Shown: piece by piece, positions 1 to 64,000 of the stretch
Numbering within the stretch: the first letter of the stretch is position 1
How the letters are laid out: each line of letters begins with the position of its first letter
From: Methylocystis sp. KS32
GTDB taxonomy: Bacteria; Pseudomonadota; Alphaproteobacteria; Rhizobiales; Beijerinckiaceae
Reading direction: 5' to 3'
DNA: 64,000 nucleotides
Assembly: GCA_002862095.1 (NCBI GenBank)
Contig: PHSQ01000002.1
Coordinates: forward strand, 186,001 to 250,000
The notes under the pieces: generated by a model
What the model was told of the DNA's origin: nothing
Databases searched by the model: none
Seen by the model: only the letters and a program-made list of their open reading frames with translations
Translations under genes and position numbers: made by a program

Positions 1-909
1 CACGACATTGAGCCGGAAATAAAGATCTTCCCGGAACAAGCCCTGGGCGATCAGCGTGCGCAAATCCTTGTTGGTCGCGGCGACGATGCGCACATTGGTC
101 TTGATTGGCGTGCGACCGCCGACCGTCGTGTATTCGCCCTGCTGCAACACCCGCAAGAGGCGTGTCTGGGCTTCCATCGGCATGTCGCCGATTTCATCCA
201 AGAATAGCGTGCCGCCCTCGGCTTGCTCGAACCGGCCGGCGGAACGCTGGGCGGCCCCGGTGAAAGCGCCCTTCTCATGACCGAAGAGTTCGCTCTCGAT
301 CAGATCGCGAGGGATCGCGGCCATATTGATGGCGACGAAGGGGCCTTTCTTGCGCTTGCCATAATCGTGCAGCGCTCTCGCGACCAACTCCTTGCCGGTC
401 CCCGACTCGCCGTTGATTAAAACCGTGAGATCGGTCTGCATGAGGCGGGCCAGCGACCGATAGATTTCCTGCATCGCGGCAGACCGCCCCACCAGCGGCA
501 TTCCTTCCATTTCCTCGGGCGGCGGGCCGTCGGCGCTCTTGCGCGGTTCCGACATGGCGCGACCGACTATCCCCACTAACTCCTTGAGATCGAAAGGCTT
601 TGGCAAATAATCATAGGCCCCGCGCTCGGAGGCGCGGATCGCCGTCATGAAGGTGTTCTGCGCGCTCATGACGATGATGGGCAGCTCGGGCCTCAATTTC
701 TTGATGCGCGGCAGCAGCTCGAACGCGTTCTCGTCCGGCATCACGACATCGGTGACGACAAGATCGCCCTCGCCCGACTGCACCCAACGCCAAAGCGTCG
801 CCGCGACGCCGGTCGTGCGCACCTCATATCCCGCGCGCGAAAGCGCCTGCGCCACGACAGTACGAATTGCGGCGTCGTCGTCGGCCACCAAAATTTCGCC
901 TCGAGTCAT
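1..909 (-). CDS. ntrC: Nitrogen regulation response regulator NtrC (C-terminus outside window)
   Basis: Sigma-54-dependent activator that receives phosphate from NtrB and switches on nitrogen-scavenging genes. The 303 visible residues hold a receiver domain (DDD near residue 10, phospho-acceptor Asp54 in '[10 protein letters not shown]') and most of an AAA+ domain: Walker A GESGTGKE near residues 167-174, the sigma-54 contact GAFTGA near 214-219, then 'FLDEIGDMP'. The Fis-type HTH would lie past the window edge. The ATG at 907-909 gives a receiver of normal length. It lies about 100 bp downstream of ntrB in the same direction, the usual dusB-ntrB-ntrC operon. NtrX is the alternative, but the dusB-ntrB neighbours favour NtrC. 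Confidence 0.93.
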
Positions 910-1012
910 TGGCGTCGCCTCCAACCTTCCGCGCTCATGCACTGTTTAAGAAAACTCTCCGATAATATTCTCAATGTCATTGAGATCACATGGCTTTCCG
1001 TATATCCCGCCA

Positions 1013-2140
1013 TTAGCGGTAGGTGGGCATTAATATTCGAAAGGCCGTTCTTCTTGGGTGCGATTCGCATTCGATGACGCCACCATGGTCGTTGACGATC
1101 TTGGCTACGAGTGCAAGACCAAGTCCAGTTCCGGAAGATTTGGTCGTGACAAAGGGTTCGAACAAATGGCCCGCGATATCATCGGGCACTCCCGGGCCAT
1201 TGTCCCGGACGCAGAACTCCAGCGGCACGCCGATCGGGCGCCCGGAACCATGGGACCTGAGGCTGACGCCAGGACGAAAGGCCGTCGAAAGCTCGATTTC
1301 CCCGTCGACGGCGTCGCCGATCGCTTCCGCCGCGTTCTTCACAAGATTCAAAAAGACCTGGATCAGTTGATCTCTGTTGCCCGCGACGGCGGGAAGCGAA
1401 GGATCGTAGTTTTCAACGAAACGGATGTGACGCGCGAAGCCGCTGCGCGCGACCTGCTTCACATGGTCGAGAACCGTATGGATATTGACCTTTTCGCGTT
1501 TCAGCGGGCGCTGATCGGAAAAGACCTCCATGCGGTCCACCAGACGGACGATGCGATCCGTTTCCTCGCAAATCAATCGCGTGAGGGCGCGATCCTCGTC
1601 CCCCAAACCCGCTTCGAGCAATTGTGCGGCGCCGCGAATTCCAGACAAGGGGTTCTTTATTTCATGGGCCAGCATAGACGCCAGCCCAGAAACCGAGCGC
1701 GCGGCTCCGCGATGTGTGAGCTGCCTGTCTATTTTATCGGCAATTGTACGTTCTTGCAGCACAATCAGAACGCCGCCATCCACGTGAGGCAAACGCGCGC
1801 AATGCACGTCCATGCGCCGGTCGCCGTTCGGACCCGGCCGGCCAAGGTCGACCTTGTATTCGTTGATCGCCGAGCCGCGCTCCCGCACCTGGTCGATCAG
1901 CGAAATCAGAGCGGACCCAAACGGCAGCAGTCGTTCGAGCTTTTGGCCGACGAGCAGGGATTTGCCGCTTTCAAAAAAGGCTTCGGCGGCGGCGTTAGCG
2001 TCGGCGATGGCGCCCTCCCGGTCGATTGCGAGGATCGCCTGAGGCAAGGTCTCGAGAATGCTGGATCGGCTTTCGTCTCCCAGCGCCGGCAAGGGCGTCT
2101 TGGCGCGGGGATGAAATTTAGCGCGGCCGTGCTCTGTCAT
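1013..2140 (-). CDS. ntrB: Nitrogen regulation sensor histidine kinase NtrB
   Basis: Cytoplasmic sensor kinase/phosphatase that controls NtrC in response to nitrogen status, normally through PII. An N-terminal PAS-like region (roughly residues 25-120) is followed by the H-box '[11 protein letters not shown]' near residue 155, an N-box '[12 protein letters not shown]' near 265, and the ATP-lid motifs 'DNGPGVPDD' and 'GTGLGLAL'. There are no membrane segments, as expected for NtrB. I chose ATG 2140 (375 aa) over an upstream start because it overlaps the dusB stop in an ATGA arrangement, implying translational coupling. A plus-strand ORF of about 400 codons lies over it and is a GC-rich shadow. 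Confidence 0.94.
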
Positions 2141-3162
2141 GCGGCCGCCTCGCATTCGGAGGTTTCAAAGAGTTCGCGGATGAGGCGCCGAACTTCCCCC
2201 GGCTCCTCCGCCGTCACGAGCGCTCCGCGGAGCTTTGAACCGGCGACTACTCCAGCATGGTCCGCGTAGGCCGCCAAATGCTTGCGCGCATGGCGAAGGC
2301 CCGCGCCCTGCCCCATCGCGACGAGCAGGCTCTCCAGATGCTCCAGCGCGATTTCGCCCCGCCGCCGGCGCGACGGCTGCGATCGCAGTCGTCCCGTGGC
2401 GAGATAATGCGCGACATCGCCAATCAGCCAGGGGCGTCCGACCGCCGCGCGACCGATCATCACGGCGTCCGCGCCCGAGAGGCGAAGCATCTCCTTCGCG
2501 GCCTGCGGACTGTCGCAATCGCCGTTGGCGATGACCGGAATCCTTACGGCCCGCTTGACGGCGGCGATGGCCTCCCAATCGGCCCGCCCGTTATAAAACT
2601 GCTGGCGCGTGCGGCCGTGGACCGTCACCAGCGCCGCTCCTTCGGTCTGGGCTCTCGCCGCAAGCTCCGGCGCGTTACGCGAGGCGTCGTCCCAGCCGAG
2701 CCTCATTTTGACGCTTACGGGCGTCGCCGTCGCCGCGACGGCGGCGGCGATGAGCCGGGAGGCGTGGTCCAGATCTCGCATGAGAGCGGAACCAGCGAGC
2801 CCGCCCGTCACTCTCTTGCAGGGGCAACCCATATTGATGTCGATCCACCGCGCCCCGCTGTCGACCGCTTTTCGCGCCGCCAGAGAGACCCCATCGGGGT
2901 CGCGGGCGGCGATTTGCACGACGCGAACGCCAGAGCCCTCGCCGGACAGGCGCAGCCGAGTCTCCCTGTCGTCGCGCGCGACGCCAGCCGCGGTAATCAT
3001 CTCGCTGACGGTGGCGGATGCGCCGAAACACTGGGCGATGCGGCGCATTCCAGCGTCGGTCGCGCCCGCCATGGGCGCGAGAAGGGCGCGGCCACGCAGC
3101 GTCAGCCCTCCTACCTGGATGGTTGCGCCATGAAACTCGCCTAAATCTTCGGCATCGATCAT
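2137..3162 (-). CDS. dusB: tRNA-dihydrouridine synthase DusB (NifR3)
   Basis: FMN-dependent enzyme that reduces uridines in the tRNA D-loop with NADPH. The 341-aa TIM-barrel protein shows '[15 protein letters not shown]' near the N-terminus, the catalytic-cysteine segment '[13 protein letters not shown]', '[17 protein letters not shown]' and 'VIANGDCDS', all family signatures. Length is typical. It is the first gene of the dusB-ntrB-ntrC operon and overlaps ntrB by 4 bp. It is divergent from ispDF with about 170 bp between the starts, so promoters for both must lie in 3163-3329. Confidence 0.94.
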
Positions 3163-3329
3163 CGTGCTTATATCATAAGCAAGTCTTTTCGCGCTTGCAA
3201 CATTTTGTCTATGCGGACGATGTCGAAGGACGCAAATTCACTGAGCGCCAGCAAAGCAGGTTGTGTGTACACTGGCTCGTTTTGACGCCCGCGATTGACG
3301 CGGGAACGAAAAAACTTCACAGCAGCCGG

Positions 3330-4526
3330 ATGACCGCGACTTCTTCAATCGCTTTTCTCGTTGTCGCCGGCGGGCGCGGTTCGCGCGCCGGCGACGGCCC
3401 GCCGAAACAATATCGCCGCCTTGTCGGCCGCAGCGTGATCGCCCATACGCTGGAAGCGCTTCGCGCCGCCGCGCCGCAAGCCGTTATCGCGACCGTGATT
3501 CACGCCGACGACCGCGAGCTTTACGACGCCAGCGTCGCCGAACTTTCCTTGGAAACGCGCGAGCGTCTGCTTGAACCCTCGATCGGGGGCGCCTCGCGGC
3601 AGCAAAGCGTGCGCAATGGGCTGGAGGCGCTCGCCGCCCTCGCCAAGCCGCCCAGGATCGTGCTGATCCACGACGCCGCACGCCCATTCGTCGGCGCGGC
3701 CCTGGTCGCGAGAGCGATAGACGCGGCGCTGGACCATGGCGCGGCGGCGCCGGGCGTGCCGCTCAGCGATACCGTCAAGGAAATCGACGCTTCCGGCAAG
3801 GTCACGGCGACGCCGGAACGCGCCCGCCTGCGCGCGGTGCAGACGCCACAATCCTTCGCATTTGACCTGATCCTGGAAGCCCATCGCGCCGCCGCGTCGA
3901 ATTCGCTCGAGTTCACCGACGACGCGATGGTGGCGGAGCGCGCCGGTCATCCCGTTCACATTTCCGAGGGCGATCCGGCCAATGTCAAACTCACCACCCA
4001 GGAGGACTTTTTGCGCGCGACGTCCCTGCTGCTGAACGCCCTTCCCGACGTGCGCACCGGCCAGGGCTATGACGTCCACGCCTTTTCGGAAGGCGACAAG
4101 GTCTGGCTCGGCGGCGTCGCCATTCCGCACCGCCACGGCCTCGCGGGCCATTCCGACGCCGACGTGTTGATGCACGCCGTCACCGACGCGATTTTAGGGG
4201 CCATCGCCGACGGCGACATTGGCTCGCATTTCCCGCCCTCCGATCCGCAATGGAAGGGCGCGGCCTCGTCGATCTTCCTCGCCCACGCCTGCAAGCGCGT
4301 GCGCGAGCGCGGCGGCATGATCGCGCATGTCGACGCCACCATCGTTTGCGAACAGCCCAAGATCGGCCCGCATCGCGACGCCATCCGCGCCAGCCTAGCC
4401 AAGATCATGGAGGTCGAGCTGGATCGCGTCGCGATCAAGGCGACCACCTCGGAAAAGCTCGGCTTCACCGGCCGGCAGGAAGGCATGGCGGCGCTCGCCA
4501 TCGCGACGGTGAGGCTACCGGGATAA
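3330..4526 (+). CDS. ispDF: Bifunctional MEP-pathway enzyme IspD/IspF
   Basis: Fusion of 4-diphosphocytidyl-2-C-methyl-D-erythritol synthase (IspD) and MECDP cyclase (IspF), two steps of non-mevalonate isoprenoid synthesis, which would feed hopanoids, quinones and carotenoids. The IspD half (about residues 1-225) has a nucleotidyl-transferase loop '[19 protein letters not shown]' and 'IHDAARPFV'. The IspF half begins at 'GYDVHAF' and carries the metal-binding '[19 protein letters not shown]'. The frame stays open upstream to 3018, but the IspD fold starts at ATG 3330 (398 aa), the usual size of the alphaproteobacterial fusion. pncC follows 16 bp downstream. Confidence 0.95.
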
Positions 4527-4542
4527 CGCGAGGTTCTGACCT

Positions 4543-5043
4543 ATGAGGCACGCCGAAATCCAGGCCCTCGTCACGGCGTTGCTCGCGCAATGTCGTGCGC
4601 AAAAGCTGCTCGTCGCCACCGCCGAATCCTGCACCGGCGGGCTTGTCGCCGGCGCTATCACCGACATTCCCGGCTCGTCCGATATCTTCGATCGCGGCTT
4701 CGTCACCTATTCCAACGCGGCCAAGCAGGAAATGCTCGGGGTGACGGCCCCTACGCTCGCAGCGCACGGAGCCGTGAGCGCCGAGACGGCGATGGAAATG
4801 GTCGAGGGCGCGTTGAGAAACTCGTGCGCGGAGATCGCGGTTTCCATTACCGGCGTGGCTGGCCCCGGCGGCGGCAGCGCGCGGAAGCCGGTCGGCCTCG
4901 TGCATTTCGCCTGCGCGCGGCGGCGCGGCTCGACCAAACACGTCGAGCGGCGCTTCGGCTCGATGACACGTGGGGAAATACGAATGGCGTCCGTGATTCA
5001 GGCGCTGAACATGCTGCTGGAGGCGGCTCAGCCCCGCCCATAG
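4543..5043 (+). CDS. pncC: Nicotinamide-nucleotide amidohydrolase (stand-alone CinA C-terminal domain)
   Basis: Deamidates NMN to nicotinic acid mononucleotide in pyridine-nucleotide salvage. The 166-aa protein is only the CinA C-terminal domain: nucleophile segment 'ATAESCTGGLVAGAI', 'GFVTYSNAAKQEMLGV' and 'ITGVAGPGGGSARKPVGL'. The N-terminal MoaB-like domain of long CinA is absent, as in most alphaproteobacteria. It follows ispDF closely on the same strand. Its last 16 bp overlap the end of the convergent COQ10/RatA gene. Confidence 0.9.
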   Translation: MRHAEIQALVTALLAQCRAQKLLVATAESCTGGLVAGAITDIPGSSDIFDRGFVTYSNAAKQEMLGVTAPTLAAHGAVSAETAMEMVEGALRNSCAEIAVSITGVAGPGGGSARKPVGLVHFACARRRGSTKHVERRFGSMTRGEIRMASVIQALNMLLEAAQPRP

Positions 5044-5498
5044 ACCTGATCGGCCCGTTTCACGAAGGCGTCCGAATATTTGTGGAAGGCGGTGTCGAAC
5101 ATCGCGCCCATGATCGCGCCCAGCGCGAAATTCCTGAACTCGTAGGAGATGAAGAACTCCACGACCGAGCGCGGCTTGCCGTCCGGCCCCGGCGGCTCGT
5201 CGCGAAAGACCCACCGGTTATCGAGTTTTTTAAATGGCCCATCGATATATTCGACGACGATTTCCAGCTTCGGCCTGTTGCACGTCACGCGGCTGGTGTA
5301 GCGCTCGCAAATGGCGCGAAAACCCACCTGCATCTCGGCGACGATGACTTCTATCCCCTCGTCCGCCTGCGTGCGGCGGCGCACACGCATGCCTTCGCAG
5401 AGCGGAACGAATTTGGGATAGGATTCGACGTCGCTCACAAGAGCGAACATCTCCACGGCGCTATGGGCGACCTGTCGGCGATTACGGAAGCTTTTCAT
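5028..5498 (-). CDS. COQ10/RatA family START-like protein
   Basis: 156-aa SRPBCC/START-fold protein. Landmarks are 'VAHSAVEMFALVSDVESYP', 'FVPLCEG', 'ITVA'-type strands, 'GPFKKLDNRWVF' and the closing 'FISYEFRNFALG'. The family includes mitochondrial Coq10, a ubiquinone-binding chaperone, and E. coli RatA, reported to act on ribosome association. In alphaproteobacteria the gene commonly accompanies lipA; here lipA lies about 2 kb upstream on the same strand with a regulator and repeats between. The quinone-chaperone role is family inference. It ends convergently with pncC, overlapping by 16 bp. Confidence 0.85.
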   Translation of the reverse strand: MKSFRNRRQVAHSAVEMFALVSDVESYPKFVPLCEGMRVRRRTQADEGIEVIVAEMQVGFRAICERYTSRVTCNRPKLEIVVEYIDGPFKKLDNRWVFRDEPPGPDGKPRSVVEFFISYEFRNFALGAIMGAMFDTAFHKYSDAFVKRADQVYGRG

Positions 5499-5650
5499 GA
5501 CGTTTTATTAGGACAATTCCTGTCCCTCGGCCAGAGCCTCCGTTCTAGGTGGAGATCGGCGGACTCAGGAAATACGCCAATTTGGCGAACAGGGCGGCAA
5601 CTACCCAATCAGCAAATAACCGACCAGCCGCGAAGTTAGCGAAAAGCCCC

Positions 5651-6334
5651 TCACGACTGCGCTTTGGCGAGCATATAACCGATACCTCGAATCGGTTGGA
5701 TGACCACGCCAGCGTCGCTCTCGTTCAGATGCTTTCTCAGTCTGGACACCAGAGCGTCGAGGGCGTTCGACCGAAACCCCTCCTCCTCTCCGGTATAGAC
5801 CTCCTCCAACAGCGTTTCGCGCGGCGTCGCACGGCCATCGCGGCGGATAAGAGAGTCGAGCAGCGCAAGCTCGCGCCGATGAAGCACCAAGGGGCGGCTG
5901 TTGACACAGACTCCACGCGAACGCAAATCGAAGGACAGCGCTCCGACCGTGATCGGCGGCTCCCCAGCGCTCTCCCCGCTGCGCCGCAAGTTGGCTCTGA
6001 TCCGCGCCATGAGTTCATTGATGTCGAAAGGCTTCGTCAAATAGTCGTCAGCCCCCGCGTCCAGCCCCATGATCTTGTCGGCCACCGCGTCCAGCGCCGT
6101 CAACATGATGACGCGAACGCCGGAATGCGCACGACGTATATCCGGAATCAGCTCCACGCTGTCTCCGTCCGGCAAACGCCTGTCCAACAACGCCAGAGAA
6201 TAGGAGCCAGTCGCGACCGCCTCCCTCGCCTCTTTCAAGGTCGGCGCCAGTCTGACCTCGAAACCGCAACGCGCCAAATGGTCGGCGATAAGCCGGGCGA
6301 GTTCCACTTCGTCTTCGACCATCAGAATGCGCAT
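5651..6334 (-). CDS. OmpR/PhoB-family response regulator (orphan)
   Basis: Receiver plus winged-helix DNA-binding protein of 227 aa if translation starts at 'MRILMVEDE' (ATG 6334). The frame is open upstream to 6430 but without receiver sequence. The receiver shows the acidic pocket 'VEDE', phospho-acceptor segment 'LALLDRRLPDGD' and 'KPFDINEL'. The trans_reg_C domain shows 'LVLHRRELALLDSL' and 'DALVSRLRKHLNE', ending 'PIRGIGYML'. No kinase gene lies beside it, so partner and targets are unknown. Its 5' neighbour is a broken Flp pilin gene about 130 bp upstream. Confidence 0.85.
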   Translation of the reverse strand: MRILMVEDEVELARLIADHLARCGFEVRLAPTLKEAREAVATGSYSLALLDRRLPDGDSVELIPDIRRAHSGVRVIMLTALDAVADKIMGLDAGADDYLTKPFDINELMARIRANLRRSGESAGEPPITVGALSFDLRSRGVCVNSRPLVLHRRELALLDSLIRRDGRATPRETLLEEVYTGEEEGFRSNALDALVSRLRKHLNESDAGVVIQPIRGIGYMLAKAQS

Positions 6335-6462
6335 TGTATTCGACGCCTGCATCTTTCTCGGCGCGCGGCGCGCCATGTTCTTGACGACTTTCAAAAAGAC
6401 ATCACCCCAAACGGAGGGTGCGCCGCGCAAGCCGAATCCCGGCGCTTGGCGATTGTCGAGTT

Positions 6463-6628
6463 TCAGATGGGGTTGTTCGCCACCCGGCGGTAGACTGTGT
6501 TCCGGCCGCCGCCGACTGTTCTCATCGCGGCGATAACCCCGATGGAGACCAGAGAGACGATCAAGCCATATTCAATCGCCATGGCGCCGGCCTCGTCTGT
6601 CAGAAACTCGCAACAAAAGGCTTTTCAT
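6463..6628 (-). pseudogene. Flp/Fap-type pilin broken by a single-base frameshift
   Basis: Reading the minus strand from ATG 6628, seven codons encode MKSLLLR. A one-base shift near 6607 then moves into a frame encoding 'FLTDEAGAMAIEYGLIVSL' and 'VSIGVIAAM', ending at TGA 6463-6465. That is the Flp prepilin signature: short basic leader, Gly-Ala cleavage region, EYGLI hydrophobic helix. A GAGGAG ribosome site sits 8-13 bases before the ATG. Without the extra base the product would be about 55 aa, the normal size. As read, translation stops after 18 codons. No tad/cpa genes are nearby. A sequencing error is the main alternative to a true pseudogene. Confidence 0.72.
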
Positions 6629-6736
6629 TGCTTTTGTCTCCTCACATCAGTCCAATCATCTCCAGAAGACCGACTTCCGCAGGCTGCTCGCAAATGACTC
6701 GAAGTCCTTGAATTTTTTTTTAATGTAAGACCAACT

Positions 6737-6894
6737 AGTTCTACTGCGTCATGAAGGAATTTATCGACGGTCTCGTCATTGCGAGCCCAAGGCGTGGCAA
6801 TCCAGGGGGCTGGCGTTGCTTAAGGATTGCTTCGCTGCGCTCGCAATGACGGGCGTTGGCCCGGCCCCAGGCCGCTTCGTGACGCAGTAGAACT
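6737..6894. repeat. MITE-like repeat with 20-bp terminal inverted repeats and an internal REP pair
   Basis: AGTTCTACTGCGTCATGAAG at 6737-6756 is matched, inverted and with one mismatch, by 6875-6894. Inside lies a second inverted pair, CGTCATTGCGAGC at 6774-6786 and its reverse complement at 6839-6851. The element has no coding capacity. It fills most of the gap between the pilin remnant and lipA. Confidence 0.7.
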
Positions 6895-7018
6895 GGATGA
6901 TCAAGACAAAAATATGATTGCATTAAGCTCCACGTCATTTCGGCGTAATTGCAATTCAATCGTCACCTAATGTCGCGCGTAGCTTGGCGCATTGCACTGG
7001 TCAGACTCGGCATCGATG

Positions 7019-7079
7019 TTGAATCTGGAGCAATTTCTTATCGACCAGACGATTCCGTTTGGTCGGAAAGGGCTCTAGT
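7019..7079 (+). repeat. Partial copy of a dispersed ~115-bp inverted-repeat element
   Basis: Holds the right half of the element seen in full at 41610-41727: 'TGAATCTGGAGC' followed by 'TTTCTTATCGACCAGACGAT' and 'GGTCGGAAAG'. It ends a few bases before the 3' end of lipA. The left half, with GAGCAAAATCCG, is missing. Confidence 0.75.
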
Positions 7080-7103
7080 CTGCGGCGATGCTCTAGCCTC
7101 CAA

Positions 7104-8102
7104 TCAGCTTGACGACGCCCAAGACTTCGACCGTGCCCGTTTCCGCCTCAACCTTTCGAAATCGGCGCCCGCGTGGTGAGACGAGCGGGTGAGCGGAGAG
7201 GCCGCCACCATCTCGAAACCCTTTGCATAGGCAAAAGTTTCGTATGCTTTGAAGGCTTCTGGCGTAATGAATTCAACTACCTCGTGATGTTTGCGCGTGG
7301 GTTGGAGATATTGCCCGATCGTCAGGAAATCGACGTCGGCGGTGCGCAGATCGTCCATCACCTGAGCAACTTCGTTGCGTTTTTCCCCCAAACCAACCAT
7401 CAGGCCCGATTTGGTCACGATATCGGGGTTCAGTTCCTTCACCCGTTGCAGCAGCCGCAGGGAATGGAAATAACGCGCGCCTGGACGCACGGTCGGATAG
7501 AGCCCCGGCACGGTTTCGAGATTGTGGTTGAAGACATCCGGCCGCGATACGACGACGGTTTCAAGCGCGCCGTCTTTTCGTAAAAAGTCGGGCGTAAGAA
7601 TTTCAATCGTCGTCGATGGGCATTTGGAGCGGACCGCCTCGACCGTGCGCGCGAAATGCGCGGCCCCACCATCGGGAAGATCGTCGCGATCGACGGAGGT
7701 CACGACGACATGGCTGAGACCGAGCGCCCGCGTCGCCTCGGCCACCTTATCCGGTTCGGTGGGATCGAGCGCCGCCGGCATACCGGTCGCCACATTGCAG
7801 AAGGCGCAGGCGCGGGTGCAGGTCTCGCCCATGATCATGAAAGTCGCGTGCTTCTTCTCCCAGCATTCGCCGATGTTGGGACAAGCGGCCTCCTGGCAGA
7901 CCGTGACCAAACCGCTTGCCTTCAGCAATTCGCCGGTCTCTCGCCATAACGCCGACCCCGGAGCCTTCACCCTTATCCAGGCCGGCTTACGCGCAATCGC
8001 CTGGTCGGGCCGATGCGCCTTTTCGGGATGACGCGCGGCGCGGCCTTCCGCCTCGCCGCGCTTGCGGGGGTCGTCGTTCAGGAGATCGAGCACGATCGGC
8101 AT
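7104..8102 (-). CDS. lipA: Lipoyl synthase LipA
   Basis: Radical-SAM enzyme that inserts two sulfurs into protein-bound octanoyl groups, making the lipoyl cofactor of pyruvate and 2-oxoglutarate dehydrogenases and glycine cleavage. It has the auxiliary-cluster motif '[12 protein letters not shown]' and the radical-SAM motif '[13 protein letters not shown]' (CxxxCxxC). I start at '[10 protein letters not shown]' (ATG 8102, 332 aa); the open frame upstream is not LipA-like. The C-terminus, after '[13 protein letters not shown]', continues as a basic tail slightly different from the usual LipA ending. Confidence 0.94.
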
Positions 8103-8621
8103 GATTGAACTTTTATCTAAGCGTGGCCGGCTCAGACGCCAGCCGCAGGGACTCGGCTTCGGACGGCATATTAACACAAATTAACACAAGCGCTTGGCTG
8201 CGGAGAATTTTATGGATCGCCCAATTCTTGTGGGTGACAAGAACAATCCGAGGACAGGACAATGGTCATGGCGACCGTGAGCCACAGGCGACGCAGCCGT
8301 CATTGCAAGCGAAGCGACGCATGAGCCACGCCAGGCCCATCCAGGCCCATTGGATTGCTTGGGCGCAAAGCTCCTCGCAATGCCCCTTCGCCACTCCAAT
8401 CTGCTTTTTAGGCATTAAAATCAATACCTTGTTTGATATGGTTAATAAATCACATCCAAGGTTAATTTATAAATCACATCAATCGGTCTCTATTGATAAT
8501 TCAGATAAACATTGATTTACAGATAGTTATGGATCATGGCCAATTTCGCGTTATTTTTGATCTCCGCGACGCACGGCTTGTCGTTCTCGGTCGCGCGGAA
8601 ATGACGGCGATAGGATCAGCC
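8103..8621. other. Intergenic region with REP-like pair and an AT-rich direct repeat
   Basis: No gene seen. 8299-8382 holds a decayed version of the inverted CATTGCGAGC...GCTCGCAATG pair found at 6774-6851. An AT-rich patch at about 8400-8530 holds ATAAATCACATC twice, at 8445-8456 and 8469-8480, each preceded by GGTTAAT. It may contain the lipA promoter. Confidence 0.5.
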
Positions 8622-11600
8622 CTAAATGTGCTCGATCGCGACCACGCCGGGGATGGCTCTCAGCGCGCCCGCGACTTGCGCGCCGACCGGATAGCCGCCG
8701 GGAAGCTTGATTTCGACCTCCTCGCCGGAGACCTCGCGCATGACCACCAGCAAAACCTCGCCCTCTCCCCTGCCCGAGAGACCCGTCTTGATCGCGTTCA
8801 GCGGCGTGGCGTCGCGCAAAAAGATGCGCAAACCTTTCTGCGCTCTGGCCGCCGCCGCCGCGAGCGGTTCGGCGGTCACGATGCGGGCGCGCACGTCGTC
8901 GCCTTCAACATTGGCCGAGAGCGTGAGCAGAACCGCGGAACCCTTCTCCAGCAGATCGCGATACTGGGTCAGGCCCTCCTGAAACAGGATCGCCTCATAT
9001 TGTCCGGACTCGTCCGACAGTTGCACAATGCCCATTTTCGAGCCCGATTTGGTGCGGCGCTCGGCGCGGTCGAGAACTATGGCGGCGAGACGGCCGGCGG
9101 AAGCGCCCCGCTTCGCCGAGGCGACGAATTCGCGCCAGCATTGCAGTCGCATCCGGCCCATCACGCTGCGATAGGCGTCCAGGGGATGCCCCGAGAGGAA
9201 GAAACCCGCCGCCTCGAATTCGCGCCTTAGCAGTTCAGCCGCGGTCCAGGGCGTGGCGGTCGGCAGCGAAAGCTCCTCCCCTTGCCCGGGGCCAAATAGC
9301 GCGTTTTGGCCCAGGGAGCGCTCGTCGGCCTGACGGTTGGCGCTGGCGAGGATTGTCTCGATCGCCCCGAACACTCTGGCGCGGTTTGGCTCCAAATCGT
9401 CGAAGGCGCCGCAGCAGGCGAGGTTTTCCAGCACCTTCTTGTTAATTTCGCGGGGATTTACCCGCCGTGCGAAGTCCGCGAAGCTGACGAAAGGCTTTTC
9501 GCCCCGCGCCGCGACGATTGAGGCGGCCTGCCCGTCGCCGACGCCCTTGATCGCCGCCAGCGCATAGCGGATCGCGAGCTTGCCGTCGCGGCCCGGCGCA
9601 ACATCGAAATTGGCGCCCGAGCGCGAGATCGAAGGCGGTTCGACACCAATGCCGAGACGCTGCGCCTCCTGGCGGAATTCGGCCAGTTTGTCGGTGTTGC
9701 TCATATCGAAAGTCATCGAGGCGGCGATGAACTCGACCGGATAATGCGCCTTGAACCAGGCGGTCTGATAGGCGATCAGGGCGTAAGCCGCCGCGTGGCT
9801 CTTGTTGAAGCCGTAATCGGCGAATTTGGCCAAAAGGTCGAAAATCTCGTTCGCCTTCTCGCGGGTCAGCCCCCGCGCCAACGCGCCGCTCACGAAACGG
9901 TCGCGCTGGGCGTCCATCTCCGCCTTGATCTTCTTGCCCATGGCGCGGCGCAGATTGTCGGCCTCGCCGAGCGAGTATCCGGACAGAACCTGCGCGATCT
10001 GCATGACCTGCTCCTGATAGATGATGACCCCAAAAGTCTCTTTCAGGATCGGCTCGATCAGGGGGTGGAGATAGTCCGGCTCCTCGTCGCCGAGCTTGAC
10101 CGCGCAATAGGTCGGGATATTGGCCATCGGTCCCGGCCGGTAGAGCGCGACCAAAGCGATGATGTCCTCGAACCGGTCGGCGTGCATCTCGACCAGAGCC
10201 TTGCGCATACCCGCGCTTTCCAGCTGGAACACGCCCACGGTCTCGCCTCGCCCGAGCATTGCATAGGTTTCGGCGTCGTCCAGAGGGACCTTGGCGAGAT
10301 CGAATTCCGGGTTGCGCCGGCGCACCAGGGCGGAGGCGGCGGAGAGCACGGTCAGGGTCTTCAAACCGAGGAAGTCGAACTTGACCAATCCTCCAGGTTC
10401 GACCCACTTCATGTTAAACTGGGTGACTGGCATTTCCGATTTGGGATCGCGATATAGCGGCATTACTTCATGTAATGGTTGATCCGCGATCACGATGCCG
10501 GCGGCATGTGTGGAGGCGTTTGAATAGAGCCCTTCCAGCGCCCCCGCGATCTTGAACAGCCGCGCCACCCGCTGGTCCTCGGCAGCGGCCTCGCGCAGCT
10601 TCTGCTCGCTCGCCAGCGCCTCGGCGAGCGTCACGGGTTTCGCCGGGTTTTGGGGCACCAGCTTGGCCAGCTTGTCCACCTGCCCCAGCGGCATCTCCAG
10701 CACGCGCCCGACGCTGCGCAACACGCCCCGCGCGAGGAAAGAGCCGAAGGTGATGATCTGCGCCACATGCTCGGCGCCATAGCGCTCCCGCACATATTCG
10801 ATCACCTCGCCCCGACGGGTCTGACAAAAATCGATGTCGAAATCCGGCATCGAATTTCGCTCGGGGTTGAGAAAGCGCTCGAAGAAGAGTCCAAACCGCA
10901 AAGGATCGAGGTCGGTGATGGTGAGGGCATAGGCCACAAGGGATCCCGCGCCCGAGCCTCGCCCCGGCCCCACCGGGATGTCCTTGGACTTCGCGTGTTT
11001 GATGAAGTCCGAGACGATGAGAAAATAGCCGGGAAAGCGCATCTTCACGATGACGCCGAGCTCCAGCTCCAACCGCTTCAGATAGTCCTCGCGCGCAAGG
11101 CCAGGCGCCGGACCCGTGGCGGCAAGACGCGCCTCGAGCCCCTCCTCCGCCTGGCGGCGCAGTTCTCTCGCCTCGATCTCGTCGAGCGTCGTCGCCACGC
11201 CCTGCGTCGCCTCGCGGATGAAGCGAGGCATGATCGGCCCCCTCGCGCGAGGTCGGAAGGAACAGCGCCGGGCGATCTCGACGCTGTTTTGCGTCGCCTC
11301 GGGCAGATCGGCGAAAAGCTCCAACATCTCGCGGCGGGTCTTGAAATAGTGGGTGGGCGTCAGTCGGCGACGCTCCACGACGCTGGTCAGGGTTCCTTCG
11401 GCGATGCACAAGAGCGCGTCATGCGCTTCAAAATCGCCGGGCGTGGCGAAGAAGGGCTCATTCGTCGCCACGATGGGAAGCCCGCGCCGGTATGCGAAAT
11501 CGAGAAGTTGGGCCTCGATTTCCCGTTCCTGAGCCAGTTTGTGACGCTGAATCTCGATGTAAAGCCTATCTGAGAAGAACCGCTCCAGCGACGCTAGTCG

Positions 11601-12080
11601 CGCCGCCGCGACGTCGGGCTGGGATTTCGCCAGAAGCGCGTCCAAGGCCCCTTCGGGACCGCCGGTGAGGGCGATGAGATCTCCGCTCTCTCTCTCGAAA
11701 TCGGCGATCGACACACAAGGCGGCGCGCCGGGTTCGGCCGCGAGATAGGCCCGCGAACATAGCCACATCAGATTCTTGTATCCGGCCTCGGTCTTGGCCA
11801 GGAGCACGATGGACCCAAAGCCGCTTTCGCGTTGCTGGGTCTTACCGTCGCCGAAATCAACCGCGAGCTGCACGCCCGGAATACTCTGGATTCCCGCCTT
11901 GGCCGCCTTGTCGGACAATTCCAGCGCGGCGAATAGATTATTGGTGTCGGCGACGCCAATGGCGGGCTGCGCGTCATGCTCGGCGAGCTTGAGCAACTGG
12001 CCTAGAGGCAAGGCGCCTTCTCGCAGCGAGAAGGCGGTATGGACATGGAGGTGGATGAACCCGGGATCGGCGTCGAGCAT
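8622..12080 (-). CDS. dnaE: DNA polymerase III subunit alpha
   Basis: Catalytic subunit of the replicative polymerase, 1152 aa, full family length. In order: N-terminal PHP domain 'FIHLHVHTAFSLREGALPL' and 'GVADTNNLFAALEL'; palm with 'GPGRGSGAGSLVAYAL' and the catalytic carboxylates in 'PDFDIDF'; thumb and fingers with 'YQEQVMQIAQVLSGY' and 'RRAMGKK'; HhH region 'AAIKGVGDGQA'; a possible clamp-binding motif 'QNALFG'; C-terminal OB fold around 'SKMGIVQLSDESGQYEAI'. This is replicative DnaE1, not the shorter error-prone ImuC/DnaE2, which lacks part of the C-terminus and sits with imuA-imuB. Confidence 0.96.
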   Translation of the reverse strand: MLDADPGFIHLHVHTAFSLREGALPLGQLLKLAEHDAQPAIGVADTNNLFAALELSDKAAKAGIQSIPGVQLAVDFGDGKTQQRESGFGSIVLLAKTEAGYKNLMWLCSRAYLAAEPGAPPCVSIADFERESGDLIALTGGPEGALDALLAKSQPDVAAARLASLERFFSDRLYIEIQRHKLAQEREIEAQLLDFAYRRGLPIVATNEPFFATPGDFEAHDALLCIAEGTLTSVVERRRLTPTHYFKTRREMLELFADLPEATQNSVEIARRCSFRPRARGPIMPRFIREATQGVATTLDEIEARELRRQAEEGLEARLAATGPAPGLAREDYLKRLELELGVIVKMRFPGYFLIVSDFIKHAKSKDIPVGPGRGSGAGSLVAYALTITDLDPLRFGLFFERFLNPERNSMPDFDIDFCQTRRGEVIEYVRERYGAEHVAQIITFGSFLARGVLRSVGRVLEMPLGQVDKLAKLVPQNPAKPVTLAEALASEQKLREAAAEDQRVARLFKIAGALEGLYSNASTHAAGIVIADQPLHEVMPLYRDPKSEMPVTQFNMKWVEPGGLVKFDFLGLKTLTVLSAASALVRRRNPEFDLAKVPLDDAETYAMLGRGETVGVFQLESAGMRKALVEMHADRFEDIIALVALYRPGPMANIPTYCAVKLGDEEPDYLHPLIEPILKETFGVIIYQEQVMQIAQVLSGYSLGEADNLRRAMGKKIKAEMDAQRDRFVSGALARGLTREKANEIFDLLAKFADYGFNKSHAAAYALIAYQTAWFKAHYPVEFIAASMTFDMSNTDKLAEFRQEAQRLGIGVEPPSISRSGANFDVAPGRDGKLAIRYALAAIKGVGDGQAASIVAARGEKPFVSFADFARRVNPREINKKVLENLACCGAFDDLEPNRARVFGAIETILASANRQADERSLGQNALFGPGQGEELSLPTATPWTAAELLRREFEAAGFFLSGHPLDAYRSVMGRMRLQCWREFVASAKRGASAGRLAAIVLDRAERRTKSGSKMGIVQLSDESGQYEAILFQEGLTQYRDLLEKGSAVLLTLSANVEGDDVRARIVTAEPLAAAAARAQKGLRIFLRDATPLNAIKTGLSGRGEGEVLLVVMREVSGEEVEIKLPGGYPVGAQVAGALRAIPGVVAIEHI

Positions 12081-12133
12081 GACCCCAGTCTAGACCAACG
12101 CCTACGGCTCCCGCGAGTCGGGTTCGTGGAAGA

Positions 12134-12973
12134 TCACAGCTTTCCGTAGACCACCCGCGTTCCCAAAATCATATCGTGAAGCGCCTTGTGCTCGTCGGTC
12201 CAGAAGATCATCAAGAAGCCGAGAAACAGCGGCAGGGCGGAAACCAGATAGCCAAAATTGCGCAGAATGGCGAAGGGCGCGTCGAGCCGTCGCCCGTCGG
12301 TTCTGATGACATAAATGCCGCAGATGCGCTTTCCGGGCGTGGCCTGCCAGGGGCCGGCGGAGAAATAAGCGTAATAGGTCAGCGCGATGACGGCGCCGAT
12401 AATGTTCACGATCGATGAATTGTCGTCGAGAAACGCCTCCGTTCTCGCCGATCCGAACAGCGAAACGGAAATGATCGCGAAAAACACGCCGGCGACGCCG
12501 ACCAAGGCCACCGTCAAAGCGTAATCAATGGCGTAAGCGCCCAATCTGATCCAAAAGCCCGCGAAGCGCGGTTCGCGCCTCCTTGCGCCAGAAGACGGGA
12601 CGCTGGCTGCTACTTCGGCGACTCCCTTGAAAAAGGCTGAAAATCCGGTCTGCTCAATCGGCGTCCAGTTCGGCGCGCCCACAAGACTGACGTTGGCGCT
12701 GCGGAAAACGGCGCCATTTTCAACCATTTCCTTCAGCTTGGCGCCCGTTATCGGACCGATGACGCCGACGCCGTCATGAAGATAATAGATCTGCTCGAGC
12801 GCTTCCGCGGACAGCGGCGAACTTAAATAATCCGACAAGTCACCAATCTCCAGACCGACGCGGGCCGCGGAGGACGGAAGATCGTCTTCTCCCGCGAAAC
12901 AGCGCGCCGCTGGCGAACCGCAATATACCCGCCCGATGCGACTGTCGAGACGAAGCGGCGACACGAGGCCCAA
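12134..12973 (-). CDS. RDD-family membrane protein with N-terminal GYF_2 domain
   Basis: About 240-279 aa depending on start. A GYF_2 (DUF4339) segment 'YYLHDGVGVIGPITGAKLKE' to 'NWTPIEQTGF' is followed by an RDD domain 'FAGFWIRLGAYAIDYALTVA' with about four hydrophobic helices and 'QATPGKRICGIYV'. RDD proteins are inner-membrane proteins of poorly defined, sometimes transport, function. The first 38 residues, from the ATG at 12973, look non-coding, so a GTG near 12859 ('VGLEIGDLSDYL') may be the true start. It lies between dnaE and the phasin on the same strand, with a terminator upstream separating it from the phasin. Confidence 0.8.
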   Translation of the reverse strand: MGLVSPLRLDSRIGRVYCGSPAARCFAGEDDLPSSAARVGLEIGDLSDYLSSPLSAEALEQIYYLHDGVGVIGPITGAKLKEMVENGAVFRSANVSLVGAPNWTPIEQTGFSAFFKGVAEVAASVPSSGARRREPRFAGFWIRLGAYAIDYALTVALVGVAGVFFAIISVSLFGSARTEAFLDDNSSIVNIIGAVIALTYYAYFSAGPWQATPGKRICGIYVIRTDGRRLDAPFAILRNFGYLVSALPLFLGFLMIFWTDEHKALHDMILGTRVVYGKL

Positions 12974-12982
12974 ACAGCAAAA

Positions 12983-13013
12983 AGCCCGGCCGGACTAAAG
13001 TCGTGGCCAGGCT
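12983..13013 (-). terminator. Rho-independent terminator of the phasin gene
   Basis: Inverted repeat AGCCCGGCC (12983-12991) and GGCCAGGCT (13005-13013). On the minus strand the stem is followed by TTTTTG. It sits 24 bp past the phasin stop. Confidence 0.75.
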
Positions 13014-13036
13014 CGAAGCGACGCCAAATCCGCGAA

Positions 13037-13375
13037 TTAGGCGGAAGGGGTGAAGACCTTGGCGGCCGTCTCCATCGGCTTGAACACTTCCTTCGCAAGC
13101 GCGGTATAAAGCTCGCCGATCTTGGTGGATTCGGCGATGAATTCCTCGTAGGACGTCTTGGCGAATTCGGACTGAAGAGCAATCGCGTCCTCCAGCTTCT
13201 TCACGCCAATCAGCTTTTCGGTCAATTGACGGGTCTTTTCAAAGGATTTCTTCGAATAGTCAGTCGTCTCGGTGGCGATGCCTTGCCAACCCTTGGCGAT
13301 AGCGTCCGTCGCGGTGGTGAATGCTGCCATCTGCTCTTTACCGAACAACTGCACGCTTTCGAAAGTGGCGACCAT
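13037..13375 (-). CDS. Phasin family protein
   Basis: 112-aa helical protein that fits the phasin family (polyhydroxyalkanoate granule coat): 'SVQLFGKEQMAAFTTATDAI', 'AKGWQGIATETTDYSKKSFE' and 'AKTSYEEFIAESTKIGELY'. Start ATG 13375 is chosen because AAGGACG lies about 9 bases upstream; the 16 codons before it are arginine-rich and unlike phasins. A terminator follows. No PHA synthase gene is in the window, so a storage-granule role is family inference. Confidence 0.88.
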   Translation of the reverse strand: MVATFESVQLFGKEQMAAFTTATDAIAKGWQGIATETTDYSKKSFEKTRQLTEKLIGVKKLEDAIALQSEFAKTSYEEFIAESTKIGELYTALAKEVFKPMETAAKVFTPSA

Positions 13376-13652
13376 GGGGAACGTCCTTGATTTGCGGCGC
13401 GCCGCAGGAAAAAACACCACCATTTGGCGGCGGCGAGGCGCGCTCTGTTAACGTCCCCTTTATATCGCACCGCAACATAAACTGTCAAGAGCTATGTTGC
13501 GGTGCAAAACAAATGGAAATTCTCCCTTCGCGCTTAACCGGCGGGTAACCCAGTTCCCCTATTGTGGTTAACTGTGATGTTTTGGTGACGCTCAAGCAAA
13601 GCGGCGAACGTCGGCAAGACTAAAGTGGGTGCGAAGATTGCGGGCGAGTACA

Positions 13653-15398
13653 ATGTTTACATCAGATTCGAGCGTGCGTTTACGGCGTTGGAAATCCGGC
13701 TGGCTCGCGCTTTTGGCCAGCATGCTCCTCATCGTTGCTTTCGCCTTGCCGGCCGAGGCTCGGCGTCATTCTCGTCATCACTCTCATCATCGCCATGCGG
13801 TGACCTATCACGCTCACTATCGACATCATCAAGGCGCGCGACATGCGCTTTTCGGACGTCGCGGCCGGCATCGACATAGCCATTATGCGGCGGGCCAGTC
13901 CGGAGCAGGCGAGATGACCACGCCCCCCGGCGTCGCGGCCATCGTGGTGGACGGCAACAGCGGCCGCACGCTCTATTCGCTAAACGAAAACCAGCCGCGT
14001 CATCCGGCGTCCGTCACCAAGGTGATGACGCTTTATCTGCTGTTCGAGCAGATAGAGAAGGGCCGTCTGCGGCTCGACTCTCCCTTGATGATTTCCTCTC
14101 ACGCGGCCGCGCAGGCGCCTTCGAAGCTCGGTTTGGCTCCGGGCGAAACGATCGACGTCGAAAGCGCCATCAAGGCGGTCGTCACCAAATCGGCCAACGA
14201 CATCGCGGTTGCGATCGCCGAAAACATCGGCGGGGATGAAGACAGCTTCGCACAGATGATGACGAGCAAGGCGCATTCCCTCGGTATGCACGGCACCCAT
14301 TTCGCCAATGCGTCGGGCCTACCCAACCCCGAACAAATCACGACCGCGCACGATCTCGCCGTGCTGGGTCGTGCGATCCAGGATCGCTTCCCGCGCTACT
14401 ATCGGTATTTTTCCATCCATTCCTTCGCCTACAACGGCGCGGTGCTCCGCAATCACAACCATTTGCTCGGCCGCGTCGAGGGCATGGACGGCATCAAGAC
14501 CGGCTATACCCAGGCCTCCGGCTTCAATCTGCTGACCTCGGTGCATCGAGACGGCCATCATATCGTCGCGGTGGTGCTGGGCGGAAAGACCGCCGGCGCG
14601 CGCGATCGCCTCATGGCGAACCTGATCGAGGATCACATCGACGAGGGTGATGGCGCACGCACGGCGCGCGCCATCACCGAGGAAACGCCCGCCGAGGGCG
14701 TCGAGCTTGCGGAGACCGCGCCCGCGGCGCTCCGCCCGGCTGTCGTCGAGCCTCAGCCAGTAGCGCGCCCCGAGCCTGCGAGCGTCGATGCGGACAACAC
14801 GGCCGACGAAGAGGATTCCGCTTCCGCCCCGCGTCAACGCCGCGCGCAGAAAATCGCGCTGGCCGCGCCCCCTGCTCCGCCGGCTCCGATACCCGCGCCC
14901 CAACGCGAGGATAAAGCGCGGCCGGCGTACGTGTCGGGGGTTCAAAAGCGCGATGACGCCGCCGCGACAAAGACCGATCGCAAGTCGCGTCGCGCCGAAC
15001 ATGCCACCGCCGTGGCCGACGGTTCGACCTCCCATGCCGCCGGAGGCAAGACCAATCGTCGTGAAACGGTCGCCGCCACCACGCCGTCTTCCGTGAAGCA
15101 CGCCGACGGCGAGCGTTCGCAGATGGCGAAAGGGGATCTGTCGCGCCCCTCGCATTCCGGCTGGATGATCCAACTCGGCGCGACGGACGACGCGGACAAG
15201 GCCAGCGAACTCTTGAGTCGGGCGCGCACGCAAAGCCGCGCGCTTCCCGCCAACGCGAAGGGCTTCACGGAGAAGGTCCAGAAAGGTCGCGAGACGCTTT
15301 ATCGCGCGCGCTTCGCTGGGCTCGAGGAGCAATCCGCCGAAACCGCGTGCAAAATGCTGAAACGGTCGGGCTTCTCCTGCTTTGCCACCAAGAACTAA
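13653..15398 (+). CDS. D-alanyl-D-alanine carboxypeptidase (PBP5/6 type) with C-terminal SPOR domain
   Basis: Periplasmic serine peptidase that trims peptidoglycan stem peptides. After a signal peptide ('SGWLALLASMLLIVAFALPA') comes a strikingly His/Arg-rich linker of about 45 residues. The peptidase S11 domain follows: S120-VTK, S180-AN and K282-TG in 'GIKTGYTQASGF'. A long Pro/Ala-rich, low-complexity stretch then leads to a SPOR domain ('GWMIQLGATDDADKASELL' to 'SGFSCFATKN'), which binds denuded glycan at division sites. 581 aa from ATG 13653; GTG 13629 is an alternative start. The DacF/DacC-SPOR layout is common in Rhizobiales; the His-rich linker is the odd part. Confidence 0.92.
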   Translation: MFTSDSSVRLRRWKSGWLALLASMLLIVAFALPAEARRHSRHHSHHRHAVTYHAHYRHHQGARHALFGRRGRHRHSHYAAGQSGAGEMTTPPGVAAIVVDGNSGRTLYSLNENQPRHPASVTKVMTLYLLFEQIEKGRLRLDSPLMISSHAAAQAPSKLGLAPGETIDVESAIKAVVTKSANDIAVAIAENIGGDEDSFAQMMTSKAHSLGMHGTHFANASGLPNPEQITTAHDLAVLGRAIQDRFPRYYRYFSIHSFAYNGAVLRNHNHLLGRVEGMDGIKTGYTQASGFNLLTSVHRDGHHIVAVVLGGKTAGARDRLMANLIEDHIDEGDGARTARAITEETPAEGVELAETAPAALRPAVVEPQPVARPEPASVDADNTADEEDSASAPRQRRAQKIALAAPPAPPAPIPAPQREDKARPAYVSGVQKRDDAAATKTDRKSRRAEHATAVADGSTSHAAGGKTNRRETVAATTPSSVKHADGERSQMAKGDLSRPSHSGWMIQLGATDDADKASELLSRARTQSRALPANAKGFTEKVQKGRETLYRARFAGLEEQSAETACKMLKRSGFSCFATKN

Positions 15399-15482
15399 CG
15401 AGTCGCGGCCATGACCTTCGCTTCCGAACGCGCCGACCGCGGTTGGTTTGACGTCTATCGCAGAAAGCGCGCCGCCCGAGGC

Positions 15483-16208
15483 TCACCCGTGGTGGCGTCG
15501 CATGAGGACATCCTTCGCCTCGTTGACGCGAGCGGCGAGGTCCGTCGTTCCGCCGTGATCTGGATGCAACTTCTTCATGAGGTCACGATGCGCCCGCGCT
15601 ATCTCGCTCGCGGGCGCGCCCTTCTTGAGGCCCAATATCTCATACGCCTCATCCTCGGTAATCGAGCCTCGACGGCTATCGCCTATTCCGCCCGAAGCGC
15701 CTCTCCGCGCGTTCTGCTCACTTTGTCCTGCGCCACGCCATCCGGCAAACCTGCGGTCGAGATACGCCTCTAGCAAGCGCGCCCCCTCGGGATCGTCCGA
15801 GAGACATACGCCATAGAGCTCGAGCAGTTGCGGACGCGTCAAGGAATCAAGCCGCTTGCCCTCCCGAGGGCCGGCGAGAATGACCCCGCGTATGGCGCCG
15901 GTGGCGCGGTCGAGCTCCATTTCGATCATGGCGGAGCGAACGCGCGAGACGCCGGCGCCTCCCGCGCCGGTGGGACGGAAGCCGCTCATGGAAAAGCCGC
16001 CGAGGCCCATCATCCAGAGGCCAAGGCCCCAAGCCGCGAGGGCCAGACCAATAGCGCCTCTAAGAAACAGGAAGGCGCCCACGGCGAGCGCTAGAAAACC
16101 GCCAAAGCCCTTGATGAACCGCGCGAGCACCGAGGGCGACGCTCGCGTGAAACCCCGCAGCAGATAGATCGTCAAGAAAACCACTAGAAATCCAACAAGC
16201 ACGGGCAT
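15483..16208 (-). CDS. Membrane-anchored DnaJ-domain protein
   Basis: 241 aa. Two hydrophobic stretches at the N-terminus ('VLVGFLVVFLTIYLLRGF' and 'FGGFLALAVGAFLFLRGAIG', then 'LALAAWGLGLW') precede a cytoplasmic region, and a J-domain closes the protein: 'ITEDEAYEILGLKKGAPASE' through 'LMKKLHPDHGG' with the HPD tripeptide. C-terminal J-domain membrane proteins of this design are widespread in Rhizobiales; the HPD motif implies stimulation of a DnaK partner. Convergent with the carboxypeptidase gene. The opposite-strand ORF at 15411-15773 is a shadow. Confidence 0.85.
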   Translation of the reverse strand: MPVLVGFLVVFLTIYLLRGFTRASPSVLARFIKGFGGFLALAVGAFLFLRGAIGLALAAWGLGLWMMGLGGFSMSGFRPTGAGGAGVSRVRSAMIEMELDRATGAIRGVILAGPREGKRLDSLTRPQLLELYGVCLSDDPEGARLLEAYLDRRFAGWRGAGQSEQNARRGASGGIGDSRRGSITEDEAYEILGLKKGAPASEIARAHRDLMKKLHPDHGGTTDLAARVNEAKDVLMRRHHG

Positions 16209-16310
16209 GAACGGTTCCCTTTGTCGCCGCGACCCTCTTCGTGATTCGCGAAACGGGCGCCGGCCTGTGGCTATGGATCGATGGCCCGTTCGATTTAAAC
16301 CAAGCGCAGC

Positions 16311-17021
16311 CTAAATCTGGGACAAAAGCAAGCGGGCGGCGTCTTCTCCCCGCTCCGCCCTCTTCTCGAGCTCCAACCGACCTCCCACGGCGTAAGCGGC
16401 GACAGCGCGCAGAAGTTCCGCCAAACGCCGCGGCGCGCCGGCGTCGAACGCCGCATAGGCTCCGCCGCTCAGCCGCGCTATTTCGCGATAGGCCAAACGC
16501 GCGGCAGGATCTTCGCCTTCCTGAAACATGAAGGCTTTCACGCCCAGCAACCCAAGCTCTCCCGCGACGCCGGCGAGATCGTCGCTGTTCTCCTCCATCG
16601 CGTCGCCGATGAAGATGAAGGCCGCCACCGGCCGCGCCCTGGTTTCATCTCGGACATGATGCAAAAGCTTGCCGATTTGCGTGCGGCCCGCCTGACAGGA
16701 AATCCTCGACATCAAGGCCGCGAGCCCCTGGCCGCCCGAGACGAAACTGGAAGCCCGGCACTCTGACAACCCACGAAAATAAGCGAGCTGGACCTCCAGC
16801 CCGCCCTGCGCGGAGGTGGCCGCGAACATTTCGCCCTGAATCGATTGGGCGAGATCCCAGGTCGATTGCCGGCTCATGGTGGCGTCGAGCGCGAACACCA
16901 AGCGCCCACGCCCGCCCCCCTCCCGCCTCGGCGCCAGAGATTTCGCCTCCCTCAAAAAGGCGTCCACCGCGGCGTTGGAGCCCGTTCGAGCGAGAGGCCG
17001 ATTATCTTGTTTGTCGTTCAC
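16311..17021 (-). CDS. VWA-domain protein, tellurium-resistance-like
   Basis: 236 aa with a von Willebrand A-like fold: 'RLVFALDATMSRQSTWD' has the DxTxS form of the MIDAS metal site, followed by 'LEVQLAYFRGL' and 'AAFIFIGDAMEENSDDLAG'. No signal peptide or membrane segment, so cytoplasmic. Reaction and partner are unknown; no AAA+ MoxR partner is adjacent. Divergent from the DUF2478 gene, with about 180 bp between. Confidence 0.72.
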   Translation of the reverse strand: MNDKQDNRPLARTGSNAAVDAFLREAKSLAPRREGGGRGRLVFALDATMSRQSTWDLAQSIQGEMFAATSAQGGLEVQLAYFRGLSECRASSFVSGGQGLAALMSRISCQAGRTQIGKLLHHVRDETRARPVAAFIFIGDAMEENSDDLAGVAGELGLLGVKAFMFQEGEDPAARLAYREIARLSGGAYAAFDAGAPRRLAELLRAVAAYAVGGRLELEKRAERGEDAARLLLSQI

Positions 17022-17202
17022 GGCGTTTCATCGTTTGCTGGGACTGCTATAGCAGATCGGGCGGCTGCGCCGATAATGCAAGATCGGCGTGCTTCACTTT
17101 AACCCGCGCGAAGCGCGCCAGCGCAGTGAAACGGGGATGGAGACGAATGCCCGGGAACTTCTATCATAGAGCTTTGACGAGAGTTGGCGAGGCCATTTCG
17201 TG

Positions 17203-17766
17203 ATGTTTGAGGACAACGCCCCCCTGCAACCCCGCATCGCCGCGATCCGCGCCGATGCAAGCGAGTCCGTCCAGGCTTTGATGGACGCCTTCGCTACGGA
17301 ATTGAAAGGCCGGGGCCACGCCGTCGCGGGGGTGGTGCAAACCCGCGTGGCCGATGGAAACACAGGGCGAAAGCGCATCGTGCTGCGCGATCTGGAAAGC
17401 GGCGAACTGTTCCCCATTTCTCAGGATCTCGGACGGGGTTCTGTCGCCTGCAATCTCGACTCTGGCGAACTGGCGCTCGCCTGCGCCGCCGTCGAGCGCG
17501 CCGCGAGGCGGGGCGTGGACATCATCGTACTGAGCAAATTCGCCAAGCAGGAAGCCGCCCGAGGCGGATTGAGCGACGCCTTTCGATGCGCCATTTCGGC
17601 CAAAACGCCGGTGATCGTCTCGGTCTCTCCCGATTTCCTCGACGAATGGGGCGTCTTCGCGGGGCGGCTTTCCGAATTCGTGGAGCCTTCGCTTGCAGCC
17701 CTGGAGGAATGGTGGGCGCGGATGAGGGCGGACCAGCCCCTTACCTTACCGGAGGCGGATACATGA
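17203..17766 (+). CDS. DUF2478 family protein
   Basis: About 187 aa. Segments 'RIAAIRADASESVQALMDAF', 'GRGHAVAGVVQTRVADG', 'LDSGELALACAAVERA' and 'DIIVLSKFAKQEAARGGLSD' match DUF2478, a P-loop-like fold without a clear Walker A that is often encoded near molybdate transport genes. No such genes are visible here. ATG 17203 is used, with GTG 17200 as an alternative; GAGG lies upstream. It overlaps the aapJ remnant on the other strand by about 26 bp. Confidence 0.78.
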   Translation: MFEDNAPLQPRIAAIRADASESVQALMDAFATELKGRGHAVAGVVQTRVADGNTGRKRIVLRDLESGELFPISQDLGRGSVACNLDSGELALACAAVERAARRGVDIIVLSKFAKQEAARGGLSDAFRCAISAKTPVIVSVSPDFLDEWGVFAGRLSEFVEPSLAALEEWWARMRADQPLTLPEADT

Positions 17767-18037
17767 GCCCTCCCTTGGACCAGAGCGCGTTCTGGCGACG
17801 CTCCCTCCCCAAGGGCGACCTTTGGCCGAGATTGCGTTCGAAAATCTCGCCGTAGTTCCCCACAGCCTCGATCACGCGATAGGCCCAATCGGAGGAGAGC
17901 CCCGGACCCTCGCCAAAATCGCCGTCCTGTCCCAGCAGCCGACGCACGTCGGGATTGTCGGATTGCAACGCGGCGTCCGCATTGGCCGCGGAAAGGTCAA
18001 GCTCCTCGGCGTTCAACGTGACAAGGCGCCTAAATAA
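17741..18037 (-). pseudogene. Remnant of a general L-amino-acid ABC transporter binding protein (AapJ C-terminus)
   Basis: About 95 codons remain, open from just after a TGA at 18038-18040 to the stop at 17741. 'NAEELDLSAANADAALQS', 'DVRRLLGQDGDFGEG', 'SSDWAYRVIEAVGNYGEIFE' and the closing 'NALWSKGGLMYPPPVR' match the last quarter of AapJ/BztA-type periplasmic proteins. There is no ATG, signal peptide or N-terminal three quarters, and no aapQMP permease or ATPase genes nearby. It is best read as the surviving 3' end of a deleted gene. Confidence 0.8.
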
Positions 18038-18040
18038 TCA

Positions 18041-18276
18041 TTTTGGGCGAAAGATTAGGGAAAACTAAGCGATCGTCTCCACCAATGCGAAGCAGGCCAC
18101 GCCCCAAGTGCGCGACGGCGCGACAGCCGGAAGGCCCACGGCCGCGCGACGCCCGAAGGACAGCGACAGCACTTGCCGTGTCGTTTGCGAAAATTCATAA
18201 GCGCCATTGACGATGTATGTCTCGGATTGGCTGCACCGGCAGGTTAATGTGACACGAAACGCCCCGGGGAGGAGCA
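18041..18276. other. Intergenic region before metC
   Basis: No gene I can support. A 70-codon minus-strand ORF (18065-18277) covers the region and overlaps the metC start by one base, but it resembles nothing I know. The metC promoter should lie here; no SAM-riboswitch-like structure was recognised. Confidence 0.4.
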
Positions 18277-19467
18277 ATGACGAAGACTACGTGGGAAACA
18301 AGGCGGAAAAACAGTCTTCGCACCCGCCTGGCGCACGCCGGCCGCAAACCTTTCGATCAATATGGATTCGTGAATACGCCGGTCTACCGGGGATCGACGG
18401 TTTTGTTCGAGACCGCGGAAGCGTTTCATAGTCACGCCCAACCTTACACTTACGCGACCAAAGGCACCCCGACCACGCGAGCGCTGGAGGAAGCCTGGAC
18501 AGAGATCGCGGGGGCGGAGCTCAGCGTCGCCGCCTCTTCGGGGCTCGCGGCCATCGCTCTCGCGCTGATGACGGCCGCCAAGGCCGGCGACCATCTGCTG
18601 GTGACCGATTCCGCGTACGAGCCGACCCGAATATTTTGCGACGGCCTGCTCAAGCGCTTCGGGGTCGAGACGCAATATTACGATCCCCGCGCCGGGGCAG
18701 ACATTTCGGCTCTGATCCGCCCCAACACCAGCGCGATCGTAACCGAGTCTCCGGGTTCTCTCAGCATGGAGATTCAGGACGTCCCGGCGATCGCCAAAGT
18801 CGCCGCGACTCATGGCGTTTGCGTCATTCTCGACAACACCTGGGCGACCCCGATTTTTTTCCCCGCGCACGAGCATGGCGTCGATCTTTGCGTCGAGGCG
18901 GCGACCAAATATCTCTCTGGCCACGCCGATCTGCTGATGGGGCTTGTTTCGGCCAACAAGGCATGGGCCAAACGGCTTCGCGCGACCTACGACGCGTTGG
19001 CCATGTGCCCCGGAGGCGACGACGCCTATCTCGCCTTGCGCGGATTGCGCACCATGGAACTGCGGATGCGCGAGCAGGAACGCGCTGGACTGGCGCTCGC
19101 CAAATGGCTTCAGGAGCGCGAGGAAGTGTCGCGCGTGCTCCATCCCGCCCTGCCCTCGCACCCCGATCACGCGCTCTGGAAACGGGATTTCGGAGGCGCC
19201 GCGGGCCTGTTCTCGGTCATACTCCGACCTGCGCCCAAGCAAGCCCTATCCGCCTTTCTGAACCGGCTAGAGCTTTTCGGCATCGGCTATTCATGGGGCG
19301 GCTATGAAAGTCTCGTCATTCCCTTCGACTGCCGCCGCGCGCGAACGGCGACGCAATGGGCGCCGGAAGGGCCGACGCTACGCTTCTCCATCGGTTTGGA
19401 AGACGTGGAGGATTTGCAGGCGGATCTGGCGGCGGGCTTCGAGGCGATGAAGAAAACCGGGATTTGA
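18277..19467 (+). CDS. metC: Cystathionine beta-lyase
   Basis: PLP enzyme of the Cys/Met-metabolism family, converting cystathionine to homocysteine, pyruvate and ammonia. 396 aa. Signatures: 'VNTPVYRGSTVLFE', 'YTYATKGTPTTRALE', the nucleotide-fold part 'CVILDNTWATPIFF' and the PLP lysine in 'EAATKYLSGHADLLMG'. 'GIGYSWGGYESLVIP' near the C-terminus is typical of the alphaproteobacterial MetC branch rather than MetB or MetZ. GGGAGG lies just before the ATG. Monocistronic, convergent with the Nudix operon 10 bp away. Confidence 0.92.
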   Translation: MTKTTWETRRKNSLRTRLAHAGRKPFDQYGFVNTPVYRGSTVLFETAEAFHSHAQPYTYATKGTPTTRALEEAWTEIAGAELSVAASSGLAAIALALMTAAKAGDHLLVTDSAYEPTRIFCDGLLKRFGVETQYYDPRAGADISALIRPNTSAIVTESPGSLSMEIQDVPAIAKVAATHGVCVILDNTWATPIFFPAHEHGVDLCVEAATKYLSGHADLLMGLVSANKAWAKRLRATYDALAMCPGGDDAYLALRGLRTMELRMREQERAGLALAKWLQEREEVSRVLHPALPSHPDHALWKRDFGGAAGLFSVILRPAPKQALSAFLNRLELFGIGYSWGGYESLVIPFDCRRARTATQWAPEGPTLRFSIGLEDVEDLQADLAAGFEAMKKTGI

Positions 19468-19477
19468 TTCGAAACGG

Positions 19478-19942
19478 TCACTTCGGCGCCAAATGGCCTC
19501 TGCCAAAGGCAAGGATCAACGCTTTGAGTTCCGGCTCACTCACTTCCTCGGCGGCGTCCGTGAATGTGAACCACTGGGTCACGCGCTGCCCTTTCTCCGG
19601 CCAGCGCTTACGCTGCCGCAGCACATGCAGGGGAAACACATCCACCCGGCAGAGTATCGCCGCCCCGTTTTTCAGCCGTTTGTGATAGTGAAATGAGCCG
19701 ATCTTGGTTTTCTCGATCCTGCCGATCAGGCCCGCCTCTTGCAACGCTTCGAGCGCCGCCGTCGCGTGAGGCTTGCGTCCCTTCATCGGCCAGCCTTTCG
19801 GTATCACCCAGCGCCTCGTATCCCGCGACGAGGCGAGCAAAATCTCCACCCCGGCCCCGATGCGCCACGGCAAGGCCGCATATTGCTGACGAGGCTCGTC
19901 GCCCGTTACCGGCTTTTTCTTCGTTACCTTCGGATATCTCAC
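19478..19942 (-). CDS. Nudix hydrolase family protein with altered Nudix box
   Basis: 154 aa. 'RRWVIPKGWPMKGRKPHATA' followed by 'ALEALQEAGLIGRI' aligns with the usual PKGWPMKG...AAxREAxEEAG box of small alphaproteobacterial Nudix (DIPP-like) proteins. The conserved Arg of RE is Leu and the first Glu of EE is Gln, so activity may be reduced. Start GTG 19942 overlaps the PiT stop as GTGA, with GAGG about 9 bases upstream. The open frame extending upstream to 20662 is only a shadow of the transporter gene. Last gene of a DUF47-PiT-Nudix operon, which hints at phosphate or polyphosphate metabolism. Confidence 0.82.
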   Translation of the reverse strand: MRYPKVTKKKPVTGDEPRQQYAALPWRIGAGVEILLASSRDTRRWVIPKGWPMKGRKPHATAALEALQEAGLIGRIEKTKIGSFHYHKRLKNGAAILCRVDVFPLHVLRQRKRWPEKGQRVTQWFTFTDAAEEVSEPELKALILAFGRGHLAPK

Positions 19943-20937
19943 GATAGCCACCTCGCTAGGACATAGCAAAGAGCCGAAATGAGCGCCGCCATAGGCAGGG
20001 TGACGACCCACGCCACCACGATGTCGCGCGCTATGTTCCATCGCACCGCCGAAACGCGCCGCGCGGCTCCGACGCCGACGATCGCTCCCGTGATTGTGTG
20101 AGTCGTCGAAACCGGCACGCCAAGGCCGGTCGCCAAAAACAAGGTGGCGGCTCCGCCAGTCTCCGCGCAAAACCCTTGCAAAGGCGTGAGACGCGTGATT
20201 CTCGAACCCATCGTATGCACGATGCGCCAGCCGCCCAGGAGCGTCCCCAGCGCCATCGCGACCTGACAGGAAATCACGACCCAACCCGGGACGACGAACT
20301 CGCCCTGCTGGCCTGCGTGCGCGTAAAGCAGCACCGCGATTACGCCCATGGTCTTTTGGGCGTCGTTTCCGCCATGACCAAGCGAGTAGAGCGAAGCGGA
20401 AAAAAATTGCAGCCAGCGAAACGTGGCGTCGACGGCGACGGGCGTCCTCCGCGCGCAGAGCCAGGTCACGGCCAGCACCAGCGCGAGCGCCAGAAAAAAA
20501 CCCAGCGCGGGGGAAAGCACGATCGCCGAGCTTGTCTTGAGAAGTCCGCTCCAGATAATCGCCGCCGACCCGCCCTTGGCGCCTCCGGCGCCGACAAGAC
20601 CGCCGATGAGGGCATGAGAGCTCGAGGAGGGTATTCCAAGCGCCCAGGTGATCAAATTCCAACTGATCGCGCCCATCAGCGCGGCGAAAATCACATAGTC
20701 GTCGATGATCGCCGGCGAGACTATTCCCGCCCCCACGGTCTTCGCGACATGAAGGCCAAAAAACATGAAGGCGATGAAGTTGAAAAACGAGGCCCAGAGC
20801 ACGGCGTATTGAGGCCTCAGCACCCGCGTCGAAACGATCGTCGCGATGGAATTCGCCGCGTCGTGCAAGCCGTTGAGAAAGTCGAAGGCCAGCGCGACAG
20901 CGACGAGTCCGACGAGCGCAAGGGAAAAATCGTGCAA
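19939..20937 (-). CDS. PiT-family inorganic phosphate transporter
   Basis: Low-affinity, proton-coupled phosphate (metal-phosphate) permease of the inner membrane, 332 aa with about ten hydrophobic helices. Both PD001131-type signature repeats are present: 'DFLNGLHDAANSIATIVSTR' in the first half and 'GGNDAQKTMGVIAVLL' in the second; 'GIPSSSSHALIGGLVGAG' and 'GVPVSTTHTITGAIVGVG' are also diagnostic. It lies 14 bp downstream of the DUF47 gene and overlaps the Nudix start by 4 bp. Confidence 0.93.
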   Translation of the reverse strand: MHDFSLALVGLVAVALAFDFLNGLHDAANSIATIVSTRVLRPQYAVLWASFFNFIAFMFFGLHVAKTVGAGIVSPAIIDDYVIFAALMGAISWNLITWALGIPSSSSHALIGGLVGAGGAKGGSAAIIWSGLLKTSSAIVLSPALGFFLALALVLAVTWLCARRTPVAVDATFRWLQFFSASLYSLGHGGNDAQKTMGVIAVLLYAHAGQQGEFVVPGWVVISCQVAMALGTLLGGWRIVHTMGSRITRLTPLQGFCAETGGAATLFLATGLGVPVSTTHTITGAIVGVGAARRVSAVRWNIARDIVVAWVVTLPMAALISALCYVLARWLS

Positions 20938-20951
20938 AACCGCCGCGCCCC

Positions 20952-21596
20952 CTAAATATGCTCTATGACAATGCCGCTCACGCGATTGGCCACGTCCTCG
21001 AAACCGTCGACGACTTTCTCCAGATGCCCGTAAAGCTCGGCTCCGACGATGTAAGCCATTGGATCGGAGCGCCGATGCTCATTGAAAAGCGACTTCAATC
21101 CCTGATCGTAAATAGCGTCCGCCTCGTCTTCGATCCGGGTGATTTCCTCGCTGAAAGCAGTGAGTTTCGCGGCGTTGGGGTTGATCGCCCGCAACAGCGG
21201 GATCGCCTTCCGCGTCAGCTCGGCGGATTGCACGATGATGTCGCCCATCCGGCGCATGGACGGCTCGAACTCGCGCGTCTCGTATAGCAGGGTCGCCTTC
21301 GCGGTCTGGTGCATCTGGTCGATGGTGTCGTCCATCGCCGTGATGAGGTCGTGAATATCGCTACGGTCGAAGGGCGTTATGAAGGTGCGCCTTACGGCGA
21401 GAAGAACCTCGCGCGTGATCTCGTCGGCCTGATTTTCGAACCGTTTGATTTCTCGAGAACGTTCCGCCACCTCATCTCCGCCGTCGAGCAAGGCTCGTAA
21501 AGCATGGGCGCCCCCCAGCAGCGTCGCCGCGTGCCGTTCGAACATATCGAAGAAGCGCTCTTCCTTCGGCATGAGCGCCTGAAACCACCCAAGCAT
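20952..21596 (-). CDS. DUF47 (PhoU-like) phosphate transport accessory protein
   Basis: 214-aa helical protein of the DUF47 family, which accompanies PiT permeases and is thought to regulate them. 'MPKEERFFDMFERHAATLLG' opens the protein; 'ENQADEITREVL' and 'AMDDTIDQMHQTAKATLLYE' carry the acidic, PhoU-type metal-binding positions; 'HLEKVVDGFEDVANRVSGI' closes it. First gene of the operon with the permease 14 bp on. Confidence 0.92.
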   Translation of the reverse strand: MLGWFQALMPKEERFFDMFERHAATLLGGAHALRALLDGGDEVAERSREIKRFENQADEITREVLLAVRRTFITPFDRSDIHDLITAMDDTIDQMHQTAKATLLYETREFEPSMRRMGDIIVQSAELTRKAIPLLRAINPNAAKLTAFSEEITRIEDEADAIYDQGLKSLFNEHRRSDPMAYIVGAELYGHLEKVVDGFEDVANRVSGIVIEHI

Positions 21597-21910
21597 TCGC
21601 GGCCTTTCGCTGAGACGTCGTCATAAAAATGTCATAAACTGGCTCGGCTTTCGATTATCCGTTTGTTTCTGGCGTGTAAAGCCTTCAATCTAACCCACGA
21701 TCATCCGCCAGGGAAGACAATCGCCAAGGAGCTTCCACCGCCTGACCGGTTTGAACAGAACCCCCGATCTCCCGCTCGATGCCGACGGCGCCACGGGCGG
21801 AAGCGTGATGTTTGCGATGAGGCGCCGGCCGCGCCCAAACCTCTTTCCATTTTCGGCAGGGAGCTTACGGCCAACCCCTCCCTCGCCGCCATGCGACGAT
21901 TAGCGCGTCA
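21597..21910. other. Intergenic region without recognised features
   Basis: Lies between the glycosyltransferase stop and the DUF47 start on the same strand. Short ORFs on both strands look like chance. It must contain the promoter of the phosphate operon. Confidence 0.4.
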
Positions 21911-23164
21911 TCAGGAAAGCGAAGCGTAGAACTCCGCGTATTGTCGCAAAAGCGCGGCCATATAGGCCATGACCCGGTCTCTTCGCAAATAACGCGAGAA
22001 AAAACGCTGTCCAGACTCCGCCACTTCGCGGTAGCTTCCGGGATATGCGCGTTCGCGTTCCACGATCCGTTCGACCTCGACCTCGCTCGATACCGAAAGA
22101 AACTCCCTCCCCGCCTCCAACTTGGAAAAATAATACAATACGAAGGGCGAGTCATATTTGATGATCGCCGAATTGCTCTTGAGGCCGATCGCATAACGAG
22201 ACCAGGCGGCGCCATTGCCATCCATCGAGATGAGAAATCGATTCTGGAACTGCTCGCGATAACCCATTGGTTTTGCGAAGAACGACTGAGCCTCCACCCA
22301 GGCTCTGATGTCGGGGCTTTCGCACTGCACGGCCTTGGTGATGCGAAAATCGACGAGATCGCTCCTGGCAAAATGCGCCGCCGCGCGCAAACGGGGGTTT
22401 AGACTCTGACCGATAACCTCTTCGTTGAGCCGATAAAAACCATTGGAGCCGCCCGTCGAGGAGCCTGCGAAACAGGCGGCGATCTTTTTTTCTTCATAAG
22501 AAACGACGTCGCGAGAGCCCCAATACCAATTGGAATAGAGGAAATGGACGTCGGGCAGGAGCAAATTCAAACTGCCCGTTCTCTTCTGGAATGCAAACAA
22601 AGGAGCGGTTTCGCAATCGAGACCGATGTCGTCCATATTCATCGCAAGTGTCAGATGCAAATCAAGCTTTGATCGTTCGATGACCTTTTCGAGAAAGATC
22701 CGGTAGCAATGGATGCGCTCCGAATAGGATCGTCGCAACCTCTGATAATGCTGTTGCTCGCTTGGCGGGATGGCGACAGCAGGCTTGTCGACAACGGTGA
22801 CTGTGTTCCCCTCGATTTTGATGATGTAGAGGCAGGGATGAGGATGCAAAAAATCGAAAAATTCGAGAAGCCAACTCCTGTCGATCTTCCTCCCCATCCA
22901 AACGCTCGTTTGGTTCCATGCCAATTCATCGATATCGCGCATGGCTTCTTCATCGAGCCGCTCTTGCGACGAGGCGAAATCCATGAGCCCAAAACGAGCC
23001 CATTGTCCAAGAGCGATGCGGCGAAGGTGATGAAACATGGAGCTTTCCGAAGCCTGAGCGTCCGAACTGGCGAGGTTCCCGATCAAACTTAGATGCAACA
23101 GAGAATGGTGTTTCGCCGAGACGCGCGACGGGGCCGCCACGGCAGCCACCGGCTCGACGCTCAT
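21911..23164 (-). CDS. Glycosyltransferase family 90-like (CAP10/KDEL-type) protein
   Basis: Up to 417 aa; 'MFHHLRRIALGQW' (codon 43) is a possible later start. The C-terminal half carries GT90-type elements: 'FQNRFLISMDGNGAAWSRYA' (K/R-x-L-x-DxxGxxxS/WxR), 'GLKSNSAIIKYDSPFVLYYF' and 'AESGQRFFSRYLRRDRVM'. Bacterial members modify lipopolysaccharide or capsule. 'NMDDIGLD' and 'DVHFLYSNWYWG' further up also fit. No signal peptide. Monocistronic; no other polysaccharide genes nearby, so the acceptor is unknown. Confidence 0.72.
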   Translation of the reverse strand: MSVEPVAAVAAPSRVSAKHHSLLHLSLIGNLASSDAQASESSMFHHLRRIALGQWARFGLMDFASSQERLDEEAMRDIDELAWNQTSVWMGRKIDRSWLLEFFDFLHPHPCLYIIKIEGNTVTVVDKPAVAIPPSEQQHYQRLRRSYSERIHCYRIFLEKVIERSKLDLHLTLAMNMDDIGLDCETAPLFAFQKRTGSLNLLLPDVHFLYSNWYWGSRDVVSYEEKKIAACFAGSSTGGSNGFYRLNEEVIGQSLNPRLRAAAHFARSDLVDFRITKAVQCESPDIRAWVEAQSFFAKPMGYREQFQNRFLISMDGNGAAWSRYAIGLKSNSAIIKYDSPFVLYYFSKLEAGREFLSVSSEVEVERIVERERAYPGSYREVAESGQRFFSRYLRRDRVMAYMAALLRQYAEFYASLS

Positions 23165-23484
23165 GCGCTCGCCGCAGCCATCGGCAAACCGGCGTGATAA
23201 TCCTTGAGCGGTTGCACCCGGTCGTCACGGCTCAGAATCACCGACAGGGTATCGACATACTCAAAAAACGCGCTTCGCTGGATTGCCCATCACGCTGCAT
23301 CTTCGCCGCTATTCGCGATTCAAAACGAAACATTAGAACAGCAAATCTCGGCCAACCGCGAATCCCTGAACATCGTGACTAAGTAGAACCAGAGCCTTTC
23401 CGCTTTTGCGGCCAGCGTCCCCCGACATGGGCGAGAGATGCTTTCGAACATGCCCCATGTGTCCGCTATGGACACGCGTAGGGT
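23165..23484. other. Intergenic region upstream of the GT90-like gene
   Basis: No gene or structured element recognised. Short ORFs on both strands look like chance. Confidence 0.4.
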
Positions 23485-23561
23485 TGGCGACCCCGGCAGG
23501 ATTCGAACCTGCGACCTACTGCTTCGAAGGCAGTTGCTCTATCCAGCTGAGCTACGGAGTC
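23485..23561 (-). tRNA. tRNA-Arg (anticodon TCG)
   Basis: 77 nt including encoded CCA. Acceptor GACTCCG pairs with CGGGGTC (one T-G wobble); D-arm GCTC/GAGC; anticodon stem ACTGC/GCAGT around loop CTTCGAA, giving anticodon TCG; T-arm GCAGG-TTCGAAT-CCTGC. It differs from the tRNA-Arg at 25131-25207 at only two positions, acceptor base 4 and anticodon base 36. Confidence 0.96.
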
Positions 23562-23791
23562 GAAGCTTCTAGAATCAGTTGCATTATGTCTGCACTGGGG
23601 GAAAATTACGAGCCCTGATCGCGTCATATCAGCGGTTTTCCGATAATTATCCTCGCTTGAACCGCCTGGCGCCCTCCGCTGGAGCGCGAACGCAGCCTTG
23701 GAAGCAATGGCGCCAATTTTGAAGCAGCCGCAATCTCCACGAGAGTCGGCGTTGCGCCGACGCGACGATGGACGCCAAACCGCCCTATCGA

Positions 23792-24121
23792 TCAGCGTTT
23801 GCGCGCCTGGTTCAAGCTGGAGATGGCGTTTCGCCTTCGCGCATTCGATATTGCAACGCACTCATCTCGGTGCCAAGCTTGGATGAGAGCGGCCAATAAT
23901 TCGAGCAACTGCTCGTCACTTTGGCCAAGGAGCGTCTCGGCGGCCTCGATCCAGACCCCACGCTCCTCCTCGCTAAATCCCTCGCATAAATCCGGGTCTC
24001 GCAACAGTAGCGAGCGCATGTGCTCGCGAAAGACCTCGGGCAAGCGCGCTCCGCCCAAGGCGGCTTTGGCTTTCAAATTGGCCCGCCATTTCGCCTGTCG
24101 CTCGCTGTTGCTCAACGCCAT
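23792..24121 (-). CDS. Hypothetical protein of accessory-element type
   Basis: 109 aa. 'MALSNSERQAKWRANLKAK' resembles the N-terminus of many small phage- and plasmid-borne proteins (ALSNAERQxRWRxR). The rest is helical, with acidic 'GFSEEERGVWIEAAETLLG' and Leu-rich 'EQLLELLAALIQAWHR'. No catalytic motif seen; function unknown. About 55 bp upstream of its start lie the large palindrome and the GTTANTAAC repeats, so it may be the gene controlled by, or controlling through, that site. Confidence 0.6.
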   Translation of the reverse strand: MALSNSERQAKWRANLKAKAALGGARLPEVFREHMRSLLLRDPDLCEGFSEEERGVWIEAAETLLGQSDEQLLELLAALIQAWHRDECVAISNARRRNAISSLNQARKR

Positions 24122-24174
24122 CCTTCAGCCCCCATGTTGGACCGTGATAACAGGCCTAATTTCACCGCGCAAGA

Positions 24175-24228
24175 TCCGTTAATAACGATCGTTACTAACA
24201 CTTGTTAGTAACGATCGTTATTAACGGA
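24175..24228. promoter_or_regulatory. 54-bp perfect palindrome
   Basis: Two 26-base arms, 24175-24200 and 24203-24228, are exact reverse complements around the dinucleotide CT. Each arm also contains its own 12-bp palindrome TAACGATCGTTA. Likely an operator or replication-type binding site for the flanking cassette, or a cruciform. There is no T-run to make it a terminator. Confidence 0.75.
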
Positions 24229-24299
24229 GGTATTCAATATTCAATATAAATTCGTTAATAACGAAACGTCAGCATCCCGTTATTAACATCGTTATTAAC
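24178..24299. repeat. Seven GTTANTAAC boxes
   Basis: The 9-mer GTTA-N-TAAC starts at 24178, 24191, 24204 and 24217 (exactly 13 bp apart, inside the palindrome), then at 24254, 24279 and 24291. Central bases are A, C, G, T, A, T, T. The region is AT-rich against GC-rich flanks. No protein-coding frame fits it. Confidence 0.8.
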
Positions 24300-24544
24300 G
24301 GAATGGGCTGATCGAGTCTTCGGACCTATTTAGTCTGTAGAGATTGGGCTACCGCCATTCGGCGCCCGACAAAGCAAGGGCTTGGCTCTTGAGTCTCTAT
24401 GAAGTCGCCATGCGCGGCGACCCACGTCCGCGCCCTATCCCCCTTCGGTTGAAAGGGGCGAGAGCAGGCGCGATATGAGATTCATCTTCAGGCCCAATGC
24501 GCTTTTTTCCGCAAAAACTCGCGAGGCGAGACGGAGAGCTCGCT

Positions 24545-24656
24545 AGAGCAAAATCCGAAAAAGTTGATAGACTTTTTCGATTAGATTTTGCTCCAGCTTT
24601 TGAACCTGGAGCGATTTCTTGTCGACCAGACGATTCCGTCTGGTCGGAAAGCGCTA
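24545..24656 (+). repeat. Dispersed ~115-bp inverted-repeat element, full copy
   Basis: Begins AGAGCAAAATCCGAAAAAGT. Two internal hairpins follow: an AAAAAGT/ACTTTTT stem and a CCAGACG/CGTCTGG stem. It ends GGTCGGAAAGCGCT. Same family as 41610-41727 and 46368-46496. Confidence 0.85.
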
Positions 24657-25127
24657 GTGGTGAGAAAGGGTGACCCGTTCGACCTTGCCCGTTTTTTGCG
24701 CGCCCAAGCGCCAGTCATCGACTGCGCCTATCGAGAACTCCGGGCTGGCCAAAAATCCGGTCATTGGATGTGGTTTATCTTCCCGCAGATTTTGGGCCTC
24801 GGTTTTTCGCCGATGTCTGAGAAATACGCCATCCATTCCTTGGCGGAGGCGCGCGCCTATCTGGCCCACCCGATTCTTGCCGGCAGGCTGCTCGATTGCG
24901 TGGGCTTGGTCGTTGAGAGCGAAAAACCGATCCAGCGGATCTTTGGCTATCCGGACTGGCTGAAATTCAGGTCAAGCGTGACGCTGTTTTCCGCCGCAGC
25001 GCCAAACGAGACGATTCTCACCCAGGCCATTGAGCGCTGCTGCGCGAGCGTCAGGGACGCCGCCACCCTCGAAATACTGAGCGGGAAGGATCAAACACCC
25101 CACCCCGCTCCGCCTCGAAGCGCGTGA
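24657..25127 (+). CDS. DUF1810 family protein
   Basis: About 156 aa. 'DPFDLARFLRAQAPVID', 'ELRAGQKSGHWMWFIFPQIL', 'MSEKYAIHSLAEARAYL' and 'IFGYPDWLKFRSSVTLF' are the family hallmarks. DUF1810 proteins are small calpastatin-like-annotated proteins of unknown role. The frame is open back to 24588, but those codons are the repeat element; GTG 24657 or GTG 24660, at the repeat's right edge, is the likely start. It lies within the segment bounded by two tRNA-Arg genes. Confidence 0.82.
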   Translation: MVRKGDPFDLARFLRAQAPVIDCAYRELRAGQKSGHWMWFIFPQILGLGFSPMSEKYAIHSLAEARAYLAHPILAGRLLDCVGLVVESEKPIQRIFGYPDWLKFRSSVTLFSAAAPNETILTQAIERCCASVRDAATLEILSGKDQTPHPAPPRSA

Positions 25128-25130
25128 GCT

Positions 25131-25207
25131 TGGCGACCCCGGCAGGATTCGAACCTGCGACCTACTGCTTAGAAGGCAGTTGCTCTATCCAGCTGAGCTA
25201 CGGGGTC
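25131..25207 (-). tRNA. tRNA-Arg (anticodon TCT)
   Basis: 77 nt with encoded CCA. Acceptor GACCCCG/CGGGGTC pairs fully; anticodon stem ACTGC/GCAGT with loop CTTCTAA gives TCT; T-arm GCAGG-TTCGAAT-CCTGC. It starts 3 bp after the DUF1810 stop, on the other strand. Confidence 0.97.
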
Positions 25208-25223
25208 GAATGACCGCCTTTGG

Positions 25224-25535
25224 TCAATGGGTCCAAAGGCCGATGCGGGTGGTTTTGAAATTGTCGGAATAGGACGCAATCCGGCGCTTCGCGCTAGACG
25301 GTTTGGGGTCTTCGACGCGATAGGGGATGCCGTTACGCTCGGCGTAAGCGATCGCCTCCTCCTTGGTGTCGAAGGTCAGCCTGATCTGGGTCTTCATGTC
25401 CGAGGATGAAGTCCAGCCCATGAGCGGATCGATTGATCGCGCCGACTCCGAGTCATAGCGAAGCGCCCAGGATTTGCCGGCGCCGGGCGCCGATTGGGTT
25501 GCGCTCGCCGCGGGGCAATAAATTCGTGCGGTCAT
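25224..25535 (-). CDS. NDUFS4-like ETC complex I subunit
   Basis: 103 aa. 'ARIYCPAASATQSAPG' at the start and 'WALRYDSESARSIDPLMGWT' through 'TFDTKEEAIAYAERNGIPYR' match the ETC_C1_NDUFS4 domain, an accessory subunit of NADH:quinone oxidoreductase found in mitochondria and alphaproteobacteria. As usual in bacteria it lies apart from the nuo operon, here between two tRNA genes. Confidence 0.92.
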   Translation of the reverse strand: MTARIYCPAASATQSAPGAGKSWALRYDSESARSIDPLMGWTSSSDMKTQIRLTFDTKEEAIAYAERNGIPYRVEDPKPSSAKRRIASYSDNFKTTRIGLWTH

Positions 25536-25592
25536 GTGGCCTCGGTCTTTATCAAGTTACGCTTTTGCTCGCGGTTGCGAGCGCTATCGGGC

Positions 25593-25669
25593 TGGTCGGG
25601 GCAGCAGGATTCGAACCTGCGACCTGAAGTACCCAAAACTTCCGCGCTACCGGGCTGCGCTATACCCCG
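25593..25669 (-). tRNA. tRNA-Pro (anticodon TGG)
   Basis: 77 nt with encoded CCA. Acceptor CGGGGTA/TGCCCCG; D-arm GCGC/GCGC; anticodon stem GAAGT/ACTTC with loop TTTGGGT giving TGG; T-arm GCAGG-TTCGAAT-CCTGC. Confidence 0.96.
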
Positions 25670-25769
25670 TCCGACGATGGCGCGCCACGCCGCGCGCCCG
25701 CTCCCGATCCAAGGCTTGGCCTACCATGCTCGCGCGCGGCTCACAAGGGAAAGACGCCCCGCTCAATCA

Positions 25770-27137
25770 TTATACCGGCAGCGTCACCGTGGCTCGCAGC
25801 CCGCCGAGCGGGCCGCGCGCCAAATCGATCTCGCCGCCGTGGGCGCGGGCGATGTCTCTCGCAATGGCGAGGCCCAGGCCGGAATTGCCGTGATCTTGAT
25901 TGCGGGATTCATCGAGGCGGTAGAACGGCCGGAAGGCGTCCTCCAGACGATCCACCGGAATTCCGGGGCCGTCGTCGTCGATCGTCACAGTCAATATCTT
26001 GCCGTCATTGGCCAGAGAGATGTCGATCCGCTTTCCATAACGTTGCGCATTGCCGATCAAATTGGCGAATAATCGCCTGACCGCGCCCGGACGGGCGACG
26101 ATGACTGGATTGCCCCTGGCCTCGAGCCGCGCGTCGATCCTGAGTTTTTCGGTGTCGGCTTGCAAGTCCTTGAGGATCGCACCTATGTCGGTCTGCGCTG
26201 GAGCCTCGCCGCCGTCGCCTCTCGCGAAGGCGAGATAGGCCTCCACAATGCGCTCCATTTCGTCGACGTCCTTGCGCATTTCGAGGGCTTCATTGCCCTG
26301 CCCCATGAGCGCGAGGGATAGCTTGAAGCGGGTGATAATGGTGCGAAGGTCGTGACTGACCCCGTTCAACATGGTGGTGCGCTGCTCGATCGCGCGCTCC
26401 ACCCGGCGCTTCATCTCCACGAAGGCCGCCCCTGCCTGACGAACCTCCCGCGCTCCGGTTGGTCTGAAGGCCGGATTCCGGCCCTTGCCGAATTCCTCGG
26501 CGGCTCTCGCGAGGCGCAGAATGGGGCGCACCTGATTACGCAGGAAGGATGTCGCGATGGCGACGATCACGACCGAGGCGACCGTGGTCCAGATGAAGAA
26601 AATATATGAATTTGTGGCGTAGGCCTGTGTTCTGGAAGTCAGGATCTGCAGCGTGGCGTCGTCGAGCGCAACCCTTATCTCCACGACATTGCCAGGTTCC
26701 GTGGTGTCGATCCAGAACGGATTTTTCAGCCGCCGCTTGAGTTCCCTCGTCAGAGTGTGGTCAAGGAGCGAGAAAAAAGGCTTCGGCGCCGCGGCGGGCA
26801 AAGCCTGTTTCTCGAGCACCATCACCTGCATATTTAGGTCCAGGATGGCGATCCGCGAAAGTATTTCGTGGCTCTTGTCCTGCGGAAAACTGGCGTAGAT
26901 GTCCGCGAGCGCGGCCACGTCGCGCGCCACCGAGGCCGAAAGACGATCGGTGATCGCCTCCCAGTGACGCTCCATGTAGACATAAGCCACGGCGGATTGG
27001 AGCAACACGATTGGCAGAATAACAATTAGCAAAGCGCGGGCATAGAGCCCCTTGGGCATACGCTGATGCAGCCAACCGGCGAAGCCGCGCCAAAGGCGCC
27101 GTGGCGCGGAGAAGGCTTCAAGTATATCCATGCTCAT
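25770..27137 (-). CDS. EnvZ-like membrane sensor histidine kinase
   Basis: 455 aa. First membrane helix 'ALLIVILPIVLLQSAVAYVY', a periplasmic loop of about 110 residues, second helix 'TTVASVVIVAIATSFL', HAMP region 'QVRPILRLARAAEEFGKG', H-box 'LNGVSHDLRTIITRFKLSL', N-box 'NLIGNAQRYG' and ATP-lid motifs 'DDDGPGIP' and 'SGLGLAIARD'. The EnvZ-type 'SHDLRTxxTR' box supports OmpR-EnvZ kinship. The start overlaps the regulator stop by 4 bp (ATGA). Last gene of a marR-like/ompR-like/envZ-like operon. The stimulus is unknown. Confidence 0.92.
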   Translation of the reverse strand: MSMDILEAFSAPRRLWRGFAGWLHQRMPKGLYARALLIVILPIVLLQSAVAYVYMERHWEAITDRLSASVARDVAALADIYASFPQDKSHEILSRIAILDLNMQVMVLEKQALPAAAPKPFFSLLDHTLTRELKRRLKNPFWIDTTEPGNVVEIRVALDDATLQILTSRTQAYATNSYIFFIWTTVASVVIVAIATSFLRNQVRPILRLARAAEEFGKGRNPAFRPTGAREVRQAGAAFVEMKRRVERAIEQRTTMLNGVSHDLRTIITRFKLSLALMGQGNEALEMRKDVDEMERIVEAYLAFARGDGGEAPAQTDIGAILKDLQADTEKLRIDARLEARGNPVIVARPGAVRRLFANLIGNAQRYGKRIDISLANDGKILTVTIDDDGPGIPVDRLEDAFRPFYRLDESRNQDHGNSGLGLAIARDIARAHGGEIDLARGPLGGLRATVTLPV

Positions 27138-27877
27138 CGCAATGCCCTGTGCTCTGTTACGCCCTGCTTAACATTCTCGGCGATAAGCCGATAACCTTGT
27201 CCGCGCACCGTTTGAAGGCAATGGGCGGCGCCTTCCATTTTTCTTCGCAGACGCGCGATCTCGACATCCACGCTTCTTTCGTTGGCGTCGGATTGCCCTC
27301 GCAAGGCCAACGTGCGGCGCGAAACCACGCCCCCTTCCGCCAGCACGCGCAGAATGTCGCGTTCTCGCGTCGTCAAGTGTATCAAACGATCTCCTTGCCG
27401 GAGCACGCCTTTTTCAGCTTCGAAACAGAAATCCTCGAACCGGGTTAATCCTGCCTCCACCGCGTCGCGCGCGCCTCCTCGGGTGCGGCGCAAAATGCTG
27501 GCGATGCGCAGCGCCAGTTCCCGTGGTTCGAACGGCTTGCCGAGATAGTCGTCGACGCCCGCCTCCAGCCCCTCGACCCTGTTGCTGGTTTCGGAAAGCG
27601 CCGTCAGCATCAGGATCGGCGTCGAGGCGACCGAGGTCTCGATCGCCCGCAGACGCGCGGCGAAATTGAGTCCGCTCTCGCCCGGCATCATCACATCCAG
27701 GACGATGAGATCGTAAACCAGAACCCGGAGCCGATCCATCGCTTCGGCGGCGCTGGCGACGGCGCAGACAAGATAGCCTTCGCCGACGAGGAAGCGGGAG
27801 AGCAGGCCGCGTATCCGCCGGTCGTCGTCGACGACGAGAATATGAGCGGCTCCGCGGCGATCGGTTTCCCTCGTCAT
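27134..27877 (-). CDS. OmpR-family response regulator
   Basis: 247 aa: receiver with 'ILVVDDDRRIRGLLSRFL', phospho-acceptor in 'DLIVLDVMMPGESGLNF' and 'KPFEPREL'; winged helix with 'LIHLTTRERDILRVLAEGG' and 'SVDVEIARLRRKME', ending 'TVRGQGYRLI'. It matches OmpR rather than PhoB. Coupled by 4-bp overlaps to the MarR gene upstream and the kinase downstream. Confidence 0.93.
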   Translation of the reverse strand: MTRETDRRGAAHILVVDDDRRIRGLLSRFLVGEGYLVCAVASAAEAMDRLRVLVYDLIVLDVMMPGESGLNFAARLRAIETSVASTPILMLTALSETSNRVEGLEAGVDDYLGKPFEPRELALRIASILRRTRGGARDAVEAGLTRFEDFCFEAEKGVLRQGDRLIHLTTRERDILRVLAEGGVVSRRTLALRGQSDANERSVDVEIARLRRKMEGAAHCLQTVRGQGYRLIAENVKQGVTEHRALR

Positions 27878-28485
27878 CCGGTCCTCTTAGCCCGAATGAA
27901 CGCCGACCCCGTCTTGGCGGACCCCTGCCCCGCTCGCTCCAAATGAACGCGAACGTCATTCCGGTCCTCCTCCTCGATCATCGCGAACAGAAATTCCGTC
28001 GCCGCCCGACGCGCTTCCGGGACAAGGCTGTCGAGCACGCGCACGAAACGGGCCGACTGAAGGCAAGCCAACTCATTGGCGAGCGCCCGTCCCCTATCGG
28101 TCGTAAAGAGCAACCTCTGGCGGCGATCCGACGCGCCGGGGCGAGCTTCGATAAACCCTCCTTCGAGCAGCGGCTTTAACACGCGATTGAGGCTCTGTTT
28201 GGTGATTTTGAGTATGTCGAGCAAAGCGGCGATCGCCAACCCTGGGCGCCGGTTCACGAAATGCAGCACCCGGTGGTGCGCGCGACCAAAGTCGTAGTTT
28301 TCCAACAGCCGGTCGGCGTCCTTCACGAAATCCCGATAGGCGAAGAAAAACAGCTCCATCATTTCGATGACCGCTTCCTCCGTTTCCACGGGCGAGTCGT
28401 TCTCCCGCCGCGGCGGATCCGCTGCGACGACGCGGGAGCCTGGATTTCGGGCCTGTTTCGCCTTTGCTCGCGCCGACAGATGCAT
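27874..28485 (-). CDS. MarR-family transcriptional regulator
   Basis: 203 aa. The core winged helix is 'YDFGRAHHRVLHFVNRRPGL' then 'AIAALLDILKITKQSLNRVL' with the wing 'GASDRRQRLLFTTDRGRALA', the MarR signature DxRxxxLxxTxxG. About 45 N-terminal residues are basic and low-complexity; a later start is possible. First gene of the operon, divergent from ilvE. The TATGTCA palindrome at 28566-28586 in the shared upstream region is a likely binding site. Membership in a two-component operon is somewhat unusual for MarR but recurs in Rhizobiales. Confidence 0.88.
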   Translation of the reverse strand: MHLSARAKAKQARNPGSRVVAADPPRRENDSPVETEEAVIEMMELFFFAYRDFVKDADRLLENYDFGRAHHRVLHFVNRRPGLAIAALLDILKITKQSLNRVLKPLLEGGFIEARPGASDRRQRLLFTTDRGRALANELACLQSARFVRVLDSLVPEARRAATEFLFAMIEEEDRNDVRVHLERAGQGSAKTGSAFIRAKRTG

Positions 28486-28565
28486 TCTCCTCGCTCAAAG
28501 CGCCGAAACAGCGGCGAAAACCGGGCCGGGGCGCCTGTCCCCGAGCTGTCCGTCGACGGCAAATA

Positions 28566-28586
28566 TATGTCAGCTATATTGACATA
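28566..28586. promoter_or_regulatory. Inverted repeat, candidate MarR operator
   Basis: TATGTCA-GCTATAT-TGACATA, two perfect 7-bp arms with a 7-bp spacer (centre-to-centre 14 bp), AT-rich, between the divergent marR-like and ilvE starts. Such palindromes beside marR genes are typical autoregulatory sites; binding is inference. Confidence 0.6.
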
Positions 28587-28663
28587 ATTATTGGCGATAG
28601 CTAGTGAAATGGCTTACCGTGCGTCGACGCTTCCGGTCGCCGCTCGCCTCCCCGGAGACCGAC

Positions 28664-29536
28664 ATGTCGACGCCGCCCTTCGATCAGCGCGATGGCTTTA
28701 TCTGGTATAATGGCGCGCTCGTTCCCTGGCGGGAAGCGAAGCTGCACGTGCTGTCGCACGGGTTGCATTACGCCTCCGCCGTCTTCGAGGGCGAACGGGC
28801 CTATAATGGCGTAATCTTCAAATCGCGCGAACATGCCGAGCGTTTCCGCCGTTCGGCTCAAATACTCGACTTCGAAATTCCCTATAGCGTCGACGAGATC
28901 AGCGCCGCGAAAGACGCCACTGTCAAGGCCAATGGCTTCACGAATTGTTACGTGAGGCCAGTGGCGTGGCGCGGCAGCGAGATGATGGCCGTCGCGGCGC
29001 AGAACTCCACCATTAACGTCGCGATCGCGGTGTGGGATTGGCCGAGTATGTTCGATGTCGAGACCAAGATGAAAGGCATCCGTCTCGACATCGCCGACTA
29101 TCGTCGGCCCGATCCGGCCACGGCGCCGTCCCTGGCCAAGGCCGCCGGCCTTTACATGATCTGCACGATCTCCAAGCATCGGGCGGAGCGGCGCGGCTAC
29201 GCCGACGCGCTCATGTTCGATTGGCAGGGCCGCGTCGCGGAATGCACCGGCGCGAATATTTTCTTCGCCAAGGACGGCGAACTTCACACGCCCCTCGCCG
29301 ATTGCTTTCTCGACGGCATTACGCGGCGCACCGTGATCGATCTCGCGAAAAGGCGCGGCCTCGCCGTGATCGAACGGCGCATCATGCCGGAAGAACTCGC
29401 CGGCATGGACGAATGTTTCATTTGCGGCACGGGCGCCGAAGTCACTCCCGTGTCCGAAGCCGGGCCTTACAAGTTCACCCCCGGCGCCATCTCCCGTCAG
29501 CTTATCGACGATTACTCGCGGGAAGTTCAGCCCTAA
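28664..29536 (+). CDS. ilvE: Branched-chain amino acid aminotransferase
   Basis: Class-IV PLP aminotransferase for the last step of Val, Leu and Ile synthesis. 290 aa from ATG 28664 ('MSTPPFDQRDGFIWYNG'). Signatures: 'VLSHGLHYASAVFEGERAY', 'CYVRPVAWRGSEMM', the PLP lysine in 'SLAKAAGLYM', 'GRVAECTGANIFFAKDG' and 'CFICGTGAEVTPVSEAG'. The upstream in-frame codons are not IlvE-like. GGAGA lies 8-12 bases before the ATG. Confidence 0.93.
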   Translation: MSTPPFDQRDGFIWYNGALVPWREAKLHVLSHGLHYASAVFEGERAYNGVIFKSREHAERFRRSAQILDFEIPYSVDEISAAKDATVKANGFTNCYVRPVAWRGSEMMAVAAQNSTINVAIAVWDWPSMFDVETKMKGIRLDIADYRRPDPATAPSLAKAAGLYMICTISKHRAERRGYADALMFDWQGRVAECTGANIFFAKDGELHTPLADCFLDGITRRTVIDLAKRRGLAVIERRIMPEELAGMDECFICGTGAEVTPVSEAGPYKFTPGAISRQLIDDYSREVQP

Positions 29537-29737
29537 TTAACGCTATCCATAAAATCCAGGCGCGCGCTTCAGTCCACCGACCGGAGCGGGTCGCCTGCGC
29601 GCGCGCTTTCCATTCTTCAAGCCGCTACGACGCCTCGCCGCCAATTTATCTAAAGCGCCGTTGAAGTCATCAACGGACGAAACAAAGGCGAAGCAGCGTC
29701 GACCAGCGACCGCTTTCGTCGCCGTCGTTCATTAAAA

Positions 29738-29761
29738 AGCCCCGGCGGTTGGGCCGGGGCT
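29738..29761 (-). terminator. Rho-independent terminator
   Basis: AGCCCCGGC (29738-29746) and GCCGGGGCT (29753-29761) around GGTTGG. On the minus strand the stem is followed by TTTTTAAT. It serves the Gly/Tyr-rich gene ending at 29783. Confidence 0.8.
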
Positions 29762-29782
29762 ATTCGCGACAAGCATGGCGTT

Positions 29783-30505
29783 TCAGTAAGTCGTGCAGTG
29801 GCAGCGCTTATGCTCCTTGCGATACTGCGTCGTGGGCGCCTCAATGATATGCGGATTGGCGCGATAGGTCACGACCGGCTCATAGGCCGTGCGAGCCGCC
29901 GGAGGATAGACCGTCGTGGGCGTCACATAGGTCTGCCCATATCCGTAGTTCGTCGGCCCAGCGTAATAATTCGGCCCATAGGCGTTCACCGCCGTATAGG
30001 CGGCCGGGACGCCGGTGGCGTAGTCGTCATAATAGCCATTGTCGCCATAATAGCCTGCATCGCCATAGTAGACGCCACCGCCGCCAAAATAGCCGCCCCA
30101 GTAGCCCGCGCCATATCCGCCGTAGCCGCCATAACCACCGTAGCCGCCATAACCGCCGTAGCCGCCATAGCCATGATCATGGTTGTAGCCGTAACGACCG
30201 GCGCCTCCATACCCCCCATATCCACCGTAGCCGCCATATCCGCCGTAAACGCCACCACGACCGCCGGCACCAACCCAATGTTGACCAAGGCCGGGTCCGT
30301 AGTCGCTGCCGCTGACCCAATGCCCGCCGGCGCCGCCAGAAGAGCCGTTGCCTAAATAGCCGCCGCCATGCCGGCCTCCTCCAAATCCGTAGCCGTGCCC
30401 TCCACCACGGCCGCCCGCGAAAGCGACGTCAGCCCCAAAGGCCGCCGCAATCGCCGCGCCCGCTGCGATGACGGTCAGGAGTGTCGATCTGAAACGCATT
30501 TTCAT
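29783..30505 (-). CDS. Secreted Gly/Tyr-rich repeat protein
   Basis: 240 aa from ATG 30505 ('MKMRFRSTLLTVIAAGAA'), with AAGGAAAGGG just upstream. A signal peptide ends near 'FGADVAFA'. The body is almost pure Gly, Tyr and Asn/His, with long tandem GGY units (about 30115-30250, a 9-bp DNA period), then 'YTAVNAYGPNYYAGPTNYGY' and a short Pro/Thr/Arg tail ending 'KEHKRCHCTTY'. Composition suggests a surface or matrix structural protein; no catalytic domain. A shorter paralogue lies just upstream. Confidence 0.8.
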   Translation of the reverse strand: MKMRFRSTLLTVIAAGAAIAAAFGADVAFAGGRGGGHGYGFGGGRHGGGYLGNGSSGGAGGHWVSGSDYGPGLGQHWVGAGGRGGVYGGYGGYGGYGGYGGAGRYGYNHDHGYGGYGGYGGYGGYGGYGGYGAGYWGGYFGGGGVYYGDAGYYGDNGYYDDYATGVPAAYTAVNAYGPNYYAGPTNYGYGQTYVTPTTVYPPAARTAYEPVVTYRANPHIIEAPTTQYRKEHKRCHCTTY

Positions 30506-30515
30506 GCCCTTTCCT

Positions 30516-30755
30516 TCAGCCACCGTAGCCGCCATGAACGCTATAACCGCCGTCGCGGCCTGTGGTTCCAACCCAGTGTTGGCGAAGGTAGGGGCTGTAG
30601 CCGCTGTTGCTGAACGGGCGCGCGCCGGCGCCGCCAAAAATGCCGTAGCCGTATCCTCCGCCGCCCGCGACCGAGGCGTCAGCCCGAAAGGCTGCCGCGG
30701 TCGCCGCGCTCGCTGCGACCGCGATCGGGAGTTTCGATCTGAAACGCATTTTCAT
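30516..30755 (-). CDS. Short paralogue of the Gly/Tyr-rich secreted protein
   Basis: 79 aa from ATG 30755. The first seven residues MKMRFRS and the layout (Ala-rich signal peptide, then Gly/Tyr) match the neighbour, and 'QHWVGTTGRDGGYSVHGGYG' parallels its 'QHWVGAGGRGGVYGGYGGYG'. The upstream DNA with AAGGAAAGGG is also duplicated. It stops exactly where the long paralogue's GGY tandem begins, so it is a truncated or unexpanded copy. Confidence 0.68.
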   Translation of the reverse strand: MKMRFRSKLPIAVAASAATAAAFRADASVAGGGGYGYGIFGGAGARPFSNSGYSPYLRQHWVGTTGRDGGYSVHGGYGG

Positions 30756-30913
30756 GCCCTTTCCTTCATATCGGGGCGCATCCCCGCTCAAGCGGCAGGA
30801 ATCGCGTCTTTTTGAGACGCCTTGCGGCGCTCCGACGACAGAAGGGCAAATAATGGTCCGTTTGCGCCACCTTTTCCCGGTGGCGGTAAGCAGCGCGAGA
30901 AGACGCTTAACAA

Positions 30914-30943
30914 GAGTTCCCGCCCGGCTTCGCGCGGGAACTC
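30914..30943 (-). terminator. Hairpin immediately after hpnO
   Basis: GAGTTCCCGC (30914-30923) and GCGGGAACTC (30934-30943) form a perfect 10-bp stem one base past the hpnO stop. The T-run is weak (CTTGTT), so termination is likely but not certain. Confidence 0.55.
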
Positions 30944-32356
30944 TCAGGCGCCGAGCCGCGCCTTTATGGCGTGCTCGGCAAGAGTCTTGCCAAGAGACCA
31001 AACCGCCGACGGCGCCTGGTGCGCGTCGGCGATCACGGCGGCGAAGGATGATTCTATCCAGTCGCAATCCGCGTCGCAGATGGTCAAGGCGGGAAGAAGT
31101 TTGATCGTATGATTTCCGTGCCCCGCGACCTGGGTGAGCACCTTGTGATCGCGGAACAGAGGAATGCTGACGAGTTGGCAGAACAGGCCGGAATTCACGG
31201 TTTCCAGCAGATTCCACGCGGTCTTCAATTTGAACGATTTCGGCGGACCGAACTCTATCCCGATCATTAGGCCCTTGCCGCGCACATCGGCGACGAGTTC
31301 GAAGTCCTTCGCCATCCTTTTGAAGGATTCGAGCAGCCTATGGCCCTGAGCGGCGGCGTTCTCAATTACTTTCTCCTGATCGAGAACCTCCAGCGTCGCG
31401 ATGCCCGCGGCCATCGCCATGTCGTTCTTCGAGAAGGTGGAGCCATGCACCACGGCGCGGTCCATGCGGTCGAAGACTTTATCGAACACCCATTTGCGAG
31501 TGAGCACGGCGCCGACCGGGACATGCCCGCCCGAAAGCGCTTTCGCGAGGATCACCATGTCGGGCTCTACGCCGTAATGGTCGATCGCCAGGAACGCGCC
31601 GGTGCGACCGATCCCCGTTTGAACTTCGTCGGCGACGAACAGGGTTCCGTATTTGCGGCACAACTCGGCGACGCCGCGCAAATAATCGTCGGCCGGTATG
31701 TTAACGCCCTTGCCCTGGATCGGCTCCACGAAAAAGGCGGCTATGTCGCGGCGGCTCAAGGCCTCTTCCAGCGCCGGAAGATCGTCGAAGGGGACTTCGC
31801 GCGCATCGGACAACATCGGGCCGAAGCCCTTTTTGAAGATGGCGTCGCCATTCACGGCGAGCGAGCCGTAGGTCAGACCGTGAAACGAATGCGAGCAATG
31901 CAATAAGCCGGCGCGCCCGGTCGCCGCGCGCGCGAATTTGATCGCCGCCTCCACGGACTCGGCGCCGGAATTCGCGAAGAAAACCTTGTCCAGCCAAGGC
32001 GCTCGGCCCAACAGCCGCTCCGCCAAAACGCCAGCGAGCACGGAGACGTCCAACTGGACCAGATTGGGCAGTTCGGCGTCGAGCACGCCGACCAGCGCGT
32101 CGCGCACCTTGGGGTGGTTGCGGCCCAGCGCGAAAACGCCCCAACCGCTCAAAAGATCGAGATAGCGAACGCCGGCGCGATCATAGAGATAAGGGCCCAC
32201 GCCGCGGCTGAAACCGACGTCGTATCCGATCGTCTTCAGGACGCGTACCCACATTTCGTTGAGGTGCTGGGAATGCAGGGAATACCGCTCGTCCGCCCGC
32301 GCCGCCGCGAGCGCCGCGACGTTAATAGACGGCCCGGCCTTCGTCTGAACAGACAT
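30944..32356 (-). CDS. hpnO: Class-III PLP aminotransferase, HpnO-type (hopanoid side-chain)
   Basis: 470 aa from ATG 32356 ('MSVQTKAGPS'), with GGAG 8 bases upstream. Fold-type I class III features: 'YLDLLSGWGVFALGRNHPKV', 'FFANSGAESVEAAIKFARAA', 'FVADEVQTGIGRTGAFLAID' and the PLP lysine in 'MVILAKALSGGHVPVGAV'. Sequence and length fit HpnO, which makes aminobacteriohopanetriol, rather than ornithine or acetylornithine aminotransferase (about 400 aa). Other hpn genes are not in the window. If the family call is wrong, a generic class III aminotransferase remains certain. Confidence 0.75.
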   Translation of the reverse strand: MSVQTKAGPSINVAALAAARADERYSLHSQHLNEMWVRVLKTIGYDVGFSRGVGPYLYDRAGVRYLDLLSGWGVFALGRNHPKVRDALVGVLDAELPNLVQLDVSVLAGVLAERLLGRAPWLDKVFFANSGAESVEAAIKFARAATGRAGLLHCSHSFHGLTYGSLAVNGDAIFKKGFGPMLSDAREVPFDDLPALEEALSRRDIAAFFVEPIQGKGVNIPADDYLRGVAELCRKYGTLFVADEVQTGIGRTGAFLAIDHYGVEPDMVILAKALSGGHVPVGAVLTRKWVFDKVFDRMDRAVVHGSTFSKNDMAMAAGIATLEVLDQEKVIENAAAQGHRLLESFKRMAKDFELVADVRGKGLMIGIEFGPPKSFKLKTAWNLLETVNSGLFCQLVSIPLFRDHKVLTQVAGHGNHTIKLLPALTICDADCDWIESSFAAVIADAHQAPSAVWSLGKTLAEHAIKARLGA

Positions 32357-32809
32357 TAGAAGCTCCAAAATTAGATTCGTCCGCCCGGCGTCCCAGCTCG
32401 GCCGAGCACAAGAATTTCAGTCGGATAGATCTATCACGACCGTCTATTGCGCCGCCTTTTATTGACAGTTGGGGCAAAGCGCAATCCACCAGCCCCCCGG
32501 AGTATGGAACAGCCTATTATCGCATCGACGCCTCCAGGTCGAGGGGCGTCCCCTGCCGGGGGTCTCATCTTGCGATTTATTGATATCGAGCAAAGGAAGG
32601 CCCTCGATTCTATTGACGCGCGACAAGCGCTCCAGAGGCGGCGGCGCTGTCCACAGCAAAGCGCAAAAGGTAAAAAAAGCCGGTTGGAGTAACCGTCGTG
32701 AATGATATGTTTGCGCCAGTGATTCATGGGCGCGGCGCCGATTCGGTCGAGGCGCGGCGTCCCTTTTAATCCTGTCGTCTTGCACTGAATCAGCAGGGGG
32801 GTTGGTCAG
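32357..32809. other. Intergenic region between hpnO and the cold-shock gene
   Basis: No gene supported; several overlapping ORFs under 110 codons on both strands show no recognisable sequence. A cold-shock-type 5' leader for the downstream gene could lie here. Confidence 0.4.
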
Positions 32810-33397
32810 TTGGGTGTTAAATCAGATTTTCAGAACGAGTTTGGTTTGCCGTCCGCGAGTGCGGAAGGCGAGGAGGCTGAACTTGATCTTGTCGAGATCT
32901 CTGGCTCGATTAAATGGTTCGATGTCGCGAAAGGTTACGGTTTCATAGTGCCGGATGACGGCGCCGCCGACGTCCTTCTTCATGTCACGACGCTCCGACG
33001 CTCGGGATACCAGACCGCCCAGGAAGGCGCCCGAGTGGTTTGCGAAGCGCAGCGCCGCGCGAAGGGAATGCAGGTTTTTCGCATCGTCACGATGGACGAA
33101 TCGACCGCGGTCCATCCTTCGCAATCCGCGGCGGGTCGAACGCATACGCAAGTCGTGCCCACGGGCGGTTATGAAATAGCCATAGTGAAATGGTTCAATC
33201 GCGTGAAGGGATTCGGGTTTCTCACGCGGGGAGAAGGCACGGCGGACATATTCCTGCACATGGAAACCGTCAGACGGTTTGGTCTCGCTGAACTTAAGCC
33301 CGGCGACAGCGTTCTTGTCCGTTATGGCGACGGCCCCAAGGGCCTCATGGCCGCCGAAATCCGTCCACTGGAAACCAAAGGGCCGGCGTCCCATTGA
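32810..33397 (+). CDS. Protein with two cold-shock domains
   Basis: 195 aa, starting TTG 32810 after a strong GGGGGG ribosome site. Two OB-fold cold-shock domains: first 'SGSIKWFDVAKGYGFIVPDD' with 'DVLLHVTTLRRSG', second 'AIVKWFNRVKGFGFLTRGEG' with 'DIFLHMETVRRFGL'. RNP1-type KGYGFI and KGFGFL motifs for single-stranded nucleic acid binding are present in both. This double-CSD design is typical of Rhizobiales and is commonly followed by the DUF192 gene, as here. Confidence 0.92.
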   Translation: MGVKSDFQNEFGLPSASAEGEEAELDLVEISGSIKWFDVAKGYGFIVPDDGAADVLLHVTTLRRSGYQTAQEGARVVCEAQRRAKGMQVFRIVTMDESTAVHPSQSAAGRTHTQVVPTGGYEIAIVKWFNRVKGFGFLTRGEGTADIFLHMETVRRFGLAELKPGDSVLVRYGDGPKGLMAAEIRPLETKGPASH

Positions 33398-33451
33398 GGA
33401 CCGCGAAGGACCGCATTGGTCCAATATTTTTTGGAATCAAAATTCACGCGC

Positions 33452-33937
33452 ATGAGCAGAATGAAGCGATCGCCCAATCTTTTCCTTCGCCGGTCCCTGA
33501 CAGCTTTGGCCTTGGGACTGTCGCTTGTCGGCCTCTCCCCTTCTCTCGGCGCGGAAACTGAGCTTGAACCCCTCGAAGTTGTGACGGCCTCGGGTCCGCA
33601 TCACTTCCAGATTGAGGTGGCCCGCACGCCGCGCGAAAGGGAGAGAGGGCTAATGGAGCGGCGCTCCATGCCGCGCGACCAAGGTATGCTGTTCGACTTC
33701 CATGTCGAACAGCCGGTCAGCATGTGGATGAAGAACACCTATATCCCCCTCGACATGGTCTTTGTGTCACACCGGGGCCGGGTCACGGGAGTGGCGGAAA
33801 ACACCACTCCCCTTTCCGAGGCGATAATTTCCTCCGGGGCGCCCGCATATGCGGTAATAGAATTCAACGCGGGCGTCGCCCATGACATCGGACTGAAGGT
33901 CGGCGACGAGGTGCGGCACCCCGCATTCAAAAATTAA
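33452..33937 (+). CDS. DUF192 family secreted protein
   Basis: About 161 aa. Signal peptide 'SLTALALGLSLVGLSPSLGA', then the DUF192 core: 'FQIEVARTPRERERGLMERR', 'DQGMLFDFHVEQPVSMWMKN', 'YIPLDMVFV' and 'NAGVAHDIGLKVGDEV'. Periplasmic; function unknown. ATG 33452 or 33461 fits the signal peptide best. About 50 bp after the cold-shock gene on the same strand. Confidence 0.9.
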   Translation: MSRMKRSPNLFLRRSLTALALGLSLVGLSPSLGAETELEPLEVVTASGPHHFQIEVARTPRERERGLMERRSMPRDQGMLFDFHVEQPVSMWMKNTYIPLDMVFVSHRGRVTGVAENTTPLSEAIISSGAPAYAVIEFNAGVAHDIGLKVGDEVRHPAFKN

Positions 33938-33955
33938 GCCCGGCGGTCAGGCCTT

Positions 33956-34708
33956 TCACGCGCTCGCATGATGATGATCGTCGTCGGCTTCGTGATGGCG
34001 CTGCGACGAGCGTCCAGAACGCCCCCGAACCCCATCGAAAAGCCTGTGCGCCAGCGAAAAAAACGGCTCGGTCATGCGCGCGATGTCTTCGGCGCGGTCG
34101 ACGAATTTCTCGCCGCGGCTCAATTCCCGGTCTAGCGTCGAGAGCGCGCGGAAATGTTCCCCGCTCCGGTCTTCGCGCCAAGCTTCGAGAACCCTCTTCC
34201 AGGCGTGCGCCAATCCTTGCAGTTTCAGCGCGCCGACAGGCCCCTCGCTGTCGATATCAGCGGCCTCGAGCATGAAACGCATCGAATTTACGATTTCCCG
34301 ATTGATCGCGGTCGAGGCCAACGGATCCTTGGCGGCCCATTCGACGATGTTCAGCACGGCGTCACGATACGGCTCCAGCGCGTCGAGGCGATGCGAAAGG
34401 ACATGATACAATCTTTCTCGCGACGGCTCGTCGTCGTAGGCATGGGAAAGATTATCCAGCACGCTACGATCGATCCGTCGCAAGAATGCTCCTAGGACCG
34501 CGCCTTTCGAGGGGAACGCGTCGCGGAAGTCGGCAAGCGATACGCCCGCCTCCCTCGCGATGTCGGATATGGTGGTTTCACCGAAATCGCGCCTCGCCGC
34601 CAGTCTCAGGAGCGCGTCAACAATGGCTTCGCGCGTTCCCGCGCCCGGCGCTCTCGGGGAGCCGCCGCCATGTCCTTCGCCTGAAGCAGTCCCGCGGCCG
34701 CTTGTCAT
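33956..34708 (-). CDS. TetR-family transcriptional regulator
   Basis: 250 aa. The HTH is 'AIVDALLRLAARRDFGETTI' then 'SDIAREAGVSLADFRDAFPS', typical TetR_N. A Gly/Pro-rich N-terminal tail and a His/Asp-rich C-terminus ('SSQRHHEADDDHHHASA') are unusual. The central region is a COQ9-like or plain TetR ligand domain; I cannot assign the ligand. Convergent with the DUF192 gene. Confidence 0.85.
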   Translation of the reverse strand: MTSGRGTASGEGHGGGSPRAPGAGTREAIVDALLRLAARRDFGETTISDIAREAGVSLADFRDAFPSKGAVLGAFLRRIDRSVLDNLSHAYDDEPSRERLYHVLSHRLDALEPYRDAVLNIVEWAAKDPLASTAINREIVNSMRFMLEAADIDSEGPVGALKLQGLAHAWKRVLEAWREDRSGEHFRALSTLDRELSRGEKFVDRAEDIARMTEPFFSLAHRLFDGVRGRSGRSSQRHHEADDDHHHASA

Positions 34709-34842
34709 GATTTATCTCCTGAAATCGTCTGCCCAAGGGGCCGACTGTGAGGTCTGATCATCGCTTACATAGGCTCGCGCCCGCGCGCGGCCAAGTCTTT
34801 CGAATGAAACCGGGAGAGCATGTCGCGCCAACACGCCGGGCC

Positions 34843-35670
34843 TCAACCCGAAAGCTCTCCAGCCCTGCGGCGCGCGGCCTCCACCGTGCGCTTCAGTAAG
34901 GACTTCATGCCATCATCGGCCATCAACACCCCCAAAGCCGCAGCCGTGGCGCCGCCGGGCGAAGTGACGTTTTCACGCAAAACCATAGGCGTGATTTGTT
35001 CAAAGCGGCGCATCAATTCCCCCGCCCCAGAAACTGTCGCTCGCGCGAGACGCATGGACAATTCCTCTGGCAGTCCGGCCTCGACTCCTGCCGCCGCCAT
35101 GCACTCCGTAAGGTAGAAAACATAGGCGGGCCCGCAGCCGGAAACCGCCGTCACGGCGTCGATTAAGTTTTCTTCTTCGACCCATTCGACGGAGCCCGCG
35201 CCCGAGAGCAAGGCCTGAGCGATCGCGCGTTGTTCCTCGCTGGTCGTCTCGTTCGCGAAAGCTCCCGACACGCCGCGACCGATCGCCGCCGGCGTGTTGG
35301 GCATCGCGCGGACGAAGGCGCCGGCGGACAAACGGCGGGTAAGATCGGCGACCCTTTTGCCGGCGAGAATGGATATGACAAGCGTTCCTGGTCCGGTCAG
35401 CGGTTTTATCGCCGGCGCAACCGATTCGAGCATCTGCGGCTTTATCGCGAGAAGCAGAACGTCCGCCGGCGCGTCCCGCGCGGCCGCCGAGGCTCTGAGT
35501 TCAAAACTCTTCTCGCGGCAAAGGCGTTCAAGCTCCGCCGAGGGATGCGGCTCGATGACCTGAACCTTGGCGCCGCCGCTAAATCCGGCGAGGAGCGCCG
35601 AACCCATTTTTCCGGCGCCAATGAAGGCGATAGAAAGCTTTGACAGATCGCCCGGAGATATTGCGCTCAC
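34843..35670 (-). CDS. proC: Pyrroline-5-carboxylate reductase
   Basis: Last step of proline synthesis (P5C + NAD(P)H to proline). 275 aa from GTG 35670, which overlaps the ybjN stop as GTGA; the frame further upstream is a shadow. Rossmann motif 'IAFIGAGKMGSALLAGF', 'VLLAIKPQML', 'FVRAMPNTPAAIGRGVSG' and 'DAVTAVSGCGPAYVFYLTE' are diagnostic; the C-terminal 'LRENVTSPGGATAAAL' signature is complete. Confidence 0.94.
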   Translation of the reverse strand: MSAISPGDLSKLSIAFIGAGKMGSALLAGFSGGAKVQVIEPHPSAELERLCREKSFELRASAAARDAPADVLLLAIKPQMLESVAPAIKPLTGPGTLVISILAGKRVADLTRRLSAGAFVRAMPNTPAAIGRGVSGAFANETTSEEQRAIAQALLSGAGSVEWVEEENLIDAVTAVSGCGPAYVFYLTECMAAAGVEAGLPEELSMRLARATVSGAGELMRRFEQITPMVLRENVTSPGGATAAALGVLMADDGMKSLLKRTVEAARRRAGELSG

Positions 35671-36170
35671 GCCTCGCCTTTCGTCTCGAAGGTTGCCGCC
35701 TCTAACGCTTCCCTCGCGCTTTTGCCTGACCAAAGCACGAATTGAAAGGCTTGGTAATAGCGCTCGCACGCCGCGAGCGCGCTATCGAGAAGCGCGGCGC
35801 ATTGTTGTCCTGACGGCTGCGCGCCCCCGACCAGCAACAAACCATGCCGATGCATGACAACCCCTTCCTTGGGCCAAAGGTCGAAGTGGCCTGTCCAGAG
35901 TTGCTCGTTGATCGCTGCGATAAGGCTCGCGATTTCGGCGCGCCGGCGGTCTGGAGTCTTAAGATCGAAAGCGCAGCTGACATGCAGGGTTTCGAGGTCG
36001 GCCAGCCAGGTGAACGCGACATGATAGTCGGTCCAACGGCCAGCGACCGAGATGCAGATTTCATCCTCGTCGTCGCGGTCGAACGACCAGTCGTTCGTCG
36101 AGGCGAGTTGTTCCACGACGTCAACCGGATGTTCCGCGCGATCTTTTTCTTTTTCCGATACGATCAGCAT
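35667..36170 (-). CDS. YbjN domain-containing protein
   Basis: 167 aa with the YbjN (type III secretion chaperone-like) fold: 'NDWSFDRDDEDEICISVAG', 'YHVAFTWLADLETLHVSCAF' and 'LIAAINEQLWTGHFDLWPKE'. Role unknown; in alphaproteobacteria it regularly precedes proC. Coupled to proC by a 4-bp overlap. Confidence 0.9.
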   Translation of the reverse strand: MLIVSEKEKDRAEHPVDVVEQLASTNDWSFDRDDEDEICISVAGRWTDYHVAFTWLADLETLHVSCAFDLKTPDRRRAEIASLIAAINEQLWTGHFDLWPKEGVVMHRHGLLLVGGAQPSGQQCAALLDSALAACERYYQAFQFVLWSGKSAREALEAATFETKGEA

Positions 36171-36471
36171 TAGCTAACCTTTAATGAACGCCCCAACACG
36201 CGGCGTGGAACTTTAAGCGGCGTTGCGACGCATGGCGCCCAGGCGCTTGAGTTACGGGCGGCCGGATCGAATCGACATATTTCCTTATAGCCGATCCCAC
36301 TGACTCCCGGCCAGTTTCACCTTGCGCGGACCACGGCGTGGCCTCTTTGCCTCCGCTGGACAGTGAAAGATTCTCGCCCCGCGGTCTAGAGTCCTTGAAC
36401 TCATTCCACAATTTGCGAGGGGCGTTGGGGGCAAAAATCTCTGGATAAGTCCTTATTGGTCGGCGCCCTAT
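36171..36471. other. Intergenic region upstream of ybjN
   Basis: Nothing recognised; a 76-codon minus-strand ORF has no familiar sequence. It contains the promoter of ybjN-proC. Confidence 0.4.
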
Positions 36472-36497
36472 AAAAAACGCGGCCCAACGGGCCGCGC
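36472..36497 (-). terminator. Rho-independent terminator of the L,D-transpeptidase gene
   Basis: GCGGCCC (36479-36485), loop AAC, GGGCCGC (36489-36495). On the minus strand the stem leads into TTTTTT (36472-36477). Confidence 0.82.
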
Positions 36498-36526
36498 CAA
36501 AAAGCAGAACTTCTCGGGTGGAGAGC

Positions 36527-37090
36527 TCAGGGCTCCATGATAACGGGAGAACCGACGCCCACGCGATTATAAAGATCGGCCACGTCCTCGTTGAGCATCC
36601 TTATGCAACCATAGGAGGCGGCGGTGCCGATGGAGGAGCGCATCTTGTTGGTTGTGCCGTGAATCGCGACCTGGAAGCGATCGAGGGTCAAAGCGCGCGC
36701 ACCCATTGGATTATGGGGAGAGCCGCCTCTGATGAAGCCGGGAAGCTCGGGATGGTCATGCTTGACGACGGCCGGCGGAACCCAATCGGGGTTGACATAT
36801 TTTCCCTCGATGGCGGCGTAGCCCGACCATTCCTTTCCGGCTTTTGGAACCGCGACCGGATAGCTTATTGCGACGCCTTGCCCTACCACGAGAAACAACT
36901 TGCGCTGGCGGGCGCTGATCACGATCGTCCCGGGCTGAACCGAAGGAGAAAAAGAAACCATGTTCCGCGCCGCCGCCTCTTGCGGCGCATAGACGGCGCC
37001 GAGGCAAACAACCGCGCTGACGGCGAGAGCATTCAACATGCGCGCGCGCGCAGCGCGCCCAAACAGCAAAAACAGGCCCATGGGCTTCAC
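36527..37090 (-). CDS. L,D-transpeptidase (YkuD/ErfK family)
   Basis: 187 aa. Signal segment 'LNALAVSAVVCLGAVYAP', then the YkuD catalytic domain with 'IVISARQRKLFLVVGQGVAI' and the active-site block 'AIHGTTNKMRSSIG' then 'SYGCIRMLNEDVADLY' (HxxT...SxGCxR, nucleophile Cys). Periplasmic enzyme for 3-3 peptidoglycan cross-links or lipoprotein attachment. A terminator follows 30 bp on. Divergent from the TIR-PAN gene. Confidence 0.93.
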   Translation of the reverse strand: MKPMGLFLLFGRAARARMLNALAVSAVVCLGAVYAPQEAAARNMVSFSPSVQPGTIVISARQRKLFLVVGQGVAISYPVAVPKAGKEWSGYAAIEGKYVNPDWVPPAVVKHDHPELPGFIRGGSPHNPMGARALTLDRFQVAIHGTTNKMRSSIGTAASYGCIRMLNEDVADLYNRVGVGSPVIMEP

Positions 37091-37395
37091 CCTTACGCTT
37101 GGCGCTAAAAGGCCAAATGGATCGTGACAAAAATCATTCTATCTTTCGCCGCATTTTTGTCGAAAGGTTCCTCGACTTTCGGTTAGTGGATATCCCTAAG
37201 AATTCGTTAGCTGTTACTGTTTCGCCACAGTCGGCCGGAATTGTCTCTGGGAACCGTTCTTCCCGCTCATCGCCCCCTGCCCTTTTCCAGAGCCGAAAAG
37301 GAACTGAATCGGGCGCGAATGCGCGAACGGGGCGCCGCCCCCACGGTGAAGCGGCGGTCGATAAATCGACCAAAGCCCACGGCGAGGAGTTTGTC

Positions 37396-39192
37396 TTGTC
37401 TGACGTTTTCATGAGTTGCGCCCGCGAGGACGAAGAGCGCGCCGCCCTGCTCGTAGAGAAGCTGAACACTCTCGGGCTCAATGTATGGCGGCCAACGCCC
37501 AACGAGAATTGGGACGACAACGAGATCGGCAAACAGTTGAGCGGATCGAAAGTCGTCGTCGTTTGTTGGACGAGGAACTCGGTCAACTCCGTGCGCGTCA
37601 ACGGCGAAGCCTCGGTCGCCCAATCAAACGAAAAACTTCTCGCCTGCAAGCTGGATGAGTGCAAGACCCCGCTTCAGTTTCAATCGAGCGCCTCCCCCGA
37701 TCTTTCGGGCTGGCGAGGCGAGAGCGACCATCCCGGCTGGCGCGGCCTGATTGAAAAGCTCGGCTCCCGCCTGGGCCGGCCGGGGCTGTCCGCGCTCGCC
37801 GAGGCCCTTGGCGGCGCAAGCGACCGTGAATTGCTGACGTGGACACAGCGCTTCGCCGACGATCCGCACGCGAGAACGCTCCGCGGCGAAATCGAAAAAA
37901 GAGAACGGGGTCGTTTCGAGCAAGAAATGGCCGCGGCGCGCAAGGCGCTTTCCGATGCGCCAAAGCTGTTCGACGAATCGAAGAACAACATTCTCGACGC
38001 GTGCTCGACCAGCTTCGAGAAATGGATCTCGGACCTCGAGAACGCCTCATATGACGCACGCCCAAATGTAGCGAGCGCATTGGCCTCGCCGGAGTGGCTC
38101 GATTCCGGAGCCGTGCAGCGGCTCACCGCCGAGCGCGACGCGGCCGTGAAGGAATTGCAATCCGCGAAGGAAGCGCGCGACGAGGCTTCGACACGAGCCC
38201 AAAAAGCGATCGAAACCAGCGACGCGGCGTTACTGGAGGCCAAACGAGCCCGCGACGCTCTGGCCGAAGCCGCGTCGCGACAGGCTTACGCCAAGGAAGC
38301 CGCGCCGCGCGCGCCCAAATGGTTCGTCGCGGCTTGCCTCGCGTCCGCGCTGGCGGGAGGCCTCGGATACAGAACCATAGCTGGACCCAGCTCGGAAACG
38401 GCCGAGACCGCGGAGCAGACGAGACAACAGCTCGCTCTGAGCAGCGGCGAATTGCAAAAGGCCAGCGCGGAACTCGCCTCCGCCAAGGACGATCTTAAGG
38501 CCCGCGACCAGACGATAGAAGAGCTGCGCCATTGGAACACCCAGATCGAGGAAAAAAACGCCGCCATGAAGAGCGCCAGTGAAAAGGCGGCGAAAATTCA
38601 GGCGGCCCTGGATGCGGCCAACGCCCGGCTCGAAAGTCTTCAGGGCGCGGCGCCCGCCTCCGCGAAGACCGCGGTCGGATTGGCGCTCGAACCCGCCGCG
38701 CCAGAGCAGCCGCAAAAGCGTCAGGCGATCAAATTCACCACCTTCGACAGCGGCGACATTCAAGGGGTCGACCTGGAGAAGCGCTCCAGTCCAAGCGTTG
38801 AGGATTGCGCCGCCGTCTGCCGCGACAATCCCGCCTGCCGGGGCTATAGCTACGACAAGTGGAACCATATCTGCTTTCCCAAATCCGGTCTCGGCCGTTT
38901 GAGACTCGAGCCAAGGGCGATTTCCGGCGTGGTCGAGGGCTCGCCGCCCCCGAAACTCGCGACGTCCCGCGTGACGATGGAGCACTATAATGGAAGAGCT
39001 TTCCCCGGCGCCGGCTTCAAGACCGCGTTGGTTGAAGGACCCGACGAGTGCGCGGAAATCTGCAGACGCGAGCAACCCTGCGTGGCTTACACATTTTTCT
39101 GGACCACCGGGAAATGCCGCCTCCTCGATACCACGGGAGAATATTTTCCAGATCGGGACGCCGAGAGTGGCGGAAAAAAACAGGCGCGCTAG
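37396..39192 (+). CDS. TIR-domain protein with coiled coils, one membrane helix and two PAN/Apple-like domains
   Basis: 598 aa if started at TTG 37396, which has GGCGAGGAG six bases upstream; the frame is open back to 37099. Residues 1 to about 125 are a TIR-like domain: 'LSDVFMSCAREDEERAALL', 'GLNVWRPTPNENWDDNEIGK', 'VVVVCWTRNSVNS' and a Glu at residue 71 in 'NGEASVAQSNEKL', where TIR NADases carry the catalytic Glu. Coiled coil spans about 236-301, a membrane helix 308-325 ('KWFVAACLASALAGGLGY') and a second coiled coil 334-416. Two Cys-rich modules, about 446-513 and 526-586, have identical spacing C-x3-C-x5-C-x11-C (C471/475/481/493 and C552/556/562/574), as in PAN/Apple domains. Topology suggests cytosolic TIR and periplasmic ligand-binding modules. 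Function unknown. Confidence 0.8.
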   Translation: MSDVFMSCAREDEERAALLVEKLNTLGLNVWRPTPNENWDDNEIGKQLSGSKVVVVCWTRNSVNSVRVNGEASVAQSNEKLLACKLDECKTPLQFQSSASPDLSGWRGESDHPGWRGLIEKLGSRLGRPGLSALAEALGGASDRELLTWTQRFADDPHARTLRGEIEKRERGRFEQEMAAARKALSDAPKLFDESKNNILDACSTSFEKWISDLENASYDARPNVASALASPEWLDSGAVQRLTAERDAAVKELQSAKEARDEASTRAQKAIETSDAALLEAKRARDALAEAASRQAYAKEAAPRAPKWFVAACLASALAGGLGYRTIAGPSSETAETAEQTRQQLALSSGELQKASAELASAKDDLKARDQTIEELRHWNTQIEEKNAAMKSASEKAAKIQAALDAANARLESLQGAAPASAKTAVGLALEPAAPEQPQKRQAIKFTTFDSGDIQGVDLEKRSSPSVEDCAAVCRDNPACRGYSYDKWNHICFPKSGLGRLRLEPRAISGVVEGSPPPKLATSRVTMEHYNGRAFPGAGFKTALVEGPDECAEICRREQPCVAYTFFWTTGKCRLLDTTGEYFPDRDAESGGKKQAR

Positions 39193-39198
39193 AAGCTG

Positions 39199-40080
39199 AT
39201 GGGAATGACCGAGTCGCCCCCCCTCATCTTCGACCGCGCCTTGGCGCGCGACCGCCTTTCGCGCGCACTCGACAAGGGCGGCCCCGATTTTCTCGTGCAA
39301 CGCGCCGCCGAGGATTTGCGCGACCGTCTACTTTCGATCCACAGGGAATTTCCCCGCGCGCTCGATCTCGCGACCCCGACGCCGCATTTCGCCGACGTCC
39401 TGGCCGGGCGCGGGCGGGCGGCGCTGCGGGCGGCGGCGGCTTTCGGCTCGGGCGAAAAAGGTCCGCGCATTTTTGCCGACGAGGAGGCGCTGCCCTTCGC
39501 GCCACGGTCCTTCGATCTGATCGTTTCGGGTTTGGCCCTGCATTGGGTCAACGATCTTCCCGGTGTTTTCGCTCAGGTGAAGCGCTGCCTCGCTCCCGAT
39601 GGCCTCTTCCTCGCCTGCATGGCGGGCGGATCAAGCCTCATCGAATTGCGCGCCGCCCTGGCGCAGGCGGAAGCCGAGATTCTGAACGGCGCCAGCCCGC
39701 GCGTCTCGCCTTTCGTGGAGGTGCGCGATCTCGGCTCGCTGTTGCAGCGCGCCGGCTTCGCCCTCCCCGTGACCGACGCCGACGTGTTCACGCTGCGCTA
39801 TGATTCGATGTTCGCGCTTTGCAACGAACTGCGGGCGATGGGCGCCGCCAATGCGCTGGCGCAGCGCTCGCGCCGACCGTTGCGCCGCTCGGTTTTCCTG
39901 CGCGCCGCCGAAATCTACGCCGAAAAATTCTCCGACCCCGACGGACGCGTTCGGGCGAGCTTCGAAATCATCTGGCTCTCCGGCTGGGCGCCGCATGAGA
40001 GCCAGCAGAAGCCGCTGAAACCGGGTTCGGCGCGGATGCGGCTGGCGGACGCGCTGAAGGCGGGACGAGAAGAGCCGTGA
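39199..40080 (+). CDS. SAM-methyltransferase-like protein (NDUFAF5/BioC group) with degenerate motif I
   Basis: 293 aa, 7 bp after the TIR-PAN gene; ATG 39205 is an alternative start. 'PPLIFDRALARDRLSRALDK' and 'FLVQRAAEDLRDRLLSI' are the N-terminal hallmark of the NDUFAF5-like group; 'EEALPFAPRSFDLIVSGLAL' and 'HWVNDLPGVFAQVKRCLAPD' are methyltransferase motifs post I to III. The SAM-binding GxGxG is replaced by 'ALDLATPTPHFADVLAG', so cofactor binding may be altered. Mitochondrial NDUFAF5 hydroxylates a complex I arginine; that function here is family inference. Confidence 0.8.
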   Translation: MGMTESPPLIFDRALARDRLSRALDKGGPDFLVQRAAEDLRDRLLSIHREFPRALDLATPTPHFADVLAGRGRAALRAAAAFGSGEKGPRIFADEEALPFAPRSFDLIVSGLALHWVNDLPGVFAQVKRCLAPDGLFLACMAGGSSLIELRAALAQAEAEILNGASPRVSPFVEVRDLGSLLQRAGFALPVTDADVFTLRYDSMFALCNELRAMGAANALAQRSRRPLRRSVFLRAAEIYAEKFSDPDGRVRASFEIIWLSGWAPHESQQKPLKPGSARMRLADALKAGREEP

Positions 40081-40105
40081 GAAAGACCGCTGTCATCCGA
40101 TTGAT

Positions 40106-41023
40106 CTACAAAGCGGATCGCGCCGGAAAACCGAAGCGCGTCCCGAGGTCAAGTTGTTTGGAAATCGACCAGACCGCGGAAACGAGGGGCGAGGCCGGAT
40201 CGTTGTCGGGGGTGACAAGTCCAATACTCCGGTTCAATTCCGGCGTTAACGGTATGGCGGTCAGTTCTTCCCGCATCTCGAACAGGGCAAGCAGGCTGTG
40301 CGGCAAAATGCTGTGCATTCCGGCGTGGCGAACATTGGAATAAAGGGCGAATACGGAGTCGGTTTCCACAACGACGCGCGGTTCGACATCGGCTCTTCGA
40401 AACGCCGCGTCGATGATGCGGCGGTTTTGCATATTCCGCGTCAGAAGACACAAAGGCAACGCGGCGGAGTCCCGCCATGTTATCGACGTGGAGTCGCCGA
40501 ACGACGCGGCGTCGCGCGCGAGAAGCACATATCGCTCCCTGTAGAGGGGTAAGACCCGGAATCGCTCCAGGTTCTGGTCTTCGAGATAGGTCAGACCGAT
40601 ATCGAGCTCGAAATTATCCAGTCTGCGAATAATCTCTTCGTTGCTCAGAGACCGCACCATCTGGCGTATATCGGGATAGGCGTCCCAATACGGCCCCGTG
40701 AGCAGCGACACGATCGGCATGGTTGTCGGGATCGCGCCCAGACGCAGGGTTCCGGAGAGCCGCGTGCGGGAAATCGAGGCTTCCTGTCGCAGACTATCCC
40801 ATGCCGCGATGGCTTGCCGCGCCCAGCCCAAAATCCTTTCGCCGTCCTCCGTGAAACCGACGAACCGATGCCCTCTCTCGACGATGGCGACGCCCAGTTC
40901 CTCTTCGAGGTGCCGTATCGCGGCCGAAAGCGCGGGTTGCGAGACGTTACAGGCCTCCGCCGCGCGAGCGAAGTGCCGCTCCCGCGCCAGCGTCACCAGA
41001 TAGTCGAGCTGTCGAATAAACAT
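40106..41023 (-). CDS. LysR-family regulator
   Basis: 305 aa. HTH 'RQLDYLVTLARERHFARAAE' and 'ACNVSQPALSAAIRHLEEE', then a LysR effector domain with 'GTLRLGAIPTTMPIVSLL' and 'IILPHSLLALF'-type C-terminus. Same strand and 57 bp downstream of cyanase; formate dehydrogenase lies just beyond. LysR regulators of this branch are often found beside formate dehydrogenase genes, so control of the cyanase/formate group is plausible but not shown. Confidence 0.9.
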   Translation of the reverse strand: MFIRQLDYLVTLARERHFARAAEACNVSQPALSAAIRHLEEELGVAIVERGHRFVGFTEDGERILGWARQAIAAWDSLRQEASISRTRLSGTLRLGAIPTTMPIVSLLTGPYWDAYPDIRQMVRSLSNEEIIRRLDNFELDIGLTYLEDQNLERFRVLPLYRERYVLLARDAASFGDSTSITWRDSAALPLCLLTRNMQNRRIIDAAFRRADVEPRVVVETDSVFALYSNVRHAGMHSILPHSLLALFEMREELTAIPLTPELNRSIGLVTPDNDPASPLVSAVWSISKQLDLGTRFGFPARSAL

Positions 41024-41080
41024 CCTGGATTCCGTGAATCGAACGACGCTCTGGTTTTCAAGTTAATCGCTTTACCGGCT

Positions 41081-41563
41081 TCACCCCTCCCTGAATCCGT
41101 ATTCGGGAGTTTCCTCCGTCGCGCCATAATATTTATAGGGGAGAAACTTTCCCGACATGACGATCTTGACCCGATCGCCCCCACGATTCGCGAGGCGCGA
41201 TATTTCCATGTCGAAATCGATCGCCGACATGATGCCGTCGCCAAACTCTTCTTCGATAATGGCCTTCAAGGCCGGGCCATTCACCATCGTCAGTTCGTGA
41301 AACCGATAAAGCAGCGGATCCGTCGGCGGCATGGAGGTTCCGCGACAGGGCGTTTCGTTCAGCATCCGCTCCTCGCTCTCCGCGAGGCCGAACAGCCTGG
41401 CCGCCTTGCGCGCCAGCGGCTTTACCAGTTTCCCCTGACCCAGCAAGGCGCCGACGATCAAAATTTCGGACATGCCGCCGATTTCCCGCGCGATGAATCG
41501 CCATGTCCAGCCCCTCTCGCGTTTGATGTCGCGAATCTTTTCGGTCAACTGTTCCCGCGTCAT
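41081..41563 (-). CDS. cynS: Cyanate hydratase (cyanase)
   Basis: Converts cyanate and bicarbonate to ammonia and CO2 (via carbamate), detoxifying cyanate and supplying nitrogen. 160 aa from ATG 41563. The N-terminal helical domain 'MTREQLTEKIRDIKRERGWT' is followed by the catalytic domain 'LLYRFHELTMVNGPALKAII' and 'FGDGIMSAIDFDMEI', with the Arg, Glu and Ser of the cyanase active site in YRF, HEL and MSAID. Flanked by the LysR gene and formate dehydrogenase on the same strand. Confidence 0.94.
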   Translation of the reverse strand: MTREQLTEKIRDIKRERGWTWRFIAREIGGMSEILIVGALLGQGKLVKPLARKAARLFGLAESEERMLNETPCRGTSMPPTDPLLYRFHELTMVNGPALKAIIEEEFGDGIMSAIDFDMEISRLANRGGDRVKIVMSGKFLPYKYYGATEETPEYGFREG

Positions 41564-41609
41564 TTCCTGGCTTCTCCGCGAAGGCAAAATCCATCGGACC
41601 GCGCCGCGG

Positions 41610-41727
41610 CCAGAGCAAAATCCGAAAAAGTCTATCGACTTTTTCGATCAGATTTTGCTCCAGCTTTTTGAATCTGGAGCGATTTCTTATCGACCAGACG
41701 ATTCCGTCTGGTCGGAAAGCGCTCTGG
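41610..41727 (+). repeat. Dispersed ~115-bp inverted-repeat element, best-preserved copy
   Basis: Terminal CCAGAGC (41610-41616) and GCTCTGG (41721-41727). Inside are an AAAAAGTC/GACTTTTT hairpin, GAGC/GCTC blocks, and the CCAGACG-ATTC-CGTCTGG hairpin. It lies between fdh and cynS, where it could also act as a bidirectional or processing hairpin. Confidence 0.88.
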
Positions 41728-41781
41728 CCCGGCGCCGAATGTCGGCGCCGGCTCCCGACGTCGCCGCCTTTGGGCGACCTC

Positions 41782-42984
41782 TTATTTCTTCCTGAAGCGC
41801 GCGGCTTCCTCCGAACCGCCGGTCGCATCGCCTTCGCTATAGGAATGCGCGCCGACGCCCGCGAGCTTGCCGCCCTTCACGACGAGATATTCGTCGCGGA
41901 TCGGACGGTTTTCGAACCAGCATTCGAGAATCTCCCGCGTGCCGGCGGCGTAGCGAGTCTGCGCGGTCAGGCTGGTTCCCGAAATGTGCGGCGTCATGCC
42001 GTGATGCGGCATGGTTCTCCAGGGATGGTCGGCGGGCGCCGGCTGCGGGAACCAGACATCGCCCGCGTATCCGGCCAGTCGCCCGCTTTCCAGCGCGCGC
42101 ACGATCGCGTCGCGGTCACAGATTTTGCCGCGCGCCGTGTTGACGATATAGGAACCGCGTTTCATCCTCGCGAGCATCGCATCATTGAAAAGATGCTCGG
42201 TTTCGGGATGCAACGGGCAATTGATCGTGACCACGTCGCAAGCCTCGACCATGCTTTCCACGCTCGCATGAAACGTCAAGTTCAGCTCTTTTTCGACCGA
42301 TTCCGGCAGGCGGTGGCGATCGAAATAATGCAGACCGACATCGAAGGGCTTCAGGCGCCGCAACACGGCGAGACCAATGCGGCCGGCGGCGACCGTGCCG
42401 ACCTGCATGGCCTCCAGATCGTAGGAACGGGCGACGCAATCGGCGATATTCCAGCCGCCCTTCACGACCCATTGGTACGATGGAATGTAATTGCGCACGA
42501 GACCGAGGATCATCATGACCACATGCTCGGCGACGCTGATGCTGTTGCAGAAGGTGACTTCGGCGACGGTGATGTCGCGGTCCATGGCCGCTTGCAGATC
42601 GGTGTGATCGGAACCGATGCCAGCCGTGACGATCAGCTTCAGTTTGGAGGCTTTCGCAATCCGCTCGCGGGTCATATAGGCCGGCCAGAAAGGTTGCGAA
42701 ATGACGATATCGGCGTCGTGCAGCTCGCGGTCGAGCACGCTGTCGGCGCCGTCCTTGCTGGAAGTCACCACCAGTGTATGGCCGTTCGACTCCAGGAATT
42801 TGCGCAGCCCCAGTTCGCCCGACACGCTACCGAGCAGCGCGCCCGGCTTGAAGTCCACGGCCCTCGGCGTGGGCAGCGTCTGTCCGTCGGGGTAGATTCT
42901 GGGCTGCGCCACCTCGTCGCGCGCATAAGTTTTCGGATAGCCGTCGACCGGATCGTCGTACAGCACGCAAACTATTTTCGCCAT
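41782..42984 (-). CDS. fdh: NAD-dependent formate dehydrogenase, single-subunit metal-free type
   Basis: Oxidises formate to CO2 with reduction of NAD, the last energy-yielding step of C1 oxidation. 400 aa, the same length as the Pseudomonas sp. 101 enzyme, which it follows closely: 'MAKIVCVLYDDPVDGYPKTY', 'FWPAYMTRERIAKA', the NAD fold 'VGTVAAGRIGLAVLRRLKPF', 'VNTARGKICDRDA' with the substrate Arg region, 'TPHISGTSLTAQTRYAAGTR' with the catalytic His, and 'GAHSYSEGDATGGSEEAA'. D-2-hydroxyacid dehydrogenase superfamily, cytoplasmic. A 155-bp gap upstream holds its promoter. Confidence 0.96.
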   Translation of the reverse strand: MAKIVCVLYDDPVDGYPKTYARDEVAQPRIYPDGQTLPTPRAVDFKPGALLGSVSGELGLRKFLESNGHTLVVTSSKDGADSVLDRELHDADIVISQPFWPAYMTRERIAKASKLKLIVTAGIGSDHTDLQAAMDRDITVAEVTFCNSISVAEHVVMMILGLVRNYIPSYQWVVKGGWNIADCVARSYDLEAMQVGTVAAGRIGLAVLRRLKPFDVGLHYFDRHRLPESVEKELNLTFHASVESMVEACDVVTINCPLHPETEHLFNDAMLARMKRGSYIVNTARGKICDRDAIVRALESGRLAGYAGDVWFPQPAPADHPWRTMPHHGMTPHISGTSLTAQTRYAAGTREILECWFENRPIRDEYLVVKGGKLAGVGAHSYSEGDATGGSEEAARFRKK

Positions 42985-43136
42985 GGCCGTTATCTTCCCT
43001 TTTGAAGTACAATCTTTGCGTCGGAAGGCGCTTTTCGCTTCACCGCCGGGGAACCCGTCCGGCGCTCGCGAAGCCTGTAAATAGCGACAGGAAATCGAGG
43101 GTCTATTCGTTTCCGCGGATAGGACGATAACGCTCG

Positions 43137-43167
43137 CTTATGACGCGTCGAAAAGGCGCGTCATAAG
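43137..43167. promoter_or_regulatory. Perfect 11-bp inverted repeat between the glycosyltransferase and fdh
   Basis: CTTATGACGCG (43137-43147) and CGCGTCATAAG (43157-43167) with a 9-base loop. It overlaps the glycosyltransferase stop codon. No T-run on either strand, so a terminator is doubtful; a regulator site upstream of fdh is possible. Confidence 0.45.
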
Positions 43168-44462
43168 AGCCGCGCGATTCTCCGGGCCGCGGCGGCGGCG
43201 CCGTCCTCCCGCGCGACCCGGCCGGCCAGTTGCCGCGCGCGAAGCGCATATTCCGGCTCATCCAGCAACAGGCGCAGCTCTCGCGTCAGCCTCGCCGCGG
43301 CGACGTCCCGCCCCGGCAGCACGCGCGCCAGCCCGAGCCTTGCGAGACGCACCGCATTGTCCTGCTGATCGCCCAAAAATGGCGTGACGAGCTGCGGCTT
43401 GCCGGCGCGCAGCGCCTGTCCGCTGGTTCCGATCCCTCCGTGATGCGCCACCGCGAGAGCGCGCGGAAACAGCAGGGAATGCGGCACATAGGACGCCACG
43501 TGGACGCTTGCGGGCGCGGTTGCGCGCAGTCGGGCCAAATCGTCCGCATGGACCAGCAGAACCGCGCGCATCCCGAGGGTCGCCGCTGCTTGCATACAGG
43601 CGAAATAGTGCCCGGCGTGGCCGTGCGCGACAAAACTGCCCAGGGTGAACACGACCGGCGGAGAGCCTTGCGCCAGAAAGGCTTCGAGCGCCTTCGCCTC
43701 GCCTTCGTCAATCGGCGCGTTGCGATCGTGAAAGGTATGGCCGGCGATCAGCAAATCCGGCGGATGATCCGGACGAGGCGGAGCAAGCAGGCTCGAATGC
43801 AGCGCGATTGTCGCAACGCCCGGCGCGGCTCCGTGGAACAGCGCGAAAGGACCGCGCGTCGGCAGGCCGAGACCGCGCCGGAACCGCCTCAGGGGAGCCG
43901 CCCAAAGCTCGGCGAGCCGCCCTAAAACGCCGAGCAGCGCCCGGTTATAGGCCAGCGCCAGCCGCGCGCGGGGTTTCGCGATAAAAGGCGCGCGCGATCC
44001 CAGCGGCGGATCATAGCCCGAATAGAGCAGCACCGGCGACAGCGTGACGACGACGAGCGGCAGGCCGCGCCTTTCCGCGACGGCATGGGCCGCGAAGGCG
44101 ATGCTGTGCGCGACGATCGCCACGGCGTCCTCGCTCGCCGCGAGAAACTGGTCATAGGCCTCGCGCAGATGCGGGAAGATCACATCCTTGAACAGAAAGC
44201 CGTCGTCCTCGCTCATGCGCCGCGCCAGCCCGCCAAGATCGAGGCCAAGGCGATCCGTCACCTCCGCCAGATCGGGCGAAACGGGAGTAAATCCAAGCCC
44301 CGCGCTCTCCACTGCCTCGCGATAATCGGACGAGGTGGCGACGACGACCGAAAATCCCTCGCGCTGCAAGGCTTCGCCGAGCGCAATGAAGGGATGCAGA
44401 TCGCCGAGCGAGCCGAAGGTGGCGATGAGGATTTTGGGCAGCGCCGCGCGCATGAGAGACAC
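43161..44462 (-). CDS. GT1-family (UGT/MGT-like) glycosyltransferase
   Basis: 433 aa; ATG 44453 is an alternative start. GT-B fold: N-terminal 'KILIATFGSLGDLHPFIALG' and 'ALQREGFSVVVATSSDYREA', C-terminal nucleotide-sugar part 'VVFTLGSFVAHGHAG', 'VPHSLLFPRALAVAHHGGIG' and 'GKPQLVTPFLGDQQDNAVRL', the HHGGxGT...P...DQ motif of UDP-sugar transferases acting on small lipophilic molecules such as carotenoids, macrolides or hopanoids. Acceptor unknown. No close neighbours on its strand. Confidence 0.9.
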   Translation of the reverse strand: MSLMRAALPKILIATFGSLGDLHPFIALGEALQREGFSVVVATSSDYREAVESAGLGFTPVSPDLAEVTDRLGLDLGGLARRMSEDDGFLFKDVIFPHLREAYDQFLAASEDAVAIVAHSIAFAAHAVAERRGLPLVVVTLSPVLLYSGYDPPLGSRAPFIAKPRARLALAYNRALLGVLGRLAELWAAPLRRFRRGLGLPTRGPFALFHGAAPGVATIALHSSLLAPPRPDHPPDLLIAGHTFHDRNAPIDEGEAKALEAFLAQGSPPVVFTLGSFVAHGHAGHYFACMQAAATLGMRAVLLVHADDLARLRATAPASVHVASYVPHSLLFPRALAVAHHGGIGTSGQALRAGKPQLVTPFLGDQQDNAVRLARLGLARVLPGRDVAAARLTRELRLLLDEPEYALRARQLAGRVAREDGAAAAARRIARLL

Positions 44463-44729
44463 CAGTCGAGAGAAGCGTGAGTTTTAACGGAAACTGGACA
44501 AGTTGAAAAATGGCGCAAGGCCTGCGTCCTTGATGCGGCCAAAACACGCCAAGTCGCTACGCGGCATGGATAAATTGCAAGAATAACAGATCTGGCCGAA
44601 CAGCCTCCGTTCAAATCCAAATTCCGCACAACCCTGTCGCGGCTGGAGCGATTTCTTATGGCGACTCGGCAAGTGGGTGAAGCCGGCGCGGCCCCATGCT
44701 ATAGTGGCCTCCCTAAACCCGAGGTCCAA

Positions 44730-45920
44730 ATGCCCCCTTCCCCCGCGCCGGCCGAGCCCGCGCTCGTTCACGCCGCCGCCAAACCCTCGCTCGCCGGGCT
44801 CACCCGCGCCGAGTTGGCGAAAGCCTTGCGCCTGATGGAGTTGCCGGAGCGCGAATTGCGGATGCGCGTCTCGCAGCTCTGGCACTGGATTTACTTCCGA
44901 GGCGCCGCCGATTTCTCCTCGATGCTCAACGTCTCCAAAGCCATGCGCGAGCGGCTGGACGTCGCCTTTTCGCTCGAGCTTCCCGAGATCGTCGAGGAGC
45001 AGGTCTCCAGCGACGGAACGCGCAAATGGCTGCTGAGGCTTGCGCCCACGAACGTTAGCGAGAAGCCCGCCGAGATCGAATGCGTCTACATCCCCGAAAG
45101 CGACCGGGGCACGCTCTGCGTCTCCTCGCAGGTCGGCTGCACGCTAAATTGCAGCTTCTGCCACACCGGCACGCAAAGACTGGTGCGTAATCTGACGAGC
45201 AGAGAGATTGTCGGGCAGCTCATGGTCGCGCGCCGTCGGCTCGGCGATTTTCCGGGCCTGGAGCGCCCCACCGATGGACTCGTGCCTGGCGGCGAAGGCA
45301 TGCGCGCGGTTTCGAACATCGTGTTCATGGGCATGGGAGAACCCCTCTACAATCTCGAAAATGTCGAGGCCGCCATCGAGATCATGGCCGATGGAGACGG
45401 ATTGTCGCTCTCCAGGCGCCGCATCACCGTCTCGACCTCCGGCGTCGTGCCCCAAATCGGCAGGCTTGGCGAGGAATGCGGGCCGATGCTGGCGATTTCG
45501 CTCCATGCGGTGCGGGACGAATTACGCAACGAGCTGGTGCCGCTGAACAAGAAATATCCCATCGCCGAGCTGTTGCGGGCCTGCCGCGATTATCCCGGCG
45601 CCTCCAATGCGCGGCGAATTACCTTCGAATATGTGATGCTGAAGGGCGTCAACGACTCTCCCGCCGAGGCGAGGGAATTGGTGCGGCTGCTCAAGGGCGT
45701 GCCGGCCAAGATCAATCTCATTCCCTTCAATCCTTGGCCCGGCGCGCCCTACGAATGTTCCGACTGGGACACCATCGAGCGCTTCTCCGACATCGTGTTC
45801 AACGCCGGCTACGCCAGCCCGGTGCGAACGCCGCGCGGCAGGGACATTCTGGCCGCCTGCGGTCAGCTTAAAAGCGAGACGGAGAAGCTGAGGGCAAGGG
45901 CAAGGATGGTGGCGGAGTGA
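44730..45920 (+). CDS. rlmN: 23S rRNA/tRNA (adenine-C2) methyltransferase RlmN
   Basis: Radical-SAM enzyme making 2-methyladenosine in 23S rRNA A2503 and some tRNAs. 396 aa from ATG 44730, with GAGG seven bases upstream. Features: '[17 protein letters not shown]', '[18 protein letters not shown]' (CxxxCxxC cluster), '[13 protein letters not shown]' and '[11 protein letters not shown]' with the second catalytic Cys. Family-typical length. A fragment of the dispersed repeat (CTGGAGCGATTTCTTAT, near 44643) lies just upstream. Confidence 0.95.
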
Positions 45921-46270
45921 ACGCGGCCGGTGCAGGCGAGAAGGCGCTCAATGGCTAGAAGGCGACAATCCACCCTATGACTCGCGGGCCGGGCTTTCAA
46001 TTAAATGGACTGTCACTGCGACCCCAGAGTCGCGCCAACTCCCTCCCCGTCATATGTGGACGGCCTTTCGGGGCGGCGCATGGCCGCTGGCCCTGATGAA
46101 TTTCGATGGCGCGGGATCCGGATCATTGCGGCGAGCTTTATGCTCGTGACAGCTTGGCCGGGTGTTCCTGGCCTTCGGTTGGCGACCGTTGTCGTTCATC
46201 ACGTCATTTGCGCGTCTGCCAAACTCGAATAGGCTACTCTCGCTTCCTCACGACTCTTCGCGCGATCGGT
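45921..46270. other. Intergenic, decayed
   Basis: No intact gene. A 75-codon ORF at 46005-46232 has no recognisable sequence. It borders the IS110 remnant and looks like decaying mobile-element DNA. Confidence 0.4.
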
Positions 46271-46370
46271 TCACGCCCGCGCGAATGATTCCTCGCGGAA
46301 TGTTTCGCCGGTCGTCGCCACCGCCCAGATGATCCGGGCGAGCTTGTTGGCGAGCGCGCCCTTGCGCCTA
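46271..46370 (-). pseudogene. IS110-family transposase remnant (C-terminus only)
   Basis: Minus-strand frame ending at TGA 46271-46273 reads 'RKGALANKLARIIWAVATTG' then 'ETFREESFARA', the usual end of IS110 transposases (ALANKxARxIWAx). It is cut at its 5' side exactly by the dispersed repeat beginning at 46368. Confidence 0.65.
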
Positions 46371-46496
46371 GAACGCTTTCCGACCAGACGGAATCGTCTG
46401 GTAGATTAAGAAATCGCTCCAGATTCAAAAAGCTGGAGCAAAATCTAATCGAAAAAGTCTAACAACTTTTTCGGATTTTGCTCTAGCCGCGCCGCG
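46368..46496 (-). repeat. Dispersed ~115-bp inverted-repeat element, minus orientation
   Basis: From CTAGAACGCTTTCCGACCAG to GGATTTTGCTCTAG. Termini CTAGA/TCTAG-like; same internal hairpins as 41610-41727. It carries a small variation, GGTAGATTAAGAAATC instead of GGTCGATAAGAAATC. It abuts the IS110 remnant, as if inserted into it. Confidence 0.82.
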
Positions 46497-46536
46497 CAAC
46501 AACGTAGTGGCTCGGTTGCGTTAGATTCGCAAACCG

Positions 46537-46956
46537 ATGCTACCGGAGAACCGCCGGCGACCCCCGCAAGGCGCTCGCTCACTGTGGCGCTATGAAAAGC
46601 GCGCGTCGCGAGCGGCTTGCTCCGCCCCAGCTACACCACTGCTGGGGACACGATCTCGGCGCGCCGCGAAGCTTTACGCAGCAGGGCGGTATTTCCTGTG
46701 TCGGCGCCGCCTCGGGCTTGCCTACGCCAGCCAGAACCAAAACGCCCGGGGTCGGGCGCAGTCGCGCGCCTCAATGACAAGAAAGCGCATTACCCGCGAT
46801 GCGGACATCACAGCGCCGCTCCCGTTCGTGAAGCCGAAGCACATGCACTGGCCAAGCTTCAGTCGCCTTCACGCCGAAACCGACAGGGCGCAGGCGCAGG
46901 TTCGCGCGGCTTTCGTCACACAGAGATGGAGAATGTATCGACTAACCGGGCATTAA
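46537..46956 (+). pseudogene. Decayed hypothetical protein of plasmid/phage type
   Basis: In frame are 'LYAAGRYFLCRRRLGLAYAS', 'QNQNARGRAQSRA' and 'FVKPKHMHWPSFSRLHAE'. These match a widespread accessory protein family with 'FxCRxCxGLAYxSQxE...RAxKIRMRLGG...PxxPKGMHWxTYxRL', here with the second zinc-type Cys lost (CRRR for CRxC) and the RMRLGG part scrambled. The N-terminal half is missing. Probably non-functional. Confidence 0.55.
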
Positions 46957-47215
46957 GCTTGGCGAGCCGAGTTTGTGGACCAAGCCGCGCTGGTCGCGCC
47001 GAACATTATGATATTATTGGATTATGCTGATATTTTTGGTGCCCCTGGCCAGCGTCGAAGCGCTCTAGTTCTTCCTTTTATTTCAATTTGTTATGATTCA
47101 GCATGAGAATACAGCCTTACATAAAACCTTACAATCGGCCCGCGGAGCCCCGACCGTCGCGACGAAAATGCCGACGACGATCTGACGGGCTCCAGGCTTG
47201 TTCTTCGCCCCTCTG
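46957..47215. other. Intergenic, no gene seen
   Basis: AT-richer than its flanks around 47000-47110. No ORF, tRNA or strong hairpin recognised. Confidence 0.35.
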
Positions 47216-47551
47216 TCAGCGGTAATAGGGAGGCGTCGCAGGCTGCGCCGGCGCGGTCGCCGCACCCGCCAGCCCTCTCGCCGCCGCGCCAGGAGCCCCG
47301 CTGGAAAGCGTCGTAGGCTGCGCCGGCCCGGTCGCCGCACCCGCGAGCCCGCCCGCCGTCGAGCCAGGAGCCCCGCCGGCGAGCGGCGCGGTCGTATTGC
47401 CGCCAGACGCCAGCGCGTCGAGGCCGCCCACCGCCGCGCCGTCAACGACGCGCCCCGTAGGAGAGTTGCAGCCAAAGAGCGGCGCCGTCGCCGTCAGCGC
47501 CGCCGCTACAGCGACCGCTCTCATGCCTTGGCTGATGTGAGTATTTTTCAT
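47216..47551 (-). CDS. Small Gly/Ala-rich putative lipoprotein
   Basis: 111 aa. Signal sequence 'MRAVAVAAALTATAPLFGC' ends in a lipobox-like LFGC, so Cys28 is probably lipidated. The mature part is a low-complexity double repeat of 'GGLAGAATGPAQPTT' / 'RGLAGAATAPAQPAT'. No homology recognised. Function unknown; a glycine-rich outer-membrane or periplasmic linker protein is conceivable. Confidence 0.6.
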   Translation of the reverse strand: MKNTHISQGMRAVAVAAALTATAPLFGCNSPTGRVVDGAAVGGLDALASGGNTTAPLAGGAPGSTAGGLAGAATGPAQPTTLSSGAPGAAARGLAGAATAPAQPATPPYYR

Positions 47552-47877
47552 CTTGAGGCCTTATGTTCGTTTTCGAGTCATGCGAGGGCCTGACAAAAGA
47601 CCGGGGCCGGTGCGCGAACAATAAATCCCATCGTGGTTAACAAAGATTTGCCGCCAGTCAGCCCGCCTTAACGGGAAGCTTTAGGCGATGCGGTTGTCCA
47701 GGGGGGTCGTCGACGAATCAGGGGTTGGCTTCGATCGCGGCGACGCGTTTACTCAGACGCTCGATAATCTCCGCCTGCGCCAAGAACCTCCAATGCGGTG
47801 ACTGAAATCCTGTTTCGCGTTACGAAGTTTGCTGGGATTGATCCATTGTATCGACGGCTGGGATGGCCCCAGAGTTC
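47552..47877. other. Intergenic with a possible gene fragment
   Basis: A minus-strand frame from about 47814 to a TGA at 47718-47720 reads 'SPHWRFLAQAEIIERLSKRV' then 'AAIEANP'. It looks like the helical end of a real protein but has no start. The rest holds nothing recognisable. Confidence 0.35.
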
Positions 47878-49071
47878 CTATCCGCCCAATCGCGCCAGCG
47901 AAGCTGTTTTATGATTGTAGACGTAGTCGGAAATCGTGCCGTCCTTGATCCGCTCAACGACCTCGTCGATGGCGAATAACGGAGCCAGGAACCATTCCCT
48001 TGGCGTAACAGTCCGCCCGAAACGGTCCTTGATTTCGATATCGAGCTTAGAGGCGCCAAAGACGCGGTGAATCACATTTTCGAGTCTCACGCGATCGATG
48101 TTGTAAAGTTCGTAGGTCGCGACAATCTCGACATCGGCCATGAGAAAGGTCGGGTCCAGGCGCGCGTTGGCGATGCGGCGCTCGACGCCGCCGCCGGTGA
48201 CGCCGATCTTGTGCAGCACGTCGCGATGAGCGACGACAGAGGGGTGATCCGACTTGCTTCGCAGCACATAAATGACGCCGCTCGCCTCGTCTCCTTCTTC
48301 GCTCCGTTCGCCGAATAATGGACCTGCCGACGGCTCGACGATACGGCGGCCAGCCGGGTCCTGCTGGAGCGCCTTTTGAAGCGACCGCATGAGCAAATTG
48401 CTCTCGGTCCCATTGTCGAAAATCACGCGAAGCCGGGCGTCGATGTTGCCGTGCTCGTTGGTGAAAGGCTCTTCCATCGCCGCGACATAGGCTTTCTGGC
48501 CGCCAAGGATATAGAAGCGGCCATGAGCGATTTCGGACTTGCGCTCGAACCGCCTTGTCTGTCGCAGGCCGGCGCCGATCTCTTTCTGGACCGCCTCGAA
48601 AAGCGGCCTGAAACGGTCGAAATCCACGCACTTCTGGCGATTGGCGATCTCCTCCGCCACACGCTTCTCGGCGGCGGAACGCACATGCCGAAGTTGGGTG
48701 ATGTCCGCCGGCGCGACGCCTTCCACCCCGAGCTGCGCCAAGAGCCCGGCGTCGTCGAGTTCGTCTGGATCGCTGGCGAGAGAAAGCCCCGCCCCCGCCA
48801 AAAGTCCCTGGCGATCGAGCGGTTCAACCAGGGCGAAGCAATCCTCCTGCTCGCGAATGCGATCGAGGCGCACGGCGTAAAGCCGCTCGAAAATGTCGCA
48901 CCCCTCGCCATGCTGCGGCGCGCGCCCATGCTGCTCCACGAAACGCTGAATTTCCTCGAAGCCGGCGATAATCCGTTCCTCTCGGGGCGTCCGGTTCGCG
49001 TCCTTCTTCGTCCCGGCGTCGACGCCAAGCTCTTCGAGAAGCGCGCTATCGTCATCGGTGAACTTAGACAC
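47878..49071 (-). CDS. GIY-YIG nuclease family protein, helicase-associated
   Basis: 397 aa. The C-terminal third is a GIY-YIG/T5orf172-type domain: 'GVIYVLRSKSDHPSVVAHRD', 'VLHKIGVTGGGVERRIANAR' and 'RVRLENVIHRVFGASKLDIE', giving the Tyr, the IGxT-Arg element and the metal-binding Glu. The N-terminal part is helical with acidic regions ('DDDSALLEELGVDAG', 'EEIQRFVEQHGRAPQHGEG') and probably binds DNA or the helicase. Its start overlaps the helicase stop by 8 bp, so the two are translated together. Candidate effector nuclease of the operon. Confidence 0.8.
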   Translation of the reverse strand: MSKFTDDDSALLEELGVDAGTKKDANRTPREERIIAGFEEIQRFVEQHGRAPQHGEGCDIFERLYAVRLDRIREQEDCFALVEPLDRQGLLAGAGLSLASDPDELDDAGLLAQLGVEGVAPADITQLRHVRSAAEKRVAEEIANRQKCVDFDRFRPLFEAVQKEIGAGLRQTRRFERKSEIAHGRFYILGGQKAYVAAMEEPFTNEHGNIDARLRVIFDNGTESNLLMRSLQKALQQDPAGRRIVEPSAGPLFGERSEEGDEASGVIYVLRSKSDHPSVVAHRDVLHKIGVTGGGVERRIANARLDPTFLMADVEIVATYELYNIDRVRLENVIHRVFGASKLDIEIKDRFGRTVTPREWFLAPLFAIDEVVERIKDGTISDYVYNHKTASLARLGG

Positions 49072-51169
49072 GCGCCGCCTCCGCCTTCATGCGCTGAAGA
49101 TAGGCCACGCCCTCGGCCATCCGTTTTTCCCAGACGTCGGGCGACGTGATCGAAGGCAGTCGGCCCCGCTCCTGCTTGAACTTCAAGGCTAGTTTGGCAA
49201 GTTCGCGCGCCTTATCCATGGTGAGGTTCACCCGCCTGGCCCCGATCACGGCCGCGACCTGTTTCAGGCTTTCCTCGCTCATGGTCTTGGCGAGGATGGC
49301 GTAGGCTTCGCCGAACGGGTTGATGTGGTCGATCATGTCGATGTCCATCTTGCGCATGTCGATCGCGAACTTACGAACGCCGTCGACAAAGGCGGTATTG
49401 GCGCCTGCTTCGCCGTCTCCGCCAGCGGTGGCCTCTTCCTTGGCCTTCTGGGTAAAGTTGAGGGCGGCGACGGCGTGTTGACGCACCGCCTCCCGATCCT
49501 CTTCATCCAGGTCGGGGAACTTGTCCTTGACGATCTTGCCCATGCGAAGCTGTGTCAGTTCTTCCGCTATGGTTTCGCCGCCAGCGTGCTCGCCATCGAA
49601 CAGGCCGCGAGCGATCGTCGTCTTGTCCTGCACGAAGGCCGCGATCACCTCGTTCAAGTCCTGCCGGCAGATGCGCTGCGCCTCCTCGCTCTTGGGCGCG
49701 ACGAGCCCCTTGATCTCGATCTCGAACTTGCCAGACTCCTCGTTGAAGCCGACATTGCACTTGTTCGGATCGTAGCCGCCCGCGCCATAGTCGAAGCCCG
49801 CTGTCGGCCCGCTCCGCGGATTCTTCGGCTTGAACTCGAAGCGCGGGGCGAGCACCTGCTCCATCAGCAGGCTGGCGGCGATGGCCTTCAACGTGTCGTT
49901 CACGGCCTCGGTGACGAACTCCTCGGAAGCGTCCGGCTGGGCGATCAGATTGGTGAAGCGCGCGCGGATCTTGTTCGGCGCGTCGCGGGTGACGCGTCCG
50001 ATGATTTGCACGATTTCGGTGAGGCTGGAGCGATAGCCGACCGTCAGCGCGTGTTGGCACCAGATCCAGTCGAAGCCTTCCTTCGCCATGCCAAGGGCGA
50101 TGATGATGTCCACATAGTCCCGGTTGTTCTTCTGGCTCGAATCCTTCAACGCAGCGGAGACCCGGTCGCGCTTGGCCGGATCGTCGTCGACCAGATCGGC
50201 GATCCGGAGGATACGGCCCGCTGGGGTTTTCACCAACTGGAAGCCGGTCACGGGGTCGACGCCCTGCCATTCGCCCAACTCTTCGATAATGTGCTCGACT
50301 TCCCTGATCTTGTCCCTGGTGCTCTCGCGCGAATTGACGCTCGGAATGTGGACGATGGTTTTCTCGGCCGGGTCGATGACTTTCATGATGTCGTCGGCAT
50401 AAGAGCCGGCGTAGAAGAAATAGCCGATGTCGAGCCGCTTCAGATGTTCGTAGCCATTGAGCTGCTCATAATAGGTGTAGGTGAAGGTATCGAACTTCGC
50501 CTCGTCCTCCGGAGCGAGGACGGCGTCGGCGTCGCCGCGGAAATAGGAGCCGGTCATCGCCACGATATGCACGCGGTCGCGGGCGATGAATTGGCCAAGA
50601 TGCAGCCCGAGCTTGTTGCCGGGGTTGGCGGAGACGTGGTGAAACTCGTCGACGGCGATGAGGCGGCCGTCGAAGGCTTCCACCCCGAACCTCTCCACGG
50701 CGAAGCGGAAGGTCGCATGGGTGCAGACCAGCGCCTTGTCGCCGCTTTTGAGGAAAGCGCCCAGCGCGTTGACCTTGCCGCCATTATCGTTGCCGGGGGC
50801 GTCGCACAGGTTCCATTTCGGCTCGACACGCCAGTCGGCCCAAAAGCCGCCCTGGCTCAACGGCTCGTCGTGGAAGCTCGCGCCAATGGATTTCTCCGGC
50901 ACGACGATGATCGCCTGTTTGACGCCCTGATTGGCGAGCTTGTCGAGGGCGATAAACATCAGCGCCCGGCTCTTGCCCGAGGCGGGCGGCGATTTGATCA
51001 GCAGATATTGCTCGCCCCGCTTCTCGTAGGCGCGCTCCTGCATCGACCGCATGCCGAACTCGTTGACCTTGGTCGATCTGCGGTTGCTGGCGTAGGAGAC
51101 TGAAACGGAAGGAACGGATTTCTGGTCAATAGTCATGCATTCGCCTTCGGCCCATTTGGATGTTAGCAT
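49064..51169 (-). CDS. SF2 DEAD/DEAH-type helicase of a restriction-like operon
   Basis: 701 aa from ATG 51169 (ATG 51136 is equally possible; both have AAGG seven bases upstream). Motif I 'LLIKSPPASGKSRALMFIAL', Ia region 'QAIIVVPEKSIGASF', motif II 'LIAVDEFHHVS' (DEFH), motif III 'IVAMTGSYFRGD', motifs V-VI 'VGYRSSLTEIVQIIGRVTRD'. Architecture resembles the Res helicase of type III and related systems but with no nuclease domain; the C-terminal 200 residues are helical. The GIY-YIG gene follows with overlapping codons, supplying a nuclease in trans. Confidence 0.85.
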   Translation of the reverse strand: MLTSKWAEGECMTIDQKSVPSVSVSYASNRRSTKVNEFGMRSMQERAYEKRGEQYLLIKSPPASGKSRALMFIALDKLANQGVKQAIIVVPEKSIGASFHDEPLSQGGFWADWRVEPKWNLCDAPGNDNGGKVNALGAFLKSGDKALVCTHATFRFAVERFGVEAFDGRLIAVDEFHHVSANPGNKLGLHLGQFIARDRVHIVAMTGSYFRGDADAVLAPEDEAKFDTFTYTYYEQLNGYEHLKRLDIGYFFYAGSYADDIMKVIDPAEKTIVHIPSVNSRESTRDKIREVEHIIEELGEWQGVDPVTGFQLVKTPAGRILRIADLVDDDPAKRDRVSAALKDSSQKNNRDYVDIIIALGMAKEGFDWIWCQHALTVGYRSSLTEIVQIIGRVTRDAPNKIRARFTNLIAQPDASEEFVTEAVNDTLKAIAASLLMEQVLAPRFEFKPKNPRSGPTAGFDYGAGGYDPNKCNVGFNEESGKFEIEIKGLVAPKSEEAQRICRQDLNEVIAAFVQDKTTIARGLFDGEHAGGETIAEELTQLRMGKIVKDKFPDLDEEDREAVRQHAVAALNFTQKAKEEATAGGDGEAGANTAFVDGVRKFAIDMRKMDIDMIDHINPFGEAYAILAKTMSEESLKQVAAVIGARRVNLTMDKARELAKLALKFKQERGRLPSITSPDVWEKRMAEGVAYLQRMKAEAARV

Positions 51170-51232
51170 AGCGCTACCTTCGCGCTTCGCGTCTTCAATA
51201 CACCAAAGCTGAACAGTGCGGCGACACGGCGT

Positions 51233-51506
51233 TCAGCTTTTGGTGCATACATACTTAGCAGTCTCTAGGTCGCCGTATTCGTCAATATGAGTCATAAGCG
51301 GCTCGTTTGCGACAGAAAGCTTGGTAAAAAAATATGTGAACCCACCGTATCCCCCATATGAATTCTTGGCGTTCATCTCTCCGCAAACCATCGTTAAATC
51401 TTGTCCTTGATACCGGAAGCCATACAGATTGCGAAATTGTGCCGAACTTGGATCTTTTAAATCATGGCTGGCGACCTCTTTTGCTACAGTCATCTGCTGG
51501 GCGGTA
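51233..51506 (-). pseudogene. 3' fragment of a hypothetical gene cut by the IS element
   Basis: From the IS edge the frame reads 'TAQQMTVAKEVASHDLKDPS', 'SAQFRNLYGFRYQGQDLTM', 'VCGEMNAKNSYGGYGGFTY', ending 'LETAKYVCTKS'. This resembles small secreted proteins with 'LKDPxSAxFR...VCGxVNAKNSxGGYxGF'. The in-frame codons upstream belong to the IS, and no start or signal peptide is found in the DNA on the other side of the IS (beyond 52571). AT-richer than neighbours. Original function unknown. Confidence 0.6.
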
Positions 51507-51524
51507 AGAGTCTGTCCGCGAACA

Positions 51525-52489
51525 TCATGTTGGATTGCATAGCTTTCTGAGCATGAGGCGGATTGAGGCGATGCGCAGAAATGCGAGCGCCTTTCGGTTG
51601 AGGCATTCCCAATCCTTAGGAGACCCAGCCAAATAAGTGCTTCAACTTTCCGGGACACGTTGCCAGCCTTGTAGGCCGGAAATCAGGCACCCGGCGCGTC
51701 TGAGTCCTCCCGACCTGATTCACTTATTTGGCCGCCTTGCCTTAGCCAATCTTCGACACCGACCGAGCCAGGAAAAAGTTCGTTCGACGACCCACCGCCT
51801 TGGCAAGACCTCGAAGCCTTTCGCTGTGTCAGAACGCTTGACGATTTCCGTCACGAGGCTTGGCAAAGCTTTCTTCTGCGCCTCGCAAAAGATTGGTCCC
51901 TGATATCCGCCATCGGCGAACAGCTTTTGCAGAAACGGAAATCTCCCAAACATTGTGCGCAGAACAAGAACGCCGCCGTCTCGATCCTGAATGTCGGCCG
52001 GATGAACGATCGCATGAAGCAGCAGGCCTATCGTGTCGACGAGAATATGCCGCTTCTTGCCGTTGATCTTCTTGCCCGCATCATAGCCGTGCGGATCAAT
52101 GCAGCGCCCCCTTTTTCCGCCGCTTTCACGCTCTGGCTGTCGATGACGGCGGCGGTCGGGCTGGCGTCACGCCCGGCGGCCTCGCGACACTTCACGTAAA
52201 GCGCGTGGTGGAGACGATCGAGCGTGCCGTCATAGGTCCAAAGGTCGAAATAGCCGTAAACTGTGCTCTTGGGCGGCAAATCCTTCGGGATCGCGCGCCA
52301 CTGACAGCCCGTCGAGAGAACATACATGAGTCCGTTCACGACCTGCCGCATGTCCACCCTGCGCTTGCCGCCGCCGCGCTTTGCCGGCGGGATCAAGGGG
52401 GCGATCAATGCCCACTCCGCGTCCGTGACGTCGCTGGGATAACGCAGACCGCTACGGTCGTAGCGCGCGCGATTTTCGTTCGTCCACAT
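51525..52489 (-). pseudogene. IS5-family transposase, disrupted
   Basis: Frame A from ATG 52489: 'YPSDVTDAEWALIAPLIPPA', 'VNGLMYVLSTGCQWRAIPKD' and 'AAVIDSQSVKAAEKGG' (first catalytic Asp). At the AAAAAGGGGG run near 52110 a frameshift, programmed in this family, leads to 'CIDPHGYDAGKKINGKKRH', 'FADGGYQGPIF' (second Asp) and 'WVVERTFSWLGRCRRLAK' (Glu). After LAK a 126-bp insertion brings a stop; beyond it the frame resumes as 'DWECLNRKALAFLRIASIRL' and 'MLRKLCNPT'. The last 30 residues are therefore lost, and the element is probably inactive. Confidence 0.85.
51620..51740. mobile_element. 121-bp MITE-like insertion inside the IS transposase
   Basis: Flanked by a 5-bp duplication CTTAG (51615-51619 and 51741-51745). 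Ends are inverted: GAGACCCAGCCAAATAAGTG at one side and GCAAGGCGGCCAAATAAGTG at the other, sharing 12 perfect inner bases (GCCAAATAAGTG). Removing it plus one CTTAG restores the transposase frame exactly. Confidence 0.82.
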
Positions 52490-52755
52490 CGGCGACCCCT
52501 TCGAGAATCAGGCCGCCACATCGAATCATAAAAGACTCATTCGACTCAACTTCTGCTCGGACAGACACTTAGAGTGACGCGTTGCGCCGGAACGTGGTCG
52601 GCTGTGCTAGCGCAACCGACCAATAAACTCGCCACAGGGGCAAAACGAAACAGCCTAAGCATAAATTCTCCCGTTTCTAGGATGGTGAACCAAGTTCTGG
52701 ACGTTCATCAAGAGGCGCTGCGTAGGCGCAAGTATGAACAGAGCGGGCGATAAAA

Positions 52756-53292
52756 CTAATCGGCTTTGAAGGGCAACACCCTATAGGCGGAGCTTGACGA
52801 CTGTTTTTGCTTAAGGAACCCTTCAATATCATAGAGCGAGAGCATATCTGTAGCGATTGTCACCTCAATGCTGTGCCGCAAGTCGGAGATGCACTGATAA
52901 TTCTGTTTACCAAACTCTATGATGCTCATTCCTTCCTTGTAGCCAAACATTATGTCCTGTAGTTCACGTAGCTTTTCAAAAAGAGTTTCGCTAATCAATA
53001 GCTGATGCGGATATATGTCGGCGTATGATTTGAGATAATCGGTTAGTTTCCCTTCCTCGTCGGAAAACAGGAAATGATATGGCTTATTGTCTTCTTCGAG
53101 AATCGCGGTTTTTAATTTGACAACGAGTGCATTCACTTGTTTATACGCTTTGAGTCGGCGTTTAATGATATCTTTGTAATAGTCGTTCTTGAAGTCCCGT
53201 TGCTTAGCGTAGTGGCCTACAACCGCATTGATTGTTGAGGCTAAAAACGTCGCGATCACGGTCGATGTCAGAATGATGTTAGTCGTATCCAT
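52756..53292 (-). CDS. Small membrane-anchored hypothetical protein of the defence operon
   Basis: 178 aa from ATG 53292, with GGAG eight bases upstream; ATG 53328 is an alternative, 11 bp past the methyltransferase gene. One N-terminal membrane helix, 'NIILTSTVIATFLASTINAV', is followed by a helical, charged cytoplasmic part ('KNDYYKDIIKRRLKAYKQ', 'LTDYLKSYADIYPHQLL'). No known domain. Base composition is AT-rich compared with both flanks, indicating separate acquisition. Similar small N-terminally anchored proteins are common in defence islands; role unknown. Confidence 0.65.
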   Translation of the reverse strand: MDTTNIILTSTVIATFLASTINAVVGHYAKQRDFKNDYYKDIIKRRLKAYKQVNALVVKLKTAILEEDNKPYHFLFSDEEGKLTDYLKSYADIYPHQLLISETLFEKLRELQDIMFGYKEGMSIIEFGKQNYQCISDLRHSIEVTIATDMLSLYDIEGFLKQKQSSSSAYRVLPFKAD

Positions 53293-53339
53293 CAGATTTG
53301 CTCCAAAATGTCTATTGAACTCGCTCATGCCGCCACACT

Positions 53340-56111
53340 CTATTCTTTTTTTGCCGTTGCGCGACGCGAAGCGGTCATCTTCGTATAGAGTTCAAACAGC
53401 TTCTCCAACCGCTCCGTGTCATTGCGGAAGCGGCGACCGATATAGATGCGCTCCAGCACCTCGTCGTTGCGCTCGTGCGCCTCGCGCAGATCGGCGGGCA
53501 TGTGGTCTGGGTCATAAAGATCGGCGATGGTTTTCGGAAAATGCGCCTCGCGCGTGAGTAGAATGTCCTCGGCGCAGCGGGTCAGATCGGTTTTGTTCTT
53601 TTCGGTCAATGTCGGGACGGGAAAGGTGTTCCAGCCGAGAGTGTTGGAATAAGAGAAATCGGTGCGCATACGGACGCAAACGGTTCCAATCCACACCCAA
53701 TGGAGGCGCGAGGCGATCAGCGCCATGTTCCAGAGGGGAGCGTCGTATAGTGCGAAGTTGCGATCGCCGACTATCGTTCCTCCCGTCACAAGCCCGACAG
53801 GCAGATACTCACGGTTCTCTGAACTGACTCGGGGGACAACGATGGATCGTTCACCCCCAGACTGGCGAACTTCACCAAATCTGTAGGGCGTGGCGGCGAG
53901 CGCCTTGGTGGTGGCGCGATCCGATTTGGCTCGCTGCGCCCTTACCGCCTCGAAACGATCACGAAGCCAAGCGTTATCGTTGGCCGACCGGTAATCCTCG
54001 TTAGCAACCCAAATGCACTTGCGCTCTATTCCACGGACGAACTCTTGCGAACCGACAAATGGGCGAATGAAGGCCAGTGACACCGCGTGATCGTTCACCG
54101 CTGCCGCTGCTTCATTCGTATCGAGCAACAGATACCCGCCGTCATTGGGCATGTTGCCGAAGTTCATCTCGTAAAGGTCATTGAGAGGACGCGAAAGCTG
54201 TCCGACGATGACATTCGGACCTGGCACCAAGTATGCGTTGATGTTCTCAACTGCCTTAACGGTCGTGCCCCTGCCGTCCACATCCGAGAAAAGCAGCCTC
54301 GTCCGGCCTGCATGATTTGATAGGCCGACAATCACAACGGTGACGCCAGCGTTGTAGCTCGCAAGGTTGGCCCATTTGAAGGACGTATGGGCGAAGGCGA
54401 CTTCATGCCCACTCTTGAAGATCAACGACCAGAGGGTTTCGACCTGCCGGCCTTGGCAAATGGAATTGGTGGACACAAAAGCAGCGACCGTAGGCGTCAC
54501 CGCTCCGTAGTCTGCCGCCTTCATAAACCAGCCAGCCACATAGTCGAGCGACTTCCAGTTCGTCGTGCGCGCGTCAAAAATGTTTTTCAGGTCTGACTTC
54601 TGTTCGTCGGTCTGCCATTGGCTGCCGCGATAAGGCGGATTCCCGCAAATATACGTCTCGCCGCCTTCATTCTCAAAATCGATCTGCGCCTGATTGAGCG
54701 GCGTGTGGAACAGGTCGTCGGCGTGGTGCTTCACGCCCGTTCCCGTTGGCGGGCAGATGCTCAACCAATCGAGCCGCAGCGCGTTGCCGCAGGTGATCCA
54801 ATTTTCGGTGGCGAGCGGCAGGAAATCCTGGAGCGCCTCCTTCTGGCCGCGATAGAGCGCGTCGCACTGAAATTCGGCGATGATCAGGGCGAGGCGCGCG
54901 ATCTCGGCCGGGAAGCTTCGCAGCTCGATGCCCCTGAAATTGGTCAGCGGAATGTCCGTGCGCCGATCCGGCTCGCCGCGTCGCCGGTTGATCTCGGACT
55001 CGATGGCCCGCATCTCCTTGTAGGCGATGACAAGGAAATTGCCGCTGCCGCAGGCCGGATCGAATACGCGGATCTTCGACATGCGCTTGCGCAGGTTCAG
55101 CAACATCCGGCTGTTGTCGCCAGCTTCCTCAAGCCGCGCCCTCAGATCGTCGAGGAACAGCGGATTGAGCACCTTCATGATGTTCGGCACGCTGGTGTAG
55201 TGCATGCCGAGCGCGCCGCGCTCATTATCGTCCGCCACCGCCTGGATCATCGAACCGAAAATGTCGGGGTTGATCTTCGTCCAGTCGAGGCCGCCGATCT
55301 GAAAAAAGTAGGAACGCGCGATCCTGCTGAAGCGCGGCACGGCGAGACTGCCAGAGAACAACCCGCCGTTCACATAGGGTAAAGATAATTTATCGATCCA
55401 GTGAGGAATGTTCGCTTCCGCGCGATGTTCGCGCTTCGTGTTCATGGTGCGAAACAGTTCGCCGATCACTTCATGGGTGTTGGACGAGTCCCGCGCGGTC
55501 ATCTGCTCGATCGCCGCCGTGAACAGCCCGGGCTTGCTGAAAATATCCGTGTCTTCGGCGAAGAAGCAGAAGATCAGCCGCGCCATGAAATGGTCCATGT
55601 CATGGCGGCGCGCGGCCGCGCCCCAGTCCGGATTGTCTTTCAATAGCTCCATATAGAGCTTGTTCAGGCGGTTAGTCGCGCGGATATCGAAAGAGTTCTC
55701 ACGGATTTGCGCGACATTGGCGATGCCGGCCAAGGGCAGGAAAAAACCTAACCGGTTAGGAAAGTCGGCATAGGCGCTGGCGACGGTCTCGCCGCTCGCC
55801 AGATCCTCGGCCTCGAACGTCGCGCCATCGGTCGCCAGAACGAATTTCGCCTTGGCCCTGGCCGTCGCCGGGCTCGCCCTCAACGCGGCGAAGGTCTTCG
55901 AAACGTCGCCGGGCTCGCAAACGGCGATGTGGATGTTGTTGGTTTGAAGGACGCCGCCCAGATCGGATTTGTTCGTCTCGCCCTTGCGCAGGCGTATGAG
56001 GGTCGTTTCCTTGTTCCCAAAGGCTTGCAGGAAGGCGTAAGGAAACTCCTCCGGGTCGAACGGCCGCCCGGCGAGAGCGGATATGGCGTCGTCTATCTCT
56101 GATGCGTTCAT
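53340..56111 (-). CDS. MmeI-type class I SAM-dependent DNA methyltransferase without obvious nuclease motif
   Basis: 923 aa from ATG 56111 ('MNASEIDDAISALAG'). Order: N-terminal MmeI_N-like region, helical spacer ('MARLIFCFFAEDTDIFS', 'PYVNGGLFSGSL'), methyltransferase core with motif I 'FDPACGSGNFLVIAYKEM' near residue 347 and motif IV 'YICGNPPYRGSQW' near 490 (NPPY, adenine-N6 class), then a target-recognition and C-terminal region ending at 'NDTERLEKLFELYTKM'. I see no D...(D/E)xK nuclease motif in the N-terminal 200 residues, which MmeI-type IIL enzymes have. First gene of the minus-strand operon with the membrane protein, the helicase and the GIY-YIG protein. Confidence 0.88.
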   Translation of the reverse strand: MNASEIDDAISALAGRPFDPEEFPYAFLQAFGNKETTLIRLRKGETNKSDLGGVLQTNNIHIAVCEPGDVSKTFAALRASPATARAKAKFVLATDGATFEAEDLASGETVASAYADFPNRLGFFLPLAGIANVAQIRENSFDIRATNRLNKLYMELLKDNPDWGAAARRHDMDHFMARLIFCFFAEDTDIFSKPGLFTAAIEQMTARDSSNTHEVIGELFRTMNTKREHRAEANIPHWIDKLSLPYVNGGLFSGSLAVPRFSRIARSYFFQIGGLDWTKINPDIFGSMIQAVADDNERGALGMHYTSVPNIMKVLNPLFLDDLRARLEEAGDNSRMLLNLRKRMSKIRVFDPACGSGNFLVIAYKEMRAIESEINRRRGEPDRRTDIPLTNFRGIELRSFPAEIARLALIIAEFQCDALYRGQKEALQDFLPLATENWITCGNALRLDWLSICPPTGTGVKHHADDLFHTPLNQAQIDFENEGGETYICGNPPYRGSQWQTDEQKSDLKNIFDARTTNWKSLDYVAGWFMKAADYGAVTPTVAAFVSTNSICQGRQVETLWSLIFKSGHEVAFAHTSFKWANLASYNAGVTVVIVGLSNHAGRTRLLFSDVDGRGTTVKAVENINAYLVPGPNVIVGQLSRPLNDLYEMNFGNMPNDGGYLLLDTNEAAAAVNDHAVSLAFIRPFVGSQEFVRGIERKCIWVANEDYRSANDNAWLRDRFEAVRAQRAKSDRATTKALAATPYRFGEVRQSGGERSIVVPRVSSENREYLPVGLVTGGTIVGDRNFALYDAPLWNMALIASRLHWVWIGTVCVRMRTDFSYSNTLGWNTFPVPTLTEKNKTDLTRCAEDILLTREAHFPKTIADLYDPDHMPADLREAHERNDEVLERIYIGRRFRNDTERLEKLFELYTKMTASRRATAKKE

Positions 56112-56409
56112 GCTCGACCGCGTTTTGGGTGATGAACTTAATTCTGAACTTTTCGATATGTTTTCGTGAAATTCGCCGATCGGTCGGGCGCTTCCCGCAT
56201 AGCTATAACTCATTGATCGCTAATTCGTCGAGTTCATCTGGACAGATGCTCGACGGCGGCATGTCCCGGCCTCGCCGAGGCTATGCCGCCGTCCTGGCGC
56301 TTTCATGCCAAGCGCAGACGATCCGTCCTCTGTTTCGGCGCGGCGCGTCATCCGTTATTGGGCGGTGCGGGCGACAATCATATCCAGCCGATAGGCTGAA
56401 GGCGTCTTC
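56112..56409. other. Promoter region of the methyltransferase operon
   Basis: No gene seen. The first 60 bp upstream of the methyltransferase are AT-rich (AACTTAATTCTGAACTTTT). Chance ORFs only. Confidence 0.35.
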
Positions 56410-56793
56410 CTACCGCCATCCGCCATTCCAGTGATGATGATGATGCCAGCGGCGGTAACGCCAGCCGCCGCCCCATCCGCCCCATCCGCCATTCCAGTGA
56501 TGATGATGATGATGATGCCAACGGCGGTAAGGATAATAATAATAGGGGTAATAATAGCCGCCATAAGGCGCCCAGTAATATTGCGCGGTCTGGATGCGCG
56601 GCTCGAGAGCAGACTTTTCCCCCGCCCTGGCTTCACCCAAAAGGGCGGCGGCATTGGGGATGGGTTGCAGAAGCTCCGTATAGGAGCGGGGCGTCATCAA
56701 TTCGTCGAGCGTGTGCGCATGGGCCGCCGGCGCCACCGCCGAAAGCGGCAAAGCCGAGATTGCGCCGACCAGTCCAGCGGTTTTTTTGCTCAT
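56410..56793 (-). CDS. Secreted His/Trp/Tyr-rich protein
   Basis: 127 aa from ATG 56793, with GGGAG about eight bases upstream. Signal peptide 'GLVGAISALPLSAVAPAAHA'; conserved-looking mid part 'LDELMTPRSYTELLQPIPNA'; then 'YGGYYYPYYYYPYRRW' and two His tracts of seven and five residues in WHH...WNGGWGGWGG repeats, ending 'WNGGWR'. The His tracts are encoded by ATG-like (CAT) microsatellites. Histidine clusters suggest metal binding at the cell surface; no homologue of known function. Confidence 0.75.
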   Translation of the reverse strand: MSKKTAGLVGAISALPLSAVAPAAHAHTLDELMTPRSYTELLQPIPNAAALLGEARAGEKSALEPRIQTAQYYWAPYGGYYYPYYYYPYRRWHHHHHHHWNGGWGGWGGGWRYRRWHHHHHWNGGWR

Positions 56794-57247
56794 TGTTTTC
56801 TCCCTGTGCAAAATCGCCGTCTCGAAATCTGCAAAATCATTATGGCGATTTGCGGAAAACGAGCGGGGTGCGTCCCGCCATTTAGGGAACATGCCTTGGC
56901 GAGTCGTTCTCCTACAGAACTGAAGATGCGGTGCGCAATTTAGCACCCGGTCATTTCCGCGAGAATTTTGGTTATGTCCGGGTCAGCAGCGCTTCACAAT
57001 TGAAAAGACAAAAAATCAGACGCCGGCGCGCGGCCTTTCCCGGCAAAACAGTGGTTCGAATCTGCTTGGCGCGCCAATTAAATCAAGCAATCATCGCCCC
57101 CGGCTTTCGAATGCGATGCGCATCAGGCCAATGGCGGCGGCGAGCAAGGGCGGAAGACAAAGAGCGAGGGCGACGATGGCGGTTCCAGGCGAAGCGGGTC
57201 AAATGCTCTCGGTAGCATCGAACAGATATAAGGCAAATATGGGCGTG
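56794..57247. other. Intergenic region at the edge of the mobilisation island
   Basis: No gene supported. A T-arm-like GGTTCGAATC occurs at about 57053-57062 but no complete tRNA can be folded. Could include the left junction of the element; nothing proves it. Confidence 0.35.
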
Positions 57248-57679
57248 TCACCGTAATTCTTCTCCTTCCTCATCCTCACTCACAGGAAGTGGGGATTTCG
57301 CAAACCGATGCTCTAGAATCCGCAACCATCTCTCCAATGGAGCAGCGATCAATGGAACATCCCAATGTTGAGCAAGAACCATTTGGATCATTATGCTGGC
57401 GATAAGAACAGTAAAAAACACATACCACGGCGCTAATATCCCAACTCCGACAAGAGAAGCTATATTGCCACAAAACACGAAAAAAAACCTCTCGCGTTTA
57501 ATCTTTGTCTTTAATGACAAATTTTCTTGTTCTAGGTCGTATACGCGCTTTGCTAAAATATTATTGTCACTATCAGGCGACGTCAATGCTACTCCACTCG
57601 CCTCTAAACTCCCTTCTGTTGGCGTATTCCTCTGCAATATCTCTGTCTGTGATGGCGATGTTTCGCTGTCCTTGCTCAT
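57248..57679 (-). CDS. Two-helix membrane protein, candidate toxin partner of the Panacea protein
   Basis: 143 aa from ATG 57679 ('MSKDSETSPSQTEILQ'); ATG 57700 is possible. A Ser/Thr-rich N-terminus and a short coiled coil ('LAKRVYDLEQENLSLKTKIK') precede two membrane helices, 'FFFVFCGNIASLVGVGILA' and 'WYVFFTVLIASIMIQMVLA', and an acidic C-terminus ending 'SEDEEGEELR'. AT-rich. Its first 107 bp overlap the 3' end of the DUF4065 gene in another frame. In PanAT systems the gene next to the Panacea antitoxin is the toxin and several are small membrane proteins; the toxin role here is inference from position. Confidence 0.62.
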   Translation of the reverse strand: MSKDSETSPSQTEILQRNTPTEGSLEASGVALTSPDSDNNILAKRVYDLEQENLSLKTKIKRERFFFVFCGNIASLVGVGILAPWYVFFTVLIASIMIQMVLAQHWDVPLIAAPLERWLRILEHRFAKSPLPVSEDEEGEELR

Positions 57680-58049
57680 ATTTCTTCGCCCACGCGCCAT
57701 GAGACCAATGAGTTAGGTTCACTAGCTTCCCAGGCTTAACATTGAGATACCTATCACAAATTGCGTCAAGCACACGTTTCCTTTCGCTACCCGCTCTTAG
57801 CCTAAGAGCATCAAAGAAAACGTCAGAAACAGAGTCCGCGCCAAACATTTTTACTTTGTGGTACAAATTTGGAGATACGGGGCCGTAATCCCATGCCTCA
57901 AACGAAGTGTCCGCTAACTTGTCCCCATCATTTAAGCCAGCATACTCCACTTGGGCCAGATATAATAACTTCTGCAAAGGAAGGTTAGAGATGCTCCATC
58001 CGCTCCTTTCGCAGATATACTTTGCTGCGGTATCAAGCCTAATGGCCAT
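57573..58049 (-). CDS. Panacea-domain (DUF4065) protein, candidate antitoxin
   Basis: 158 aa from ATG 58049, whose start overlaps the upstream gene's stop as TGATG. The domain is clear: 'DTAAKYICERSGWSISNLPL', 'QKLLYLAQVEYAGL', 'FEAWDYGPVSPNLYHKVKMF' and 'HWSHGAWAKKY'. The Panacea domain is a promiscuous antitoxin domain that neutralises unrelated neighbouring toxins; the family also includes the proteolysis adaptor SocA. AT-rich, unlike the GC-rich genes on either side. Confidence 0.85.
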   Translation of the reverse strand: MAIRLDTAAKYICERSGWSISNLPLQKLLYLAQVEYAGLNDGDKLADTSFEAWDYGPVSPNLYHKVKMFGADSVSDVFFDALRLRAGSERKRVLDAICDRYLNVKPGKLVNLTHWSHGAWAKKYEQGQRNIAITDRDIAEEYANRREFRGEWSSIDVA

Positions 58050-58267
58050 CAGCCCCAACGGCGCGCCGTCGCCTTTTTGGCGATCGCGGACCGTTCCTCC
58101 TTGGTGAGCGCGTCTACGCGCGCTTGCGCCCCAGCTTTCCCAGACCGGACCTTGCCAGATGGTTCTTTCAGTTCATCGGTCAGTTCCCCGGTCGCGATCT
58201 TCGCAACCATGACGGCCCAGCCGATCGCATCGGCTGGGCGCTTCTGACCCTGTGGGACTTTCGGCAT
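58049..58267 (-). CDS. Small basic protein (RPADxIG family), first gene of the Panacea operon
   Basis: 72 aa from ATG 58267 ('MPKVPQGQKRPADAIGWAVM'), ending 'EERSAIAKKATARRWG'. Small alphaproteobacterial proteins with KRPADVIGNAV...IATGE and a lysine/arginine-rich 'xxLTxExRxxIAKKAAxARW' tail are common and sometimes annotated as RNA-binding; none that I know has a tested function. TGATG overlap with the Panacea gene indicates one operon. It may be a DNA-binding regulator of the module. Confidence 0.7.
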   Translation of the reverse strand: MPKVPQGQKRPADAIGWAVMVAKIATGELTDELKEPSGKVRSGKAGAQARVDALTKEERSAIAKKATARRWG

Positions 58268-58639
58268 TGGCTCCCCTCGATATAAAGCGTTCTTTATGCG
58301 CTTTTCGCCAGCATAGCACATGATTCGACCACTGGCGAGATTCGCAGAAAGTCAATATGGCGATGGCGATCTTCAAGGGGAACACCCTGAGAAATTTAAT
58401 TGCCATCAAACTGAGACACTACTCGGATTCGCGGAACCTTGCTTTATGGCGCCAGCGTGCCGAACAACCTTCTCCCAGGTCCGTTTCGGCGTCGGGCGGG
58501 TATGTAATCGTCTGACTGCCGGTCGGCGACGGAGACTCCGCTCGGCCCATCAGCTCGCCAACAAAAGCTTTTCCGCCCGCTCCAGATCGACCGAAACAAG
58601 CTACGAGATACCGCGCTCGGCCTGAAATTACGGTGACAC

Positions 58640-58770
58640 GCCCGTCTTTCCCCTTTAAATAGCCGATACAACTCATAATCGCCCGCCTCGAAAAACACGG
58701 GTGCGCGACGATTGCCACGCCGGGCGACATGATGCGGAAGGCCGGAGACAACATTTCGCGGGGTCCTCAA
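58640..58770 (-). pseudogene. Remnant of a REP-associated tyrosine transposase (RAYT)
   Basis: A minus-strand frame reads 'RTPRNVVSGLPHHVARRGNR' then 'RAPVFFEAGDYELY', matching the TnpA_REP N-terminus (RxxxxGxPHHxxxRGNRR...FFxxxDYxxYL) with its HxH-like catalytic HH. After about 34 residues similarity ends and the frame scatters. The rest of 58268-58766 shows no gene. Confidence 0.6.
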
Positions 58771-59234
58771 CGGATACGCCACCCCCATTGCTTTCCGCTG
58801 GCCTGGTCCCGAAAAGGGTAGCAAAAATCGCCTTCAATGGCCCATCCTGGATTCGAGCAGTAAGCCAGGGAGTGGATCGACCCCGCGCGCGCCAACCCGT
58901 AGGTCGCCAGGCCATCGTGAGAGACCCACCACCATCCAGTCAACGCGAGCGCGCCCAGGATCGAGGCCGCCGCCACCCAGCGCCCCCCCGACCGTCTGAC
59001 GCCGGCTTCGACGATCTTGACCGCCGCCGCCGCGAAGTGTTCGTCGATCTCCGCGACGCGGCGCGATACGCTTCCGTGAATGGCGTCCATCGCGACGACT
59101 GCGGCAAACATCGGATCGCGCGGCGGCACGTCGATCGCCGCCGCCAGAGAGAGGGCGCGTGCGATTTCCGCGTCCGTCGCGTCTCGACCCGTCGCCGCGC
59201 GGATTATCTCGCGCACGTCCACGTCCGCCGTCAT
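58767..59234 (-). CDS. StbC-like membrane protein of the plasmid stability operon
   Basis: 155 aa. A cytoplasmic helical N-terminus ('VREIIRAATGRDATDAEIAR') and one central membrane helix 'WVAAASILGALALTGWWWV' are followed by a short region with two Cys ending 'QWGWRIR'. The sequence has no known domain. I name it StbC-like only from position: third gene after a DNA-binding and a ParA-like ATPase gene, facing a mobC/relaxase operon, as in the IncW plasmid R388. The start overlaps the ATPase stop by 4 bp. Confidence 0.6.
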   Translation of the reverse strand: MTADVDVREIIRAATGRDATDAEIARALSLAAAIDVPPRDPMFAAVVAMDAIHGSVSRRVAEIDEHFAAAAVKIVEAGVRRSGGRWVAAASILGALALTGWWWVSHDGLATYGLARAGSIHSLAYCSNPGWAIEGDFCYPFRDQASGKQWGWRIR

Positions 59235-59926
59235 CGGATTACCCCCGCCTGAACTAGCGCTGCGGCGACGCCCTCTCTGTAACGCCGGAGCGCAGACCTT
59301 TCCGCAATAGTGAAGCCGCCGTCCGCCGCCGCCGCCACGTCGAGGCGTTTGCGTTCGTTAGTCAAGCGGTCGGCGATTGCGTCGTTCAGTTCTGGCCATA
59401 CGACGACAGCCGCACAGTCGTTTTTCGTGCGGCTGCTGTTGAACAGGCTGAATTTCTCCGGCGGACCGAAGTAGGAGTTCACGATCGCGACGACCGGCGA
59501 ACCTTGCGCCCCGTCGATTTGTTGCCTGAGTAACTCGACCGAGTCGCGTTGCCGGTTGATCGGGAAGAGCACGACGATTTCGCGCGCCGTGGCGGCGGCG
59601 ACATCCGCTAAAATTGACCAGTGCGCCAGTAGCGAAGTCAGACAACGCGCAGGCGTGTTTATGACGACAGTCGAGCTATTGGCGGCGCACTCAATCGCAT
59701 TGGCGGCGCGAACGAAGCCCGACTCGTCGTCTATGCTGGCGACTTCGATCGAAACGCGATCCTCTCCGCCAAGCGTTTTCGCCACGTCCGGATTATTGTC
59801 GTCGCTCTCTATCAGCGTGATCGAATCGCCCCGCGAAAGCAGAGCGTCGACGACGCCAAGAGAGACGACCGACTTGCCGACGCCGCCTTTAGCCCCAGAC
59901 ACAACTATAATCTTACCGGCGCTCAT
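59231..59926 (-). CDS. ParA/StbB-like P-loop ATPase
   Basis: 231 aa. Deviant Walker A near the N-terminus, 'IIVVSGAKGGVGKSVVSLGV' (KGGVGKS), then 'ITLIESDDNNPDVAKTLGG' and 'TVVINTPA' as switch regions; the C-terminal 'RYREGVAAALVQAGV' is helical. MinD/ParA superfamily, StbB-like by neighbours; such ATPases position or stabilise plasmids and balance segregation against conjugation. 15 bp after the StbA-like gene. Confidence 0.82.
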   Translation of the reverse strand: MSAGKIIVVSGAKGGVGKSVVSLGVVDALLSRGDSITLIESDDNNPDVAKTLGGEDRVSIEVASIDDESGFVRAANAIECAANSSTVVINTPARCLTSLLAHWSILADVAAATAREIVVLFPINRQRDSVELLRQQIDGAQGSPVVAIVNSYFGPPEKFSLFNSSRTKNDCAAVVVWPELNDAIADRLTNERKRLDVAAAADGGFTIAERSALRRYREGVAAALVQAGVIR

Positions 59927-59941
59927 ATGCCTACTCCTTCC

Positions 59942-60397
59942 TTAGAGGTCATCCGTGTCCTGTTTGATTTCAAACGCGCCCTTGCCTGACGTCATTTCCC
60001 GCCCCTGTTCATGCGTCCCGACAGTCACGACAGGTGAGTTAATCGCTCGGACATTCTCTATTTCCACAACTTCTTCGTGCGGCTTGTCACCACGCCTACG
60101 TTGTGTTCCCGTGCGTCGAGCAGCGCCCTTTCTCGTCACCCCCGCAACCTCGGCAATGGTCTTGGGTTGCGCCGTGAAAAGGCCGCCTTCAGACAGCGCA
60201 TCGGCGATTTGCGATGCGGTGTAACCCTGCCGCAGCATTTCCGCCATCTCGTCCTTCAACGCCGCGAGCACATCCATTTTTCCGCCGCGTGCGCCCTCTC
60301 CGGGTCGTTTTTCACGCTTCAGCCGCTCTAATGATTCGCGCCCAATCCGTGCCGATTCTTCGATGTCGTATGTCGCCTTTATCGTCGTCTTCGCCAT
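59942..60397 (-). CDS. StbA-like DNA-binding protein of the stability operon
   Basis: 151 aa. 'ALKDEMAEMLRQGYTASQI' and 'ADALSEGGLFTAQPKTIAEV' form a helix-turn-helix of the kind in StbA and related plasmid proteins (xGYTxxQIAxxLxExG). Basic middle region, acidic C-terminus. First gene of the three, divergent from mobC. In R388, StbA binds ordered direct repeats between stb and oriT; the GGTTGCC repeats at 60537-60603 occupy the equivalent place. Confidence 0.65.
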   Translation of the reverse strand: MAKTTIKATYDIEESARIGRESLERLKREKRPGEGARGGKMDVLAALKDEMAEMLRQGYTASQIADALSEGGLFTAQPKTIAEVAGVTRKGAARRTGTQRRRGDKPHEEVVEIENVRAINSPVVTVGTHEQGREMTSGKGAFEIKQDTDDL

Positions 60398-60536
60398 GGG
60401 TATCTCCTATGTGGTATGCCGTCATCATAAATATATATCTTCGCTACGCGATGTCAACAACTTCATGCGGCGTCGTCTGCTTTATTCCATGCGCCTAGCC
60501 ATCCTTCATTCTGTGCGCTGTTTGCCGTCCAGGAAA

Positions 60537-60603
60537 GGTTGCCTATTCTTTTTTGGTTGCCATCTTGTTTTCAGTAGGTTGCCATCCATATTGCATGGTT
60601 GGC
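60537..60603 (+). repeat. Four GGTTGCC repeats
   Basis: GGTTGCC at 60537-60543, 60555-60561 and 60577-60583, variant GGTTGGC at 60597-60603; spacing 18, 22 and 20 bp, about two helical turns. Confidence 0.75.
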
Positions 60604-60640
60604 GACCGTGGTGTAGTCTAGCTCATCGTTGGCCGGAAGT

Positions 60641-60677
60641 CATATGTAAGACACGGCTGCGCCGTCTCTTACATATG
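60641..60677. promoter_or_regulatory. 37-bp hairpin in the putative oriT
   Basis: Outer arms CATATGTAAGA (60641-60651) and TCTTACATATG (60667-60677) are perfect inverses; inside, ACGGC-TGC-GCCGT forms a second stem (60653-60665) with one C/C mismatch between the stems. Relaxase-bound inverted repeats next to nic sites look like this. Confidence 0.7.
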
Positions 60678-60816
60678 CCGTGGACAGGGGGGTCGGCTCC
60701 GCCTCACCCCACGTGTCCACTGCTTCCGGCGAGGGGCGAGCCCCCTCGACCCCCTCGGCGAAACTCGACGGGGCGCGGCCCGTCTCGCTTCACCGCGCCC
60801 GGCTCCGCCGGGCATT

Positions 60817-60882
60817 GGCAACCCATTTACGGTGACGGCAACCAATGAAAGACAAGGCAACCACTCATACAAAGAGGCAACC
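60817..60882 (-). repeat. Four GGCAACC repeats overlapping the mobC start
   Basis: Reverse complement of the left set: 60817-60823, 60837-60843, 60856-60862 and 60876-60882, spaced 20, 19 and 20 bp. The last two lie within mobC codons. Confidence 0.78.
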
Positions 60883-61207
60883 GCCCCGCCCGCCTCGCCG
60901 ACCAAAGAAGCACTCAGCGACTCTTTCCTTGAGGCTCCCGCCGAGCGAAAAGGCGCGGATCGAGGAGGACGCGCAGGCGGGGGGCATCAGTGTGTCGGAG
61001 TGCGTTCGCAGGAGATACTTCGGCGCCAAGATCGCCGCGCGCGCCGACCTCAAGACGGTCGCGCAGTTGCGGCAGATCGGAGGTTTGCTGAAAAATCTGG
61101 AAGCAAGGTCTGGCGCCCGATCACAAGAGTATCTACGCGCGCTCGGCGCCCTGGCTCGCGCTATCGACCGCATCGCCGCCGGGGGCGACAATGAGGATAA
61201 AGCATGA
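60845..61207 (+). CDS. mobC: MobC-like relaxosome accessory protein
   Basis: 120 aa. Basic N-terminus, then a ribbon-helix-helix: 'ATLSLRLPPSEKARIEEDAQ' and 'AGGISVSECVRRRYFG', followed by a helical oligomerisation part ('AQLRQIGGLLKNLEARSG', 'ALGALARAIDRIAAGGD'), the usual MobC/TraJ layout. It binds oriT and helps the relaxase. The stop overlaps the relaxase ATG by 4 bp (ATGA). GGCAACC repeats lie across its start, suggesting autoregulation or overlap with oriT. Confidence 0.85.
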   Translation: MKDKATTHTKRQPPRPPRRPKKHSATLSLRLPPSEKARIEEDAQAGGISVSECVRRRYFGAKIAARADLKTVAQLRQIGGLLKNLEARSGARSQEYLRALGALARAIDRIAAGGDNEDKA

Positions 61208-64000
61208 TCGTCAAACGTATTCCGCGCCGCCCGCCCGACGGGCGAGGCAAGACCGCCGCCGTCGGCGCGCTTTGCACATATATCCTCTCCGGGCGCCCCA
61301 ACGACCCGGCGGACAAACTCATTTGCGGCGGCGCCGTCAACACAATATCCAAGTCTGAAAGCGGGTGCATCGCGGAAATGCAGGCGTTGGCGCAGGCGTG
61401 CGCCAGATCGCCAAACCCTGTAGTCCACTATGTCATCTCATGGCGCGCCGAAGAACGTCCGTCTAAAGAGCAGGTCGCGCAAGCGGTGAAGATGTTCACC
61501 GACGATATGGGCTACGGTAACAATGCCGTAATCTGGGGGGCGCATGGAAATACTGACAACATCCACGTTCATGTTGCGATCAACCGTTTCGACGACACGC
61601 TCGGTCGCGCCGTAAGACCCTATCGCGGGCTCGACCATCACATGGCGCTGAGAGCCATCGCGCGCATTGAAACTGAGCAGGGATGGCAGCCGGAGCGCAA
61701 CGCGCGTTATGCAGTCGAAGACGGTCGCGTGGTTCGCACGAAAAGGCGCACGGAAACGGTCGATGATGATGCACCGCCGCCAATAAGCTACCGCGCACGG
61801 GGTTCGGAGATCCGCAGCGGCAAGAAATCGTCTCAACGTATCGCGCAAGAAAGTGGCGTCGGGCAGACAATCGCGCGCGCTTCGTCATGGGATGAAGTCC
61901 ACATGATGTTGGCCTATTCTCACGACGCAAGTTACGAGCCATGCGGCGGCGGCGCAGTTATTCGGATGGGCGGGCGCACCGTCAAGGCGTCGAGCGTGGC
62001 GCGCGAAGCGTCGTTTCACCATCTCGAAAAGAGGCTCGGGCCGTTTGAGCCAGCGCCAGCGCCGCTCGCACCGGTCATAGAAGAGGCTGCGCGGCGACCG
62101 CGCGCGGCGGCTCCGGTCGATGACGAGGCAGCCAGATATATCGAGGAACGCGAGGCTTACAACGCAAAAAAACGGGCGGCGCGTGGCGAACTTGACGAAC
62201 GCGTCGCCAAGCGAGAGGCGGAGCTAAAATTGGCTCAGGACGCGGAGCGCGCGGAAATCGCCGGGCGGTCGTGGAAAGGCAAAGGATCGGCCCTGAATGC
62301 ATTACGTGCGGTTCTGGCCGACGCGCACAAGAGGCAGTCCGCCGAGTTAAAGGCCGAGATCTCAACGGAACGGAAGACGTTCCGATCGGAATGGCCGGAC
62401 TGGCCCAATTTTGATGAATGGAATCGGGCGCTGGCGTCGTCCGACAGCGGCGGCGCGCAATCTCGAAAGGATGAGGGTATCGCCATGGCCTCAGGAACAA
62501 CGCCCACAGAAAAGCAGGAGCAAACCGCACCCGTCAATACTCGCTATCTTATGCCAATTGTGGACCTTTTGAAGTTGCACGCAAAAGATCGCCTTGTATT
62601 GATCGGAAAAATCCGGGACGCGATGAAGAAAGGCGACGAGAACGCAACGCGCGACGCGGCGGCGCAGGCTCTCGACAAACTTCAAGAATTGCACGGACGG
62701 CAGATCGCGTCGGCTGGCGAGCGCGAACGAGCAGAGATTGAACTGGCCTACAAGGAGCGCCGAGAGCGCGAACTGAACGGCGGAGGATGGACTGGACGCG
62801 GGGCCGAACGAAATGCGCTCGCTCACACAATCAAACAGGAATATGAGACGGCGCGAACTGATTCATTGAGGCGGCAGGGCGCATCTGCGACCGAGCGCGG
62901 CGCCGCCTTCAATGAAATTCGCCGCGAATTTGGGTTTCCGTCCCCGTTCGCAACGACTCCCGCCCCATCCCCGGAACCGGCCAAACCGAAGCGTCCCAGT
63001 ATATCTTCGTCCGAATTTGAACGTATCAAACAGACTTCCCCCGAGCACTGGTTACAAAACGCGCGCGGATATGTAATCACTCGCAAACAGCCCCATAAAT
63101 TCTTCGCAAAAACGGGTAATGATGAAATATATCGCTGCGAACGTAAAGCAAATGGCGACTGGATGACTTTCACCAAATCCGGCGAGTGTGTAGGCAATAA
63201 CGTCACTCTCGCGAAATACGAGGCTGGATTACATGATTTGCTAGACGTAGCGGCGGCGTTTGGCGTCTACCCATCCGGTTATATTTCGCCTTCGCCGGGC
63301 CGGTCTCCGCCGCCAGCATCGCGGCCCGCGCCGGAGCCGGAGACGCCCGCGCCGCAGCCGCCGTTCGTTCCGCCTGTCGCCGCGACACCATCTCAGCGCG
63401 AAGCGGGCAGGCAATATCTCATTGAAAAAAGAGGGATTCCAGTCGAGATTGTCGAATTCGCAGAGCAGTGTGGATTCCTTTCTTATACGACCCATCAAGT
63501 CGCGTTCTGCGGCTTCGATGCCGATGGCAATATGCGGTCCGCGCAGCTTCGCCGGTTTGATGACTCCACGGTTCTAGAAAAAGGCGTAACCAGGGGGTCC
63601 GATCTTGGATTCCCCGCGTTGTTTGTTGGCGAGGACATTTCGCGTGTCGTCATTGCGGAGTCTGGGATATCCGCCTTATCTGTCCTGGCTATCGAGAGGG
63701 AAAATGGCCTCCGATTGCCGACCGTGATCTCGACGGGCGGGGTCGGCTCCCGATCGTGGACGAACAACGCGGAATCTCCGGCGCGAGCTGCGATTCTTGG
63801 TGTGCAAGCTGTCTTCATCGCGGGCGAAAATGAGAGCAGCGAAGCCAAGCAGCGTGAAAAGGACGGCGCGCGACTGGAAATGGCGCACAGAATTGCTGCG
63901 GCGACTGGTCGGGATCCTTTGATTCTGTATCCGCCCACGTTCGGAAGCGACGCCAACGACTTGCTGCTCGATAGCAAGATAGACCCCATCGACGACTGGC
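61204..64000 (+). CDS. MOBP-type relaxase fused to a DUF3991/Toprim primase-like region (3' end outside window)
   Basis: At least 932 codons, open from ATG 61204 to the window edge. The relaxase domain (about 1-240) has a candidate catalytic Tyr in 'GALCTYILSGRP', 'VVHYVISWRAEERPS' and the HxH metal triad region 'WGAHGNTDNIHVHVAINRFD'. The middle is charged and coiled ('EEREAYNAKKRAARGELDER', repeated 'GRSWKGKGSALNALRAVLA' / 'GGWTGRGAERNALAHTIKQE'). The C-terminal part reads 'AGRQYLIEKRGIPVEIVEFA', 'VAFCGFDADGNMRSAQLRRF', 'RVVIAESGISALSVLAIE' and 'STGGVGSRSWTNN', which fits DUF3991 plus a Toprim domain (E in the AES motif). Such fusions nick oriT and may aid priming of the transferred strand. 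Confidence 0.85.
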   Translation, partial: MIVKRIPRRPPDGRGKTAAVGALCTYILSGRPNDPADKLICGGAVNTISKSESGCIAEMQALAQACARSPNPVVHYVISWRAEERPSKEQVAQAVKMFTDDMGYGNNAVIWGAHGNTDNIHVHVAINRFDDTLGRAVRPYRGLDHHMALRAIARIETEQGWQPERNARYAVEDGRVVRTKRRTETVDDDAPPPISYRARGSEIRSGKKSSQRIAQESGVGQTIARASSWDEVHMMLAYSHDASYEPCGGGAVIRMGGRTVKASSVAREASFHHLEKRLGPFEPAPAPLAPVIEEAARRPRAAAPVDDEAARYIEEREAYNAKKRAARGELDERVAKREAELKLAQDAERAEIAGRSWKGKGSALNALRAVLADAHKRQSAELKAEISTERKTFRSEWPDWPNFDEWNRALASSDSGGAQSRKDEGIAMASGTTPTEKQEQTAPVNTRYLMPIVDLLKLHAKDRLVLIGKIRDAMKKGDENATRDAAAQALDKLQELHGRQIASAGERERAEIELAYKERRERELNGGGWTGRGAERNALAHTIKQEYETARTDSLRRQGASATERGAAFNEIRREFGFPSPFATTPAPSPEPAKPKRPSISSSEFERIKQTSPEHWLQNARGYVITRKQPHKFFAKTGNDEIYRCERKANGDWMTFTKSGECVGNNVTLAKYEAGLHDLLDVAAAFGVYPSGYISPSPGRSPPPASRPAPEPETPAPQPPFVPPVAATPSQREAGRQYLIEKRGIPVEIVEFAEQCGFLSYTTHQVAFCGFDADGNMRSAQLRRFDDSTVLEKGVTRGSDLGFPALFVGEDISRVVIAESGISALSVLAIERENGLRLPTVISTGGVGSRSWTNNAESPARAAILGVQAVFIAGENESSEAKQREKDGARLEMAHRIAAATGRDPLILYPPTFGSDANDLLLDSKIDPIDDW

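Follow-up and report, generated by a model that had tools for sequence, protein, structure and literature searches.

The window, that is the whole stretch of 64,000 nucleotides analysed here (Methylocystis sp. KS32, assembly GCA_002862095.1, PHSQ01000002.1, positions 186,001 to 250,000, forward strand), carries genes that almost certainly belong to the DnmA(YeeA)-YeeB-YeeC kind. As a whole, the locus is probably best explained as an RM-like system in which modification, translocation and cleavage are distributed over separate proteins. According to the portions of PMC9973331 available to us, the cluster is defined by an MmeI-like methyltransferase gene, followed by an SF2 helicase gene and a T5orf172/GIY-YIG gene, all in one direction. 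The window agrees with this definition in gene content, order and direction, as well as in an MmeI_N domain without endonuclease motif. The following features were retained:

53340..56111, minus strand: methyltransferase gene, DnmA/YeeA-type, MmeI-like predicted m6A DNA methyltransferase of 923 aa, counted from the conserved start
52756..53328, minus strand: gene of a 190-aa protein with a single N-terminal hydrophobic segment, probable cargo in the methyltransferase-helicase slot
52573..52662, minus strand: 5' fragment of a small disrupted gene, putatively starting with a lipoprotein-like signal sequence (lipobox-like LLVGC); this fragment was read by itself in three frames, without linking it to the 3' piece
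about 51507..52572, minus strand: IS5-family insertion sequence (IS) in the slot, transposase ORF 52028-52489, NCBIfam transpos_IS5_3
51233..51506, minus strand: 3' piece of the IS-broken gene
49064..51169, minus strand: helicase gene, YeeB-type SF2 helicase/translocase, 701 aa, DEAD 5.4e-6
47878..49071, minus strand: GIY-YIG gene, YeeC-type, 397 aa, C-terminal GIY-YIG/T5orf172 domain
60845..63999, plus strand: mobilisation genes (NikA-like 1.1e-16, Relaxase 3.8e-21), extending past the window edge; context outside the system

The four genes listed in the earlier note were recovered at these positions, all on the minus strand, with the 8 bp overlap that it had reported between the helicase and GIY-YIG ORFs (49064-51169 and 47878-49071). 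The arrangement exceeds chance, because it recurs in nearly all the relatives examined. The same note had suggested that the genes may belong to uncharacterised DNA-modification systems, a view that is not supported, as the cluster is already described in the portions of PMC7261158 and PMC9973331 at hand. Its idea of modification, translocation and cleavage on separate polypeptides is predicted by sequence for the three proteins, but the architecture is not new.

The methyltransferase ORF is open over 53340-56213 (957 aa), and the 923-aa start at 56111, proposed earlier, is in agreement with that of relatives. This protein matched all five Pfam models of MmeI, including the N-terminal one, in the order MmeI_N (devoid of the nuclease motif), spacer, catalytic domain with NPPY, target-recognition domain (TRD) and C-terminal domain; the spacer, methyltransferase and TRD domains are present as in MmeI. 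In the DnmA-YeeB-YeeC kind, m6A is placed at a non-palindromic site; for the window protein, the NPPY motif is found in the sequence, and m6A activity is predicted. With PADLOC, the type IIG model matched at 2e-280 and the DrmMI models at 2.6e-24 at best, while PglX gave only weak matches. The alignment bore out the supposed loss of the nuclease motif: D-x9-ExK of the MmeI_N domain occurs in 5/5 full-length stand-alone homologues vs 0/100 other rows, the window being one of the 100. A nuclease core in the N-terminus had been named as an observation that would count against the proposal. The AlphaFold2 model of this region shows the succession strand, strand, helix, strand, which we take to be the order of the PD-(D/E)xK core, and profile alignment places it on the MmeI nuclease region with the catalytic residues missing. 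Such a core is thus there in form only, its fold order being recognisable but its catalytic residues absent, and the N-terminal MmeI nuclease domain has lost them.

The helicase matched the Pfam DEAD model (5.4e-6), ResIII remained at 21.3 bits vs a cut-off of 22.5 bits, and Helicase_C was also under its cut-off; no nuclease domain was found in this protein by the Pfam scan. Its motifs PPASGKS, DEFHH, TGSYFRG, GFDW and QIIGR.TRDA, whose usual functional roles we presume here, are kept in at least 97% of 106 aligned rows. The GIY-YIG protein matched MUG113 (1.7e-12) and T5orf172 (4.4e-11), and its N-terminal part contains a small beta-barrel-like region (residues about 172-247). The conserved Tyr, Lys/Gly, Arg and Glu columns, residues with catalytic roles in the GIY-YIG group, are present in its domain, and the motifs are near-invariant among relatives. 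Its structure model was of low pTM (0.40) and gave no Foldseek match below E 1e-3. The methyltransferase, helicase and GIY-YIG copies of the window are all full length, and the last two align nearly full length with proteobacterial relatives.

The neighbourhood was examined in the best 80 of 171 helicase relatives in genome contigs (helicase identity 71-83%). The methyltransferase was present in 76/80 and the GIY-YIG gene in 79/80 of these best relatives, and the outright misses all lay at most 1.9 kb from a contig end. At the order level, 30 of 297 genomes (own genome included) had a near-complete helicase, adjoined by the methyltransferase in 29/30 and by the GIY-YIG gene in 29/30 (counts by reading of search output); the two misses were near contig edges. 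Gene order was identical in the Bacillota, E. coli, Vibrio and Acetobacter plasmid loci. The methyltransferase, which the earlier note had suggested as a constant neighbour of the helicase/GIY-YIG pair, is thus a near-constant one, and the opposite outcome, homologous loci where the two never occur together, is not what was observed. Some copies of the operon have decayed, since the GIY-YIG genes of L076 and L083 are truncated to 57 and about 105 N-terminal residues on contigs that continue, and L086 shows broken-up matches in the methyltransferase, helicase and GIY-YIG genes.

Among 12 hand-picked pairs of relatives, dN/dS was 0.02-0.11 for the helicase and 0.05-0.18 for the GIY-YIG gene. These values suggest that both genes are under purifying selection, which speaks against a family-wide relic. 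Over 73 loci, the TRD had a mean pairwise identity of 0.44, compared with 0.75 for the helicase and 0.67-0.78 for the remaining domains of the methyltransferase. Variability is also seen in the N-terminal part of the GIY-YIG protein (0.57), so that the TRD is the most variable region and not the sole one. When helicase identity exceeded 90%, TRD identity was under 70% in 90/100 pairs, the pairs being non-independent, which suggests that recognition domains have been exchanged among otherwise similar operons. For example, DNA identity between L034 and L051 falls to 51-53% across the TRD and is 87-100% in the rest of the operon.

The junction between methyltransferase and helicase exceeds 250 bp in 61/94 loci, and toxin-antitoxin, Fic, Schlafen and nuclease genes were detected there across loci, suggesting a variable slot with exchangeable extra genes. 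In the window, the slot contains the 190-aa protein, with a Kyte-Doolittle 19-residue maximum of 1.81 starting at residue 18. No family above cut-off was found for it in Pfam, PADLOC or NCBIfam; at 1e-3, blastp against the slot ORFs of other loci and tblastn against the plasmid collection were both without a match. The idea that this membrane protein forms part of the system is therefore not upheld, as it is not constant; judging from these searches, it is probably variable slot cargo. A second slot gene has been broken by a multi-copy IS, of which 7 near-identical full-length copies (identity 99.9-100%) lie elsewhere in the genome. The window's IS copy has an additional 120 bp at about 51620-51739, with imperfectly inverted ends. 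The ORF 51233-51658, absent from the earlier list, begins within the IS and is the tail of the broken gene. Because this IS and the interrupted gene separate the methyltransferase from the helicase, the helicase/GIY-YIG pair downstream of them may be expressed at a lower level.

As to mechanism, we lean towards a type I-like restriction. The methyltransferase would recognise a short site via its TRD and methylate adenine, an activity predicted from sequence and fold. At an unmodified site, it would recruit or license the YeeB motor, YeeB would translocate along DNA, and the GIY-YIG domain of YeeC would cut. Because of this presumed recruitment or licensing, the methyltransferase would serve as specificity subunit for marking and restriction alike, like HsdM/HsdS in type I. 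Both the gene of the 190-aa protein and the one broken by the IS would be exchangeable cargo between the modification and restriction genes.

A different reading comes from B. subtilis, where neither plasmid transformation nor any of three phages was affected by the cluster, its motif is not depleted in phages, and the authors call it a non-functional relic, according to the available portions of PMC7261158 and PMC9973331. Methylation alone (gene regulation) would then be kept by an orphan methyltransferase, with inactive helicase and nuclease; the IS inside the window operon and the decayed copies L076, L083, L086 and L150 point in this direction. We nevertheless judge it unlikely, as yeeB and yeeC are open and carry their motifs in most relatives, the tested pairs appear to be under strong purifying selection, the copies in the window are full length, and a working restriction system would be expected to favour TRD exchange. 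Also, deletion of the dnmA or yeeB homologue raised sensitivity to some phages in V. crassostreae (another study, as related in the portions of PMC9973331 at hand).

Other explanations keep a working system and assign the effector differently. A BREX-like exclusion, where unmethylated DNA would be sensed through the methyltransferase and replication blocked by the motor as effector, with no double-strand cleavage, is improbable, given that the 10 proteins scanned gave no match to PglZ, BrxC or any further BREX partner, and that nearly all loci keep a GIY-YIG gene whose key residues are conserved. That the methyltransferase cuts alone, as a type IIL enzyme with unrelated neighbours, agrees with the matches to five of five MmeI Pfam domains and to PADLOC type IIG (2e-280), but is hardly tenable when D-x9-ExK is absent from 100/100 rows outside the stand-alone homologues and the neighbours are near-constant.

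In the published B. subtilis view, dnmA-yeeB-yeeC is a dead restriction system of which the methyltransferase survives. The family comparison points the opposite way: motor and nuclease are conserved in most relatives and the recognition domain is swapped, as would be expected if the methyltransferase, through its recognition of DNA, directs restriction. Therefore, natural operon pairs differing mainly in the TRD make cutting, and the choice of site by the methyltransferase, directly testable. TRD exchange, purifying selection on helicase and nuclease, and the variable cargo slot, as suggested by our comparisons, go beyond the publications that we found. Also, the slot constitutes a source list of candidate defence genes. 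A more tentative reading is possible but rather doubtful as a whole. The dnmA-yeeB junction would be a hotspot of embedded defence genes, acting as PrrC-like back-up effectors that fire upon inhibition of the surrounding restriction system; TRD and cargo would each turn over on their own, in operons that are alive and under selection; the membrane-anchored 190-aa protein would be a phage-defence effector not yet recognised as such; and DnmA-YeeB-YeeC would constitute a working 'split' restriction class, not a relic.

Among known systems, DnmA-YeeB-YeeC of B. subtilis and Vibrio crassostreae has gene content and order in common with the window, which differs by the IS and additional genes located between its methyltransferase and helicase genes. 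The B. subtilis methyltransferase is 38% identical to MmeI, lacks the endonuclease motif and lies beside yeeB/yeeC (PMC7261158, PMC9973331, in the portions available); B. subtilis, one of our control genomes, gave a match to the MmeI_Mtase family. The Niallia (Bacillaceae) locus L160 aligns to the proteins of the window at 33%, 44% and 31% identity. Short C-terminal stretches are reportedly absent from YeeB and YeeC of B. subtilis (PMC9973331, same portions), whereas those of the window align nearly whole. MmeI (type IIL, PDB 5hr4) carries D-x9-ExK in its own chain, whereas the window protein is devoid of this PD-(D/E)xK active site (0/100 rows vs 5/5 full-length stand-alone homologues) and has genes for motor and nuclease downstream of it, which sets it apart from type IIL. 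In ARMADA type II / YprA-linked systems, a methyltransferase that is PglX-like and is called YeeA-related also occurs together with several helicases, but these are other than the window's, and the term GIY-YIG is absent from the text of PMC12458937 as available to us. Type III RM, a Mod/Res pair in which Res carries the nuclease, was not retained, with ResIII under its cut-off (21.3 of 22.5 bits) and no Mod/Res model in the PADLOC rows shown. DISARM is defined by the DrmA helicase, DrmB and DrmC beside a methyltransferase, and BREX by PglX with PglZ and BrxC; for these two systems, matches among the 10 proteins scanned were limited to the methyltransferase, with DrmMI and, weakly, PglX, and none of DrmA/B/C, PglZ or BrxC was found. 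Membership of type I RM, with its HsdS specificity subunit and an HsdR that unites motor and PD-(D/E)xK nuclease, was also set aside: the PADLOC scan of the 10 proteins of the region gave no HsdS or HsdR model, methylation and recognition sit on one MmeI-like chain without HsdS, and the nuclease is a separate GIY-YIG protein outside the motor protein, the helicase having no nuclease domain. Nevertheless, type I RM is similar in that modification and motor proteins are separate, and its recognition domain is exchangeable. Type I loci also embed DarTG2 between hsdS and hsdR (PMC12255303) and PrrC among the restriction genes (PMC12707154), according to the portions of these sources available, a placement of defence genes like that in the slot of the window's family.

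The minus-strand genes that the earlier note had read as a restriction-like operon, with its functions on separate polypeptides, were found at the stated places in the window (source assembly: 7 contigs, 3.36 Mb), and the helicase and GIY-YIG genes do overlap by 8 bp:

53340-56111, minus strand: MmeI-like methyltransferase, with matches to all five MmeI domains (Pfam)
49064-51169, minus strand: 701-aa helicase, with a DEAD match and with ResIII and Helicase_C below the cut-off (Pfam)
47878-49071, minus strand: 397-aa protein, with a MUG113/T5orf172 match, of the GIY-YIG group (Pfam)

No Pfam family above cut-off was found for the 190-aa and 141-aa ORFs. The three core genes form an operon of the DnmA-YeeB-YeeC kind. 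In Nye et al. (2020; PMC7261158) and in a 2023 mBio paper (PMC9973331), DnmA is an m6A methyltransferase for GACGAG with homology to MmeI and without endonuclease motif, its neighbours are the SF2 helicase YeeB and the T5orf172 protein YeeC in a conserved gene order, and restriction was looked for in B. subtilis and not found; as cited in the latter paper, a Vibrio study observed phage phenotypes on dnmA and yeeB deletion. The cluster being already described in these texts, the suggestion that it is uncharacterised is not supported. Little is new in the operon itself, and our additions are the exchange of the target-recognition domain (TRD), the selection on yeeB and yeeC, and a cargo slot at the methyltransferase-helicase junction.

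The methyltransferase proved to be a near-constant neighbour of the helicase/GIY-YIG pair. A helicase scan of genome contigs gave 171 relatives, and the best 80 were kept, which at 71-83% helicase identity are a sample of close relatives. Among these best 80 of 171, the methyltransferase was detected in 76, against 79 for the GIY-YIG gene; where the former is missing (L070, L072, L075, L077), or the latter (L070), the helicase lies at most 1.9 kb from a contig end. Five methyltransferase matches are partial (L036, L048, L065, L067, L076), each lying at the start of its sequence stretch. Four GIY-YIG genes are also partial: in L064 and L097 the stretch ends within the gene, and two are truncated behind a full helicase within a continuing contig, with 57 N-terminal residues in L076 (4027-4197) and about 105 in L083 (5856-6185). 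The last two have lost the nuclease domain and are decayed or altered copies.

The 297 genomes of the same order (source included) gave a helicase match in 31, a GIY-YIG match in 31 and a methyltransferase match in 37. Coordinates were read for the 30 genomes with a near-complete helicase, and the methyltransferase adjoins it in 29, as does the GIY-YIG gene in 29; the exceptions (G176, G279) lie less than 1.4 kb from a contig end. Genome G156 carries the complete set twice, plus a partial third helicase without partners. G101 (L150 8058-9501) holds an operon remnant, in which an internal deletion has fused residues 34-88 of the methyltransferase and residues 659-699 of the helicase into a single ORF, followed by an intact GIY-YIG gene; G067 has a GIY-YIG piece only, and G220 the methyltransferase N-terminus only. 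In six genomes (G082, G104, G118, G131, G140, G251) the sole match is a distant methyltransferase (30-35% identity, blastp), around which no helicase or GIY-YIG match was found in the 10.9-19 kb read per gene, stretches L141 and L144 starting less than 400 bp from the gene.

The helicase motifs PPASGKS, DEFHH, TGSYFRG, GFDW and QIIGR.TRDA are near-invariant (106 aligned helicases) and Y268, K288, G290, R299, E331 and H335 are kept in the GIY-YIG alignment (33 rows), both alignments consisting of near full-length ORFs, with decayed copies left out. The window proteins have all of them. For 12 hand-picked pairs of relatives (Nei-Gojobori, own script), dN/dS was 0.021-0.114 for the helicase, 0.047-0.176 for the GIY-YIG gene and 0.073-0.295 for the methyltransferase; the window compared with L021 and L022 gave 0.133 and 0.173 for the helicase, and synonymous changes near saturation for the GIY-YIG gene. 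At the level of sequence, conserved motifs and low dN/dS argue against a family-wide relic.

The three core genes are also spared by an IS5-family element at about 51507-52572, of which the genome holds seven other full-length copies (99.9-100% identity). Among the eight copies compared, only that of the window has an extra 120 bp (about 51620-51739) within imperfect 30-nt inverted ends, perhaps a small non-autonomous element nested in the IS. The ORF at 51233-51658 starts inside the IS and therefore represents the 3' end of a disrupted gene; across the IS, the other piece opens with a lipoprotein-like signal sequence (the two pieces were read apart). As these pieces flank the IS, the gene it struck is a second one, located between the 190-aa gene and the helicase.

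As the earlier note had said, the nuclease motif is absent from the window methyltransferase (106-row alignment). D-x9-ExK is present in five distinct full-length stand-alone homologues (L139, L140, L141, L143, L144; L130 and L139 are one gene), and in none of the 100 other rows, window included, at least six of which repeat a gene fetched twice. Its position coincides, by profile alignment, with the MmeI segment carrying D and ExK. The AlphaFold2 model (923 aa, mean pLDDT 85.4, pTM 0.77) places strand, strand, helix, strand at residues 54-94, the order of a PD-(D/E)xK core. Thus, of a nuclease core in the N-terminus, the order of elements is there and D-x9-ExK is missing. The solved MmeI chain aligned to the model only from MmeI residue 159 on, the dead domain falling outside this comparison.

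Recognition appears to be the exchanged part. Over 73 loci with three near full-length proteins (window included), mean pairwise identity in the methyltransferase was 0.44 for the TRD, 0.67 for MmeI_N, 0.67 for the catalytic domain, 0.68 for the spacer and 0.78 for the C-terminal domain; it was 0.75 for the helicase, and 0.70 and 0.57 for the domain and the N-terminal part of the GIY-YIG protein. Where helicases were more than 90% identical (100 pairs), TRD identity fell below 70% in 90 pairs (median 0.48), these pairs being non-independent and many coming from few related groups. L034 and L051 share 99-100% DNA identity in the first 1.2 kb and in most of the slot and helicase, compared with 51-53% in the TRD. 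Thus the recognition part appears to be exchanged, with little change in motor and nuclease, as would be expected if these two took their specificity from the methyltransferase.

To the left of the operon lies rlmN, and to the right, in window coordinates:

57573-63999: SocA/Panacea-type gene, ParA-like gene, NikA-like gene and relaxase

The operon therefore adjoins a mobilisation region, and this stretch is an integrated mobilisable element or plasmid-derived region. The ORF at 56410-56946, without Pfam match, encodes a protein that starts like a secreted one and whose tail is very rich in His, Tyr, Trp and Gly. Among 72,556 plasmid records, 264 contain a helicase relative, 134 of them at 80% coverage or more. 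The order methyltransferase - helicase - GIY-YIG recurs at annotated loci on plasmids of Acetobacter, Niallia, E. coli, Pediococcus and Vibrio, with less than 50 bp between the first two, and on a 7.7-kb Pediococcus plasmid (L162 1-7677) the three genes are all those in the PLSDB table. Methylosinus trichosporium has a hypothetical gene between methyltransferase and helicase. Partial yeeB-like matches (residues 22-193) were seen in Acinetobacter baumannii plasmids (rows H92-H102). Also, PMC9258068 places yeeA/yeeB/yeeC pieces in transposons adjoining a carbapenemase gene.

Of 94 loci in which the methyltransferase-helicase distance could be measured (from match ends), 33 have no more than 250 bp and 61 a longer gap; 58 of these 61 slots hold a same-strand ORF of at least 70 aa, some possibly by chance. 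No more than 85 bp separates helicase and GIY-YIG gene in 96 of 97 loci; in L086, where matches are broken-up, the best match gives 579 bp. Slot genes belong to many unrelated families, among them SLFN_AlbA_2, RhuM (PADLOC PDC-S05), PDC-S11, PDDEXK_4, BrnT, CcdA/CcdB, ParE, Fic, YhcG/DUF1016 and HEPN; 7 of 10 representatives had no Pfam match at 0.01, so that much cargo is unnamed. Of 99 pairs whose helicases are over 90% identical, 46 had slot genes and no family in common. Copies of the yeeB 5' end lie in 10 of 61 gaps: ahead of a Schlafen-like cargo gene in L052, L053 and L054 (about 38 codons), degenerate in L034, L047, L051, L055, L058 and L062, and as a short match in L067. It looks as if cargo had arrived through recombination into the yeeB start. 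We found no report of a cargo slot in the DnmA-YeeB-YeeC system in the open-licence literature; embedded defence genes are known in type I systems, and the slot is therefore a known idea, here in another system.
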